Shown here: piece after piece, positions 1-64,000 of the stretch
Layout: the number at the start of each line of letters is the position of its first letter
How positions within the stretch are numbered: position 1 is the first letter of the stretch
The notes under the pieces: generated by a model
Database searches by the model: none
What the model was told of the DNA's origin: nothing
Seen by the model: only the letters and a program-made list of their open reading frames with translations
Translations under genes and position numbers: made by a program
Origin: Ustilaginoidea virens
Lineage: Eukaryota; Ascomycota; Sordariomycetes; Hypocreales; Clavicipitaceae
NCBI RefSeq assembly: GCF_000687475.1
Contig: NC_057316.1
Coordinates: forward strand, 62,001-126,000
Direction of reading: 5' to 3'
Length of the DNA: 64,000 bases

Positions 1-1545
1 GGCACCTGCAACCCGATACTCCAACTCGGATATATCTCGACCAGTCTAGCTCCCTAAGCTTGGGCCCTATTTTCAAGAATAAGAATTACATATCACAGAC
101 CCCGTAGACGTCTTCATCCACTCTGGCGCCAACATATGCTTCGGTCTGATCCTCCTCATATTCAGTCTAGTGCCGCCCGCCTTTTCATGCCTACTATCTG
201 TCGTAGGATTCTACGGTGACTGCGTCCGCCGCGTCCGCATGCTCTAGCGATTTGCCTCCCATAATAATATCAATGGTGCTCTCGCAGGAATCACGCTTCT
301 TGCCTACTATAACGGACTTCTCGGCTCAGTCGACATCTTGCCTGCCCAGCACGACTACGATAATGACGCCGAATCTATTAGTCCCCCCCACGACAACATA
401 AGGAGTCTCCTCCAAGACCTCAGGGCTCGGTATCCCCAATCTCGCATATGGCGGATCGAGGAGTCCCGCCTATGCGCCAACGATAAAGACACTAGCAGGG
501 CTATTAAGCTGCTCTCCACGTGGCAGGAATCACCCCTCAAGCAAATCACAGCCGTCAAATACTTTGAGCTGGGCATCAACGCTATAGTTACCCAGAAATG
601 GGACCTTATGCGGGATACGTTTCTCCGCTGCCTCGAGATAAGCAATTGGTCCCCGGTAATGTACTACTTCATAGCGGCTTATGCTTCTTTGGAACTCTAC
701 CGCGATGCCTACTACACTACCGATACCGCTCAGAACGCTAAAGCCACCTATCTTAAAAACCAAGCAGAGGAATATCTCCGCAAAGAACCCCTAGTATCAG
801 GAAAGCAACGTCTTATGGCCCGCCAACTGCCCCTCGAGATATTCGCGTAGCGCAAACTCCGAAAGTGGGAGGAAACTACCCAGACGCTGGGCGTTGACCT
901 TGCGGATGCGGTTGGGCCTAGCCCCGCAATGGAGATTTGCTACATGTGGAATGGGCAGAAGCGCATAAGCGACAAGGAGTTGCAACGAGCAATAAAGAAT
1001 CTCGACTAGGCGAGGTGTATAGCGGGCCATATGACGGATAAGCTAAAGGGGGAAAAGGACAATACAGATATCTAGGCGATTGCCATATCTGCCGTGTTGC
1101 AGCGGTTGGGCAATATGGCTGAGGCGGTTGGCGTGTTGGAGGACCATGTTTTGCTTCACGATCGGCAAGTAGCCTACGCCCCTATAATACTTATATTTTT
1201 TCTTTTTTTCTCTCTTTTTTACTTCATTACGTCAGGCTTACGCTCATCTGAACTGGCAGATCCGTATTTAAAGGCCCTAATAAAGACGACTACATCCGAC
1301 GACTACATCCTGCCAATAGCAAATTACGAACTGGCAGTCATAGCCTGGACACATGTACCACCTCCCTGATGGCCTAGACCCCAAGAAAGCAGAGAAACGG
1401 CGGAGAAAATCAAACGAATGCCAGGAGTACCTGAAGAAAAGTTAAAGGTTGGGAGTCATTTGTGCTTGATGCGCGGGTAGATATACGTATATAAAGCGGG
1501 CTGGAGACGGTGAAATGGTTCAAGAGGAAAATAGGCTGGCTACAG
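1..1545 (+). pseudogene. iml2: Decayed Iml2 homologue (TPR-type mitochondrial outer membrane / inclusion-body clearance protein), 5' end outside window
   Basis: Reading frame 2 carries an Iml2/TTC39-like protein: a hydrophobic stretch with FIHSGANICFGLILL, then LAGITLLAYYNGLLGSVDIL, an open block at 338-850 with the TPR-like part (LMRDTFLRCLE, YYFIAAYASLELYRDA), the signature GKQRLMARQLPLEIF, and SPAMEICYMWNGQKR at about 920-960. In-frame stops lie at 47, 80, 245, 848, 1007 and 1073. A plausible intron with GT at 1169 and AG at 1235 precedes the C-terminal part (DYILPIANYELAV). Later segments (ECQEYLKK, then GWESFVLDAR and SGLETVKWFKRK to about 1540) lie in other frames, so at least two frameshifts exist. 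Iml2 proteins act in inclusion-body clearance linked to lipid droplets; this copy cannot make the protein. Several stops fit CAG/CAA/TGG turned into TAG/TAA. Family assignment rests on recognised motifs and is fairly secure. Confidence 0.8.
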
Positions 1546-2264
1546 CGGGGCTGCTCCTCGAAAATTCCTAGGGACTATATACAATGAAATAGATGGACTA
1601 TTATAGGGACGGCCGCCGGTCAAGGTCGAGCGAGCGATCCCAGGGTCCGAGATACAGCCGTAGGTCGTTTGATCAAAGAATTACGGGTGCTAGTATATCA
1701 AGCGTCTGGCGTTTTGTAAATGTTTCTTAGAATAACGGTAAATTAAAGCAGTTTCCATCCGAGAATTACTTATCCGGCATATTCGCGTCAAATATCTTTT
1801 CAGGTTACATTCCGTCAGCGGTTTAACCCTGCTAGTTTTACGCGTATATTTCTGTAAGTAGTAAAAAGAAAGGATAAACATACAGATTGGCACGTTAGAG
1901 GTCGCTTGGTAGTCCAAAATACGGAGGAGCTTGTTATATTCAGGCCACTTAGATACGTGGATTCATTCTTTGTGTAATCTACAATACGGGGTATCTCGTC
2001 GAAACTACTTATCCTACGGCATAATGCCAAAAAAACCAACTCCTATGTACCGAGGCTTCTAAAATCCAACTCTAATGTACTGAAGGTTCCAAAACCAACT
2101 CTTATATACTAAAGTTTCCAAAAACATATTCTCTATTGGTCCGCATCATCTCCTAGAGATATTATAAAACGTCGCGTTATAAAACCTCAGAATCTAGCCC
2201 AAAGAAACCTCCACCGCATTAAAACTTTGAAAGTAAAAGCATTAAATTCCTCCATTCCCGTCCC
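1546..2264. other. Intergenic region with a short tandem repeat, no gene seen
   Basis: No coding sequence is supported between the Iml2 relic and the desaturase gene. Short frames here look like chance. The last 250 bases are downstream (3') of the minus-strand gene. The only structure noticed is the three-unit repeat at 2036-2123. Confidence 0.6.
2036..2123. repeat. Three imperfect tandem units of about 29-30 bp
   Basis: Three units begin with CCAACTC at 2036, 2066 and 2095 and end in (T)TCCAAAA or TTCTAAAA. The units differ mainly by transitions. Function unknown; it lies just 3' of the desaturase gene. Confidence 0.75.
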
Positions 2265-3254
2265 TTAGTTGCCAGCTCTAGCCCGCTTCTTTAGAGAGTC
2301 GATGCCATCCTTGACGATGTCGCTGCCTTTACCGACCCTTTTCGCTGCACGCTCTTGCACATCATGCTTATCTGCGCTATTCTTCACCTCCATTAAGACT
2401 TCGCGGCCCTTACTGGTCCCGTGGACCCAGTCCATAACGCCCAGCCCGCTGTAGTTGGAGGAGCCCCCGCCGGCGTAGTGAATGGCCGTCCGCTGCGTGA
2501 TGCCGCTCATGAGGATGCCAGGGATGAAGGTGTACCCAGACATAGTCAGCGTGTCCTCGACGGTGGTGAGGATGACGACGAGAAAGTAGATGAGGATGTG
2601 GGTCCGGATTAAGGCCGCGGGCAGGAAGATGGGGACGAAGCGATAGACCAAGAGCGCCAGCGGGTGGTCCGTAAAGACCTGGAGGCTGTACGGCGCGCTG
2701 GGGCGGTCGTGGGCGTAGCGCGCGTGCTCCCTGGCGAGGGGCAAATCGCCGTGCAGCACCCGCCGGTGCAGGTAGTAGCGTAGCACCTCGCGCGAGGCCA
2801 GGATGACGAGGCAGTGCTTCAGGATAATCCACGGGAAGGGCAGGGCGGTGCTCATCCTGAAGATGTACCTCTTGAAGGCTGCCGCATAGGCCATACTGAT
2901 GGCGGCCTCGACAGCCAGCAGGAAGAGCACGTTAAGAAGGGCTCGGCCTAGCATGCCGGCTAACTTACGGAAAGCGCGGGGCGGCATAGCGCTCCGGCCG
3001 CCATGCTTGAACCCTACGGAGAGGCTCGGGAGGGCGATATCGAAGAGGAGGAAGATAAGAGCCGGGGCGAGCCAGAAGACGACGCGGAGGACCAGCAGCC
3101 CCGATAGGTGGATTTCCAGCGGGTTGTGCGAAAAGGCCAGGCTGGTCCACGTCACGTAGAAGAAGAAGAGGTTGACCGAGGTGGATAGCGAGGCCCCTGT
3201 TGAGGGGAAGAGGAAGTAGGAGATAAGGGGTATGGAGAGAAGCACGTCGAGCAT
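2265..3254 (-). CDS. Fatty acid hydroxylase / sterol desaturase superfamily membrane protein
   Basis: This is an intact intronless frame of 329 residues. Hydrophobic segments at about 1-45, 52-75, 103-127, 138-156 and 200-232 suggest an ER membrane protein. Histidines expected for a di-iron hydroxylase follow: LHRRVLH (H163, H168), REHARYAH (H177, H182), FTDH (H197) and IHYAGGGSSNY (H259) before the typical tail LGVMDWVHGTSKGR. Boxes two and three lack the usual double histidine, so catalysis may be altered; many fungal members show such variants. The C-terminal 50 residues are basic and helical. The start is the first ATG after an in-frame TAA 21 codons upstream, in the context GCCGCC-like CCCGCCATGC. 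Unlike all DNA to its right it keeps CpA/TpG and normal codons, so it has escaped RIP. The substrate cannot be told from sequence; family call is good, activity uncertain. Confidence 0.8.
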   Translation of the reverse strand: MLDVLLSIPLISYFLFPSTGASLSTSVNLFFFYVTWTSLAFSHNPLEIHLSGLLVLRVVFWLAPALIFLLFDIALPSLSVGFKHGGRSAMPPRAFRKLAGMLGRALLNVLFLLAVEAAISMAYAAAFKRYIFRMSTALPFPWIILKHCLVILASREVLRYYLHRRVLHGDLPLAREHARYAHDRPSAPYSLQVFTDHPLALLVYRFVPIFLPAALIRTHILIYFLVVILTTVEDTLTMSGYTFIPGILMSGITQRTAIHYAGGGSSNYSGLGVMDWVHGTSKGREVLMEVKNSADKHDVQERAAKRVGKGSDIVKDGIDSLKKRARAGN

Positions 3255-3600
3255 GGCGGGCGGTAATGCAGCGCGAGCCGGCTTTTGTAGCGTTAGGGGA
3301 GGGGTGAGGTGAATTTATTCCACTGGCATGGGCCAAAAATGTGGTATGTAGGAGGGTTGGATTGTTCAAGCTAACGACCCACCATTCTATAGCTAATATA
3401 GTGAACCCCACCATTCCATCCCTTTACAGGATCCCCCTTTCTTCTTTAGTATTATCTACAATACTAAAAAAAAACAAAAGACACTTCTCTGTAGTATTAA
3501 TCGCAACAAAAAAAAAAGGGAAATATATCGCAACACACAAAAAAAAGAAAGAGAAACATTTTCTAGAGCCTAGCAAAAAAAAATAATACTTCTTCCAGCA
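3255..3600. promoter_or_regulatory. Upstream region of the desaturase gene grading into A/T-rich DNA
   Basis: The 5' flank of the minus-strand gene contains no other gene. From about 3460 the sequence becomes rich in A-runs. No clear TATA box or operator is identified; short frames on both strands are A- or T-run artefacts. Confidence 0.4.
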
Positions 3601-4899
3601 AATACTTCTTTTAGCAAACACAAGTAAAAATAAAAAAACCATTCTCGTTAGTAAATTCATTCTTTTAATATATCAGCAATTTTCTCGAGCCCTATTCTTA
3701 TCGCTTCTGCAATAATATTAGCTGCTTTAATCATATTGTCTTCCTTATTGCTTATACATCTTATTCTTTTTGCAGTCTTTATGCTTTCTTCTTTTACTTT
3801 ATTCTTATTCGTCTTTCTTTTCTTTGATCGTACCATTATAGCCTCCTTTAGTTCCTATAGCAAATTGAATAAGTCAACTCTATAATAGTAGATCTTTTCT
3901 AGCACTCTTATATAATACTCGATCGCATTCAATTTATCCTATTTATTATATCAAATAAGGATATCTTCCTTTTATATAATCTTTATAATAGCTAACCGAA
4001 TCATTATATCTAGATTATATATCCTACTTAGCGACTTCATTCCTATAATTAATTTATTCTTTACAGGGATTTTCGAGGATAGTATAAATAATATTATATT
4101 AAATACTTACTATACTTCGATTTTTCTTAATAATATAGGGAGGTACTTAAGTTATTTTCGGAAATAATATACAAATTCTATATATAGCCTTCCTAAGAAG
4201 TAGTTTCTTACTGCCTCTATATCTCCCTATATACCTTTTTCGGTAGTATTATTAGTCACAACGGTATTATTAGTCATAATCTTTTCTTCTATTTTAATAA
4301 TTAATATAGTTTGCTCGGTATAATTCTTATTTAAAAAAAAGACCTCTCTAGTATATATATTTTCTTTAGTGAATATAGTTCTACCCTCGAATATCTCTAG
4401 ATTCATCTTTAAGGTTAAAAAAAAATGCTATACTATTATTATAAGAAACAAAGGTATATCGTACTACTATTGCAAAGAAAAGAAATATAAAAGAAAAAGG
4501 AAACTACTACCGCTAAGACCGAAAGTCGTATTAAGGAAATATAAAAGGGAGAAAAGGAAAAAAAAAGAAAAAAAAAAGCAGAAGTATAAGATATAGGTCT
4601 TATCTACCCTACCTATAAAGGTAAGGATAAAGTAAAAGAAACTAATATAGCTATCCTAGCTGCCTCTTTCAATCTTCTATATTATTCTTCTAGATTTATA
4701 GCCTCTCTTTTATTTAACTATTCTACTAAATCCTATATATTTAGTCGTAAAGGTTATAAATATTCCAGCCGGTCGATAATACCTTTTAAATCATCTATAT
4801 ATATCTTTCTTTTTATTCCTCCCTAAATCGGCTCTATTTTATAAATAACTAATAATAAAACTTTAATGACTCTCGATAGGTTTCTCTAAGTTTTATAAA
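3601..4899. other. A/T-rich, RIP-like DNA without a recognised gene
   Basis: TpA-rich sequence with very few CpA/TpG steps. It probably belongs to the 3' part of the minus-strand gypsy relic to its right, but no domain or LTR could be recognised. The frame at 4369-4596 is a lysine-rich product of A-runs. Confidence 0.45.
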
Positions 4900-5953
4900 A
4901 TTTTCCCTTCTACTTACTTTCTTTATCTATTTTTTTCTTAAACTCTATCGCTAATTTTAAAGTTATATAAAACTTTATTAACTTTATTAGATAAAAGGGA
5001 TACTCTTTAATTTTATACCTTTTTCTATTTCTCCTCTTTTCGGCCGATTATTAATAAATTTATATCTCGAATAAACTTATTATTGGTTATCTTTAGCTTA
5101 TTAGCCTTATCCCAATTCCACTTAATCACACTATTATGCTAAGAAAATAGTTCGAAACCGAATATCAATATAACTAGAGATATTCCAACTATAGTTATAT
5201 ATCGATTATTCAGCACTATTATAATAGAAGGAATAGCCTAATTCTACGATTCTAATAATATTCCATTCCTTTCTATAGCCTACTTCATTAATTAGTTCTT
5301 TATAAGTCTTATATTTCTTTCGGCCAATCCTATAGAAGTTAGGTATAAAACTAATCCGAAAATTACCTATATTTTATATTTTTCTCTTATAGCTTAAAAA
5401 AGTTAATTTTTAAAATAGGATCTATTATCGCAATAGATCCTTTTTAGCTATCTAAATATTAATCCCTAGTATTTTCCCTAAGCTTTTATTACCGCGATTC
5501 CTATTGCCTTAATATAAGTCTGCATTAAAAGAAATCTAATAGTATAGTTTACTACTACTAGAATATATATTTCTCCCTCTTTCGTTTTTAGTATAGTAGG
5601 GCCTAAATAGTCTATCGCAACCATCTCCTATAGTTCTAAAAGTATAATAGATTTTAAATTAGCTCCTAGAATCCTAGGTCCTATTTATTAATATACTAAA
5701 TATAACCGATAATATATCTTAATATCCCTAGTTCTTAAAGGCCAATAGAATTTCCCTCGAATAGCCTATAATATAATTACTAGACTAAAGTATCCCTTTA
5801 TATTATAAAAGGCTTATAATTTGGTCGATATCCTACCTTCTAAAATACATTTAGCTAAGGATTCATCTATTTCCAGCCAATATAACCTTTAATCGATAAA
5901 TCGGTACTTTAGCGAATATCTTTATATAAATCTTCTTCGGTCTAAAGTAATAG
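4900..5953 (-). pseudogene. Old gypsy-type integrase relic
   Basis: Read on the minus strand from 5900 downward there is an integrase order typical of Ty3/gypsy: a zinc-domain end with KFYWP (5740-5750), then AIDYLGPT (5596-5613), IYILVVV, a D-x-N region near 5425, GLAERNIRLI (5301-5330) and a C-terminal FGFELFS near 5145. Many stops interrupt it and no matching LTR was found. Reverse transcriptase should lie upstream (higher coordinates) but the relic ends abruptly at the LTR starting at 5954. Motifs are clear but the whole element is not reconstructable here. Confidence 0.6.
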
Positions 5954-6109
5954 TGTTAAAATCCTACGGTAGTCTACTAGACTGCTGGCTCTTCCACCGT
6001 CTCTTGGACTTACGACTATCCCACCGGACTTACGGTAGTCTTACCAATCTTGTGCCGTTACCGTTTACCTTCCGGATTTTCAGTGGATTAGTACTGTATA
6101 CCAAATAAG

Positions 6110-6440
6110 ATAGGCCTTTATCGGGCCTTATTTTTGGTAAGGCTTGACATGACGTATCGGGCCTTATTTTTAAAATATATGGTAAAGCGGCATATGACGT
6201 ACCGGGCCTTATTTAAAAATATTTAATACGGCCGGATATTACGTGGGCACACCGGGCCTTATTTAAAAGATATTTAATATGGTTGGATATTACGTGGCAC
6301 ACCGGGCATTATTTAAAAATATTTAATACGGCTGGATATTACGTGGCACACCGGGGATTATTTTAAATATTTGGTAAGGCTTGATATGACGTATCAGACC
6401 ATATTTTTAAATATATGGTAAGGCTGGATATATTATGGTA
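6110..6440 (+). repeat. Tandem repeat of about 60-65 bp inside the solo LTR
   Basis: About five units contain the core GGGCCTTATTTAAAA, then TATTTAATACGG and GGATATTACGTGGCACACC. The related CopH/CopM LTRs carry a different, 19-bp repeat at the corresponding place, so this part of the LTR evolves by tandem expansion. Confidence 0.75.
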
Positions 6441-6652
6441 TAATGGGTATTACAAGGAGCTCTCTTACTGGCTACCTTGGATGCCTGGGCCTACCCTCTC
6501 TCTTAGATATATTTAGGATAGCTTTTCCCTTTCTTTTTAGATAGAAGAAGGGCAGCATAATTGAACTTATTAATGCACTATATGCCTCTTGACTCTTTTC
6601 ACCTTTCCTGCGTTTCTGGTTATTTATATTTATCTTGCCTTTATACCGGCTT

Positions 6653-6907
6653 TGTCACGGACTCGGGCTATGCCCGTATTATAGATTGACTGAGGCTCGG
6701 GCTGCGCCCGTGCCTAGTCCGGAACGGATAATATAAGGTAGACGCGCGGGTCCATAAGGGCAACGTTAGGGCTCTAGCCTACGCCATATACAAATATATA
6801 TAGACTGCGGAAGGGACCTAATTCGGACTCTTCTCCCTTCCTCCTTAGTTTTATCAATATATCCGATTGACGCCTATTCGCAGTCGCCCTAGGGCTAATC
6901 CGTTACA
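6653..6907 (+). repeat. Gyp1 5' LTR
   Basis: 255 bp starting TGTCACGGACTCGGGC and ending TAATCCGTTACA. The ends form an inverted repeat longer than usual (TGT-ACGGACT). Two internal GC hairpins are visible: CGGGCTATGCCCG and CGGGCTGCGCCCG. Confidence 0.93.
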
Positions 6908-7049
6908 ATTAATAAAACTCTCTCAACCCTTATTATTATATCTTATATAACTGCCGATAATAGATATAGACCCCTTATAGAATATTACGGGCTCGGACGA
7001 TACCTAATACGCCCCCGCTCGATAATAGGCCGTATAACTAGAGTCAATC

Positions 7050-8245
7050 ATAAATACGATAGAAGTATTTAATGCAAGGTTCTAAGAATAGCTATCCTAA
7101 AGCTAAAAAAGCGAGCGCTAGATACGCGCCCAGGCTAAGCAGACTGAGCATCGGATATAGGCCCTTATCGACCAAATATAGTAATAACTATCGTTAGTGC
7201 CTATATTAACCCTAAACCGATCTTAGATTGATTCCGTTTTAATCCTAGGGGAAACCTAATAAAAACGCAAGCCGATACCGGTCGGGGAACCTTTTAATAG
7301 CAAAAAGGCTATATTTACCGTATAGAAGACCTTTATAGAGCATAAATTAGAGATCGATCGAGACTTTATTAGTAACGATAAGACCTAATAGATATTTATC
7401 TACTAAAACCTTTCGGCTACGGTCTAATCCTAAGTAGCGGTATTCTTTAAGAATAGTGCGGCCTCCTATTACTATCCTATAGCCTTTTTTAATTACCTAT
7501 AGCGACTCTTTAAGGATCTATATCAAGAGGAATATGCAATTACTAAGCTTAAGTATACCCTCTATTAGATGCCGAAAGAACCCTTCTCAGCCTTCTTTAT
7601 ACGCTTTAAGGAAAAATTAGTGCTAATAGGGGGGCTTAGTTGGCCCGAGTTAGTAAAGCTAGAAATGCTTTAATCCGCCCTTAACCCTTATATATTGGAA
7701 AAGATTATCGGCCTAGGGGTCTCCCGTAAGGACTATAATATGGCCGTTGCATAGTACCGTAAAATCGCTATCGACCTAGAGATAAGCCTTACCGCGAAAT
7801 ACTATATAGATCCTTACTAGAATTATAACGATAATGCCCGGGACCCGTAGGCGACCGCTCGGGATAAGGATAGTAATACGCCTATAATGGGCATTAATAA
7901 GCTAGGTTCGAAAGGCAAAAAAAAGTTATCTACTAAAAGGGTAGTATAAGTTTTAAGAGAGGTCCTTAAGGAGCGCTATTAGAAATCATTTTATACCTAA
8001 TATGGGGATGCTAGCTATAAAATACCGGAATGCAAGCTAAGGCCGGCCTAGCCTCTATTAGAGATAACTGTGGCTTCTATAGACCTAAAGGCTATAGAAG
8101 CCTTACGAATCGCTAAGCTTAGAGATAATAATAATAGCGATTCCTAGGGGAAAGACTAGCCTTTAAGCCGAGTCTCGCGAGAGGGCTTAAAAAACGCACC
8201 TAGCCCCCGGCTAAATCACAATAGGAATACTATATAAAGGAGATT
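7050..8245 (+). pseudogene. Gyp1 gag relic with RIP-damaged zinc knuckle
   Basis: The gag frame (frame 3) can be followed through LYQEEYAITKLKYTLY (7518 onward), a retrotransposon gag segment, and RKIAIDLEI. Near its end, codons 7992-8033 have the spacing of a CX2CX4HX4C knuckle, but the two first cysteines and the histidine read as tyrosine and only the last cysteine remains. Multiple TAG/TAA codons interrupt it. The start cannot be fixed because ATG is largely lost. Gag would form the particle that packages element RNA. Confidence 0.75.
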
Positions 8246-11200
8246 AATAATATTAAAGACCGTATAAATAAACACCCCTTTTTAGTCTTAATATTATATA
8301 ATAATTCTACCTTTATCGATACCCTAATTAATTCTAATTATAATTGCTATAGTGCAATAAGCGAAAGAACTGTCTAAAGGTTAGGATTCTAGCCTATCCG
8401 CCTGCCGTCTTATAGGAAACTTAGGACTATAATAGACATAAAGAGTCGATCGGGGGAGCGATAGATTACCCCCTTAATTACCTATACCGTCTATATTGAT
8501 ATTGATATTAATAGATGGCCGTCAGCCGTAATACTATATATCGTCTTAGGCCTTACCTGCAATATTATCTTAGGGCTGCCTTAGATAGAGTACTATAATA
8601 TCGAACTATAGGCGAAGCGGTACCGATTAAGAATTAGAGCCGCCAGCGGCCTCCTTATAAGGGAATCGACCACTCGATCTTCTAAGCCTGCTACAATTAA
8701 TATTCTTAGATCGGTCTTTTATAGTATACTATAACGCGCGGTATACACTTAAGACAACTCGACCTTTTTCTTCCTTATAAGCCTATAGGAGCTTATACGC
8801 ATCCTCTGTATTATACTCCCGCCGTATTAGAATTTAGCTTTCCCTCTAGCCTAGCTGCAGACCTTACTACTAAAGCTCTAAAACTTTACTAACCTCTTCG
8901 ATAAGGCAAAAGCCTCTAGCCTCCCACCGCACTAAGGCACGCTTAATCACTATATTAAGCTTAAACCGACCCTAGATAGGGGGCCACCCGACCTCCTATA
9001 GGGACCGCTATATAATATACCGCAGGACTAGCTACTTAAGGTTTGGAGATAGGTAATAGACCTTATAGATAAAGGATAGATTTATGCGAGCTCCTTATCG
9101 GTAGCAGCATTAGTCCTACTCGCGAAAAAGGCGAATAGTAGATAGCGTTTTTATATAGATTACCGGGCCCTAAATAAGGTTATAATATAAGATTGGTATC
9201 CCCTTCCTTTAATTAAAGAGATGCTATATTCCCTATCTTAGGCGAAGTGGTTTATAAAGGTAGACATCCGAGCCGTATTCTATAAGATCTATATTACTAA
9301 GGGCGATAAATACCTGATTGCATTCTAGACCTATTTCGGCCTTTTTGAGTGGTTAATAACCCCCTTTAGCCTAACCGGGGCCCCTATAATATTCCAATAT
9401 TATATCAATAGGGCCTTAGGGGACTTATTAGGGGATTTCGCTACCGCCTACCTAGACGACATTTTAATCTATACCAGTAGCTTATGGAAGGAATATATAG
9501 ACCGCATTAGGGTTATCCTTAGACGCCTATAAAATACCAGTCTAAATCTAGATCTAGATAAATATAACTTCGCAGTAAAGGAGGTATACTACCTTAGCTA
9601 TATTGTAATAGTAGGGAAGGAGATCCGCTTAAATCCTAAGAAGATTAAAGCGATTTAGGAGTGGGAAGCCCCTACGAAATTATAGGGTATCTAAAGCTTC
9701 TTAAGTTTTGCAAACTTCTATTGTAACTTTATCCTAGACTTCTCTTACCTAGCCGAACCCCTGGTTCGACTAATGCAGAAGGGTATTCCCTTTTAATAGC
9801 TTAAAGAGGAGGAAAAGGCTTTCTAAACGCTTAAATAGTACTTTATTTTATACCTAGTCTTTACCTAATAGGACCCTAAGAAGGAAATAATCCTTAAGGC
9901 AGATAGCTTTAGTACGGCTCTTAATAGCTACCTCTCTTAGATCGGGGAGGATAGAATACTCTACCTAATCGCATATTACTCGGCATGGCTTACAAAAGCT
10001 AAATGGAATTATACCATCCACGATAAGGAGCTGCTTACTATTATTGCATACCTTAAGGCGTAATCGGCTGAACTCCATTCTATTACTGCCCTATTTATAA
10101 TCCTTATAGACTATAAGAACCTTAAATACTTCGCCTAACTAAAGGAGATATCGGAATACTAGGCGCGATAGGCCGAAATGTTAGCCTTTTTTAATTTTTA
10201 CCTTTAGTACCGGCCCGGCTTATAGGCCTAACGCCCTAATACCCTCTCGCGATAGGAGTAAAAGGCAGATAGCGCGGCACTAAGATTTAGCTAAATCTTT
10301 TAACCACTATCTATCTCTGCTATAGAGGCAGACCTAATAGAGGTCTAGCCGGACCCAATAAGAGATCGGCTAACTATAGCCCTAAGTATAATAGAGGATA
10401 GGCTAATAGCGGCTTTATCGACTGGAGTCTCCCTACCTAATAGCTCTCGGGTCTTTACCGATATATACCTATAGGCGCTTTAGGATTAGGCTATAGCTAA
10501 GGACGAACTATATCAGGCCTAGTAGAAGGCTATAGCAAATAGAGAACGATAATTCCCTATAGAGGCAAAGACTAGAGAGCAGATTATAGATTATACCCTA
10601 AACGCCTATAGAATACTACTCTACCGGGGCCAGGTTTAGCTCCCTTCGTTCGAGCCGCTAATAACTATAATAATCTAATAATGCTATAACTCCCCTACTG
10701 TAGGGCACCTAGGGAAGAATACAACCTTCTAACTCTTATAATAGGACTACTACTTCAATAATATATCGTTTGAGGTAGCTTGGTTTATTTAGAATTACTA
10801 ATACTATAGGGCGCATAAGAGCCGCTAATTGCAATAGGGCCTACTTTAGCCTTTACCGATCCTAAATCATTTTTAGTCTTAAATCTCTATTAACTTTATA
10901 ATTGACCTCTTAGCCTAAGATGCCTCCGACCTATATTACCTAATAGTTATTACCAACCGCCTATCTAAATATATTTAGCTTAAAGCGATACACTTAATGC
11001 GAGCGGAGGATTATATAGAATGGTTTCTTGACTACTAGTAGTGGCACTATAAATTCCCTATTTAGATTATTAGTAATAGAGGCTTAGACTAGGTAGGCTA
11101 ATTCTAGACTATAATATATAAGGCTATCGGGACTGAATAACTCCTCTCGACCGTATACCACCTATAGACCGACGGTAGTATAAAGCATATAAACCAGGAG

Positions 11201-12037
11201 GTCTAGGCTATCTTATATATTAAGATAGCATTCGACCAATACGACTAGCCCTAATATCTCGCGATTTATTAATATGCTCTAAATAACCGCACTTCTTTAG
11301 TTACTAGATATAGTCCTAACCGTCTTTTAAATGGCTTCGACTCTTTTATTATAGCACCTCCCCCTAATATTATACTGAGTTTAATGACCCCTAAAGGGCA
11401 AGCGGCGCGCTTCCTAGCTATAATGCAGGAGGGGGGCGAACTCGCTTAAGCCGCTATCGCCTTTACCTAGTAGCGGCAGTAGGATATAATAAACCACTCC
11501 CGATGCCTAGCGGAATGCTATTAAATCGGGGACTAAGTCTAGCTAAGCCTATAGAATATTAAAACCAACCGGCCTTATAAGAAGCTCGATTAGGTATCTA
11601 CTAAATACACTATTATAGCCGTCCTATCCTTGCTTAATATCTAACTTAATATTCCCGATGGTATCTACCTGGTTTTTTACGTTAATCTTATAGAATATGC
11701 CGCTTCCGACCCGCTACCAAGCTAAATACTCATAGATACTAGGCCTAGTCCTCTATTAGTCCTACTAGAGGACTTTAATACCCCGTATGAGGAATTCAAG
11801 GTTAAGGAGATACTAGCTATTAAAAACGCTTAGGGTCATAGCGGCAAACGTAATATGTTAGTAAAATAGAAAGGGTATAACTCGCCGACTTAGGAACCAC
11901 TAGAGAACTTTAAAGATACTGTAGCACGGGAGGCATTTAAGGTTAAATAGGGGGATATTTGGATATATAATAGATCTGGTCGAACCCTATAGTAACCCCG
12001 ATACGGAACGGATAAAATTTTTCCCGGCGAAAGGGGG
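8240..12037 (+). pseudogene. Gyp1 pol relic: protease, RT, RNase H, integrase, chromodomain
   Basis: Pol lies in frame 2, different from gag. The protease active site is near 8321-8338, where a D-S-G type triad reads N-S-N. The RT palm reads AYLDDILIYT at 9446-9475, so this copy keeps its two aspartates. RNase H follows (KADSF near 9896; IHDKELLTIIAYLKA near 10018). The integrase zinc domain includes SPTVGHLGKNT at 10691 on, then LIVITNRLSKY and a DDE core to about 11350. A chromodomain (EEILAIKNA ... LVKWKGYNSPTWEPLENF with stops) lies at about 11789-11950, which would target integration to marked chromatin. Dozens of TAG/TAA codons make it non-functional; no frameshift is needed to follow pol. 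Confidence 0.88.
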
Positions 12038-12039
12038 TA

Positions 12040-12294
12040 TATTACAGACTTAGGCTATACCTGTATTATAGATTAACTAAGGCTCGGGCTATGCCCGTGC
12101 CTAGTCTGGAACGGATGATATAAGGTAGACGCGTGGGTCTATAAGGGCAACGTTAGGGCTCTAGCCCGCGCTATATACGGATGTATATAGACTGCGGAAG
12201 GGACCCGATTCGGACTCTTCTCCCTTCCTCCTTAGTTTTATCAATATATCCGATTAACGCCTATTCGCAGTCGCCCTAGGGCTAGTCCGTCACA
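12040..12294 (+). repeat. Gyp1 3' LTR
   Basis: 255 bp aligned without gaps to the 5' LTR. It starts TATTACAGAC where the 5' copy has TGTCACGGAC, changes that fit CpA/TpG-to-TpA. It is preceded by the purine tract AAAGGGGG (polypurine tract). Confidence 0.93.
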
Positions 12295-12329
12295 GGCTTC
12301 ATTTTATATTTACCCTCAGAATTATAATA

Positions 12330-14194
12330 GATCTATACGAGCTCCTTATTGATAGCAGTACTAGTCCTATTAGCCAAAAAAGGGAATAATAGGTAGCATT
12401 TTTATATTAACTATTAGACCCTTAATAAGGTTATAATCTAAAACTAATACCCCCTCCCCTTAATTAAAAAGACCTTACGATCCCTATCCTAAGCAAAATA
12501 GTTTACTAAGGTTAATATATATATAGTATTCTATAAGATATGTATTGCAGAGGGCGATAAATACTTAACCGCATTCTATATATAATTCAGACTATTTAAA
12601 TGGCTTATTACGCTATTTAGCCTAAGCAGGGCCCTTATAACCTTTTAAAGATATATTAATAGGGCCTTAGGGAATATACTAGGAGACTTTATAACCGCCT
12701 ACCTTAATAACATTTTAATTTATACTAAGGGATTAAAGGCAGACTATATAAGGCGCATTAAAGAAGTCCTTTAATAATTATAAAAGGCCGGCTTAAATTT
12801 AGATCTTAATAAATACGACTTTATAGTAAAAGAGGTCTAGTACCTAGGATATATTGTAATAGCTAGAAAGGAAATCTATTTAAACCCCAAAAAGATTAAG
12901 GCTATTTAGAACTAAAAAGCGCCTATAAAATTAAAAAGTATTTATAGTTTCCTTGGTTTTACTAACTTCTACCGCGATTTTATCCTAGATTTCTCCTATC
13001 TTATCGACCCTTTAGTTAAATTAATAAAGAAAGGGGTCCTATTCTAATAATTAAATAAAAAAAAGGCGGTATTCTAAGCGCTTAAGTAGTATTTTATATT
13101 ATCTCTGGTTCTCGCCTAATAAGACCCTAATAAAGAGACGGTCCTTAAAGCAGATAGTTCTAGTATAGCCCTTAGTAGCTATCTATTATAAGTCGGGGAG
13201 GATAGTATACTCTACCCTATTATATACTATTCCGCTTACTTATTAAATATAGAACGGAACTATACTATATACAATAAGGAACTCCTCGCTATTATCTCTT
13301 ACTTTAAAATATAGTTAGTAGAATTCTACTTAATAGCCTCCCCCTTTACTATCCTTACCGACTATAAGAACTTAAAGTACTTTACCTAACTATAAAAAAT
13401 ATCTAAGCGATAAGCCTAATAGGCTAAAACTCTAGTACTCTTTAATTTCTATTTTTAGTATAAGCTAAGGTTATAAGCCTAACGCCTTAATATGCTTTCT
13501 TAATAGGAATAAGAAGCAGATAAGGCAGAACTATAAATCGGCTAAATCCTAAAACTATTATCTATTTTAGTACTCAATATAGATAAAATAAAAGGCGAGA
13601 TAATATTAATCCTAGCCCTAAAGACTATCCTATCTTATAGCCTATATATTTTTATTAATTCCTATCTTTAAGCTATTTAAGATTAAGCGATATCTAAAGA
13701 TAGTACGTATCAGGCCTAATAGATAGTAATCGCAAATAAAGAATAACAATTTCTAATAAAGGCAGCAATATAAGAATAAATTGCTAATTATACCCTAAAT
13801 GTATATAGCATACTCCTTTACTAGGTATAAGTATAGCTCCTATTATTTAAGCCTTTAACTACTATGGTAATCTAATACTGCTATAACTCGCTTATTACGG
13901 GCCACTTAAGGAAAAATACTACCTTCTAACTATTGCAATAAAATTATTACTTCGATAATATATTATCTAAGATAGCGAGATATATTCGGAATTGCTAATA
14001 CCGCAAGATATATAAGAGCCGCTAATTACGCTAAGGCTTATTACAACCGCTACTAATTGTAGACCGCTTTTAGTTATAGATATCGGTCGACTTTATAACC
14101 GACCTTCCTACCTGTAATACCTCTAACCTGCGATTCCTTATAGTGATTATAGACTGCTTATCGAAGTATATCTAGCTTAAGGCTATATACTTAA
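12330..14194 (+). pseudogene. GypOld left part: gypsy RT, RNase H and integrase zinc domain
   Basis: This is a diverged relative of Gyp1 entering abruptly within RT at the edge of the solo LTR. YTSSLL and the palm YLNNILIYT (12710 on) are seen; both catalytic aspartates now read as asparagine. RNase H (KADSSSIAL near 13148) and an integrase zinc domain near 13870-13990 follow. It stops at 14194, where Cop1 has inserted, and resumes at 33810. The 5' LTR, gag and protease are missing. Confidence 0.8.
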
Positions 14195-14909
14195 TGTTGC
14201 AAAATGGTGATTCAGAACACTGTTGGAAATGTACTGGATACCGACAGTGGCGTACAAGGCGTTGCAGAATAAAACAAGGAGCTGGTTAAAGATTTAAAGC
14301 GCACAAGAGGTTGACCAGAGCAAAGATGTCAGGGAAATCTGATTCTAATTGTTGGTGACTATTCTAGCTAGAAAGAGGGAATTTTGGGCATATTTCTACC
14401 ATCTTGAAAAAGTGGTTGAAAATAATGAAAAACCGCAAAAATAGCGAAAAACCCGACGAAAAGTCGGTCTGCCCAACCGTGCCCAGTCTGTGCCCAATAT
14501 CCTACCCAGTGCATACCCAACCAAGCCCAGTGGCTTATAGCGGTGTGCCGGATGCCCTATAACAGCCTGCCGTACAGGCCGGAAGCCCTATATCGGTCTG
14601 CCGTAAATGACCGGTGTAGCGGGTGACTATATGTAGAAGGCCGAAAGTGCTGGTTTGCCTATTTGGTAATCCCGTAGAAATGCGCCGCCTGTTGTGGGCC
14701 CTGTGGCCCGCTGTGACCGGCCGCTGTGGCCGGCTGTGGGGCGCTATGCCGGTGCCGTGACCGGCGCTATGGCCCACTATAATCGGCGTTGTGGGGCGCT
14801 GTGCCCCACCATAGCGCCTGGTATAGCCACCGCGATATCTCAACGCAGAAACGTCGTATAGTGGCGAGACCAGTACCAAAATATAGCTAAAAAGGCGCTG
14901 ATTTCAATA
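14195..14909 (-). repeat. Cop1 3' LTR
   Basis: 715 bp, reading TGTTGCAAAATGG at the left and ending ATTTCAATA on the plus strand; the ends are TGTTG...CAACA before mutation. A GC-rich block at about 14690-14820 is made of repeated GCTGTGGCC-like words, several of which read GCTATGG here. Confidence 0.93.
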
Positions 14910-14917
14910 CCCCCTCT
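14910..14917 (-). promoter_or_regulatory. Cop1 polypurine tract
   Basis: AGAGGGGG on the minus strand, directly next to the 3' LTR; it would prime plus-strand DNA synthesis. Confidence 0.8.
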
Positions 14918-14984
14918 GATTAGCAACATAGCTAATCCTAGCGTTAGAATAAAAGAAAGAAGTCCCGTAAAAAAGAAGAAAAAA

Positions 14985-17900
14985 TTATAGGGATTGCAGC
15001 CCTAATAATTGCCGAAATATGGGGAATTTCGGGCTTGGGAGTGGTTTGGTAAGTCCATCCGCAGGCATATCTGTCGTGGGTAAATAAGATATTTTTACTA
15101 GGCTACCGTGGGCCTTCTCACGTATATACCGGAATTTAAGCAAGGTATGCTTAGTGTGGGTATGCTGATTTAGGTCATTTGCATTAGAAATAGACCCTTA
15201 GTTATCGCAGTATAGTGGTATCGGGCGTTGAATATCGACCTGGATTTCTTTAAATAAATTAGATATCTACTCTACTTCGCGAATTGCCTCAAGCATTGCA
15301 TTAGACTCGGCTTCAAGCGTTAATAAAACCATAGTCGAAGACCGTTTTGACCTCCAGCTAATAGGCCCACCATTTAAGGTAGTAAGATAACCACCAGTAG
15401 ACTTCGAAGTCAGCCGGCACCCAGCAAAATCGCTATCAGAAAATGCAGCTAATACTACGGTAGCTTTAGCGGCTCGGTAATAAATGGCTATATTTGCCGT
15501 ACCAGCTAAGTAGCGAAAAGCGCCCTTAGCAGCATTAAGCTGTGTAGTAGAAGCCTGTTGCATATATCGTGATAGGTATTGCGTTGGAAAGGCAAGGTCA
15601 GGTCTTAACATCATCATCAACTACATCGATGTCCCTACTAGCTGCTGGAATAAGTGTTGATTACTAGCATCTAGCGGCGTATCATCAGCCTCAGTAAGTA
15701 TACCGGGCTGTAGCGGGATTAGATGCGGTCGTGCGTCCTTAAGGTTGAACTTCTCAAGGACTTCCGCAATAAATTGCGATTGGTGCAGCCATAATAGGCC
15801 CTTTTCTCTATCCCTAATAATTTGCACTCCTAGAAAGAAGGAGGCAGGTCCTCGGTCTTCTATAGTATAAACCTTATGGAATTTAGCCTTAAGCTGGTCA
15901 ATATAGCTAAGGTCCAGACCGACAATCAAGCAGTCATCCACATAGGTTATAATAAAGGTATGCATTCCTTTATTATAGAAAACGGCAGCATTAAAAAGTA
16001 ACGGCTTAAAACCCTCTTGCACTAGAAGGTCTTTTAACCGTAACTACCACTCGCGAGGGCTTTATTTAAGCCCATACAAGGCTTTCTTCAATAGTATGAC
16101 CTATAATGCAGAGGGGTTATATCCAACCTTAGTAAGCAAGGCTAGAAGTCGACGACGCTGCTGGTCAGACTATAAGGCTGGGTTAGGTGAGAGTAGGCTT
16201 TCTGCAAATTCTAGAAAACCAGCTGGAATCTCTATATAAATCGTCTCCAGTAGTTTACTATTTAGAAAGGCACCAATAAAGTCGATCTACTCTATTTCCT
16301 AGTTATTTGCAGCAATAAGAGCAAGGATAATCCTCCATATTGGTGGGATCGAAGTAGAGGCATAGGTCTCCGTAAAGTCTTGCCCAGATACCTGCATAAA
16401 GCCTTTAATAACTAATCGTGCCTTATATTTAACCGGGTTATTATTCGCATCTTTCTTAACGCGAAAAACAGGCCGGTTACGCAATATTTTCCTACTAATA
16501 GGAACACTAATCTTAGGAATAAATTAGAAGACATTTAAATCGATTAATTGCTCGAATTCCGAAAATAAGGCTTTTACCCAGCTATCCTTATGTGGGCTAT
16601 ATAAGACTTCCTTCCAGCTATTAGACACACCTTCTGGGGCCCGTTTTGCAGCCTTAATCTTTACTGCACAGCAAATATCGTATATTTGCTGGTAAAAAGC
16701 ATAGGAAGGGGGGAAATCCTGTGTGGGAGCCTCTAGGGGGCTGCCTAGGTATCTGAAAATCTGGTCGTTTTTCGGCTAGGTGGGTAGGAAAGCACCCCAT
16801 TAGTTAGTCTGTAGGTCAGACTATTGGTCAGACTGTTGGTCAGTCTGTAGGTCAGACTATTGGTTAGTCTATAGGTCAAGTGACCTATAGTATCCGTAGC
16901 TTAGGATACCTTATACGTCTCGTATCTGTGGCTGCATTCTTCCTCTAATTTTACCCCTAGTAGCCCTAACCTGGTATAGCTGAATAGGCACCTTTTCTAA
17001 TACTCGAAATATTTTCTCTTACGGTCTCTCATTTAAGGCGATATTTAGACTCTCGAATTTCAGATATTTTAGTATAGGCAGCGTTTTACTATGGCGAAAT
17101 GCTGTATTTATTAGGAAGCCGGGCGAAAAGGCAGAATTTATTGTATCGGAAAGTCGCAGAAAATTAGTGTGTGTGGGGCTTTAAGATTCGGACTATTGAA
17201 AATTTGCTATATGGGGCGAGTTAGAATTTTTATATGTGTAGGGTATGCCTACTTTTGTGATGGATTCGGAAAATCTCGGTGGTTAAGATTCCTAGTGACG
17301 AGAGCTTTCTGCATTTTTTAGCATTTGCAGCCTTTTTATATAGGAAAAGGCTGTATTTTCCTTAGCCGGTGAAAGCGGACCGTCTTGCCTAAGCTGAAAA
17401 GCTGAGTTAGGCTGAAGCGATTTGGAATCGAAAGACAGCGAATTGCTAAGAAATATTGCAGAGTGCTGTAGCGGGCTAATTGGTAGGCCCACTGGTTGTA
17501 GCAGGCCCATTGGTTGTAGTAGGCCCGCTGATTGTGGTGGATCCGTATGCTATATTAGGCCCATTGGTTGTGGTGGGCCCGTGGGCTGTGTTGGATCTGT
17601 GGCCTGTGGTAGGCCTGTGCCTTCGACTAGGCTTATACTATCGGTTTTAGACGAAATAGGTATATTTAGGCGAGGCGACTTCTAAATAGGCTCTTCTAAA
17701 GCAATTTAGTCGATATTTACCCCCTCTAAATTAGAAGGCGGTTGGAAATCAAAAGTGCCCTTTAGGCCACTTGAAATAGGGCCTATACCTTTATTTTGGT
17801 AGGTAAAGGTAATAAAAGAGGTCTTAGTGACGACCCGGCGATATGGGATGTAGATGAGGTAGGTGCCGTTACCTAGCATAGCTAGTAACCTACCTGACTC

Positions 17901-20753
17901 GGTCCGGGGGGCTAGCTTATAGCTAATGACCCGTTTTTCTAGAGGGATTAGCACCTCTACAGCCGCACTAATAGCCCTAAAGCTAGTAAGGTCGGGTAGG
18001 TGGTAGTATATAATTTCCGGAAAGTCCTTCTTTAATTCCTCGAAAGGTAATAAGGAACGGTTTAAGACTGCTATTAGATTTACTAAGGTAGTAATACTAA
18101 GAATTACTATAGACCAAAAGTAAGAAGGTAACCGAGACCAAAGTATAGTAGCTCTAAGTCGGTTAATAATGACCCGTATAGAGCGTTCTGCTAACCTATT
18201 TTACTTATGAATATAAGGGGAAGAGGTTAAAAAATCTATACCCTTGAGAGCTAGCCAGGCTATAATAATATTATTGATTTCCTTACCACCATTATAGTGG
18301 AATTCAATAGCTGATTTGCTATAGCGATTCCGAAGACCTTGGAAGAACCCTTATAATACTAGGAATACCGTAGGTCCTTCTTTATTAGGTAGTAAATGCA
18401 CCCAATAGAAGCGTGATTTCCGGTCAACTAAGATGAGGCAAATAGGGCGTTTATTGTATAGTAGAGGGTTAATTTGGAAGATATCGCCCTCTATAATATC
18501 CAAACAATGCATAGGGTCTGGTATAGCCCCTGATGTAAAACGCCGAACTAATTTTGCCCTTTTATAGGCAATACAATTGAAATCAGAATCCTTTATCTTA
18601 CTAAGATCAGGTAACCCTATAGTTAATGCACAGGTTTTCTTTAAAAGTTGGATTCCGATATGCCTAAGCCGGATATACCAAAGTCCGGCTAATAATAGCA
18701 GCTTTTAATATTCTATATCAGCAGCTGGTATTGGGGTAGGGTTGAGGGCGACCGGGGCCCTCTATAGTGGTTGGGCTGTATTAGGAATAGCAGCCTCTAT
18801 TGGTACCACCGAAAAACCAGGACTAACTAGTAGGTCAGCTAGTAGGATTTCTTACGAATTAGCTGGTAGAAGTGGAAGGTCTGAGTCAGCTGGTGGGGTA
18901 GGTAAATCCTCTAGTAGGGGATATTCCTCGTATTCTTCCGGGTTGGCTAGGGCAGGTAATTCGACCGAGATACTGTATGAAGCCGGTTGGCTGGTATGGT
19001 ATAAAAACGGCGAATCTACCCCTTTTTATTATAAAAAGAAGCCATACTTCTTAAAATTAAAAAGCCTAATGCACTTATTGTTGCTATTAATTAGGCTTTA
19101 GCCCTAAATACTGCCACGATTCAGATAATGTTTAATGCCGCTAAAGATATTAATATCAAAAGCTGGTATGAAGAGGGCGTTAGTTAGCTCTAAGGTGCCC
19201 CACTGAGGTGGGTTAGTGCCCTATAGCACGGTAAAACGCGCTATGCCCCACCCACTGGGCTTGATTGGGCCACTACCTGTGCTGATGACTGGTCTGTTTC
19301 CGGTATAGTATTGGAAGTAGGTGAAATGCTTTTTATCGTTAATAATATGCACTATAGAACTAGTATCGTAGAGTAAAGAATCTATTAGCATTTTCCCACC
19401 GGATTGTGCACTATAGCTAGTAGCTAGAAATTATATATATTTGCGGTCCTAGAAGGAAGAATAGGCTGTCTCACAGGGTATAAGACTTAGAGTGTTATAA
19501 TTCCCTAGTACGAAGGAATCAATAGTCTTTTCTTTTTTGTTGGTCTTTTGTGGGGTATCTGCTTTATTAGCTGAATCTTTCTTTTCTTTATTCTTCTTCT
19601 TATTTTCCGGCTTGCCTTATGTGGCTAAAGAAGACCCTTGTTGGGTAGAAGAAGACCCCTATTTCTTTTTATTGGCGTTGGTGGTAGTGTTTTTACTACC
19701 CTTACTAGTGTTATTACTAGCTGGCTTGCTACTATTGTTAGTAGCGGCACCTTTGACCTTTGCGAGGTGGGTGGTAGCCCTTACTACTGATGATCCTTTA
19801 ATGCGTTGTTCTTCCAGTAAATCAACTATATAAAATTGCAGGTTAATATTTAATGTATTTCCCTAAGTATAGGCGATTCTCATTATTATGCGGTGCCGTT
19901 CTGCCCACTGAAAAAAGACCCCTTCTACAATATGTAAATACTGGCTGATTTGGTCGAAAGGTTGTATATAGGAGCCTAAAATTTGCAGCCTAGATAGGTA
20001 GCTATTAAAGGAGGCGTTAAAAGATTCCAAGGTACCCTTGTAGCCTATAAAATTTAGTTGATAGAAGGCAGGGTATAGGTGGGTCCGCTATACGTCTAAT
20101 AAGTAAGAATACTATTTGGTGAGTAATATAAAGGCTGACTCTAGGTCAGTGCACTAATTAATAACGGCAGCTGGTCCTTCTGTGCAACTATTCTTGATAA
20201 GTAATAGTAAAAGTGCTTGCTCTGAATCGTTGAACTTACTAGCAATAGAAGGTTCTTCGATAAATTTGGCGATATTAAGTGCCCTAAGTTGAATTATAAG
20301 GGCCTGTTTCTATTAGTCGAAGTTAGATGCCCCCCTTAGCTTTTAGGATTCCTGGAATCTATTGGCTGTCTTGGCTAGTTCTTTGATAGCTATAGCGCTA
20401 ACTTGGCTACTAATGCTGGATGGAACCGGCAAGGGTTACTAGGCTTTGGGTAGTAATAGTGGGTTATTTCCTTTACCCATAGGGGTTTAGAAGGTATCCA
20501 CATCCATTATATCCTGGGATGGTGGGCTAGTAGCAGGCTTAATTAGTCTATCTACTAAGGTGCCTACCTTATTAGCCAAAAAATCGATTTTAGAATTAAT
20601 TCAATTAAATTTATAGTTGAATTCTTTTCTCATTTCCTGTTGGTCTTCCCTAAGCTGGGCAATTTCCTGGTTATTATCAGATTCTTCTACCTCTGCTGTA
20701 TTAGGGACTTAGTAGCTTAGGTTATTAGCGGTAGGAACGTTCTGACTGGCCAT
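14985..20753 (-). pseudogene. Cop1 gag-pol polyprotein relic (copia order), 1,923 codons without net indel
   Basis: From the ATG at 20753 (MASQNVPTANN) to the terminal TAA at 14985 the distance is exactly 1,923 codons. Order: Gag (about 20753-19500) with a basic N/S/K-rich tail and no zinc knuckle; protease near 19365 where D-T-G-S reads DTSS; integrase from about 18690 (YIRLRH, with one zinc cysteine now tyrosine) to 17700; RT with NRPVFRVKKDANNNP (near 16460) and an intact YVDDCLIVG near 15940; RNase H with AFSDSDFAGC, TLEAES and the end MPADGLTKPLP. Many TAG/TAA codons interrupt it, so only fragments remain open. It would have encoded all proteins for particle formation, integration and reverse transcription. 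Confidence 0.9.
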
Positions 20754-21020
20754 TATAGGAAGAGAAAAGGTGCCGGAAAGTCTTAAAAATGCGAAGAAAA
20801 TTAAGACTGAAAATCTAGATAAAATTAGAAGAAAGCTGCGTTAAGGAATAACCTTAAAAAATCCTATTGCAAGGATATGTTGCAGCTTGGTGTAGTAGCT
20901 GGGTTCCTAAATCTGGGATGATTAGTCCCTTATTAGTAGATTTCTGGAAGGTTAGCTGCTAAATGCATTAAAATCCTAAGTTAGTGTAAAAAAAAGTCTT
21001 AAGCTAGAAGCCTTAAGACA

Positions 21021-21034
21021 CCGGGCTCATAACC
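21021..21034 (-). promoter_or_regulatory. Cop1 primer-binding site matching the initiator tRNA-Met anticodon arm
   Basis: Sense strand GGTTATGAGCCCGG directly follows the 5' LTR. It is complementary to the CAU-anticodon arm of initiator tRNA-Met (CCGGGCUCAUAACC) rather than to a tRNA 3' CCA end, as known for Drosophila copia. Confidence 0.75.
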
Positions 21035-21749
21035 TATTGCAAAATGGTGATTCAGAACACTATTGGAAATGTACTAGATACCGACAGTGGCGTATAAGGC
21101 GTTGCAGAATAAAACAAGGAGCTGGTTAAAGATTTAAAGCGCACAAGAGGTTGACCAGAGCAAAGATATCAGGGAAATCTAATTCTAATTATTGGTGACT
21201 ATTCTAGCTAGAAAGAGGGAATTTTAGGCATATTTCTACTATCTTGAAAAAGTGGTTGAAAATAATGAAAAACCGCAAAAATAGCGAAAAACCCGACGAA
21301 AAGTCGGTCTGCCCAACCGTGCCCAATCTGTGCCCAATATCCTACCCAGTGCATACCCAACCAAGCCCAGTGGCTTGTAGCGGTGTGCCGGATGCCCTAT
21401 AACAGCCTGCCGTACAGGCCGGAAGCCCTATATCGGTCTGCCGTAAATGACCGGTATAGCGGGTGACTGTATGTAGAAGGCCGAAAGTGCTGGTTTGCCC
21501 ATTTGGTAATCCCGTAGAAATGCGCCGCCTGTTGTGGGCCCTGTGGCCCGCTGTGACCGGCCGCTGTGGCCGGCTGTGGGGCGCTGTGCCGGTGCCGTGA
21601 CCGGCGCTGTGGCCCACTGTAATCGGCGTTGTGGGGCGCTGTGCCCCACCATAGCGCCTGGTATAGCCACCGCGATATCTCAACGCAGAAACGTCGTATG
21701 GTGGCGAGACCAGTACCAAAATACAGCTAAAAAGGCGCTGATTTCAACA
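21035..21749 (-). repeat. Cop1 5' LTR
   Basis: 715 bp, gap-free against the other LTR. Differences such as CTTGTAGCGG here against CTTATAGCGG at 14533 are TpG-to-TpA changes. Confidence 0.93.
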
Positions 21750-21771
21750 CTTAATAAAAGCAGAAGACTAT
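21750..21771 (+). pseudogene. 22-bp sliver of GypOld between Cop1 and the LINE
   Basis: The sequence CTTAATAAAAGCAGAAGACT(AT) contains the Cop1 target duplication and the left target copy of the LINE. It aligns with the integrase codons after CTTAATG in Gyp1 (near 10995). Confidence 0.7.
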
Positions 21772-21839
21772 TATTATTATTAAATTACGCTAGAGGCTAT
21801 TTAAAGCTAAATAACCTATCTAGTACTTCTATATAGATA

Positions 21840-23900
21840 ATTCGGAAAGGGAAAAACCTAGTAGCCGGGAGGAAAACCCTTCCTACTTTCTTAATTTCTG
21901 CTTTTTATCGCCCCGCATCGGGGGCAGCAGGTATCCGGTACGTAAGAGAGTAGGGTGCGCAACCACTTAAGACTATATCTAGCAGTATTACATAGGAAGA
22001 GTGCGAGCGAAAAGTCCTAGAATATCAGGTCCGGGTCGGTAATCTTATCGGGTAAGAAGTAAAAGGAGGGTAAAGCTAGGGGGATAGGGCTAGTAGTATA
22101 TTCGCAGCAGGTATATTCTCGCCGGGCGCGCATCTATAGTGGCCTAGGTGCTTCTTGGTACGCATTAATTTTTAGATCAAAAGAGGAAGTAAGCCAATTC
22201 TAAAGGTTAAAGCGGGCGGCCTTAGGCACTATATTAATATATAGGTTAGTAATACCCCCCGACTTAGTGCCTTTTCTTCTTTTCTTCTTTTCCTTCGTAG
22301 CACTAATTTCAAGGTATATAATAACCCCTCTATCGCGGTATAAGGCCGGTGCTAACCCTATTAGCAGTATAGCAGCAGCAGTAGCGACAATAGCAATAAT
22401 AATAATACCAGTAATAATAAAAACAATAGCAACGAAAATGCCTAAATAGTCGGCGATACTAGATAAAGGGGTGAGTATAGGTCTTACGCGCGGTAGGACT
22501 GCAGCTAACCCTTATAATATAGCCCGGAGAACTATACGCATAGCCTTACGGGCTGTGTCTAATACGCTTAAAGGATCCCAAATATTAATACCGCAGTCAA
22601 TAAGATATAGACCGGGTCGTACCCGCTCTCTAGCGATACTAATACAGATAAAAACCGGTATAGCCTACTATCCCTACGCCTTTGCGGGTAAGACGTATAT
22701 ACCCCTAGAAAGGACCCCTAGGAACCGGGTCCTAATATAAAAACTCCTAGATATATAGGAGACTATTATTAGGGGGATAGAGGTGCGTTTTTGATTTATA
22801 TATAGCGCAGGCTACCGGCTGACTGTTTTTAGCTTTAGGTGGACGACTATAAGGCCCTTTAGCAGAGGGCTAAATAGGCGTCTGCCTCTTAGAGGCATAG
22901 TCGGGCAGCGGTAATAGCAGCAGCGGCAGTAGTAGGGGGCCTTAGCGCTCCCAGGGCAACCTAGGAGATATTAGACCTCGAAGAGAGGAAGGTCCTCGCC
23001 TTAGAATAATAGGCCCACACCTAAAAGGATATTGCTATATTATTATAGGTTTTCCTAGCCCGGGAGGAAGGGGGGGAGGCTTTAGAGGGGGAGCAGACTA
23101 AAGATAAGGGGGGGAGAGTGGTAGGGAGGGCGAAGGGGGGGAGGGGGGGGAGAGTACCCCTATTGCTAATATAATAACTATTAACTAGTTTCGGCCCATA
23201 GGGCCCAAAAGATTTGCTTATTCCTAGTGCACCTCGTTCCTACTATAGGATTGCTATAAATATTATACAGGGGCTATATAAAGGTATTCGGTAGCGCTTC
23301 TGGCTATACTATATTAGAGGGATTAGGCAAGCCGGAATTAGTTAAATCGGTTAATACTAAACATCTAGCAAGCGATCGTTTATATAAAATATAGTTTATC
23401 GAGTATAATAGATATACTATATCGGTCGCAAAGTAAGCTAAGGCTAAGACTAAGCCTAAAAAGTATACGCTTTTATCTATAGTACTTCAGATAAGAGAGG
23501 ATAATATAGTAGAGGTCTTCTAGGCCTTCCCTATAGCGGCAGAAAGGTAATAGCACTAAAAGAACTCATTAGAGGCAAAAAAAGGAATTAAAGCCAATTT
23601 TTTCTATATAGAGTTAGATAAATATCGCCGATTTATACTTCTATAGACCTTTATATAATCGGGTCATTTTCACTATAGATTAGAAGTCTAATACCCTCTC
23701 GGCCGCTAGGGTCCTACGCTAAAGGCATCTCGCCTTTACTATTGCCTAATTACTCTACTATTAGTTATATTAATCTTTTGCTAATCGCTTTTCGGCTAGG
23801 AGCTAACTAGGGTTAGGATCGGGGAATAGTATATAGGCTAGGGGTCTTTAGTAACCCTTCCTTCGCTAGTATTAGAATATTACCGCTACTGCTACTAATG
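21840..23900 (-). other. 3' part of the LINE, no domain recognised
   Basis: This stretch lies downstream of RT in the LINE. It contains G-runs at 23060-23150 and short open frames on the opposite strand (22267-22449, 22471-22740) that I regard as chance. An RNase H domain may lie here but was not identified. Confidence 0.4.
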
Positions 23901-25137
23901 CGTAATTAATCCTATTGGTTATACCTATCTTTTCTATTCTTTTAAAAAACTGCTGATAGATATAATTAAGATAAAGGTTAATCGGGGGTATAGCCGCCTT
24001 AGTCTTAAGGGTATTTAGCGGTATAGCCTTAAAGGCCTTAGTAACTATATAGAGGCAGGCTGACTATTCTATAGCTAGGGATTTTGCAATACCTTTTACT
24101 ACCCCTCTAGGGGCGGTAGGGGTATACTATACCCCTGCGCTAAAGGCAATAGAGGTCCGGATAACCTATATATAGACTAGGCATGCTTCCTAATATTAGC
24201 AGCCCTAAATTAAGGCTACTATTACTATAAGCGCAAATCGCTACTGCTTGAGTTTCTTTATAATCTTAATGCGGTATTCCCTCTATTTTAGCTTATAATA
24301 GATTTCGACTCCTAGGAATCTAATATACTACTTTAGCTAAATCATTACGGTCCTAAGCTATACTATAGTCTTATCCGCCTTATATATATAGGTAAAGTAG
24401 ATAAGCTCGCTTTTACTAAGGTTAAAATTAAGTCCGGCTTACTTAGATTAGCTATCGCAGATAAGCTATGCTTTCTTAAGTAGCACCTTTATCTCCCCTA
24501 TATCTCTCCTATAGGCTATAATATTTATATCATCGGTAAAGCCTAGTATAATAGTTAAGGCTACCTTTTACAGCCTCTTATAGAGTGGTATAATATAAAT
24601 AAAAAAAAAGATAAAGGAGAGGGGGGACCCTTATAGTACCCTAGCGGTAATTAGCAATTTCTCTATAAGCTATCCCTTAAAGTAAATCTATACTATTTAC
24701 AAATCGGTAAAACTATATACCTATACTATAAGCTATAGCGGGAGCCCTTTATTAAAGAGTAGGTAAATAAGGCGGGTATAATTAACTGTATCGAATGCTA
24801 CTAATATATCTAGTTAAAGGAGCGAGGCGATCCCGCTATAGTGCTAGGTTATATAAACAATCTCTACTAATATACTTAATACTGTATCGGTTAACCGGTT
24901 TACCCTATTACCTATTTAAAGATCTAGAAAAAGGTTACCCTCCTCGAGGGCGGTAGTAAACCGCCTTGCGACTATAGCTTTTATAACCTTCCCTACTAGG
25001 TTAAATAATAATATTAGTCTCTATCTTTTTACCTTCGAGTATTCCTTAGGCCTTTTTCTAGGCTTCTATAATACTACTACTTTAGCCTCCTAGAATTAGG
25101 CCAAATAGTACCTAATATAGCATATTTTATTAAAGAG
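23900..25137 (-). pseudogene. LINE reverse transcriptase, C-terminal part
   Basis: Minus-strand reading gives VGKVIKAIVARRFTTALEEG (about 24940-25000), then IGNRVNRLTDTVLSILVEI, and the catalytic box GFTDDIN at 24523-24543. These are LINE RT motifs. The frame has stops. It continues the part at 30785-31050 across Gyp2. Confidence 0.8.
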
Positions 25138-25392
25138 TGTCACGGACTCGGGCTATGCCCGTATTATAGATTGACTGAGGCTCGGGCTGCGCCCGTGCCT
25201 AGTCCGGAACGGATGATATAAGGTAGACGCGCGGGTCCATAAGGGCAATATTAGGGCTCTAGCCCGCGCTATATACGGATGTATATAGACTGCGGAAGGG
25301 ACCCGATTCAGACTCTTCTCCCTTCCTCTTTAGTTTTATTAATATATCCGATTAACGCCTATTCGCAGTCGCCCTAGGGCCAGTCCGTCACA
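25138..25392 (+). repeat. Gyp2 5' LTR
   Basis: Starts TGTCACGGACTCGGGC and ends CCAGTCCGTCACA. Nearly identical to the Gyp1 LTRs. Confidence 0.93.
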
Positions 25393-25534
25393 ATTAATAA
25401 AACTCTCTTAACCCTTATTGTTATATCTCATACAACTGCCGATAATAGATATAGACCCCTCACAAAATATTATAGGCTCGGACGATGCCCGATGCGCCCC
25501 CGCTTAACAATAGGCTATATAATTAGAGTCAATT

Positions 25535-26730
25535 ACGAACGCGATAGAAGTATTTAATATAAGGTTCTAAGAATAGCTATCCTAAAGCCAAAAGAGCAAG
25601 CGCTAGATACGCGCCCAGGCCGAGCAGATTAAGCATTAGATGCAGGCCCTTATCGACCAAATACAGCAATAACTATCATTAGTACCTATATTAACCCTAG
25701 ACCGATCCTAGACCGACTCTATCCTAATCCTAAAGGAAACCTAATAAAAATGCAAGCCGATACCGGTCGGGGAACCCTTTAATAGCAAAAAGGCTATATT
25801 TACCGTATAGAAGACCTTTATAAAGTATAAGTTAAAGATCGATCGAGACTTTATTAGTAATAATAAGACCCAATAGATATTTATCTACTAGAACCTCTCG
25901 GCCACGGTTTAATCCTAAGTAGTAGCATTCTTCGAGAATAGTGTGGCCTCCTATTACCGCCCTATAGCCTTCTTTAATTACCTATAGCGACTCTTTAAGG
26001 ATCTGCATTAGGAGGAACACACGATTACTAAGCTTAAGTATACCCTTTATTAGATACCGAAAAAACCTTTTTTAGCCTTCTTCGTATACTTTAAGGAAAA
26101 ATTAGCGCTAGCAGGGGGGCTTAGTTGGCCTAAATTAGTAAAGCTAGAAATACTCTAATCTGCCTTTAACCCTTATATATTAAAAAAGATTATCGGCCTA
26201 AGGGTCTCCCGTAAGGACTATAATGCAGCCGTTACATAATACCGTAAAATCGCTATCGACCTAGAGATAAGCCTTACCGCGAAATACTATACGGATCTTT
26301 ACCGGAATTATAACGATAATGCCCAGGACCTATAGGCGACCGCTCAGGATAAGGATAGTAATATGCCTATAACAGGCATTAATAAGCTAGGTTCGAAAGG
26401 CAAAAAGAAGTCATCCGCTAAAAGGGCAGTATAGGTTTCAAAAGAGGTCCTTAAGGAGCGCTACTAGAAATCACTTTATACCTAATATGGGGATACTAGC
26501 TATAAAATGCTAGAATACAAGCTAAAGCCGGCCTAGCCTCTACTAGAGATAACTATAGCTTCTATAGACCTAAAGGCCATAAAAGCCTTACGAATCGCCA
26601 AACTTAGAGATAGCAATAATAATAATTCCTAAGGGAAAGACTAGCCCTTAAGCTGAGTCTCGCAAAAGGGCTTAAAAAACACACCCAGCCCCTAGCCAGG
26701 TTACGATAGGAATATTATATAAAGGAGATT
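25535..26730 (+). pseudogene. Gyp2 gag relic
   Basis: Matches the Gyp1 gag at constant offset. At 26477-26518 all four zinc-knuckle positions now read tyrosine, including the last cysteine that Gyp1 keeps. Many stops interrupt the frame. The start is not definable. Confidence 0.72.
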
Positions 26731-29700
26731 AATAATATTAAAGACTATATAAATAGACACCCCTTTTTAGTCCTAATATTATATAATAATTCTACCTTTA
26801 TCGACACCCTAATTGATTCTAATTATAACTGCTATAGTGCGATAAGCGAAAGAACTATCTAAAGGTTAAGACTCTAGCCTATCCGCCTACCGTTTCGTAG
26901 GAAACTTAGGACTATAATAGATATAAAGAGTCAATCGGGGGAGCAATAGACTACCCCCTTGATTACCTATGCTATTTATATCGATATCGATATCGATAGA
27001 TAGCCATCAGCTATAATACTATACGTCGTCCTAGGCCTCACCTATAATATCATCCTAAGGCTACTTTAGATAGAGCACCACAATATTAAACTATAGGCAA
27101 AATAGTACCGACTAAAAATTAGAGCTATTAGCAGCCTCCTTATAAGGGAATCAATTACTCGATCCTCTAGGCCTACTATAATTAACGTTCTTAAATCAGT
27201 CTTTTACAGTATACTATAATATACGGCACGCACTTAAGACAACTCGACCTCCTTCTTCTTTATAAGCCTATAAGAGCTTATATATATCCTCCGCATCACG
27301 CTCCCGCTATATTAGAATTCAGCTTCCCCTCTGGCCTAACCGCAGATCTTACTACTAGAGCTCTAGGACTTCACTAACCTTTTCGATAAGGCAAAGGCTT
27401 CCGGCCTCCTACCGCACTAGGGCATACTTAATCACTATATTAAGCTTAAACCGACCCTAGATAGGGGGCCACCCGACCTCCTATAGGGACCGCTATATAA
27501 TATGCCACGGGACTAGCTACTTAAGGTTCGGAAATAGGTAACGGACCTTATAGATAAAGGATAAATCTATACGAGCTCCTTATCGGTAGCAGCACTAGTC
27601 CTACTCGCGAAAAAGGCGAATAGTAGATAGCATTTTTGCATAGATTACTAGGCCCTAAATAAGGTTATAATATAGGACTGGTATCCCCTTCCCTTAATTA
27701 AAGAGACGCTATATTCCCTATCTTAGGCGAAGTGGTTTATAAAGGTAGATATCTAAGCTGCATTCTATAAGATCTATATTCCTAAGGGCGATAAACACCT
27801 AACTGCATTTTAGACCCGCTTCGGCCTCTTTAAATAGTTAGTAACCCCTTTTAGCCTAACTAGGGCCCCTGCGATATTCTAGCATTATATTAATAGGGCC
27901 TTAGGGGACTTATTAGGGGATTTCGCTACTACCTACCTAAATAATATTTTAGTCTATACTAGCGGCTTACAGAAGGAATATATAGACCGCATTAAGGTTA
28001 TCCTTAGATGCCTATAAGATGCCAATCTAAATCTAGATCTAGATAAATGCAACTTTATAGTAAAGGAGGTATACTACCTTAGCTATATTATAATAGCAGG
28101 GAAAGAGATCTGCTTAAACCCTGAGAAGATTAAAGCGATCTAAAAGTAGGAAGCCCTTATAAAATTGCGGGATATCTAAAGCTTCTTAGGTTTTATAAAC
28201 TTCTACTGCAATTTTATCCCAGACTTCTCCTACCTAGCCAAGCCCTTAGTTTAATTAATACAAAAGGGTGTTCCCTTTTAATAGCTTAAAGAGGAGGAAA
28301 AGGCTTTCTAAGCGCTTAAATAATACTTTATCTTATACCTAATCCTCGCCTAATAGGACCCTAAGAAAAAAATAATCCTTAAGGCAGATAGCTCCAGTAT
28401 AGCTCTTAGTAGCTACCTCTTTTAGATCAGAAAGGATAAAATACTTTATCTAGTTATATACTACTCGGTATAGCTTATAAAGGCTAAACGGAACTATACT
28501 ATCTACGATAAAGAGCTATTTGCCGTTATCGCGTGCCTTAAAATATAGTCGGCTGAACTCTATTCTATCGCCACCCTATTTATAATCCTTATAGACTATA
28601 AAAACCTTAAGTACTTCGCCTAACTAAAGGAGATATTAGAATACTAGGCACGATAGGCTGAGATGTTAGCCCTTTTTAACTTCTACCTTTAGTACCGGCC
28701 TAGCTTATAGGCCTAATGCCCTAATACCCTCTCGCGATAAAAGCAAGAGGCAGATAGCACAGCACTAAGGTTTAGCTAAATCCTTTAACTACTATCTATC
28801 TCCGCTATAGAGGCAGACCTAATAGAGGTCTAGCTAGACCCAATAGGAGATCGGCTAACTATAGCCCTAGGTATAATAGAGGATAAGCCGATAGTAGCTT
28901 TATCGATTAAAATCCCCTTACCTAATAGCTCTTAAGTCTTTACCGATATATACCTATAGGCGCTTTAGGACTAGGCTATAGCTAAAAACAAACTATATCA
29001 GGCCCAGTAGAAGGCTATAGCAAATAGAGAACGATAATTCCCTATAGAGGCAAAAACTAGAGAGCAGATCGCAAATTATATCCTAAATACCTATAGAGCA
29101 CTACTCTACTAAGGCTAGGTTTAGCTCCCTTCGTTCGAGCTACTAATAACTATAGTAATCTAACAATACTATAACTCCCCCACTATAGGGCACCCAAAGA
29201 AGAATACAACCTTCTAACTCTTACAATAAAACTACCACTTTAATAATATATCGTCTAAAGTGGCTTAGTTTATTTAGAATTGCTAATACCGCGGGGCGTA
29301 TAAGAGCTGCTAATTGCGATAGGGCCTATTTTAGCCCTTATCGATCCCAGATCGTTTTTAGTTTTAAATCTCTATTAACTTTATAATTAACCTCCTAGCC
29401 TAAGATGCCTCTAACCCATATTACCTAATAGTTATTACCGACCGCCTATCTAAGTACGTTTAGCTTAAAGCGATATACTTAATGCAAGCGGAGGATTATA
29501 TAGAATGGTTTTTCGACTATTAGTGGCAGCACTATAGATTCCCTGCCTAGATTATTAGCAATAGAGGCTTAGACTAAGTAGGCTAATTCTAAACTATAAT
29601 ATATAAGGCTATTGAGACCGAATAACTCCTTTCGACCGTATACTACCTATAGACCAATAGTAGTATAGAGCATATAAACTAAGAGGTCTAGGCTATTTTA

Positions 29701-30522
29701 TACATTAAAATAGCATTCGACCAATACGATTAGCCCTAATATCTCACGACTTATTAATACGCTCTAAATAACCATACTTCCTTAGTTACTAGATATAGTC
29801 CTAACCGTCTCCTAAATGGCTTCAACTCTCTTATTATAGCACCTCCTTCCGATATTACGCTAAGTTTAATAACCCCTAAGGGGCGAGTAACGCGCTTCCT
29901 AGCTATAATACAGGAGGGGGGCGAACTCGCTTAGGCCGCTATCGCCTTTACTTAGCAGCAGCAGTAGGATATAACGAACCGCTCCCAATACCTAACGGAA
30001 TACTACTAAATCAAAGACTAAGTCTAGCTAAGCCTACGGAATATTAAGACTAACCGGCCTTATAAGAAGCTCGACTAGGTATCTACTAAATATACTATTA
30101 TAGCTATCCTATCCCTGCTTAATATCCGACTCAATATTCCCAATAGTATCTACCTAGTTTTTCATATTAATCTTATAGAATATACTGCTTCCGACCTACT
30201 GCCGAGCTAAATACTTATAGATACTAGGCCCGGTCCTCTACTAGTCCTACTAGAGGACTCTAATACCCTATATAAGGAATTTAAGGTCGAGGAGATACTA
30301 GCTGCTAAAAACGCTCAGGGTCGTAGCGGCAAACGTAATATACTAGTAAAATAGAAAAGGTACGATTCGCCGATTTAAGAACCGCTAAAGAACTTCGAAG
30401 ATACCGCGGCATAAGAGGCATTTAAAGTTAAATAGGGGGATATTTGGATATATAATAGACCCGGTCGAACCCTATAGCAATCCCGATATAGAATAGATGA
30501 AATTTTTCCCAGCAAAGGGGGG
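26725..30522 (+). pseudogene. Gyp2 pol relic
   Basis: Same domain order as Gyp1. The protease triad reads D-S-N (TLIDSN near 26810). The RT box reads YLNNILVYT at 27934, so both catalytic aspartates are lost. RNase H, integrase and chromodomain (near 30275-30430) follow with many stops. It is more heavily mutated than Gyp1 in RT but keeps the protease aspartate, so the two copies were mutated independently. Confidence 0.86.
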
Positions 30523-30524
30523 TA

Positions 30525-30779
30525 TATTACGGACTCGGGCTATACCTATATTATAGATTGACTAAAGCTCGGGCTACACCCGTGCCTAGTCTGGAACGGA
30601 TGATATAAGGTAGACGCGCGGGTCCATAAGGGCAACGTTAGGGCTCTAGCCCGCGCTATATACGGATGTATATAGACTGCGGAAGGGACCCGATTCGGAT
30701 TCTTCTCCCTTCCTCCTTAGTTTTATTAATACATCCGATTAACGCCTATTCGCAGTCGCCCTAGGGCTAGTCCGTCACA
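30525..30779 (+). repeat. Gyp2 3' LTR
   Basis: Starts TATTACGGACTCGGGC, preceded by the purine tract AAAGGGGGG. Ends CTAGTCCGTCACA. Confidence 0.93.
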
Positions 30780-30784
30780 AAGAG

Positions 30785-31750
30785 GTATATTAGGGTTTAA
30801 ATGAGTAGAGAGCTATATACTTTAAGGAATCCTACTAAGAGCCTATTAGGGCCTAATGCTTTCTAGCCTATTATATTGCATAATGCGGTATATACCTTTT
30901 CGTAGGTAAAGGAGTCTATAGAGAGGAATATAATAATAGTAAGCTAAGGGAATATTAGGTCGGGGATATCGTTATAAGTAGCCTAAGAGGTAGGGAAGAA
31001 CTATTAGGCGAATACTTATGCCTTTTCTTCGTGCGTTATTACCTTTAGGCTTAGACCGCTTTATTCTAGTAGGGGGATCTCTTTTAATTCGGGCGGAAGG
31101 CTATTATATAGGCAAGCCTATTTCTCTAGAGACTATAGGTCGGCATTCTATACGGTTGCTTTATTAAGGGCCTCTCGCTATAATTAGTGCTATTCCTCCT
31201 AGATAATATAGGATTAAATCGCTCCCGCTTTTTAGGCGGCGCTAAAGTTTTCCAGGGTATAGTATACTGCCCATTTTCGGTAGGCCTTTTTTGCTGCTAT
31301 TTAGGCTATTTTAGCGCGGGAGTTCTACTAGGGCTTTATATTAAGAGCTTTAGGTGCCCTCTTTAGTGCTGCGATATCGGTAATACTCTAGAGTTAGCCG
31401 GTAAGCCATTCGGCGTATATATCTATCTTAGCAGGGGAGTAGAGTAAGGCCTTAGTATAGCAGGTAGTAAGTCGGTTTTTTGCTTCGGCTTAAGTAAGGT
31501 ATTAATTAAGAGACTTCTAGCTATTCTTTAAGGAAGAAGCCTTTATGTAATAGTTATCAGTCTTAATATATATAAGCTAGGAGATATAGTCGGACCTAGT
31601 AAAATCAGCATTTCTAAAATATTCAACTATAATATCTAGTATAACCTATATATAGTCGATAGTGCTACTTCTCTTTCCTAGGGCCCTCTTTATTACCTTA
31701 CCGTAGGGAGTAATTAGCCTAAGCCGCTACTATATTATAAGTTTAAAGAG
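30785..31750 (-). pseudogene. LINE region between endonuclease and RT, with N-terminal RT motifs
   Basis: At about 30800-30900 the minus strand reads KALGPNRLLVGFLK and LLI-TLIYLFNK, the KAPGPDG-type entry of LINE RT. It leads directly into the part left of Gyp2. The rest of the segment is a linker with stops. Confidence 0.72.
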
Positions 31751-32150
31751 AGTGTCGATATTAGGCGAGGTCTAGTCTAAGCTATCCTAAAGAGGGTAAT
31801 ATATATTAAAGTCCCTAATAAAAGCACTATAGGGGCAGGGTAAGAGTTTAGCAAGCGCGGTAAAAGGGGTTATCCAGTTTAGCTTATAGCCCAGGGAGTA
31901 GATAAAGTAGATATTAATATATAGTAAGGAAATCTTATACTAGTCGGTTCCTTTATCGCTAGACTATATGCCGGGCCTATACCGCTTATAGATATATATC
32001 GCTATTCTCCTGCTATATACTATTAATATATATCTTCTAAGGCTAGGGCTTAATAGGGTCTATTTAGACGCAGCAGGTTCTTAGATCGCTATAATATTAG
32101 GCTCATACTAGTAATAGAGTGCTAATCTTATAAGGGTAGTTTTCTTCTAT
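31350..32150 (-). pseudogene. LINE endonuclease domain
   Basis: Minus-strand reading shows an IIAI-EP motif (glutamate box near 32085) and FIRDFNIYYPL-DSLD (31780-31822), matching the GDFN and HxxW boxes of AP-type LINE endonucleases, with the glycine of GDFN changed. This enzyme would nick target DNA to prime reverse transcription. Confidence 0.75.
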
Positions 32151-32159
32151 ATATTCTAG

Positions 32160-33650
32160 TAGAGGACTTTTATTATATAGATAATCGCAAAGGGGTTAAT
32201 AGCGGCGGTATATTAGAGGTGGCTATAGGTTGGGCGTTTAGGGCAAGTGCGGTCGTACTATAGTCTTATATAGGGGCGGCTTAAAGGAAGGCGGTAATAC
32301 TATTATTAGCCCTAATGCGGGGGTTTCTATTAATACTTCCGACCGGTCGGCCTTATTTCTAAGGGGAGGGCTTATATAGGGGAGATCCGCTAACTGCATA
32401 ATAGCGGCCTTAGTCTGCGATTAGGATAGCATTAGTATCTAATGCTATATATAAGGCGAAGAGCCTCGGTCTATCGCTATAGGAATTTCTAGCTTTTTCC
32501 TATTATTTATTCGCTACTTTATAGAGGCGGGACTACGCTAGGTATAGTCTATAATAGTTAAGGCAGGATTCGCATTAGTTCTATATAGTAGTTAGGCAGC
32601 TTTAATCGCTATCCGGGTAGTATTTAGAGCTATACTAGCTGCAGCGAGCTACTGCTATATAGTATATAGCGATATAGCCGAATTTAAAGCAATTATAGCA
32701 CTAGTAAGGGTATATAGTATCGTTATAAAGTTCAGCTTCGAATATCTCTACTTAGTATATAATGCTAGCTTTATAAAGCTTATTTATAAGGTCGATAGAG
32801 TCTACCCTTATAATTAGAGGCGCCTATATTATAATCCCTCTAGGGTAGCGAGGGGAGACCCTAGTAAAGCCCTCTCTATTAGCTTTAGTAAGATTCGACC
32901 GGATATCTTCTATCGCGGCATTTATAGTATAATAGGTTGGGAAGCTTTTAACGATAATACTAAATAAGTATTAATTGGGTTCTACCTCTTGGCCGAAGGT
33001 AAGGCATACCTAGGTCGTATCTATAGTATACTTTGCTTTTTCTTCTTTAAAGGTAATAATTATATTGCTACTATAGAGCCTATAGGCCGCAACTACTACT
33101 CCCTCGGCGGTAGCCCTATTAATTACGTTAATAATTTCGATTAGGGTGCGATTCTAAAGGATTTCGCTAATAGTATTTCCTTTAATAAGGACTTTGCGGT
33201 AGATATAAAGGGGTACCATAAGGGGAGCTAGGCTGCATTAGGGTAGTATAGCAGCTATAAGCCCTCGTGCAGCGATAGATGCCTATATAGCAGGGGCTGT
33301 AGTAGGTTTTAGGAGATTCTATATAGCTTTATTAATTACGGTTTCGATCGTCTATATAAGGGTTCCGATAGGGGTGCAGATATTACCCGGGTCGGCCTCT
33401 TACTAGGCAGTCTCTACTATAAAGTTTATAGCCTTTCGCATTCTTCCTAGCACCACTAAAGGAATATAGTCCTAAAGCTCTTTTATGAAATCTATGATAA
33501 TATCGGCTATTAGTCGCTTCCGCCCCTAGGCAGGTTCGGTCTCGGACTGGTTGCGCTGCGTGCTATTCGCGATTATAGTATTAGGGTTATGGCGGCTGTA
33601 TGCTATGCCGCCCTTATTCCCTCTATCGATATCTATTACTTCATCCGCGC
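32160..33650 (-). pseudogene. LINE ORF1 (gag-like) relic
   Basis: Upstream of the endonuclease, cysteine/histidine clusters resembling zinc knuckles survive in part near 32220-32300 (TCPKRP context). The farthest 5' part (33480-33780) is less RIP-damaged. No start codon could be fixed. Confidence 0.5.
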
Positions 33651-33809
33651 CTGCCGTGCCCACTCCCTAGACGCGATGCGCTATAGGTAAGGGGGGTAAA
33701 CGGACGAGAAAAAGCGATTAGAAATATTAGAATTGATTTTAGAGGCGGTTCCATGCCGCTACCTAGGTGCGGGCGAAATCGCGAAAGTTTTTTTTTCTCT
33801 TAGCATCTA

Positions 33810-34815
33810 TAAAGTAGAAGACTATATAAAATACTTTTAATAGTATTAGTAGCGCTTTTATAGTTTCCTTAGGGAGATTATTAGCGATTAAGGTTTAGAT
33901 TAGGTAGGCTAATTCTAATCTATACTATATAAATCAGTTAGGACTAAGCAACTTCTATTAATAGCATACCACCCTTAAACCAATAGCGGTATAAAGCGAA
34001 TAAACCAAAAAATATAGGCGGTCCTCTATATTATAATTTCCTTCGATTAGTATAATTAGCTATACTATCTCGCAGTATATTAACTCGTATTAAATAATTA
34101 GATATTATCTATTACCGGGTTTAGCCCGAACCGGCTGCTTAATAAGTTTAATATTCTAATTATCGCCCTTCCTCTAGAGGTAACCCTAAGCTTAACTACC
34201 CTAAAGGGGCATATAGCTCTCTTTTTTAATAACTTTAAAGAAGGATAGGAATTAGCCTAGGCCGCTATCGCCTTTGCATAATAATAATAGTAAAATATTA
34301 CTAACCGTTTATAATGCCTAGCCGAGCGCTTCCAGATTAGTAATAGGTATAGTTAAACCTCTAGAATATTAAAACGAACCGCCTATATAAAAAGCTCGAT
34401 TAGATCTTTACTAAATATACTATTATTACTATTTTATTACCGCTTAATATTTAGCTTAATATTCTATAAGGCATCTATCTAGTTTTCTATATTAACCTAA
34501 TCGAATAAGCCGCTTCTAATCTATTATCTAATCAAATAATAACCGATATATAACCTAAGCCCCTACTCATCCTCCCCTAAAACTCTATAAACCTATATAA
34601 AGAGTATAAATTCGAAGAGATATTTATAGCAAAAAATATATAAAGCTAAAGATAGAAACGCAATATACTTATAAAGTAGAAAGGATATAATTTACTAATA
34701 TAAAAACCCCTAGAAATCTTTAAGGATACTACTATATAAGAAATATTCGAGGCTAAATAGGGAGATATTAGGACTTATAATACGCCTAGCCGGGTCCTAA
34801 AATAAAGTCTATTAG
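33810..34815 (+). pseudogene. GypOld right part: integrase core and chromodomain
   Basis: Continues the integrase interrupted at 14194: the DDE-core region, then NRLLNKFNI, and the chromodomain EEIFIAKN ... KGYNLLI-KPLEIFKD at about 34612-34765. It contains many stops. A 3' LTR was not recognised. Confidence 0.75.
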
Positions 34816-35059
34816 ACTAATAAATAATACTAAATGCCTACTATTATAAGCAAAATATAAAATAATAAAAACACTTTAAAAAAATATAATAACCTAAACC
34901 GGGGCCGATATAGGCTTACCTTTAATATGCCCCCTCTTAGGGCCACTCTCTATCTCCCTAAGCCTCCTCCTATTCTTATAGTAGCGTATAGGCTAATAGC
35001 AATAGGGGTCCTCGCGGGGTAGGGCGTATATATAGGCTATATATTAGATAGGGATAATT

Positions 35060-35460
35060 CCCTATATATCTATAATATAATAAAGTCTATAGGCTACCGT
35101 AAGGCGAATATAGTAAGGGTATATTAAAAGACGATAAGACCCTTTAACGAGATAGGGCTAGATAATATAGTATTTACGGTAGCGGCTGCGATAAAGATAG
35201 TATAGGCATAAGAGGCTATAGAGCGGGGTCTACCTATTATTACAGGGATTACATTAGATAACCTTACGCTAGCGGCGGCGGAGCCTCTATATAATACCAG
35301 CCGCCTTAATTGTATAATAGTTCCCCCTCTATATAATATATAGGGAGGGCGGGCCGAGATAGGGGTAGGGGCATTCGGGGATATTAAGCTTTAACCTAAT
35401 ACTACTCTATCCTGGCATAATATTCCTAGGCTTTTACTTACGTTTCCCTTATAATATTTA
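35060..35460 (+). pseudogene. Unidentified coding relic
   Basis: A plus-strand frame reads IGLDNIVFTVAAAIKIV, a stop, then EAIERGLPIITGITLDNLTL and EPLYNTSRLNCIIV. It has few stops for this region and a protein-like composition. I do not recognise the family. Confidence 0.3.
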
Positions 35461-35599
35461 GTATAGGGGCGAGATCTACAATAGACCTAGCCTAGAATTA
35501 GGAGGGTATTAACGCTGCGGATATAGTAGAAACTATACTAGAGGCATCTTTTGGCCTAAATGCTAAATATAGGGCGCGAGGCGCTACCTATTCAGCAGC

Positions 35600-36160
35600 A
35601 AAAGTATAATACTATTAATTATTTAAAGCCTAAAACTCAAGGGTTAGGATAGCAGTACGCGCTTTTTATATATCTATCTTAAGATAGGCGGGCTTTATAA
35701 TAGCCCTCCCCTCCTTTACTGCCTTAATCTAATTGCATAAAATGTATTATAGTATAGGGTTCCCCGCGAGACATTAATTAAGCTATATGCAGGATATATA
35801 GGAATTAGCACAGCTTTTACACCCTTTTGCTCTTTTATAACGCTTATAAATAGGTAGCTCTTTAGTCGTTTGCATATATTTAATGCATTTATCGTATAGG
35901 AACTCTTCGTCTTTTATATACTAATACTCCTTATCTAAGGAGTCCCCCTCTAGAAGATAATCACCTATAGTACAGTATAGCTTCTAGGGACGAGTAAAAC
36001 CCGTTCCTCCTTTAGTAGGGGTATTACTAGTAGTAGATAAGGATATATTTAGGTTCTAAATAGGGTCAGCATAAGACGCTCGCGATATAAGTAGCGATTT
36101 AAGACCTACTAATAGGCTTTACGATAAAATAGACTAGGTCTTACTACAAAAGAAGTTAGC
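35600..36160 (-). pseudogene. Unidentified coding relic with a CxxC pair
   Basis: A minus-strand frame reads GGTGFTRP, a stop, KLYCTIGDYLLEGDSLDKEY, IKDEEFLYDKCIKYMQTTKE and KRAKGCKSCANSYISC. It looks like real protein interrupted by CAG/CAA/TGG-type stops. The family is unknown. Confidence 0.35.
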
Positions 36161-36495
36161 AGCCAGCTATAATAGAGATAGATTTCGGTAAAGATACTAA
36201 TGCGATCGGGGCGGAAATAATACTTCAATTAATTAGCATGCAATATAGGCTTAACGCAAGATAAAACTTACGATAATAGGGACCTTCGATACTTATTAAT
36301 AGCCTTAATAGGAAGAAGGGAAGAAGGAAAAAAGCCCCTAATAAGAAATAATAAAGACTATAGAAAGATTTCCAGCCAGCAACTAATAAAAAATTTTTTA
36401 TAATATTTGCAGCTGCATCGGTTAACCTCTAACTGGCGGCGCGATAATAAACTTCTATATACTTCCACTATACTATTCCCAATTAATGACTATAC

Positions 36496-36834
36496 TGTCG
36501 GAATCGCTGTCGCAAGGTGCCCAATTGGGCACATTGCGACGGATGTGCCGCGCACACCCGATGCGCACGATATGGCCACTTTGGCCCCTTTTGCCCCTTT
36601 ACCCCTGAGCCCGGTAGGGCACGCGGGCAGCCCGGCCCGACTGCGCCGATGCACGTGACCACGGCACGCACAAAAAGGCCACATCGTGTAATTACCCTCT
36701 TTTGCTTCCTTTCTTTCCTTTTAGATAGATAGTCATTAGTAAAATCAATAAATCCTTTACTTAGTAACCTCACGGTATATAATACCACGCGCGCGACCCT
36801 ACGTACAACTAGGTACCCCGAGTTTATATCAATA
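36496..36834 (+). repeat. CopE 5' LTR
   Basis: Starts TGTCGGAATCGC and ends TTTATATCAATA. It contains the perfect palindrome TGCCCAATTGGGCA near 36519-36532 and a GC-rich centre. The overlapping open frames on both strands here are LTR artefacts. Confidence 0.92.
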
Positions 36835-36959
36835 CTGATTAGTGGTGATAACCACCACTTATAGGATTATATCCCGCAAAGAATGGTGCATTATAGATTA
36901 GTAAGATTACTCTCGAAGAGACGATTTCTATTGCAAATCGTGCTAATTAGGAAGGCATA

Positions 36960-37185
36960 TAATTTATTCCGTTGAACGGTTATACTGCTAACTAATTGGA
37001 AGAACGATGTAGACTTTTTCCACCTTTGTCTATTACGAAGGAAGAAAATATACTGACTATTACGATCTTTGAAAATACCCTTAGTATATATAGGAGGCGG
37101 CTGACCTATTCTGTTAAACGGTTACCTGCTTACTATAGGAGGCAAATAACCCATTCTGTTGAATGGTTATATTGCTAATTAACCC
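36960..37185 (+). repeat. Leader repeat of CopE, three copies
   Basis: Copies at about 36960-36995, 37091-37133 and 37135-37183 share ATTC(C/T)GTTGAACGGTTA-like cores, with a small CCGTT/AACGG hairpin in the first. A run of 12 C follows at 37259-37270. All lie between the LTR and gag. Confidence 0.65.
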
Positions 37186-37299
37186 CTTCTCTTCTTTCTT
37201 TTTACCCTTACGGATAGGAGCCCCTTTTGGATTGAATATTGCACTTTTTGCAATATATCCCCCCCCCCCCTTTATCTCTTAAACCCTCCTCTTAATACT

Positions 37300-40200
37300 A
37301 TAGTACGATCACGATTATTAATATTATAACCGGCACTGCCCGAAAGGTTATAGCGATTTGCCCTCTTACTCGATGACAATTGGGCTACTGCGATAGAGCC
37401 AATTACCCCTAATGCCACTATTGTGGCATTATATAACCGCCTGGCCTTTTTGATCTATACCTATGAGAAGGATTGTATTATTAATGACGACCTATAGGAA
37501 CTATTCTACGAAGATTATAGTGAATGAGATGAATAACTATTTAACTGCGTTAATCCTCTATTCCTACGCGAATTCCGTATATACCTATAGGATTACGGCG
37601 TGTATATCGGAGCATTAGGCTCTATTATAATACCTACCTTAATAGAATGCCTTTAATAATAATAGAACCCTAAATGGCCTTAAGAAGAGATCGACTGTTA
37701 GCTAGGCCGTAAGATATTCTGGTTACGACTCAACCCTTATAGGGAAGCATTAGTACCTATCGGCAATTTCGACTAGGAAGTTATAGGCTTATAGAATTTA
37801 TTACGAGCATTTACTATATTATAATAACCTATTATCCCCCCTTCTATATCGAAGAAGCCTTATGCCCCTATTAAAGAAGAAAGGGGCTGGTCCTAATAAC
37901 CAAAAGGGAAGACGCCTATTTATAATAGGCCGCTATTCGAAATAGGGGAAAGCTCCCGCTATTAATAATATGTAATAACCGAAGATTATAGCCCGACCGA
38001 TTAAATACTATACCTTAGGGGTTATACCCCTAGCTAGGCTAGCCGAGGCGGCTATATTAATGCCCCTTGAGGTTATAGTATACCCAATAAAGCTCGGGTT
38101 ATAGGCCCCGATGATATGCTTCCTTCTATAGAAGACCTTGATAATGATACCTTCCGAGCCAATGCCGCTAATGCCGCCCGTAATACTAGATATTGGGCCT
38201 AAATGCCTTATCCGATAATGCTAAAAATAGGCACGGCACCTGGCCCTTCCCGTTAATATCGGCCTACTTAGGCCGATGAACGGACCGTTTTAACGGGAGG
38301 ACTGGTAAACCTAGACCGACCCGGGTTATAGGATAACCTAGCTAGAGCTCCCGCTAGCTTACCGTAAGGCTACCGATAAGCTGTTTTAGAATACCCTTTG
38401 GAATACCCTTAAGAAGACTATACCTAAAAAGCCTATGTAGAGGCCGGGTTTAGCTAAGAAGATTATTTCCGAACCGGGTTTGATGATATATCGAAGAAGA
38501 TATCTGACCTCTTATGTAGCTATTGTATAGAGGATAGATATAGCGGCAAAATAGACGACTTTATTATACTAAAAGTTATCTCTTTTAAGAGTAAGTGCCG
38601 CCTACTAGGATTACCCGATAATATATTCGCCAGAGCCTTCTAAATCATGCTAATCGGCGATGCTAAGATATATTACTTTAATAATATCGAACGCATTTAT
38701 AATACCCTTACTTTTGACAATATAGTCTATAAAGTTAAGAACTATTTTGAAAATGAAAGTATAGAGCAATTCTATTTATACCGTTAGAATAGAATAATAC
38801 TCTAATTAACTATCGTAAAATATCCCAATAAGTTAAAGCTAGAATGCCTTAATATCCTATTAGAAGAACTTTAATGCCTATATTATAGTCTTTTTCCCCC
38901 CTTTATAGCTGATATAGAGCTTCACCGATAAGTCCTTAATACTGTAAGGGATACCCCTAAGTGTAGCCAAGCTATATATCGTTATGCTTTTATATTCGAA
39001 GGTCTCGCTGCTGACCTATGGCAATCCCTTTCTATTTACGAGTTAATTTATATAAATTAATAGCATTATTTCCTTCAACAACAATATTACAATACTGATG
39101 ATGTTATTGATGATAATGTGGCATTATTCACAGACCGTAGATATAGTTAATCTAACGATTGGCACTAATGCCCTTAATGCCGATTCGGCTTATAACAGTA
39201 GTATTAGCGGTAATAATAGAATCGCGCTTTTCTAACTAGGCCCTATTAAAGAAAATGCTTCATTTGCAATAAAATAGGATATTAGTTATCTAACTACTCT
39301 ACTAAAGAGTAATAAGAATTAAAGGAGCGATAGATGAAGAACCGATCCTACTGTACTGCCCCTGATGATAAGAAATTCCGTATTTTCTTATAAGAATACG
39401 AAAAGCTTGGGCCCTAAGGCCTTAAAGAAGAAGATATAGAGGCTGACCTTAACGATATTATTGGTAATATCGAAGTAATAATAGCAGGGGATATATAATA
39501 GGATGCAGAAAATGCTACTATACTGCAAATCATAGCTACTTAGTATTTCTAAGCCCTTACGCAAGTAAAACCATTATTATCTATTGAGATATTATAGGCC
39601 CTATAAGATAAATTATGCCGATATGCCTTTTTATAAATTGACCCCTTTTGAATGCCCTTACCGAACTATAATTCTGCCTTTCTAGAAGAAGAATGCTATA
39701 GCGACCATACCTTTTGCGGAATCTTACTGGATACTGGCGCCTCCGGCCTATTAATAGTAGGCCTGGGTTAAGTAAAGGCACTAATAAGATTAATGAAGAC
39801 CCTAACCATCGAGACAACTAATAAGAAGCATACGGTGAATTTTAGCGTAGGCTCTGCTATCTTTTCCGGTATATTAAATATTCCGACGATATTCGGTAAT
39901 ATCCCCTTCTATATTTTTAATAGCAGTACCCCCTTCCTTTATTCTATCACAGATATGGATAGGATAGGCGTAAAGCTTGATAATATTGATAACCTATTAA
40001 TCTAAGGGGATACTAAGGTCCCTATTATTAGGAAATGGGGATATCTATAGTGGACTCTTAATGCCACGGATACTGCAGCCTTCTATCTATTATCGTAGGA
40101 AATCCATTAGCTATATCGTCGATTTGGGCACCTCTCTATCAATAGGCTTACCAAATTGCTTCAATAGGCTGGTTATAATGATATTGACTGCAATATTATC

Positions 40201-43092
40201 GAAAGTATCACCTATATATGCCATTAATGCTAGATAAACGTAAAGGCATTTAGCCGATTTAAATTCATCTTAAAAGATAACTGCTAATTTAACTATAAGA
40301 TAATCGTAGATATCCTTTATATTAATAATCGGCCGGTATTACATATTGTAGATGCCGCAATAAGCTTCTAGGCAGCTAGGTTCCTTAATCCATAAAGACA
40401 GAAGGCCCGAGATATTTAGAATGCCCTTAAGGAATGCTGGATTAATACTTACCTTAGCCTACTAGATTGGATAGTTTATAATGCTGGACCTAACTTCGCC
40501 TCTGCTGAATTTTGCTATAATGCCTGGCTTTTATCTATTAATGTGGATAAAATTCCTATAGAAGCCCATAATAATATTGGCAAAGTCGAGAGATATTACG
40601 CCCTATTACGCCGAGCCTATACTATTATTAATAACGAAGTAGGCGACCTAATAATAAAGGAATAGAAATTATAGTTTGCTGTAAAGGCTGTTAACGATTC
40701 CGCTAGACCTAACGGTTTAGTGCCTACATTATTAGTCTTTGGAGTATATCCTCGATTTACAGATAATTTACCCCCTAGTTTATTAGTATTATAATGCGCT
40801 TTAATGTTACGAAAGGCTACTGATGAAGCTAGGAAATGCCTCGCTAAGCGATAAGTTTATAATGCCCTCGCCTAATGGAACGGCCTAGATACGCGGCCTA
40901 TCTACCGACTACCCCTATAGTCAGATATATAGGTATAGAGAGAAAAAGGTAGATAGCATAGGTTGTACCGGCTAATCAGCCTCGATAGTGAGACCTGTAT
41001 CGTATAGATGCTATATAGCCCGGTTAAGTTCCGGTCTACGGTCGTTAAGCTATATAACTACGACCCCGATTGTGATATTAATCCCGGTACGGACGATCCT
41101 GAAGATATTATTTATGCCGAAGGCCCGGCCCGCCCCGGCAGGCTAGAAGTCAGGGTACCGGCTGCACCCGCACCTCTAGCCGTGATAATACCTATAGCCG
41201 CGATATTACCGTTACTGGCAGCCGCGACGTTATCGTCGCCAGCTATTAGCTCTGGTTAAGTTAGGCTAGTATCACTATTACTACCGCTAGTATATATAAT
41301 ATCCGATGTTATGATTAATGAGGACTAAGAAGAGGCTTTCGTTAATACTATTGCTTCTAATACCGTTATCGATGCCTTTTTCCTGACCGCAAAAGAGTAA
41401 GCCAACCTATAGCTTACTAGTTAATTACGCCGGGAAGGGAAGATAATAACCCTAGGAGCCCCCTTCGAATAGTCTGACTATATAGAGGTAGAAGCGTTAT
41501 AGGCCTGTAATATATTCCGATTTGTTACCTTTAATATTGGTAAATATGGAGCCTAATGTCTGTTTAACTTATGTATGGTACGAGAGATTAAGGGTAAAGG
41601 TATGGATATGCCCTATGAGAAATCACGACTCATTATATAAGGCCATAGTGATGATGAAAAGCAATTGATATTAATTTAGTCCCCTATAATCTAATAGGCT
41701 AGTCAATAGTTACTTATATTATTAGCCCTATCACTATAACGCTCTTACGGCTTATTCCTCTGGATACGTGATATTATATAGGCTTACGTATAGTTATCTA
41801 CCACCCTTAATAGATCGATCATCGCTAAGTTACCTAAGCAAATAGCTTACTAATACCCTGATAATACTATTATAGAGGTGGTGAAGCCACTATACGGAAT
41901 AGCTGAGGCAGGCACCTACTGGTGGGCGATATACTTCCGGCACTATTGCGAGAAGTTGGGTATAACTATATCGACCTATGACCCCTGTTTGCTAATATTT
42001 ATTGGCGATACTGACCGCACTAGTAATACTGACTATACTGACGTTCCCGACTGTATTGGCGATACCGACCGTACTGGCGATACTATAGGATTCGGTATCG
42101 TAGGTATGCAGACTGATGATACCCTCGGCCTAAGTGATGATGCCTTCTTCTAACGGGAAGAATTGGAGCTTACTAAGGCAGGCTTTAACGCTAAGCCTAA
42201 GACGAAGCTATTACCAACCGTGCCCCTGATATTTAACGGATGCATACTAACGGCTACTTCCGATGGCATAATGATGTTATGCCAGAAAGGTTAAAGTAAG
42301 AAGATCGCGATTATTGATAAGAATGCGCCTATAGTATAGCGTAATTATGTCGAATAATGCGCTCGCGGCGCTTATGTGGCTATGGTCTGCCAGCCTGAGG
42401 CGTCTTTTGACCTATCTATCGCAGCATAATACTAGCAACCTGACCCTAAGGATATCGCGAGATTGAATAAGCGCCTTTAATGGCAATACGATAACCAGGA
42501 TCGTGGCTTGCGGTATATCAATCTGGCCCTTACTATAGCTAAACTTTTTGTATTTATTAACGGATCCTTTGCTAACAATAAAGATTTGAGCTCCTAGATT
42601 GGCTATATAATTGTGCTAGGGAATAAAGAGGATAACCCTATAGATAACGCCTTCCTACTGACCGGTAATATCGTTACTTATAGCTCTACAAAAAGTAAGC
42701 GTATAATACGCAGCGCACTCGCTTCGGAGCTATATAGTATAGTACAAGGGGTCGATATCGCATATACAATAGGTACGACCCTCAATATAATTACTAGCAG
42801 GTTGGGACTACTAAAGATTCCTATGGTGGTATGCATAGATTCTTTTTCGCTATACGAATGCCTTATTAAGCTAGGCACTACGAAAGAGAAGAGGCTTATA
42901 ATAGATATTATGGCCTTGCGATAGTTATATGAGCGCTAGGAAATCTATGAGATTCGCTAGATTAACGGGAATGATAACCTCGCCGATGTAATGACTAAGG
43001 GAATGCTAAATAAAGCCCTTAAGACCTTCGTCGACCAAAATAGGGCTATTATACGTGTGGAAGGGTGGGTAAAGAGGCCGGTCAATATCTGA
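37300..43092 (+). pseudogene. CopE gag-pol polyprotein relic
   Basis: All domains lie in frame 1. Gag: LLDDNWATAIEPITPNATIV (37366 on), YGVYIGALGSIIIPTLIECL, RYSGKIDDF (38540). A damaged zinc knuckle lies near 39250. Protease LLDTGASGL at 39724 is intact. Integrase: IVYNAGPNF (40471), PIEAHNNIGKVERYY (40555). RT: VKPLYGIAEAGTYWW (41881) and the catalytic GMQTDDT (42103-42123), where Q-T replaces the usual Y-x before DD. RNase H: SALASELYSIVQGVD (42712) and VCIDSFSLYECL. It ends VEGWVKRPVNI with TGA at 43090-43092. Many stops interrupt gag and integrase. The start ATG is not identifiable. Confidence 0.87.
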
Positions 43093-43356
43093 CTGCGTTT
43101 GGAAGGTATTGGTGATATTATGGGTGGCAAGTGTGTGGATTTTCCTATGTTCAATATTGTGTGCAATACTGTCCCTTTTCTGCCCTTTTGTTTTGGCTGC
43201 GATATTCAATATACCGGCTGTACGGTATAATGCTGCGGCGCGATAACGTTATCGGCGGCACAACCTGCCGAGACCGCGCCGCACTTTTCTTTCTATATGT
43301 GCGCCTTATATCCTAGCGATTCCGATGTTTGCTTCTATAAAAAGAAAAGCTGCCAG

Positions 43357-43695
43357 TATCGGAATCGCTGTCGTAAGGTGCCCAATTAGGCATATTGCGA
43401 CGGATGTGCCGCGCACACCTGATGCGCACGATGTGGCTACTTTGGCCCCTTTTGCCCCTTTACCCCTGAGCCCGGTAGGGCATGCGGGCAGCCCGGCCCG
43501 ACTGCGCCGATGCACGTGACCACGGCACGCACAAAAAGGCCATATCGTGTAATTACCCTCTTTTGCTTCCTTTCTTTCCTTTTAGATAGATAGTTATTAG
43601 TAAAGTCAATAAATCCTTTACTTGGTGACCTCACGGTATATGATACCACGCGCGCGACCCTACGTACAACTGGGTACCCCGAGTTTATATCAACA
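43357..43695 (+). repeat. CopE 3' LTR
   Basis: 339 bp, gap-free against the 5' LTR; it starts TATCGG for TGTCGG. Differences are mostly transitions, for example CATATTGCG for CACATTGCG. Confidence 0.92.
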
Positions 43696-43729
43696 TATAC
43701 AACTCTTATTAATTGTATATATTAAAATC
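43696..43729. other. 34-bp spacer between CopE and CopH
   Basis: Holds the right TATAC duplication of CopE and the left flank (GTATA) of CopH. With the left flank of CopE it would form a CAATTAAT/ATTAATTG inverted repeat before CopE inserted. Confidence 0.6.
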
Positions 43730-43909
43730 TTATAGTAGCCTACTAGGCTGCTGGCCTTATGCCCTACTGGCCTACTAACCTTCTGGCCCTTATACCGCCT
43801 CTTAGACTTATAGTAGTATTACCTTAGGCCTTTGCCTTTTACCTTAAGGATTTTCAGTGGATTATTTACTGTATATCAAGTAAGGTAGGCCTTGTTGAAA
43901 AAGGTATGG

Positions 43910-44095
43910 CATTGCTAAATTAGCGTGGTTGCCTACTAGCGTGGTGGCGGCCTACTAGCGTGGTGTGGCATTGCTAAATTAGCGTGGTGGCCTACTAGCG
44001 TGGTGGCTAGTCCACTAGTGTGGTGGTTAGTTACTAGCGTGGTGGCTAGTTACTAGTGCGGTGACTAGTTACTAGTGCGGTGGTTAGGGTGGTTG
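43910..44095 (+). repeat. 19-bp minisatellite of the CopH LTR
   Basis: Repeats of CTAGCGTGGTGGCTAGT(TA)-type units in tandem. The same array appears in both CopM LTRs (minus orientation, about 45690-45830 and 50215-50350) and in the CopH 3' LTR (63480-63655). Confidence 0.85.
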
Positions 44096-44395
44096 AAAAG
44101 GCCGGATATAGTGGGGCTGCTGACGTATCATATACGTGGCATAGTGAGCATTACGGGGAGCTATCTTACTGGCTACCCTGAATGCCTGGGCCCACCCCTC
44201 CTTCGTGTATATATAGGATAGCTTTCCCCCTTCTTTCTAGATAGTTGAAGGGTAGCACAATCGAGTCTGTTAATGCACTATATGCCTCTTAACTTCTTAC
44301 CTTCCCTGCGTTTTCTAGTTATCTTATATTTGCCTTGCCTTTACACTTGCCTTGCTTTATAGCACTTGTATAGTCTTAGGACTTGGTGAAAAATC

Positions 44396-44595
44396 TAGTA
44401 TTATACTAAGATTAGTTCACAGGTCGCAGACAGTCTTATGCCATCTAGCTAGCTAGTAAGGCTCTGCTTTTATAGTGACCTTGAGAATTGCAATATAGTA
44501 TTATACTAAGATTAGTTCACAGGTCGCAGACAGTCTCGTGCTATCTAGCTAGCTAATAAGGCTCTGCTTTTATAGTGACCTTAAGAATTACAATA
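44396..44595 (+). repeat. 100-bp perfect-length tandem duplication at the LTR end
   Basis: Copies at 44396-44495 and 44496-44595 both start TAGTATTATACTAAG and end CAATA. The second copy ends exactly at the primer site. CopM LTRs carry only one copy. Confidence 0.9.
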
Positions 44596-44610
44596 GGTTA
44601 TAAGCCCGGG
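44596..44610 (+). promoter_or_regulatory. CopH primer-binding site (initiator tRNA-Met anticodon arm)
   Basis: GGTTATAAGCCCGGG directly after the 5' LTR. It equals the CopM site GGTTATGAGCCCGGG apart from one G-to-A change. Confidence 0.75.
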
Positions 44611-44699
44611 TTTTTACTTCTTTGTTTTTACCCTACCTTTTTTGTGTTTACCCCTTAGTCTCTTTTGCTTATTAATACTACTAATATAGCTTATCCTTT

Positions 44700-45110
44700 G
44701 GTACCTTTGGCTTACCCTTATCACCTTCGGCTTACCTATTATCACCTTAGCTTACCCTTTATTACCTACGGTATTACCCTGCGGCAATCAACGGCATACC
44801 TAATAGCAACTTACGGCGTAACCTCACGGCACTTTTAGCGTAACCTTACGTTATTTTCGGCGTAACCTACGGCACCTACAGATTTTATAGTGTGATTTCT
44901 ACCACACTATACCACTGTATAACACCTTTACACCTAGTGCATGATACCTACTGCACTATACGGCACCTGTTATACTCTCCCACTTATAGCACCTTTGGTA
45001 CGGTACTTACGGCACCTTTTATATTACGGCACCTATAGCATTCACGGCACCCACGGCACCTACGGCACTTACGGCACCTTTATATTACGGCACTATATAA
45101 GCACCTAAAA
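44700..45110 (+). repeat. CopH leader micro-repeats (TACGGCACC)
   Basis: The untranslated leader repeats TACGGCACC and related ACGGCACTT/GGCGTAACC words many times, most densely at 44995-45090. The CopM leader has the same feature on the minus strand. Confidence 0.75.
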
Positions 45111-45295
45111 TACCAACGCTATAATACGGACTTACACAACGCCTTCAGCATCTGTGCCTTTATACTGAGACCTACCGCTATATTCTGCGGTTACCTTTTA
45201 TAGTAGGCTACTAGCCACTATATTTACTGGCTATCTAGCTAGTTATTCGACTATTTTGCTAGCTATTCAGCTAGTTATTCCTCTGTGTTTACAAC

Positions 45296-46030
45296 TATTG
45301 CAATTCTCAAGGTCACTATAAAAGCAGAGCCTTACTAGCTAGCTAGATAGCACAAGACTGTCTGCGACCTGTGAACTAATCTTAGTATAAATACTAGATT
45401 TTTCACCAAGTCCTAAGACTATACAAGTGCTATAAAGCAAGGCAAGTGTAAAGGCAAGGCAAATATGAGATAACCAGAAACGCAGGGAAGGTGGAAGTTA
45501 AGAGGCATGTAGTGCATTAATAGACTCGATTGTGCTACCCTTCTACTATCTAGAAAGAAGGGGAAAAGCTATCCTATATATACACGAAGGAGGGGTGGGC
45601 CCAGGCATCCAAGGTAGCCAGTAAGAAAGCTCCCCGTAATGCTCGCTTTGCCACGTATATAATACGTCAGCAGCCCCACTATATCCAGCCTTTCCAACCA
45701 CCCTAACCACCGCACTAGTAACTAGTCACCATACTAGTAACTAGCCACCACGCTAGTGACTACCCACCACACTAGTGGACTAGCCACCACACTAGTAGGC
45801 CGCCACCACACTAGTAGGCCCACCACGCTAATTTAGCAATGCCACACCTTTTTAGCAAGGCCTACCTTACTTGATATACAGTAAATAATCCACTGAAAAT
45901 CCTTAAGGTAAAAGGCAAAGGCCTAAGGTAATACTACCATAAGTCCAAGAGGCGGTATAAGGACTAGAAGGTCAGTAAGCCAGTAGGGCATTAGGCCAGC
46001 AGCCTAGTAGGCTACTATAGGATTTTAACA
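45296..46030 (-). repeat. CopM 3' LTR
   Basis: 735 bp, ends TATTGCAATTC and GATTTTAACA on the plus strand, with the 19-bp minisatellite inside. Confidence 0.95.
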
Positions 46031-46038
46031 CCCCCTCT
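46031..46038 (-). promoter_or_regulatory. CopM polypurine tract
   Basis: AGAGGGGG on the sense strand, adjoining the 3' LTR, 113 bp downstream of the stop codon. Confidence 0.85.
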
Positions 46039-46151
46039 GATTAGCTACTGTAGTAGCAAGCTAATCGTATAAAGGATAGGGAAAGAAAATGCAGTAAAAA
46101 ATGCTAAGGAAAAACATAAGAAAAACCTTAGTAAAAGTAAGTTAGTATAAG

Positions 46152-49094
46152 TTAGCAGGCCCTAAGACCTAGTAACTCGCGGAACCTAGTAAATTTAGGG
46201 CCCGGCAGTGGCTTCGTAAGACCGTCAGCAGGCATACTATTAGTAGGTAAATAGGTAATTTTAACCAAGCCCAGCTGGGCTTGCTCCCTAATATACCGGA
46301 ATTTTAATAGCGTATGCTTAGTGCGAGCGTGCTGATTAGGGTCGTTAGAATTCGAAATGGAGCCCTGGTTATCGCAATATAGCGGTATAGGGCGTAAAAT
46401 ATCAATTTCCAGCTCTTTACAAAGGTTAGAAAGCCACTGTACCTCACGGATAGTCTCAAGTAATGCATCAGATTCAGCTTCTAAAGTAGATAGCACTACT
46501 AAAGAGGCTCGCTTAGAACGCCAGCTAATAGGACCACTATTAATAGTAGTCAAGAAGCCTCCAGTGGATTTAGAGGTTTCTTTACAGCCAGCAAAGTCGC
46601 TATCAGAATAAGCGGTTATAATAGGCTGTTGATTGCTTTTAGTAGTACTAAAGCAAATAGCTAGGTTCTCAGTGCCTTTAAGGTAGCTAAAGCTGCCTTT
46701 CGCAGCATTTAGATGTACATTAGTTGCCTTGGTCATAAACCGGGAGAGGTATTGGGTAGGAAATGCTAGGTCGGGCCTAGTCATCATCATAAGCCACATT
46801 ATAGTGCCAGTAAGGCTCTGATAAAGGCTCTGATCAGTAGGGCTAAGGTCTTTTCCACTAGATTCATTTAGAATCCCTGGTTGAAGTGGAATTAGCTGAG
46901 GTTTAGTATCCTGTAGACCGAATTTAGCTAGGACCTCTGCTATAAATTGGGCTTGGTGTAGCCACAATAGACCTTTCTTCCTATTTCGTATAATCTGTAC
47001 GCCTAGAAAGAAGGAAGCCGGACCGCGGTCTTCTATAGCATAGACCTTATGAAATTTCCTTTTTAGCTGGTTGATATAAGTTATATTTGGACCAACTAAT
47101 AGGCAATCGTCAACATAGGTGACGATAAAGGTGCTGGTTTGCTTATTATAAAAGACGGCAGCATCAGAGGCTAAAGGTAAAAAACCTTCACTAGAAATCA
47201 GGTCTTTTAGCCGGTGTTGCCATTTGCGGGGTGCTTGTTTTAGCCCGTATAGGGCCTTCTTTAGCAAGATAGCTTGCTTAATAGAAGGGTTAAATCCAGC
47301 TTCTTTAAGCAAAGTTAGTAGCCGTTGGCGCTGTATATTAGACCAAAGCTTGCTATCAGTTAGTAAACTTTCCGTAAATTCAAGGAATCCATCAGGAATA
47401 TCTATATAAATAGTCTCAGAAAGTTCGCTATTTAGAAAGGCGCCTATAAAGTCTTTTGACTTAGGAAGGTAATCTACGGTGGCATTAGTATTAGTAATAT
47501 CATCCGGGGTAGCATTAGTAATGCTAGTAAAATTAGTAGGGTCCGGCATGCTTTCTAGGTCATCCGGTATAGCATTAGTGCTAGTAATGCTAGTAAGGTT
47601 AGCAGAGTTAGTAGGGTCAGGAATGCTTTCTAGGTCATCCAGTAAAATAGCAGGTTCTTTACTGCTAAATACCCCCTCTGAACCTGTATTTTGCCCTTTG
47701 TGAAAGTCTCCTTCTAGACCACTAGAAATAGGGCCTATACCTTCATTTTGGTGGATAAAGGTAATAAAGGTTGTTTTAGTAATAACCTTCTTCTTTAGAA
47801 GGTAGATAAGGTAAGTATTATTACCTAGAGTGGCAAGGAGCCTACCAGGCTCGGTACGGGGCGCTAATTTGCGGCTTTTTACACGCTTTTCGTGTGGTAT
47901 AAGCACTTCAATAGCTGCTCCAATAGCCCTAAGGTTAATAAGGTCAGGGTAGTGCTCCGGTGTTATCTGGTCGTAATCCTTTAGTAGCTCCTGATAGGGG
48001 CTAGAAGGTCTGTTAGTAACAGCTGTTATATTTACTAGCATAACAACGCCAGTAATTACAGCAGACCAGAGGTTAGATGGTAGCCTTGAACAGGCCATAG
48101 TAGCACGTAGCCTATCAGCTATAACCCTAATGGACCGCTCAGCTAGGCCGTTTTGTTCGTGAATATAGGGGCAAGATGTATTAAAAGTTATACCCTGTTC
48201 GACAAGCCAATCACTAAGCATTTTGTTGATTTCATTTCCACCATCATAGTGGAATTCAACAGGCGTTTTACCATATCTGACCTGTAGGCTCTGTATAAAG
48301 CTCTGTAATGCTTTAAAAACAACAGTGCCTTCCCTATTAGGCAGTAAGTAAAGCCAACGGAATCGGGATTTTCTATCCACTAATATAAGGGCAATAGGTC
48401 GTTTGTTGTATGGCATAGGTGATATAGCAAAAGTATCACCTTCTATAATATCCAGGCATTTAGCTGGATTAGGTATCGCATCCTTAGAAGGTTTTCTAAC
48501 CTTCTTAGCTTGAATACAAGCTAGGCAGCGAAAATCAGCATCTTTAACCTTATTAAGGTTAGGAAGACCAGGGGTATTAGCACAGGTCTTTTTAAGTAGC
48601 TGAATACCTATATGCCCTAGCCGTATATGCCAAATGCCGGCTAACTGTAATAGCTTCTGATATTCTGTATCAGCAGCTATAGGGGCAGGAGTAGGGCTAG
48701 TAGCCACTACGGGATTTTCGCTAGTCGTAATAGCGGGCTCTTCGCTAGTCGTAATAGCGGGAGAGTTGGTAGTAGGGCTAGTAGCCTCTACAGGTTCCTT
48801 ACCAGTTGCAATAGCAGAAGGTTGGATAGTAGGGCTAGTAGCCTCTATAGGGTCCTTGCTAGTCGTAATAGCAAAAGGTTGGATAGTAGGGCTAGTAGCC
48901 TCTACTAGTTCCTTGCTAATTGTAATAGTAGGAACGTTACTATTTTGCCTACTAACTAAGCCTTGTATAAGGGTAGTTAGGGTATTCATCTGGGACTTTA
49001 TATAGTCCATATCTAGCTGTAGTCGTGCAGTAAGATCAGCTTTAGAGTTGGAATCCAAAGTGGCCTTATAAGTGGAAGGCCTAGACTGTGCCAT
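46152..49094 (-). CDS. CopM polyprotein: Gag start fused to integrase, RT palm and RNase H
   Basis: 980 residues from MAQSRPSTYK. Residues 1-52 match the start of CopH Gag. Residues 53-140 are imperfect repeats of EATSPTIQPSAITTSK type. The integrase has a zinc domain (H156, H161, C190, C193) and a core with D220, D284 (FHYDGGNE) and E319 (NGLAER). At about 541-550 the chain jumps from the post-integrase linker to DFIGAFLNSELSE of RT; the palm keeps YVDD (660-663). RNase H has D831/D833, E872 and D908 and the usual end MPADGLTKPLP. Against CopH, 685 codons are absent: most of Gag, the DTGS protease, and the RT fingers with the NRPVFRIKKD segment. It cannot form particles alone and its RT is probably inactive. 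ATG at 49094 is the first in frame; TAA ends it. The frame is uninterrupted, unlike all relatives here. Confidence 0.9.
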   Translation of the reverse strand: MAQSRPSTYKATLDSNSKADLTARLQLDMDYIKSQMNTLTTLIQGLVSRQNSNVPTITISKELVEATSPTIQPFAITTSKDPIEATSPTIQPSAIATGKEPVEATSPTTNSPAITTSEEPAITTSENPVVATSPTPAPIAADTEYQKLLQLAGIWHIRLGHIGIQLLKKTCANTPGLPNLNKVKDADFRCLACIQAKKVRKPSKDAIPNPAKCLDIIEGDTFAISPMPYNKRPIALILVDRKSRFRWLYLLPNREGTVVFKALQSFIQSLQVRYGKTPVEFHYDGGNEINKMLSDWLVEQGITFNTSCPYIHEQNGLAERSIRVIADRLRATMACSRLPSNLWSAVITGVVMLVNITAVTNRPSSPYQELLKDYDQITPEHYPDLINLRAIGAAIEVLIPHEKRVKSRKLAPRTEPGRLLATLGNNTYLIYLLKKKVITKTTFITFIHQNEGIGPISSGLEGDFHKGQNTGSEGVFSSKEPAILLDDLESIPDPTNSANLTSITSTNAIPDDLESMPDPTNFTSITNATPDDITNTNATVDYLPKSKDFIGAFLNSELSETIYIDIPDGFLEFTESLLTDSKLWSNIQRQRLLTLLKEAGFNPSIKQAILLKKALYGLKQAPRKWQHRLKDLISSEGFLPLASDAAVFYNKQTSTFIVTYVDDCLLVGPNITYINQLKRKFHKVYAIEDRGPASFFLGVQIIRNRKKGLLWLHQAQFIAEVLAKFGLQDTKPQLIPLQPGILNESSGKDLSPTDQSLYQSLTGTIMWLMMMTRPDLAFPTQYLSRFMTKATNVHLNAAKGSFSYLKGTENLAICFSTTKSNQQPIITAYSDSDFAGCKETSKSTGGFLTTINSGPISWRSKRASLVVLSTLEAESDALLETIREVQWLSNLCKELEIDILRPIPLYCDNQGSISNSNDPNQHARTKHTLLKFRYIREQAQLGLVKITYLPTNSMPADGLTKPLPGPKFTRFRELLGLRAC

Positions 49095-49804
49095 TATAGT
49101 GGTTAAAAGTCGTTAAAAATGGTGCCAATAGCTGTAGGAACAGATGAATAACCAGCTAAATAGCTGGCAAAATGGTCGAGTAACTAGCTGGACAGCTAGT
49201 AAATATAGTGGCTAGTAGCCTACTATAAAAGGTAACCGCAGAATATAGCGGTAGGTCTCAGTATAAATGCACAGATGCCGTAGGCGTTGTGCAAGTCCAG
49301 AATATAGCGTTAGTATATAAGGTGCTTATGTGGTGCCGTAATATAAAGGTGCCGTAAGTGCCGTAGGTGCTGTAGGTGCCGTAGGTGCCGTAGGTGCTAT
49401 AGGTGCCGTAATATAAAAGGTGCCGTAAGTGCCGTACCAAAAGTGCTATAAGTGGAAGAGTATAACAGGTGCCGTATAGTGCAGTAGGTGTCGTGCACTA
49501 GGTGTAAAGATGTTATACAGTGGTATAGTGTGATAGATATCACACTATAAAATCCGTAGGTGCCGTAGGTTACTCCGAAAATAACGTAAGGTTACGCTAA
49601 AAATGCCGTGAGGTTACGCCGTAAGTTGCCGTAGGGGTACGCCGTTGATTGCCGCAGGGTAATGCCGTAGGTAACAAAGGGTAAGCCAAAGGTGATAAGG
49701 GTAAGCCAAGGATACCAAAGGATAGCTATATTAGTAGTACTAATAAGCAAGAGAGACCAAGGGGTGAACACAAAAGAGGTAGGGTAAAAACAAAGAAGTA
49801 AAAA
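49095..49804 (-). promoter_or_regulatory. CopM leader with GGTGCCGTA micro-repeats
   Basis: The 710-bp untranslated leader carries dense GGTGCCGTA/AGTGCCGTA repeats on the plus strand at 49330-49440 (TACGGCACC in sense orientation) and further copies to 49640. It may hold packaging or translation signals; this is inference. Confidence 0.6.
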
Positions 49805-49819
49805 CCCGGGCTCATAACC
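49805..49819 (-). promoter_or_regulatory. CopM primer-binding site
   Basis: Sense GGTTATGAGCCCGGG immediately after the 5' LTR, complementary to the anticodon arm of initiator tRNA-Met. Confidence 0.8.
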
Positions 49820-50554
49820 TATTGCAATTCTCAAGGTCACTATAAAAGCAGAGCCTTACTAGCTAGCTAGATAGCACAAGACTGTCTGCGACCTGTGAAC
49901 TAATCTTAGTATAAATACTAGATTTTTCACCAAGTCCTAAGACTATACAAGTGCTATAAAGCAAGGCAAGTGTAAAGGCAAGGCAAATATGAGATAACCA
50001 GAAACGCAGGGAAGGTGGAAGTTAAGAGGCATGTAGTGCATTAACAGACTCGATTGTGCTACCCTTCTACTATCTAGAAAGAAGGGGAAAAGCTATCCTA
50101 TATATACACGAAGGAGGGGTGGGCCCAGGCATCCAAGGTAGCCAGTAAGAAAGCTCCCCGTAATGCTCGCTTTGCCACGTATATAATACGTCAGCAGCCC
50201 CACTATATCCAGCCTTTCCAACCACCCTAACCACCGCACTAGTAACTAGTCACCACACTAGTAACTAGCCACCACGCTAGTGACTACCCACCACACTAGT
50301 GGACTAGCCACCACACTAGTAGGCCGCCACCACACTAGTAGGCCCACCACGCTAATTTAGCAATGCCACACCTTTTTAGCAAGGCCTACCTTACTTGATA
50401 TACAGTAAATAATCCACTGAAAATCCTTAAGGTAAAAGGCAAAGGCCTAAGGTAATACTACCATAAGTCCAAGAGGCGGTATAAGGACTAGAAGGTCAGT
50501 AAGCCAGTAGGGCATTAGGCCAGCAGCCTAGTAGGCTACTATAGGATTTTAACA
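49820..50554 (-). repeat. CopM 5' LTR with TATA-like promoter
   Basis: 735 bp. Sense GTATATATAGG (plus 50098-50110) is a likely TATA box for element transcription toward lower coordinates. Confidence 0.93.
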
Positions 50555-50605
50555 ACAACTATCGGCACCATTTTTCAACGGATTTTTAAACCTTTTTTGC
50601 CCATA

Positions 50606-53600
50606 ATAGCAGAATCAGGGTCTTCTACCTATAAGGTCCCTAAATCCGATACTAAAGCTAATACTAATACACAACTACAGCTGGATATGGACGATATGAA
50701 GTCCCAGATGAATATACTAACTAACCTTATATAAGGCCTAGTTAGTAGGCAAAATAACGACACCCAGGCTACCTAGGCTACTAATAAGAAGCCTACTAAA
50801 GCCACTGAAGCTAGACCTTCTACTAGGATGACTACCACTAAAGATAATAATGATAGTAAAGCTAACGTTATAGAAATCGACCAACCTTCTACCCCTGTAA
50901 AATATAAGGGTAAAGAACCTATTTATACCACAACAGCACCAATAACAACTATTACCAACCAAATTAGTGATGGGGCTATTAAGGAATTAGCTAAGACTGC
51001 CAACCGCTTTAAAGAGTCTCAAAAGCTAAAAAGTCCCTATAATTTCGACCAGTAGAAGCAGGCCCTTACAATACAACTTAGGGCCTTTAAAATAGCTAAC
51101 TTTATTAATAACCCATCTATAGCAAGGCACTTTAATGAGTCTGAGTAGGCACTTCTACTACTAATGCTAAAAAATAGCTGTAGTGAAGAAGCTGTAGAGG
51201 CTATAGACTGGTGTAATGACCCAGAGGAAGCCTACCTTTTGCTAGTAGCCTAGTACTACTACTTACTAGAAGTATAGCGGGCACACTTATACCCTACCTT
51301 TTACACCCTTACATTTACCGGTTATAAAGGCACTTTAGAGGCTTTTAATGGCGAATTTAACAGCTATATTTCTCGCCTCAGAATCTTAGGTTCTAAGATC
51401 GACTCTTTCGACCAAGTTAACCAGTATCTTTAGGCTATAAAGGGGGTATTTACCCGCTGGACGGAACGCTAACGCTCTATAATTAGGGCTTATAGCGCCT
51501 AGGGTGTTATTAACAGCAGCAAATTTAACTTCTAGTATTTTATAGTTAATCTACTAGAAGAACAGCGTTCTAAAGGGTCTAATAAGGTAGCTACTAATAA
51601 TAACCCTAAGCAGCTCAAGGCTTCCAAAGACTCTAAGAATAAAGGGTCTACTAATACCGCTTCTACTAATAATAGCAAGAATAACTCTACTAAAAAGAAG
51701 CAGCAACAGAAGAAGAAATAGGACTCTAATAATAATAGCAAACAGCAAGATATCAAGTCCTTTATTATAGGCAATTATAATACCTAGGATACTAATATAT
51801 TCTATTCCTCTTCTTCTTCCACTATATCCACTGATATAAGCTATAGTGCTAAATCAGGCGGTAGGACCCCTAAGGATGCCCTCCTTTACGATACAGGCTC
51901 CACTTGTCATATTGTTAATAATAAGAAGCATTTTACTACTTTTCACCACTTTGAGAAGGATGATAAGCCTATAATTACTACTGGTGGTAGCCCTATTTGC
52001 CCTACTGGTTGGGGCACAGCACGATTTACTATAATACAGGGCGTTAATCCCACCAAATGGGGTATTATAGAGCTCAAGAATGCTCTATATATTCCTGCCT
52101 TGGATATTAATATTATTAGCGGTGTAAAGCACTATGCCGCTAAAGGGGTACTAATTAAAAATCAGCTTTGGTCAGCAAGCCGTAAATGCATCGGCATTTT
52201 TAACTTTAAAAAATACGGCTTTTTTCTTCTATAGAAAGGAGTAGACACACCACTACTACATCAGCCTTGCAGCCATTATACTGTTACTAATAGTATAATA
52301 GTAGAGGTCCCTAGCCCTACTAACCCTACTGATTATAGTGATCCTTAAGATACCACTATTACCCCTGTTTCTACTAACCAGCCCGCTATTACAACTAGCG
52401 ATATTCCTGCTATTACGACTAGTAAAGAACCTGTAGAGGCTACTAGTCCTACTACTAACTCTCCCGCTATCACGACTAGCGAAAATCCCGTAATGGCTAC
52501 TAGCCCTACTCCTGCCCCTATAGCTGCTGATACAGAATATCAGAAGCTATTACAATTAGCCGGCATTTAGCATATACGGCTAGGGCATATAGGTATTCAG
52601 CTACTTAAAAAGACCTGTGCTAATACCCCTGGTCTACCTAACCTTAATAAGGTTAAAGATGCTGATTTTCGCTGCCTAGCCTGTATACAGGCTAAGAAGG
52701 TTAGAAGACCTTCTAAAGATGCGATACCTAATCCAGCTAAATGCCTGGATATTATAGAAGGTGATACTTTTGCTATATCACCCACACCATACAATAAACG
52801 ACCTGTTGCCCTTATATTAGTGGACAGAAAATCCCGATTCCGTTGGCTTTACTTACTGCCTAATAGGGAAGACACTATTGTTTTCAAAGCATTACAGAGC
52901 TTTATACAAAGCCTACAGGTCAGATATAGTAAAACGCCTATTGAATTCCACTATGATGGTGGAAATGAAATCAACAAAATGCTTAGTGATTGGCTTATTA
53001 AACAGGGTATAGCTTTTAATACCTCTTGCCCCTATATTCATAAATAAAACAGCCTAGCTAAGCGTTCCATTAGGGTTATAGCTGATAGGCTATGTGCTAC
53101 TATGGCCTGGTCAAGGCTACCATCTAACCTCTAGTCTACTGTAATTACTGGCGTTGTTATGCTAGTAAATATAACAGCTATTACTAACAGACCTTTTAGC
53201 CCTTATTAGGAGCTACTAAAGGATTACAACCAAATAACACCAGAACACTACCCTAACCTTATTAACCTTAGGGCTATTAGAGCAGCTATTGAGGTGCTTA
53301 TACTATACGAAAAGCGTATAAAAAGCCGCAAATTAGCGCCCTATACCGAGCCTGGTAGACTCCTTGCCACTCTAGGTAATAATACCTACCTAGTCTACCT
53401 TCTAAAGAAGAAGGTTATTACTAAAATAACCTTTATCACCTTTATCCACTAAAATAAAGGTATAGGCCCTATTTCTAGTGGCTTAGAAGGAGACTTTCAC
53501 AGAGGGCAAAATACAGATTCAGAGGGGGTATCTAGCAGAGAACCTGCTATTTTACTGGATGACCTGGAAAGCATCCCTGACCCTACTAACCTTACTAATA

Positions 53601-55206
53601 TTAATAATACTAATGTTATTCTGGATAACCTAAAAAGCGTCCCGGACCCTACTAATCTTACTAGTGTTACTAATACTAATGCTACTATAGATTACCGTAC
53701 TATACTATAGTCCCCGGCTACTGTAAAGGATAACCTTATAGATATCCTTACTAGCCTTACTCCTGCCGACCTTGCTGGCCCTATTGGCCCTGCTGGCCCT
53801 GCTGGCCCTACTATACCTACTAGCCCTACCGACCCTACTAGCCCTACCGACTTATTCCCTTAGAAAGGCAATACCTTATACCACCTGATATGGGATTCCT
53901 ACTATGCAGCTAAGCGTAAGCTAGCTAAAAAGGCCCCTAATAGTACGCCTAATAGCTGGAAGGATGTGCTATAATGCCCTGAAAAAGAAAAAGACCTTTA
54001 GATAAAGGCACTATTTAAGGAATTTAAGCAGCTTTTAGATACTAAAGTCTTCCAATTTATTCCTAAGTCTAGCGTTCCTATTAATAGGAAAATTATACGC
54101 AATAGGCCTGTTTTTCGGATTAAAAAGGATGCTAATAATCAGCCTATAAAATATAAGGCTAGATTAGTAGTAAAAGGCTTTATATAAGTCGAAGGAAAGG
54201 ATTTTCAGCATACTTATGCTTCCACCTCTATCCCACCCACCTGGAGGGTTATACTGGCTTTGGCAGCTAGTAATAACTGGGAAATAGAGCAAATCGACTT
54301 TATAAGTGCCTTCCTAAATAGCGAACTTTCTGAGACTATTTATATAGATATTCCTGATAGATTCCTTGAATTTACAGAAAGTCTATAAACTAATAGCGAT
54401 AGCAAGCTTTAGTCTGATATTTAACGATAACGGCTACTAACTTTACTTAAAGAAGCCGGCTTTAATCCCTCTATTAAGCAAGCTATTTTACTAAAGAAGG
54501 CCCTATACAGGCTAAAATAAGCACCCCGCGAATAGCAACACCGGCTAAAAGACCTGATTTCTAGTGAAGGTTTTTTACCTTTAGCTTCTAATGCTGCCGT
54601 CTTTTATAATAAGTAAACCAGCACCTTTATTGTTACTTATATTGACGATTGCCTATTAATTGGTCCAAATATAACTTATATTAACCAGCTAAAAAGGAAA
54701 TTTCATAAGGTCTATACTATAGAAGACCGCGGTTTGGCTTCCTTTTTCCTAGGCGTACAAATTATACGAAATAGGAAGGAAGGTTTATTATGGCTATACC
54801 AAGCCCAATTTATAGCAGAGGTCTTAGCTAAATTCGGCTTACAGGATACTAAACCTCAGCTTATTCCACTTTAACCAGGGATTCTAAATAAATCTAGTAG
54901 AAAAGACCTTAGCCCTACTGATTAGAGCCTTTATTAGAGCCTTACTGGCACTATAATATGGCTTATGATGATGACTAGACCCGACCTAGCATTTCCTACT
55001 CAATACCTCTCTCGGTTTATATCCAAGGCAACTAATATGCATCTAAATGCTGCAAAAGGCAGCTTTAGCTACCTTAAAGGCACTAAGAACCTAGCTATTT
55101 GCTTTAGTACTACTAAAAGCAACTAATAGCCTATTATAACCGCTTATTCTGATAGCGATTTTGCTGGCTGTAAAGAAACCTCTAAATCTACTAGAGGCTT
55201 CCTTAC
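50606..55206 (+). pseudogene. CopH gag-pol relic, main part
   Basis: Frame 2. The start codon reads ATA at 50606 where CopM has ATG. Gag runs to about 51780 with SDGAIKELAKTANRFKE and LLEEQRSKGSNK, then an N/S/K-rich tail without a zinc knuckle. The protease YDTGSTCHI is at 51887-51913. The integrase starts near 52565 (its tryptophan is a TAG) with HIRLGH, and NGLAER-like sequence lies near 53050. RT includes NRPVFRIKKDANNQP (near 54100), YIDD at 54638-54649 and RNase H YSDSDFAGC. At least 20 TAG/TAA codons interrupt it. It ends at the Cop2 insertion. Removing Cop2 and one TSD makes 50606-63163 exactly 1,666 codons. Confidence 0.9.
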
Positions 55207-55921
55207 TGTTGCAAAATGGTGATTCAGAACACTGTTGGAAATGTACTGGATACCGACAGTGGCGTACAAGGCGTTGCAGAATAAAACAAGGAGCTGGTTA
55301 AAGATTTAAAGCGCACAAGAGGTTGACCAGAGCAAAGATGTCAGGGAAATCTGATTCTAATTGTTGGTGACTATTCTAGCTAGAAAGAGGGAATTTTAGG
55401 CATATTTCTACCATCTTAAAAAAGTGGTTGAAAATAATGAAAAACCGCAAAAATAGCGAAAAACCCGACGAAAAGTCGGTCTGCCTAACCGTGCCCAGTC
55501 TGTGCCCAATATCCTACCCAGTGCATACCCAACCAAGCCCAGTGGCTTGTAGCGGTGTGCCGGATGCCCTATAATAGCCTGCCGTACAGGCCGGAAGCCC
55601 TATATCGGTCTGCCGTAAATGACCGGTGTAGCGGGTGACTGTATGTAGAAGGCCGAAAGTGCTGGTTTGCCCATTTGGTAATCCCGTAGAAATGCGCCGC
55701 CTGTTGTGGGCCCTGTGGCCCGCTGTGACCGGCCGCTGTGGCCGGCTGTGGGGCGCTGTGCCGGTGCCGTGACCGGCGCTGTGGCCCACTGTAATCGGCG
55801 TTGTGGGGCGCTATGCCCCACCATAGCGCCTGGTATAGCCACCGCGATATCTCAACGCAGAAACGTCGTATAGTGGCGAGACCAGTACCAAAATACAGCT
55901 AAAAAGGCGCTGATTTCAACA
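55207..55921 (-). repeat. Cop2 3' LTR
   Basis: 715 bp from TGTTGCAAAATGG to TTTCAACA. The polypurine tract AGAGGGGG (minus) adjoins at 55922-55929. Confidence 0.93.
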
Positions 55922-55996
55922 CCCCCTCTGATTAGCAATATAGCTAATCCTAGCGTTAGAATAAAAGAAAGAAGTCCCGTAAAAAAGAAGAAAAAA

Positions 55997-58900
55997 TTAT
56001 AGGGATTGCAGCCCTAATAATTGCCGAAATATAGGGAATTTCGGGCTTAGGAGTGGTTTGGTAAGTCCATCCGCAGGCATATCTATCGTGGGTAAATAAG
56101 ATATTTTTACCAGGCTACCATAGGCCTTCTCACGTATATACCGGAATTTAAGCAAGGTATGCTTAGTGCGGGCATGCTGATTTGGGTCATTTGCATTAGA
56201 AATAGACCCTTGGTTATCGCAGTATAGTGGTATCAGGCGTTAAATATCGACCTGGATTTCTTTAAATAAATTAGATATCCACTCCACTTCGCGAATTGCC
56301 TTAAGTATTGCATCAGACTCGGCTTTAAGCGTTAATAAAACCATAGTTGAAGACCGTTTTGACCTCTAGCTAATAGGCCCACCATTCAAGGTAGTAAGAT
56401 AACCACTAGTGGACTTCAAAGTCAGCCGGCACCTAGCAAAATCGCTATCAGAAAATACAGCTAATACTACGGTAGCTTTAGCGGCTCGGTAACAAATGGC
56501 TGTATTTGCCGTACCAGCTAAGTAGCAAAAAGCGCCCTTAGCAGCATTAAGCTGTGTAGTGGAAGCCTGTTGCATATATCGTGACAGGTATTGCGTTAGA
56601 AAGGCAAGGTTAGGTCTTAACATCATCATCAACCACATCGATGTCCCTACTAGCTGCTGGAATAAGTATTGATTACTAGCATCCAGCGGCATATCGTCAG
56701 CCTCAGCAAGTATACCGGGCTATAGTGGGATTAGATGCGGTCGTGCGTCCTTAAGGTTAAACTTCTCAAGGACTTCCGCAATAAATTGCGATTAATGCAG
56801 CCATAATAGGCCCTTTTCTCTATCCCTAATAATCTATACTCCTAGAAAGAAGGAGGCAGGTCCTCGGTCTTCTATAGCATAAACCTTATAGAATTTAGCC
56901 TTAAGCTGGTTAATATAGCTAAGGTCCGGACCGATAATCAAGCAGTCATCTATATAGGTTATAATAAAGGTATGCGTTCCTTTATTATAGAAGACGGCAG
57001 CATTAGAAAGTAACGGCTTAAAACCCTCTTATACTAAAAGGTCTTTTAACCGTAACTGCCACTCGCGAGGGCCTTATTTAAGCCCATACAAGGCTTTCTT
57101 TAATAGTATGACCTGTGATGCAGAGGGGTTATATCTAACCTTAGTAAGTAAGGCTAGAAGTCGACGATACTGCTGGTCAGACCATAAGGCTGGGTTAGGT
57201 GAGAGTAGGCTTTCTGCAAATTCTAGAAAACCAGCTGGAATCTCTATATAAATCGTCTCCAGTAGTTCACTATTTAGAAAGGCACTAATAAAGTCGATCT
57301 GCTCTATTTCCCAGTTATTTGCAGCAGTAAGAGCAAGGATAATCCTCCATATTGGTGGGATCGAAGTAGAGGCATAGGTCTCCGTAAAGTCTTGCCTAGA
57401 TACCTGCATAAAGCCTTTGACAACTAATCGTGCCTTATATTTAACCGGGTTATTATTCGCATCTTTCTTAACGCGAAAAACAGGCCGGTTACGCAATATT
57501 TTCCTACTAGTAGGAATACTAGTCTTAGGAATAAATTGGAAGACATTTAAATCGATTAATTACTCGAATTCCGAAAATAAGGCTTTTACCTAGCTATCCT
57601 TATGTGGGCTGTATAAGACTTCCTTCCAGCTATTAGGCACACCTTCTGGGGCCCGTTTTGCAGCCTTAATCTTTACTGCATAGCAAATATCGTACATTTG
57701 CTGGTAAAAAGCATAGGAAGGGGGGAAATCCTATGTGGGAGCCTCTAGGGGGCTGCCTAGGTATCCGAAAATCTGGTCGTTTTTCGGCTGGGTGGGTAGG
57801 AAAGTACCCCATTGGTTAGTCTATAGGTCAAACTATTGGTCAGACTATTGGTCAGTCTGTAGGTTAGACTGTTGGTTAGTCTGTAGGTCAAGTGACCTAT
57901 AGTATCCGTAGCTTAAGATACCTTGCACGTCTCGTATTTGTAGCTGCATTCTTCCTCTAATTTTACCCCTAGTAGCCCTAACCTGGTATGGCTAAATAGG
58001 CACCTTTTCTAATACTCAAAACATTTTCTCCTACGGTCTCTCATTTAAGGCGATATTTAGACTCTCGAATTTCAGATATTCTAATATAGGTAGCGTTTTA
58101 CTATAGCGAAATGCTGCATTTACTAGGAAGCCGGGCGAAAAGGCAGAATCTATTGTATCGGAAAGTCGCAGAAAATTAGTGTGTGTGGGGCTTTAAGATT
58201 CGGACCATTGAAAATTTGCTATATGGGGCGAGTTAGAATTTTCATATGTGCGGGGTATGCCCACTTTTGTGATGGATTTAGAAAATCTCGGTGGTTGAAA
58301 TTCCTGGTGACGAGAGCTTTCTGTATTTCCTAGTATTTGCAGCCTTTTTATATGGGAAAAGGCTGTATTTTCCTTAGCCGGTGAAAGCGGACCGTCTTGC
58401 CTAAGCTGAAAAGCTGAGTTAGGCTAAAGCGATTTAGAATCGAAAGATAGCGAATTGCTGAGAAATGTTGCAGAGTGCTGTGGCGGGCCAATTGGTAGGC
58501 CCACTGGTTGTGGCAGGCCCATTGGTTGTGGTAGGCCTGCTGATTGTAGTGGATCCGTATGCTGTATTAGGCCTATTGGTTGTAGTAGGCCTATGAGCTG
58601 TATTGGATCCGTAGCCTGTGGTAGGCCTGTGCCTTCGACTAGGCCTATACCGTCAGTCTTAGACGAAATAGGTATATTTAGGCGAGGCGACTTCTAAATA
58701 GGCTCTTCTAGAGCAATTTAGTCGATATTTACCCCCTCTAAATTAGAAGGCGGTTAGAAATCAAAAGTGCCTTCTAGGCCACTTGAAATAGGGCCTATAC
58801 CTTTATTTTAGTAGGTAAAGGTAATGAAAGAGGTCTTAGTGACGACCCGGCGATATAGGATGTAGACGAGGTAGGTACTATTACCTAGCGTAGCTAGTAA

Positions 58901-61765
58901 CCTACCTGACTCGGTCTAGGGGGCTAGCTTGTGGCTAATGACCCGTTTTTCTGGAGGGATTAGCACCTCTACAGCCGCACTAATAGCCCTGAAGCTAGTA
59001 AGGTCGGGTAGGTGGTAGTATGTAATTTCCAGAAAGTCCTTCTTTAATTCCTCGAAAGGTAATGAGGAACGGTTTAAGACTGCTATTAGATTTACTAAGG
59101 TAGTAATACTAAGAATTACTATAGACTAAAGGTAAGAAGGTAACCGAGACTAAAGTATAGTAGCTCTAAGTCGGTTAACGATAACCCATATAGAGCGTTC
59201 TACTAACCTATTTTGCTTATAAATATAAAGGGAAGAGGTTAAAAAATCTATACCCTTGAGAACTAGCCAGGCTGTGATGACGTCATTGATTTCCTTACTA
59301 CTATTATAGTGGAATTTAATAGCTAATTTGCTATAGCGATTCTAAAGACCTTAGAAGAACCCCTATAATACTAGGAATACCGTGGGTCCTTCTTTATTGG
59401 GTAGTAAATGCACCCAATGGAAGCGTGATTTCCGGTCAACTAAGATAAGGCAAATGGGGCGTTTATTGTATGGTAGAGGGTTAATTTAGAAGATATCGCC
59501 CTCTATAATATCTAAACAATGCATAGGGTCTGGTATAGCCCCTGATGTAAAACGCCGAACTGACTTTGCCCTTTTATAGGCGATATAGTTGAAATCAGAA
59601 TCCTTTACCTTATTAAGATCAGGTAACCCTGTGGTTGATGTATAGGTTTTCTTTAAAAGTTGGATTCCAATGTGCCCAAGCCGGATATACTAAAGTCTGG
59701 CTAATAATAGCAGCTTTTGATATTCTGTATCAGCAGCTGGTATTAGGGTAGGGTTGAGGGCGACCGGGGCCCTCTATGGTGGTTGGGCTGTATTAGGAAT
59801 AGCAGCCTCTATTGGTACTACCGAAAAACCAGGACTAATTAGTAGGTCAGCTAGTAGGATTTCTTACGAATTAGCTGGTAGAAGTGGAAGGTCTGAGTCA
59901 GCTGGTGGGGTAGGTAAATCCTTTAGTAGGGGATATTCCTCGTATTCTTCCGGGTTGGCTAGGGCAGGTAATTCGACCGAGATACTGTATGAAGCCGGTT
60001 GGCTGGTATGGTATAAAAACGGCGAATCTACCCCTTTTTATTATAAAAAGAAGCCATACTTCTTAAAATTAAAAAGCCTAATGCACTTATTGTTGCTATT
60101 AACTAGGCTTTAGCCCTAAATACTGCCACGATTCAGATAATGTTTAATGCCGCTAAAGATATTAATATCAAAAGCTGGTATGAAGAGGGCGTTAGTTAGC
60201 TCTAAGGTGCCCCACTGAGGTGGGTTAGTGCCCTATAGCACGGTAAAACGCGCTATGCCCCACCCACTGGGCTTGATTGGGCCACTACCTGTGCTGATGA
60301 CTGGTCTGTTTCCGGTATAGTATTAGAAGTAGGTGAAATGCTTTTTATCGTTAATAATATGCACTATAGAACTAGTATCGTAGAGTAAAGAATCTATTAG
60401 CGTTTTCCCACCGGATTGTGCACTATAGCTAGTAGCTAGAAATTGCATATATTTGCGGTCCTAGAAGGAAGAATAGGCTGTCTCATAGGGTGTAAGACTT
60501 AGAGTGTTATAATTCTTTAGTACGAAGGAATCAATAGTCTTTTCCTTTTCATCGGTCTTTTATAGGGTATCTGCTTTATTAGCTGAATCTTTCTTTTCTT
60601 TATTCTTCTTTTTATTTTCCGGCTTACCTTATGTGGCTAAAGAAGACCCTTGTTGGGTAGAAGAAGACCCCTGTTTCTTTTTATTGGCGTTAGTGGTAGT
60701 GTTTTTACCACCCTTGCTAGTGTTGTTACTAGCTAGCTTGCTACTATTGTTAGTAGCGGCACCCTTAACCTTTGCGAGGTAGGTGGTAGCCCTTACTACT
60801 GATGATCCTTTAATGCGTTGTTCTTCTAGTAAATCAACCATATAAAATTGCAGGTTAATATTTGATATATTTCCCTGAGTATAGGCGATTCTCATCATTA
60901 TGCGGTACCATTCTGCCCACTAAAAAAAGACCCCTTCTACAGCATATAAATACTAGCTGATTTAGTCGAAAGGTTATATATGGGAGCCTAAAATTTGCAG
61001 CCTAGATAGGTAGCTATTAAAGGAGGCGTTAAAAGATTCTAAGGTACCCTTATAGCCTATAAAATTTAGTTGATGGAAGGCAGGGTATAGGTGGGTCCGC
61101 TATACATCTGATGAGTGAGAATACTATTTGGTGAGTAACGTAAAGGCTGACTCTGGGTTAGTACACTAGTTGATAGCGGCAGCTGGTCCTTCTGTGCAAC
61201 TATTTTTGATAAATAATAGTAAAAGTGCTTGCTCTGAATCGTTGAACTTGCTAGTAATAGAAGGTTCTTCGATAAATTTGGCGATATTAAGTGCCCTAAG
61301 TTGAATCATAAGGGCCTGTTTCCATTGGTCGAAGTTAGATGCCCCCCTTAGCTTTTGGGATTCCTAGAATCCGTTGGCTGTCTTGGCTAGTTCTTTGATA
61401 GCTATAGCGCTGATTTGGCTGCTAATGCTGGATGGAACCGGCAGGGGTTGCTGGGCTTTGGGTGGTAATAGTGGGTTATTTCCTTTACCTATAGGGGTTT
61501 GGAAGGTATCCACATCCATTATATCCTGGGATGGTGGGCTAGTAGCAGGCTTGATTAGTCTGTCTACTAAGGTGCCTACCTTATTAGCCAAAAAATCGAT
61601 TTTAGAATTAATTCGATTAAATTTATAGTTAAATTCTTTTCTTATTTCCTGTTGGTCTTCTCTAAGCTGGGCAATTTCCTAGTCATTATTAGATTCTTCT
61701 ACCTCTGCCGTATTAGGGACTTAGTAGCCTAGGTTATTAGCGGTAGGAACGTTCTAACTGGCCAT
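55997..61765 (-). pseudogene. Cop2 gag-pol polyprotein relic
   Basis: Exactly 1,923 codons from ATG 61765 to TAA 55997, as in Cop1. A stop stands at codon 4 (MAS, then TAG where Cop1 has CAG). Longer open pieces survive: Gag MANKVGTLVDRLIKPA (61591 down) and its basic tail (60898-60629), RT NRPVFRVKKDANNNP to LLKKALYGLK (57496-57074), and RNase H (56692-56366). The protease reads DTSS as in Cop1. The RT box reads YIDD near 56955. Stops differ in part from those of Cop1, so both copies were hit separately. Confidence 0.9.
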
Positions 61766-62032
61766 TATAGGAAGAGAAAAGGTGCCGGAAAGTCTTAAAA
61801 ATGCGAAGAAAATTAAGACTGAAAATCTAGATAAAACTAGAAGAAAGCTGCATTAAGGAATAACCTTAGAAAATCCTATTGCAAGGATATGTTGCAGCTT
61901 GGTGTGGTAGCTGGGTTCCTAAATCTGGGATGATCAGTCCCTTGTTAGTAGATTTCTAGAAGGTTAGCTGCCAAATGCGTTAAAATCCTAAGTTAGCGTA
62001 AAAAAAAGTCTTAAGCTGGAAGCCTTAAGACA

Positions 62033-62046
62033 CCGGGCTCATAACC
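62033..62046 (-). promoter_or_regulatory. Cop2 primer-binding site
   Basis: GGTTATGAGCCCGG on the sense strand, identical to Cop1. Confidence 0.75.
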
Positions 62047-62761
62047 TGTTGCAAAATGGTGATTCAGAACACTATTGGAAATGTACTGGATACCGACAGT
62101 GGCGTATAAGGCGTTGCAGAATAAAACAAGGAGCTGGTTAAAGATTTAAAGCGCATAAGAGGTTGACCAGAGCAAAGATATCAGGGAAATCTAATTCTAA
62201 TTGTTAGTGATTATTCTAGCTAGAAAGAGGGAATTTTAGGCATATTTCTACCATCTTGAAAAAGTAGTTGAAAATAATGAAAAACCGCAAAAATAGCGAA
62301 AAACCCGACGAAAAGTCGGTCTGCCCAACCGTGCCCAGTCTGTGCCCAATATCCTACCCAGTGCATACCCAACCAAGCCCAGTGGCTTATAGCGGTGTGC
62401 CGGATGCCCTATAACAGCCTGCCGTACAGGCCGGAAGCCCTATATCGGTCTGCCGTAAATGACCGGTGTAGCGGGTGACTGTATGTAGAAGGCCGAAAGT
62501 GCTGGTTTGCCCATTTGGTAATCCCGTAGAAATGCGCCGCCTGTTGTGGGCCCTGTGGCCCGCTGTGACCGGCCGCTGTGGCCGGCTATGGGGCGCTGTG
62601 CCGGTGCCGTGACCGGCGCTGTGGCCCACTGTAATCGGCGTTGTGGGGCGCTGTGCCCCACCATAGCGCCTGGTATAGCCACCGCGATATCTCAACGCAG
62701 AAACGTCGTATGGTGGCGAGACCAGTACCAAAATACAGCTAAAAAGGCGCTGATTTCAACA
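62047..62761 (-). repeat. Cop2 5' LTR
   Basis: 715 bp, gap-free against the other three LTRs of the family. Confidence 0.93.
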
Positions 62762-63163
62762 CTTACTACTATTAATAGTGGTCCTATTAGCTGGCGTTCT
62801 AAGCGAGCCTCTTTAGTAGTGCTATCTACTTTAGAAGCTGAATCAGATATATTACTTGAGACTATCCGTAAGGTATAGTGGCTTTCTAACCTTTATAAAC
62901 AGCTGGAAATTGATATTTTGCGCCCTATACCGCTATACTGCGATAATCAGGGCTCCATCTCAAATTCTAATGACCCTAATCAGTATGCTCGCACTAAGCA
63001 TACTCTATTAAAATTCCAGTATATTAGAGAGCAAGCCCAGCTAGGCTTAGTTAAAATAACCTACTTATCTATTAATAGTATGCCTGCTGACGGTCTTACT
63101 AAGCCACTGCCAGGCCCTAAATTTACTAGGTTCCGCGAGTTACTAGGCCTTAGGGCCTACTAA
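62762..63163 (+). pseudogene. CopH gag-pol relic, C-terminal RNase H end
   Basis: Resumes after Cop2 with TTINSGPISWRSKRA, VLSTLEAES, LYCDNQGS, ARTKHTLLKF and MPADGLTKPLPGPKF, ending LLGLRAY with TAA at 63161-63163. Few stops remain here (a TAG near 62876). The match to the CopM C-terminus is near-identical. Confidence 0.9.
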
Positions 63164-63276
63164 CTTATACTAACATATTTTTACTAAGGTTTTTCCTATG
63201 TTTTTCCTTAGCACTTTTTACTGCATTTTCTTTCCCTATCCTTTACACGATTAGCTTGCTACTATAGTAGCTAATT

Positions 63277-63284
63277 AGAGGGGG
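63277..63284 (+). promoter_or_regulatory. CopH polypurine tract
   Basis: AGAGGGGG directly before the 3' LTR. Confidence 0.85.
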
Positions 63285-64000
63285 TGTTAAAATCCTATAG
63301 TAGCCTACTAGGCTGCTGGCCTTATGCCCTACTGGCCTACTAACCTTCTGGCCCTTATACCGCCTCTTAGACTTATGGTAGTATTACCTTAGGCCTTTGC
63401 CTTTTACCTTAAGGATTTTCAGTGGATTATTTACTGTATATTAAGTAAGGTAGGCCTTGTTGAAAAAGGTATGGCATTGCTAAATTAGCGTGGTTGCCTA
63501 CTAGCGTGGTGGCGGCCTACTAGCGTGGTGTGGCATTGCTAAATTAGCGTGGTGGCCTACTAGCGTGGTGGCTAGTCCACTAGTATGGTGGTTAGTCACT
63601 AGCGTGGTGGCTAGTTACTAGTGCGGTGACTAGTTACTAGTGCGGTAGTTAGGGTGGTTGAAAAGGCCCGATATAGTGGGGCTGCTGACGTATTATATAC
63701 GTGGCAAAGCGAGCATTACGAGGAGCTTTCTTACTGGCTACCTTGGATGCCTAGGCCCACCCCTCCTTCGTGTATATATAGGATAGCTTTCCCCCTTCTT
63801 TCTAGATAGTAGAAGGGTAGCACAATCGAACCTGTTAATACACTACATGCCTCTTAACTCCCACTTTTCCTGCGTTATTCTGGTTATCTTATATTTGCTT
63901 TGCCTTTACACTTGCCTCGCTTTATAGCACTTATATAGTCTTAGGACTTAGTGACGAATCTAGTATTTATACTAAGATTAAGTCACAGGTCGCAGACAGT
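63285..64000 (+). repeat. CopH 3' LTR, truncated by the window
   Basis: Starts TGTTAAAATCC and carries the minisatellite (63480-63655) and the TATA-like GTGTATATATAGG (63770-63782). It reaches CAGACAGT at the edge, so whether it has the 100-bp duplication cannot be seen. Confidence 0.92.

What the first reader, a model, noticed from the sequence alone, without database searches (positions are those of the whole stretch)
45296..50554. Recently mobile copia element that has lost Gag, protease and the RT fingers but keeps one 980-codon frame
CopM differs from its full-length relative CopH by 685 missing codons in at least two blocks, both phase-preserving. Integrase, the RT palm with YVDD and RNase H stay in frame. 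The LTRs are almost identical and the TSD is exact, so the deleted form itself transposed. A gagless integrase-bearing copia derivative with a long open frame is unusual; most non-autonomous LTR elements have no coding capacity. It may be a parasite of intact CopH-like helpers, or its integrase-RNase H protein may interfere with them.
Basis: partly seen in the sequence, partly recalled or inferred. Interest (0 to 1): 0.75.

Follow-up and report, generated by a model that had tools for sequence, protein, structure and literature searches.

The report
Gag-less copia parasite family in fungus
A jumping element in a plant-infecting fungus lost its shell-protein gene and part of its copying enzyme yet spread to several chromosome sites, most likely by borrowing proteins from intact relatives still present in the same genome.

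Summary
CopM (45296-50554, minus strand) is a complete copia-type LTR element: 735-bp LTRs with 2 differences, exact 5-bp target duplication, primer site, polypurine tract and an open 980-codon frame lacking Gag (bar 52 N-terminal codons), protease and RT fingers. It is not a single copy: nine copies share both junctions, and the seven read in full each have their own 5-bp duplication. The genome's size statistics match Ustilaginoidea virens UV-8b. CopM belongs to a deletion series: the RT-finger junction occurs at 52 places, the Gag junction at 119. A sister class keeps protease but lacks the integrase core; 11 copies have its 1037-codon frame, five without stops. Another gag-less element keeps all of pol in an intact 1449-codon frame. 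Intact full-length relatives exist, three nearly identical. Mosaics, including a Gag-plus element with the RT-finger deletion, indicate exchange with full-length elements. Best reading: trans-mobilised parasites, working like barley BARE2 and mouse IAP IΔ1. Stops in other copies are RIP-type. I found no sign of selection on CopM's protein; interference is untested. A new variant of a known kind.

The parts
45291..45295 (.). target-site duplication ACAAC, left copy
45296..46030 (-). 3' LTR (735 bp)
46031..46038 (-). polypurine tract AGAGGGGG next to the 3' LTR
   Evidence: PPT role recalled
46152..49094 (-). single 980-codon open frame
46155..46616 (-). RNase H part (YSDSDFAG...ESDA...YCDN), approximate limits
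   Evidence: motifs recalled; no Pfam hit; same region in full-length relative L029
46881..47453 (-). RT palm part from DFIGAFLN to after YVDD (codons 548-738)
   Evidence: Pfam RVT_2 profile 111-243 at residues 606-738; alignment
47451..47456 (-). J2, junction of the RT-finger deletion (codon 547|548)
   Evidence: pattern at 52 places
47748..47951 (-). SH3-like domain of integrase
48165..48449 (-). integrase core (rve)
48504..48635 (-). gag_pre-integrase zinc-finger region
48714..48938 (-). 57-bp (19-codon) repeat linker that stands where Gag and protease are in relatives, approximate limits
48939..49094 (-). retained Gag N-terminus, 52 codons, MAQSRPST type; J1 at its end
49805..49819 (-). 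primer-binding site GGTTATGAGCCCGGG (initiator-Met half-tRNA type as in copia)
   Evidence: sequence; tRNA match recalled
49820..50554 (-). 5' LTR (735 bp)
50555..50559 (.). target-site duplication ACAAC, right copy
43722..45295 (+). older full-length relative into whose leader CopM inserted: LTR and leader
50560..55207 (+). the same host element, internal part (Gag to RT)
   Evidence: joined flanks match full-length relatives across the site

Best explanation
CopM is one class of a non-autonomous, in-frame deletion family of copia-type retrotransposons in U. virens. Its RNA keeps the cis parts (LTRs, primer site, leader plus 52 Gag codons, polypurine tract). It is most likely packaged, reverse-transcribed and integrated by proteins of intact full-length relatives. 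Shown: copies with own TSDs, shared junctions, intact full-length relatives, mosaics between deleted and full-length elements. Inferred: trans-supply of Gag and RT, co-packaging, and template switching as the source of the mosaics. After insertion, copies are inactivated by RIP-type mutation; CopM still has an open frame because it is recent.
For: Nine of 40 scored candidates span the J1-J2 segment. Seven of seven fully read have distinct 5-bp TSDs, a PBS (altered at one or two bases in L009 and L013) and a PPT. The empty site is shown by joined flanks. Sister class: 11 copies with the same 1037-codon frame length, 5 without stops; L035 has identical LTRs and TSD aatat. Candidate helpers L029-L031: 7215 bp, 0-1 LTR differences, own TSDs, intact frames; L028 also intact. 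All four combinations of the Gag and RT-finger deletions exist. L015 is an L034-like Gag-plus backbone with a patch of about 500 bases around J2 that matches deleted elements better; L035 is 98.8-100% like L029 over 4251-5000. CopM lacks Gag and RT fingers, needed for particles and polymerisation (established retroelement biology).
Against: No RNA, particle or protein data. Mosaics could also come from gene conversion between genomic copies. Whether present helpers mobilised these particular copies is not shown; over its first 500 bases WIN's LTR is closest to the gag-less L020, not to an intact helper. Residual activity of the truncated RT is judged from missing motifs, not tested.
Confidence: 0.82

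Rival explanations
1. The long frame itself helps its own RNA in cis (RNA stability, escape from nonsense-mediated decay, translation-coupled packaging, or a fusion protein with a cis role as reported for IAP IΔ1), so only in-frame deletions amplify.
For: 43 of 45 paired J1-J2 spacings are multiples of three; 17 of 19 distinct spacings; after collapsing spacings that differ by 57-bp repeats, 8 of 10 classes (P 0.003), 7 of 9 without the window's class (P 0.008). Very different domain sets (IN without PR; PR without IN core; all of pol) sit in one open frame. IAP IΔ1 precedent.
Against: Repeat units in the linkers are multiples of three by origin, so classes are not fully independent. No purifying selection is visible: integrase-part changes among CopM copies fit the neutral expectation. 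The N-terminal 52 codons differ from L029 by 17 N: 6 S.
Confidence: 0.35
2. The open frame is a passive leftover: the deletions are young, repeats change in steps of three, and CopM is open only because RIP has not yet hit it.
For: Of the eight other class members seven were scored and each carries stops (the copy at C5:3396802 is not in that output). In the two aligned segments all 24 stop-making differences among seven copies are C>T or G>A in CpA/TpG context. LTR differences: 124 of 130 transitions, 78 of 124 in RIP context, P 1e-19.
Against: It does not explain why several separate deletions keep frame. Five stop-free copies of the sister class may simply be young.
Confidence: 0.45
3. The truncated protein acts on helpers: it supplies integrase or interferes with them.
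For: The D, D, E residues of the integrase and YVDD remain (sequence; motifs recalled).
Against: The sister class without the integrase core has 11 copies. CopM integrase carries a W335C change shared by all seven copies read and shows no constraint. No functional data.
Confidence: 0.08
4. Assembly artefact or post-insertion deletion of a full-length copy.
For: None found.
Against: Nine copies with the same junctions at different places on six contigs; distinct TSDs in all seven read.
Confidence: 0.01

Closest known systems
BARE2 of barley (parasite of BARE1; Ty1/copia)
   Same: copia-type element that cannot make Gag and whose RNA is packaged in particles of an intact relative (passages of PMC3735527 incl. 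its abstract). L036 is the closest match here: gag-less with PR-IN-RT-RH in one frame.
   Different: CopM also lacks protease and RT fingers, is a fusion of a Gag N-terminus to pol, and lies in a fungus with RIP-type mutation. Packaging is not shown here.
IAP IΔ1 of mouse
   Same: internal deletion of gag and pol giving a fusion ORF; non-autonomous; responsible for most new IAP insertions; fusion protein reported to act in cis (passage of review PMC6466679; the primary paper was not held).
   Different: an endogenous retrovirus with one main deletion; here several deletions, shuffled between backbones.
RLG_Cereba/RLG_Quinta and RLC_Angela autonomous/non-autonomous pairs of wheat
   Same: non-autonomous partners share LTR ends and primer site with an autonomous partner; sequence exchange between lineages is ascribed to template switching or gene conversion (passages of PMC11302176, PMC9744471).
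   Different: Quinta keeps Gag and lacks RT and IN; CopM does the reverse.

Membership tests
Ty1/copia LTR retrotransposon | order PR-IN-RT with copia-type Pfam domains in full-length relatives | tested here: met
   Pfam order PF22936, PF13976, PF00665, PF25597, PF07727 in L029 and L026; only RVT_2 and Pol_BBD exceed Pfam's cut-offs
Ty1/copia LTR retrotransposon | two LTRs, PBS, PPT and 5-bp TSD | tested here: met
   LTR ends are TGTT...AATA, not the usual TG...CA (usual form recalled)
gag-less copia parasite (BARE2-like) | cannot make Gag but keeps cis signals and copies by transposition | tested here: met
   Gag region absent in the seven class copies read, and J1-J2 segment present in nine; TSDs in 7 of 7 read. 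Gag has no Pfam hit in L029 and is assigned by position
gag-less copia parasite (BARE2-like) | RNA packaged into particles of an intact partner | not testable with these tools
   needs VLP RNA
gag-less copia parasite (BARE2-like) | intact partner with compatible cis signals in the same genome | tested here: met
   L028-L031 intact frames and like LTRs; compatibility inferred from sequence only
in-frame gag-pol fusion element (IAP IΔ1-like) | deletion leaves one continuous fusion ORF | tested here: met
   980-codon ORF; 1037-codon frame in L035
in-frame gag-pol fusion element (IAP IΔ1-like) | fusion protein increases mobility in cis | not testable with these tools
   no functional assay
TRIM / LARD | no coding capacity (definition recalled) | tested here: not met
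   980-codon frame with integrase and RT-palm homology

The most novel reading that the evidence does not exclude
A gag-less lineage has persisted beside its helpers as a swarm of in-frame deletion alleles. Deletion junctions (Gag, protease, RT fingers, integrase core) are passed between backbones by template switching in shared particles, and only alleles that keep one continuous frame amplify because that frame acts in cis for its own RNA.
Probability: 0.25. Interest if true: 0.7.

Novelty: new variant of a known kind. Interest (0 to 1): 0.47.

Why it matters
It gives a small, well assembled genome in which intact elements and a graded series of their deletion derivatives can be read side by side: intact, gag-less, gag-less plus RT-finger-less, and gag-less plus RT-finger-less plus integrase-core-less. 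That makes two questions testable: which parts of a copia element must stay in cis, and whether an open frame is needed for parasites to spread. RIP marks older copies, so recent ones stand out. It also points to a copia family that a published repeat table of this strain appears to have left largely unclassified.

Tried and rejected
Single-copy or artefact reading: rejected. Selection on the CopM frame: tested on fixed and segregating differences. Fixed RT/RNase H differences between the two CopM sublineages are mostly synonymous (17 of 20), but all lie at or 3' of element position 3624 and 16 of 20 derived alleles also occur in other elements, so I read them as donor sequence brought in by recombination, not as selection on CopM. 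Lineage changes in the integrase part are 5 N: 3 S for CopM against 5 N: 5 S for the intact L029-L031 branch, so that comparison shows no difference. A Fisher test of integrase N:S between WIN and L012 (22:5) against two full-length pairs was set aside as support for relaxed selection, because most of those changes are RIP-type mutations after insertion. Splicing as the cause of the shared junctions: considered; the junctions carry filler and repeat sequence and no intron ends were seen by eye; not tested further. Search for the same RT deletion outside this genome: of 64 protein hits, 42 could be scored by script for the stretch between integrase and RT palm and 22 could not; 36 of the 42 have extra residues there compared with CopM and 6 come out negative, through large gaps between partial matches; none was checked by hand, so absence elsewhere is not shown. 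Literature: searches returned no paper with all terms; in searches I saw titles and abstract starts only and none named such a family. This is not proof that it is unpublished.

Full report
WHAT IS THERE. CopM lies on the minus strand at 45296-50554. Its LTRs are 735 bp with two differences, both transitions in RIP context. The TSD ACAAC is exact, and PBS and PPT are present. One frame of 980 codons runs at 46152-49094. It begins with 52 codons of a Gag N-terminus, continues through a 57-bp repeat linker, then the zinc-finger, core and SH3 parts of integrase, then an RT that starts at the DFIGAFLN motif and runs through YVDD, then RNase H (RNase H by recalled motifs). Against the intact relative L029 the frame lacks Gag, the protease-region domain and two blocks of the RT fingers, with a short island (YLPKS, like FIPKS in L029) between them. 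Gag itself has no Pfam hit in L029 and is assigned by position.

WHERE IT SITS. CopM inserted, in opposite orientation, into the leader of an older full-length relative (43722-45295 and 50560-55207). Joining the flanks with one TSD copy gives 600 bases; all 12 matches listed (list cut at 12) run across the join. That host element is interrupted again at about 55208-62764 by an element of a second copia family, about 66-69% alike in DNA.

THE GENOME. The genome has 37,158,136 bases in 8 contigs and contig C3 has 6,429,791 bases. Table 1 of PMC13233505 gives total length 37158136, 8 scaffolds and N50 6429791 for Ustilaginoidea virens UV-8b (passages seen). A host gene in the window has Conoideocrella (69%) and Claviceps (67%) as nearest named relatives (family Clavicipitaceae recalled). 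I take the window to be U. virens UV-8b.

COPIES OF COPM. A search with the J1-J2 segment gave 40 scored candidates; nine cover 1492 or more of its 1521 bases in one stretch, on contigs C1, C2, C3, C4, C5 and C7; the tenth (L015) covers 1378. Seven were read in full (the window copy and L009-L014); all seven have their own 5-bp TSD (gttgt, catac, tctat, ataat, atagc, tataa, ctatt; element sense), a PBS (altered in L009 and L013) and a PPT. The other two were not read. Of the eight other copies, seven were scored against the CopM protein and each carries stops; the one at C5:3396802 is not in that output.

A DELETION SERIES. The RT-finger junction (31-base pattern, up to 3 mismatches) occurs at 52 places, 43 exact; the pattern read backwards gives 0. 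The Gag-junction pattern occurs at 119 places (100 listed), an intact-RT pattern at 239, a Gag-core pattern at 149, controls 0; these are places, not proven whole elements. Among elements read, all four combinations exist: Gag+RT+ (L023-L031, L033, L034), Gag-RT+ (L020, L022, L036), Gag+RT- (L015) and Gag-RT- (CopM class, L016-L019, L035). L035 represents a class with the protease region but without the integrase core: 5386 bp, TSD aatat, identical LTRs, intact 1037-codon frame. Eleven copies have that frame length, five without stops, three of them (L035 included) with the same top score at 100% identity. L036 lacks Gag but has an intact 1449-codon frame with PR, IN, RT and RH; its LTRs were not fetched. 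Fifteen of 15 gag-less elements share the MAQSRPST-type N-terminus and 12 of 12 Gag+ elements the MAES/IAES type, which fits one origin of the Gag loss in a lineage that has stayed separate there.

CANDIDATE HELPERS. Of 32 scored full-length matches, six have no stop in the matched stretch, one being the query itself. L029, L030 and L031 are 7215 bp, with 0, 1 and 0 LTR differences, own TSDs and intact frames; L028 is intact too.

RECOMBINATION. L015 is 97.6% or more like L034 in 22 of 27 windows of 250 bases; it departs at 501-1250 and around the RT junction (4501-5000), where it is closer to the deleted elements. L035 is 98.8-100% like L029 over 4251-5000. WIN's LTR matches L020 at 100% over its first 500 bases, while over 2001-2500 WIN matches L029 best of the elements outside its class. 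The two CopM sublineages differ in the RT/RNase H part by 20 fixed sites, all at or 3' of element position 3624; in 16 of them the derived allele also occurs in other elements. Sequence is therefore exchanged between deleted and full-length elements. Template switching in a shared particle would explain this and would mean co-packaging; gene conversion cannot be excluded.

RIP. Over 26 LTR pairs there are 130 differences, 124 of them transitions, 78 in CpA/TpG context (24% expected, P 1e-19). Two pairs do not fit: L017 (0 of 9 in that context) and L011 (4 of 12, with 3 transversions). In the two aligned segments all 24 stop-making differences among seven CopM copies are of RIP type.

DOES THE FRAME MATTER? 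Among 45 paired elements, 43 J1-J2 spacings are multiples of three. Dropped before the count: six J2 places without a listed J1 partner (the J1 list is cut at 100 of 119) and one wrong pairing. Collapsed by 57-bp repeat number, 8 of 10 classes are in frame (P 0.003; 7 of 9 without the window's class, P 0.008). The two exceptions are C3:516457 and L019, which carries foreign sequence. This is suggestive, but repeat units are multiples of three by origin. Against a role for the protein: in the integrase part, RIP-type differences among CopM copies are 50 amino-acid-changing or stop to 11 synonymous, close to the 4:1 neutral expectation; changes fixed on the CopM lineage there are 5 N: 3 S (including W335C), against 5 N: 5 S on the intact L029-L031 branch, too few to tell apart; and the sister class lost the integrase core.

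HOW IT MOST LIKELY WORKS. CopM RNA keeps what is needed in cis and uses Gag and RT (and perhaps integrase) from intact relatives. This works like BARE2, which cannot make Gag and is found in BARE1 particles (abstract and passages of PMC3735527), and by structure like IAP IΔ1, a non-autonomous gag-pol deletion with a fusion ORF, responsible for most new IAP insertions (passage of PMC6466679). Steps shown: insertion, amplification, intact relatives, exchange. Steps inferred: trans-supply and packaging.

VERDICT. The kind is known; the graded, shuffled in-frame deletion series in a fungus with RIP-type mutation is the new part. The published repeat table for this strain gives Ty1/copia 170 copies and 0.05% of the genome; the 19 elements alone add up to about 116 kb, 0.3%, so this family was probably left unclassified there.

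Noticed in passing
window 55208-62764 and 15025-20406 (-): A second copia family, about 66-69% identical in DNA to the CopM relatives; one copy interrupts the host element of CopM.
   Followed up: no
L036 76-4425: Gag-less element with an intact 1449-codon PR-IN-RT-RH frame, the closest BARE2 analogue seen here; its LTRs were not read.
   Followed up: partly
L019 (C6:1750084 region): Deleted-class element with foreign sequence between linker repeats, possibly a nested DNA transposon or captured host DNA.
   Followed up: no
L023/L024 (C1:7093200-7110500): Two full-length relatives in a head-to-tail array sharing an LTR, both with the same roughly 560-bp internal insertion; reading frames before and after it differ.
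   Followed up: no
PMC13233505 Table 5: Published repeat table gives Ty1/copia as 0.05% of UV-8b; 19 elements of this one family alone are about 0.3%.
   Followed up: partly
L017, L011: LTR pairs whose differences do not fit RIP context: L017 9 transitions, none in CpA/TpG; L011 4 of 12, with 3 transversions.
   Followed up: no
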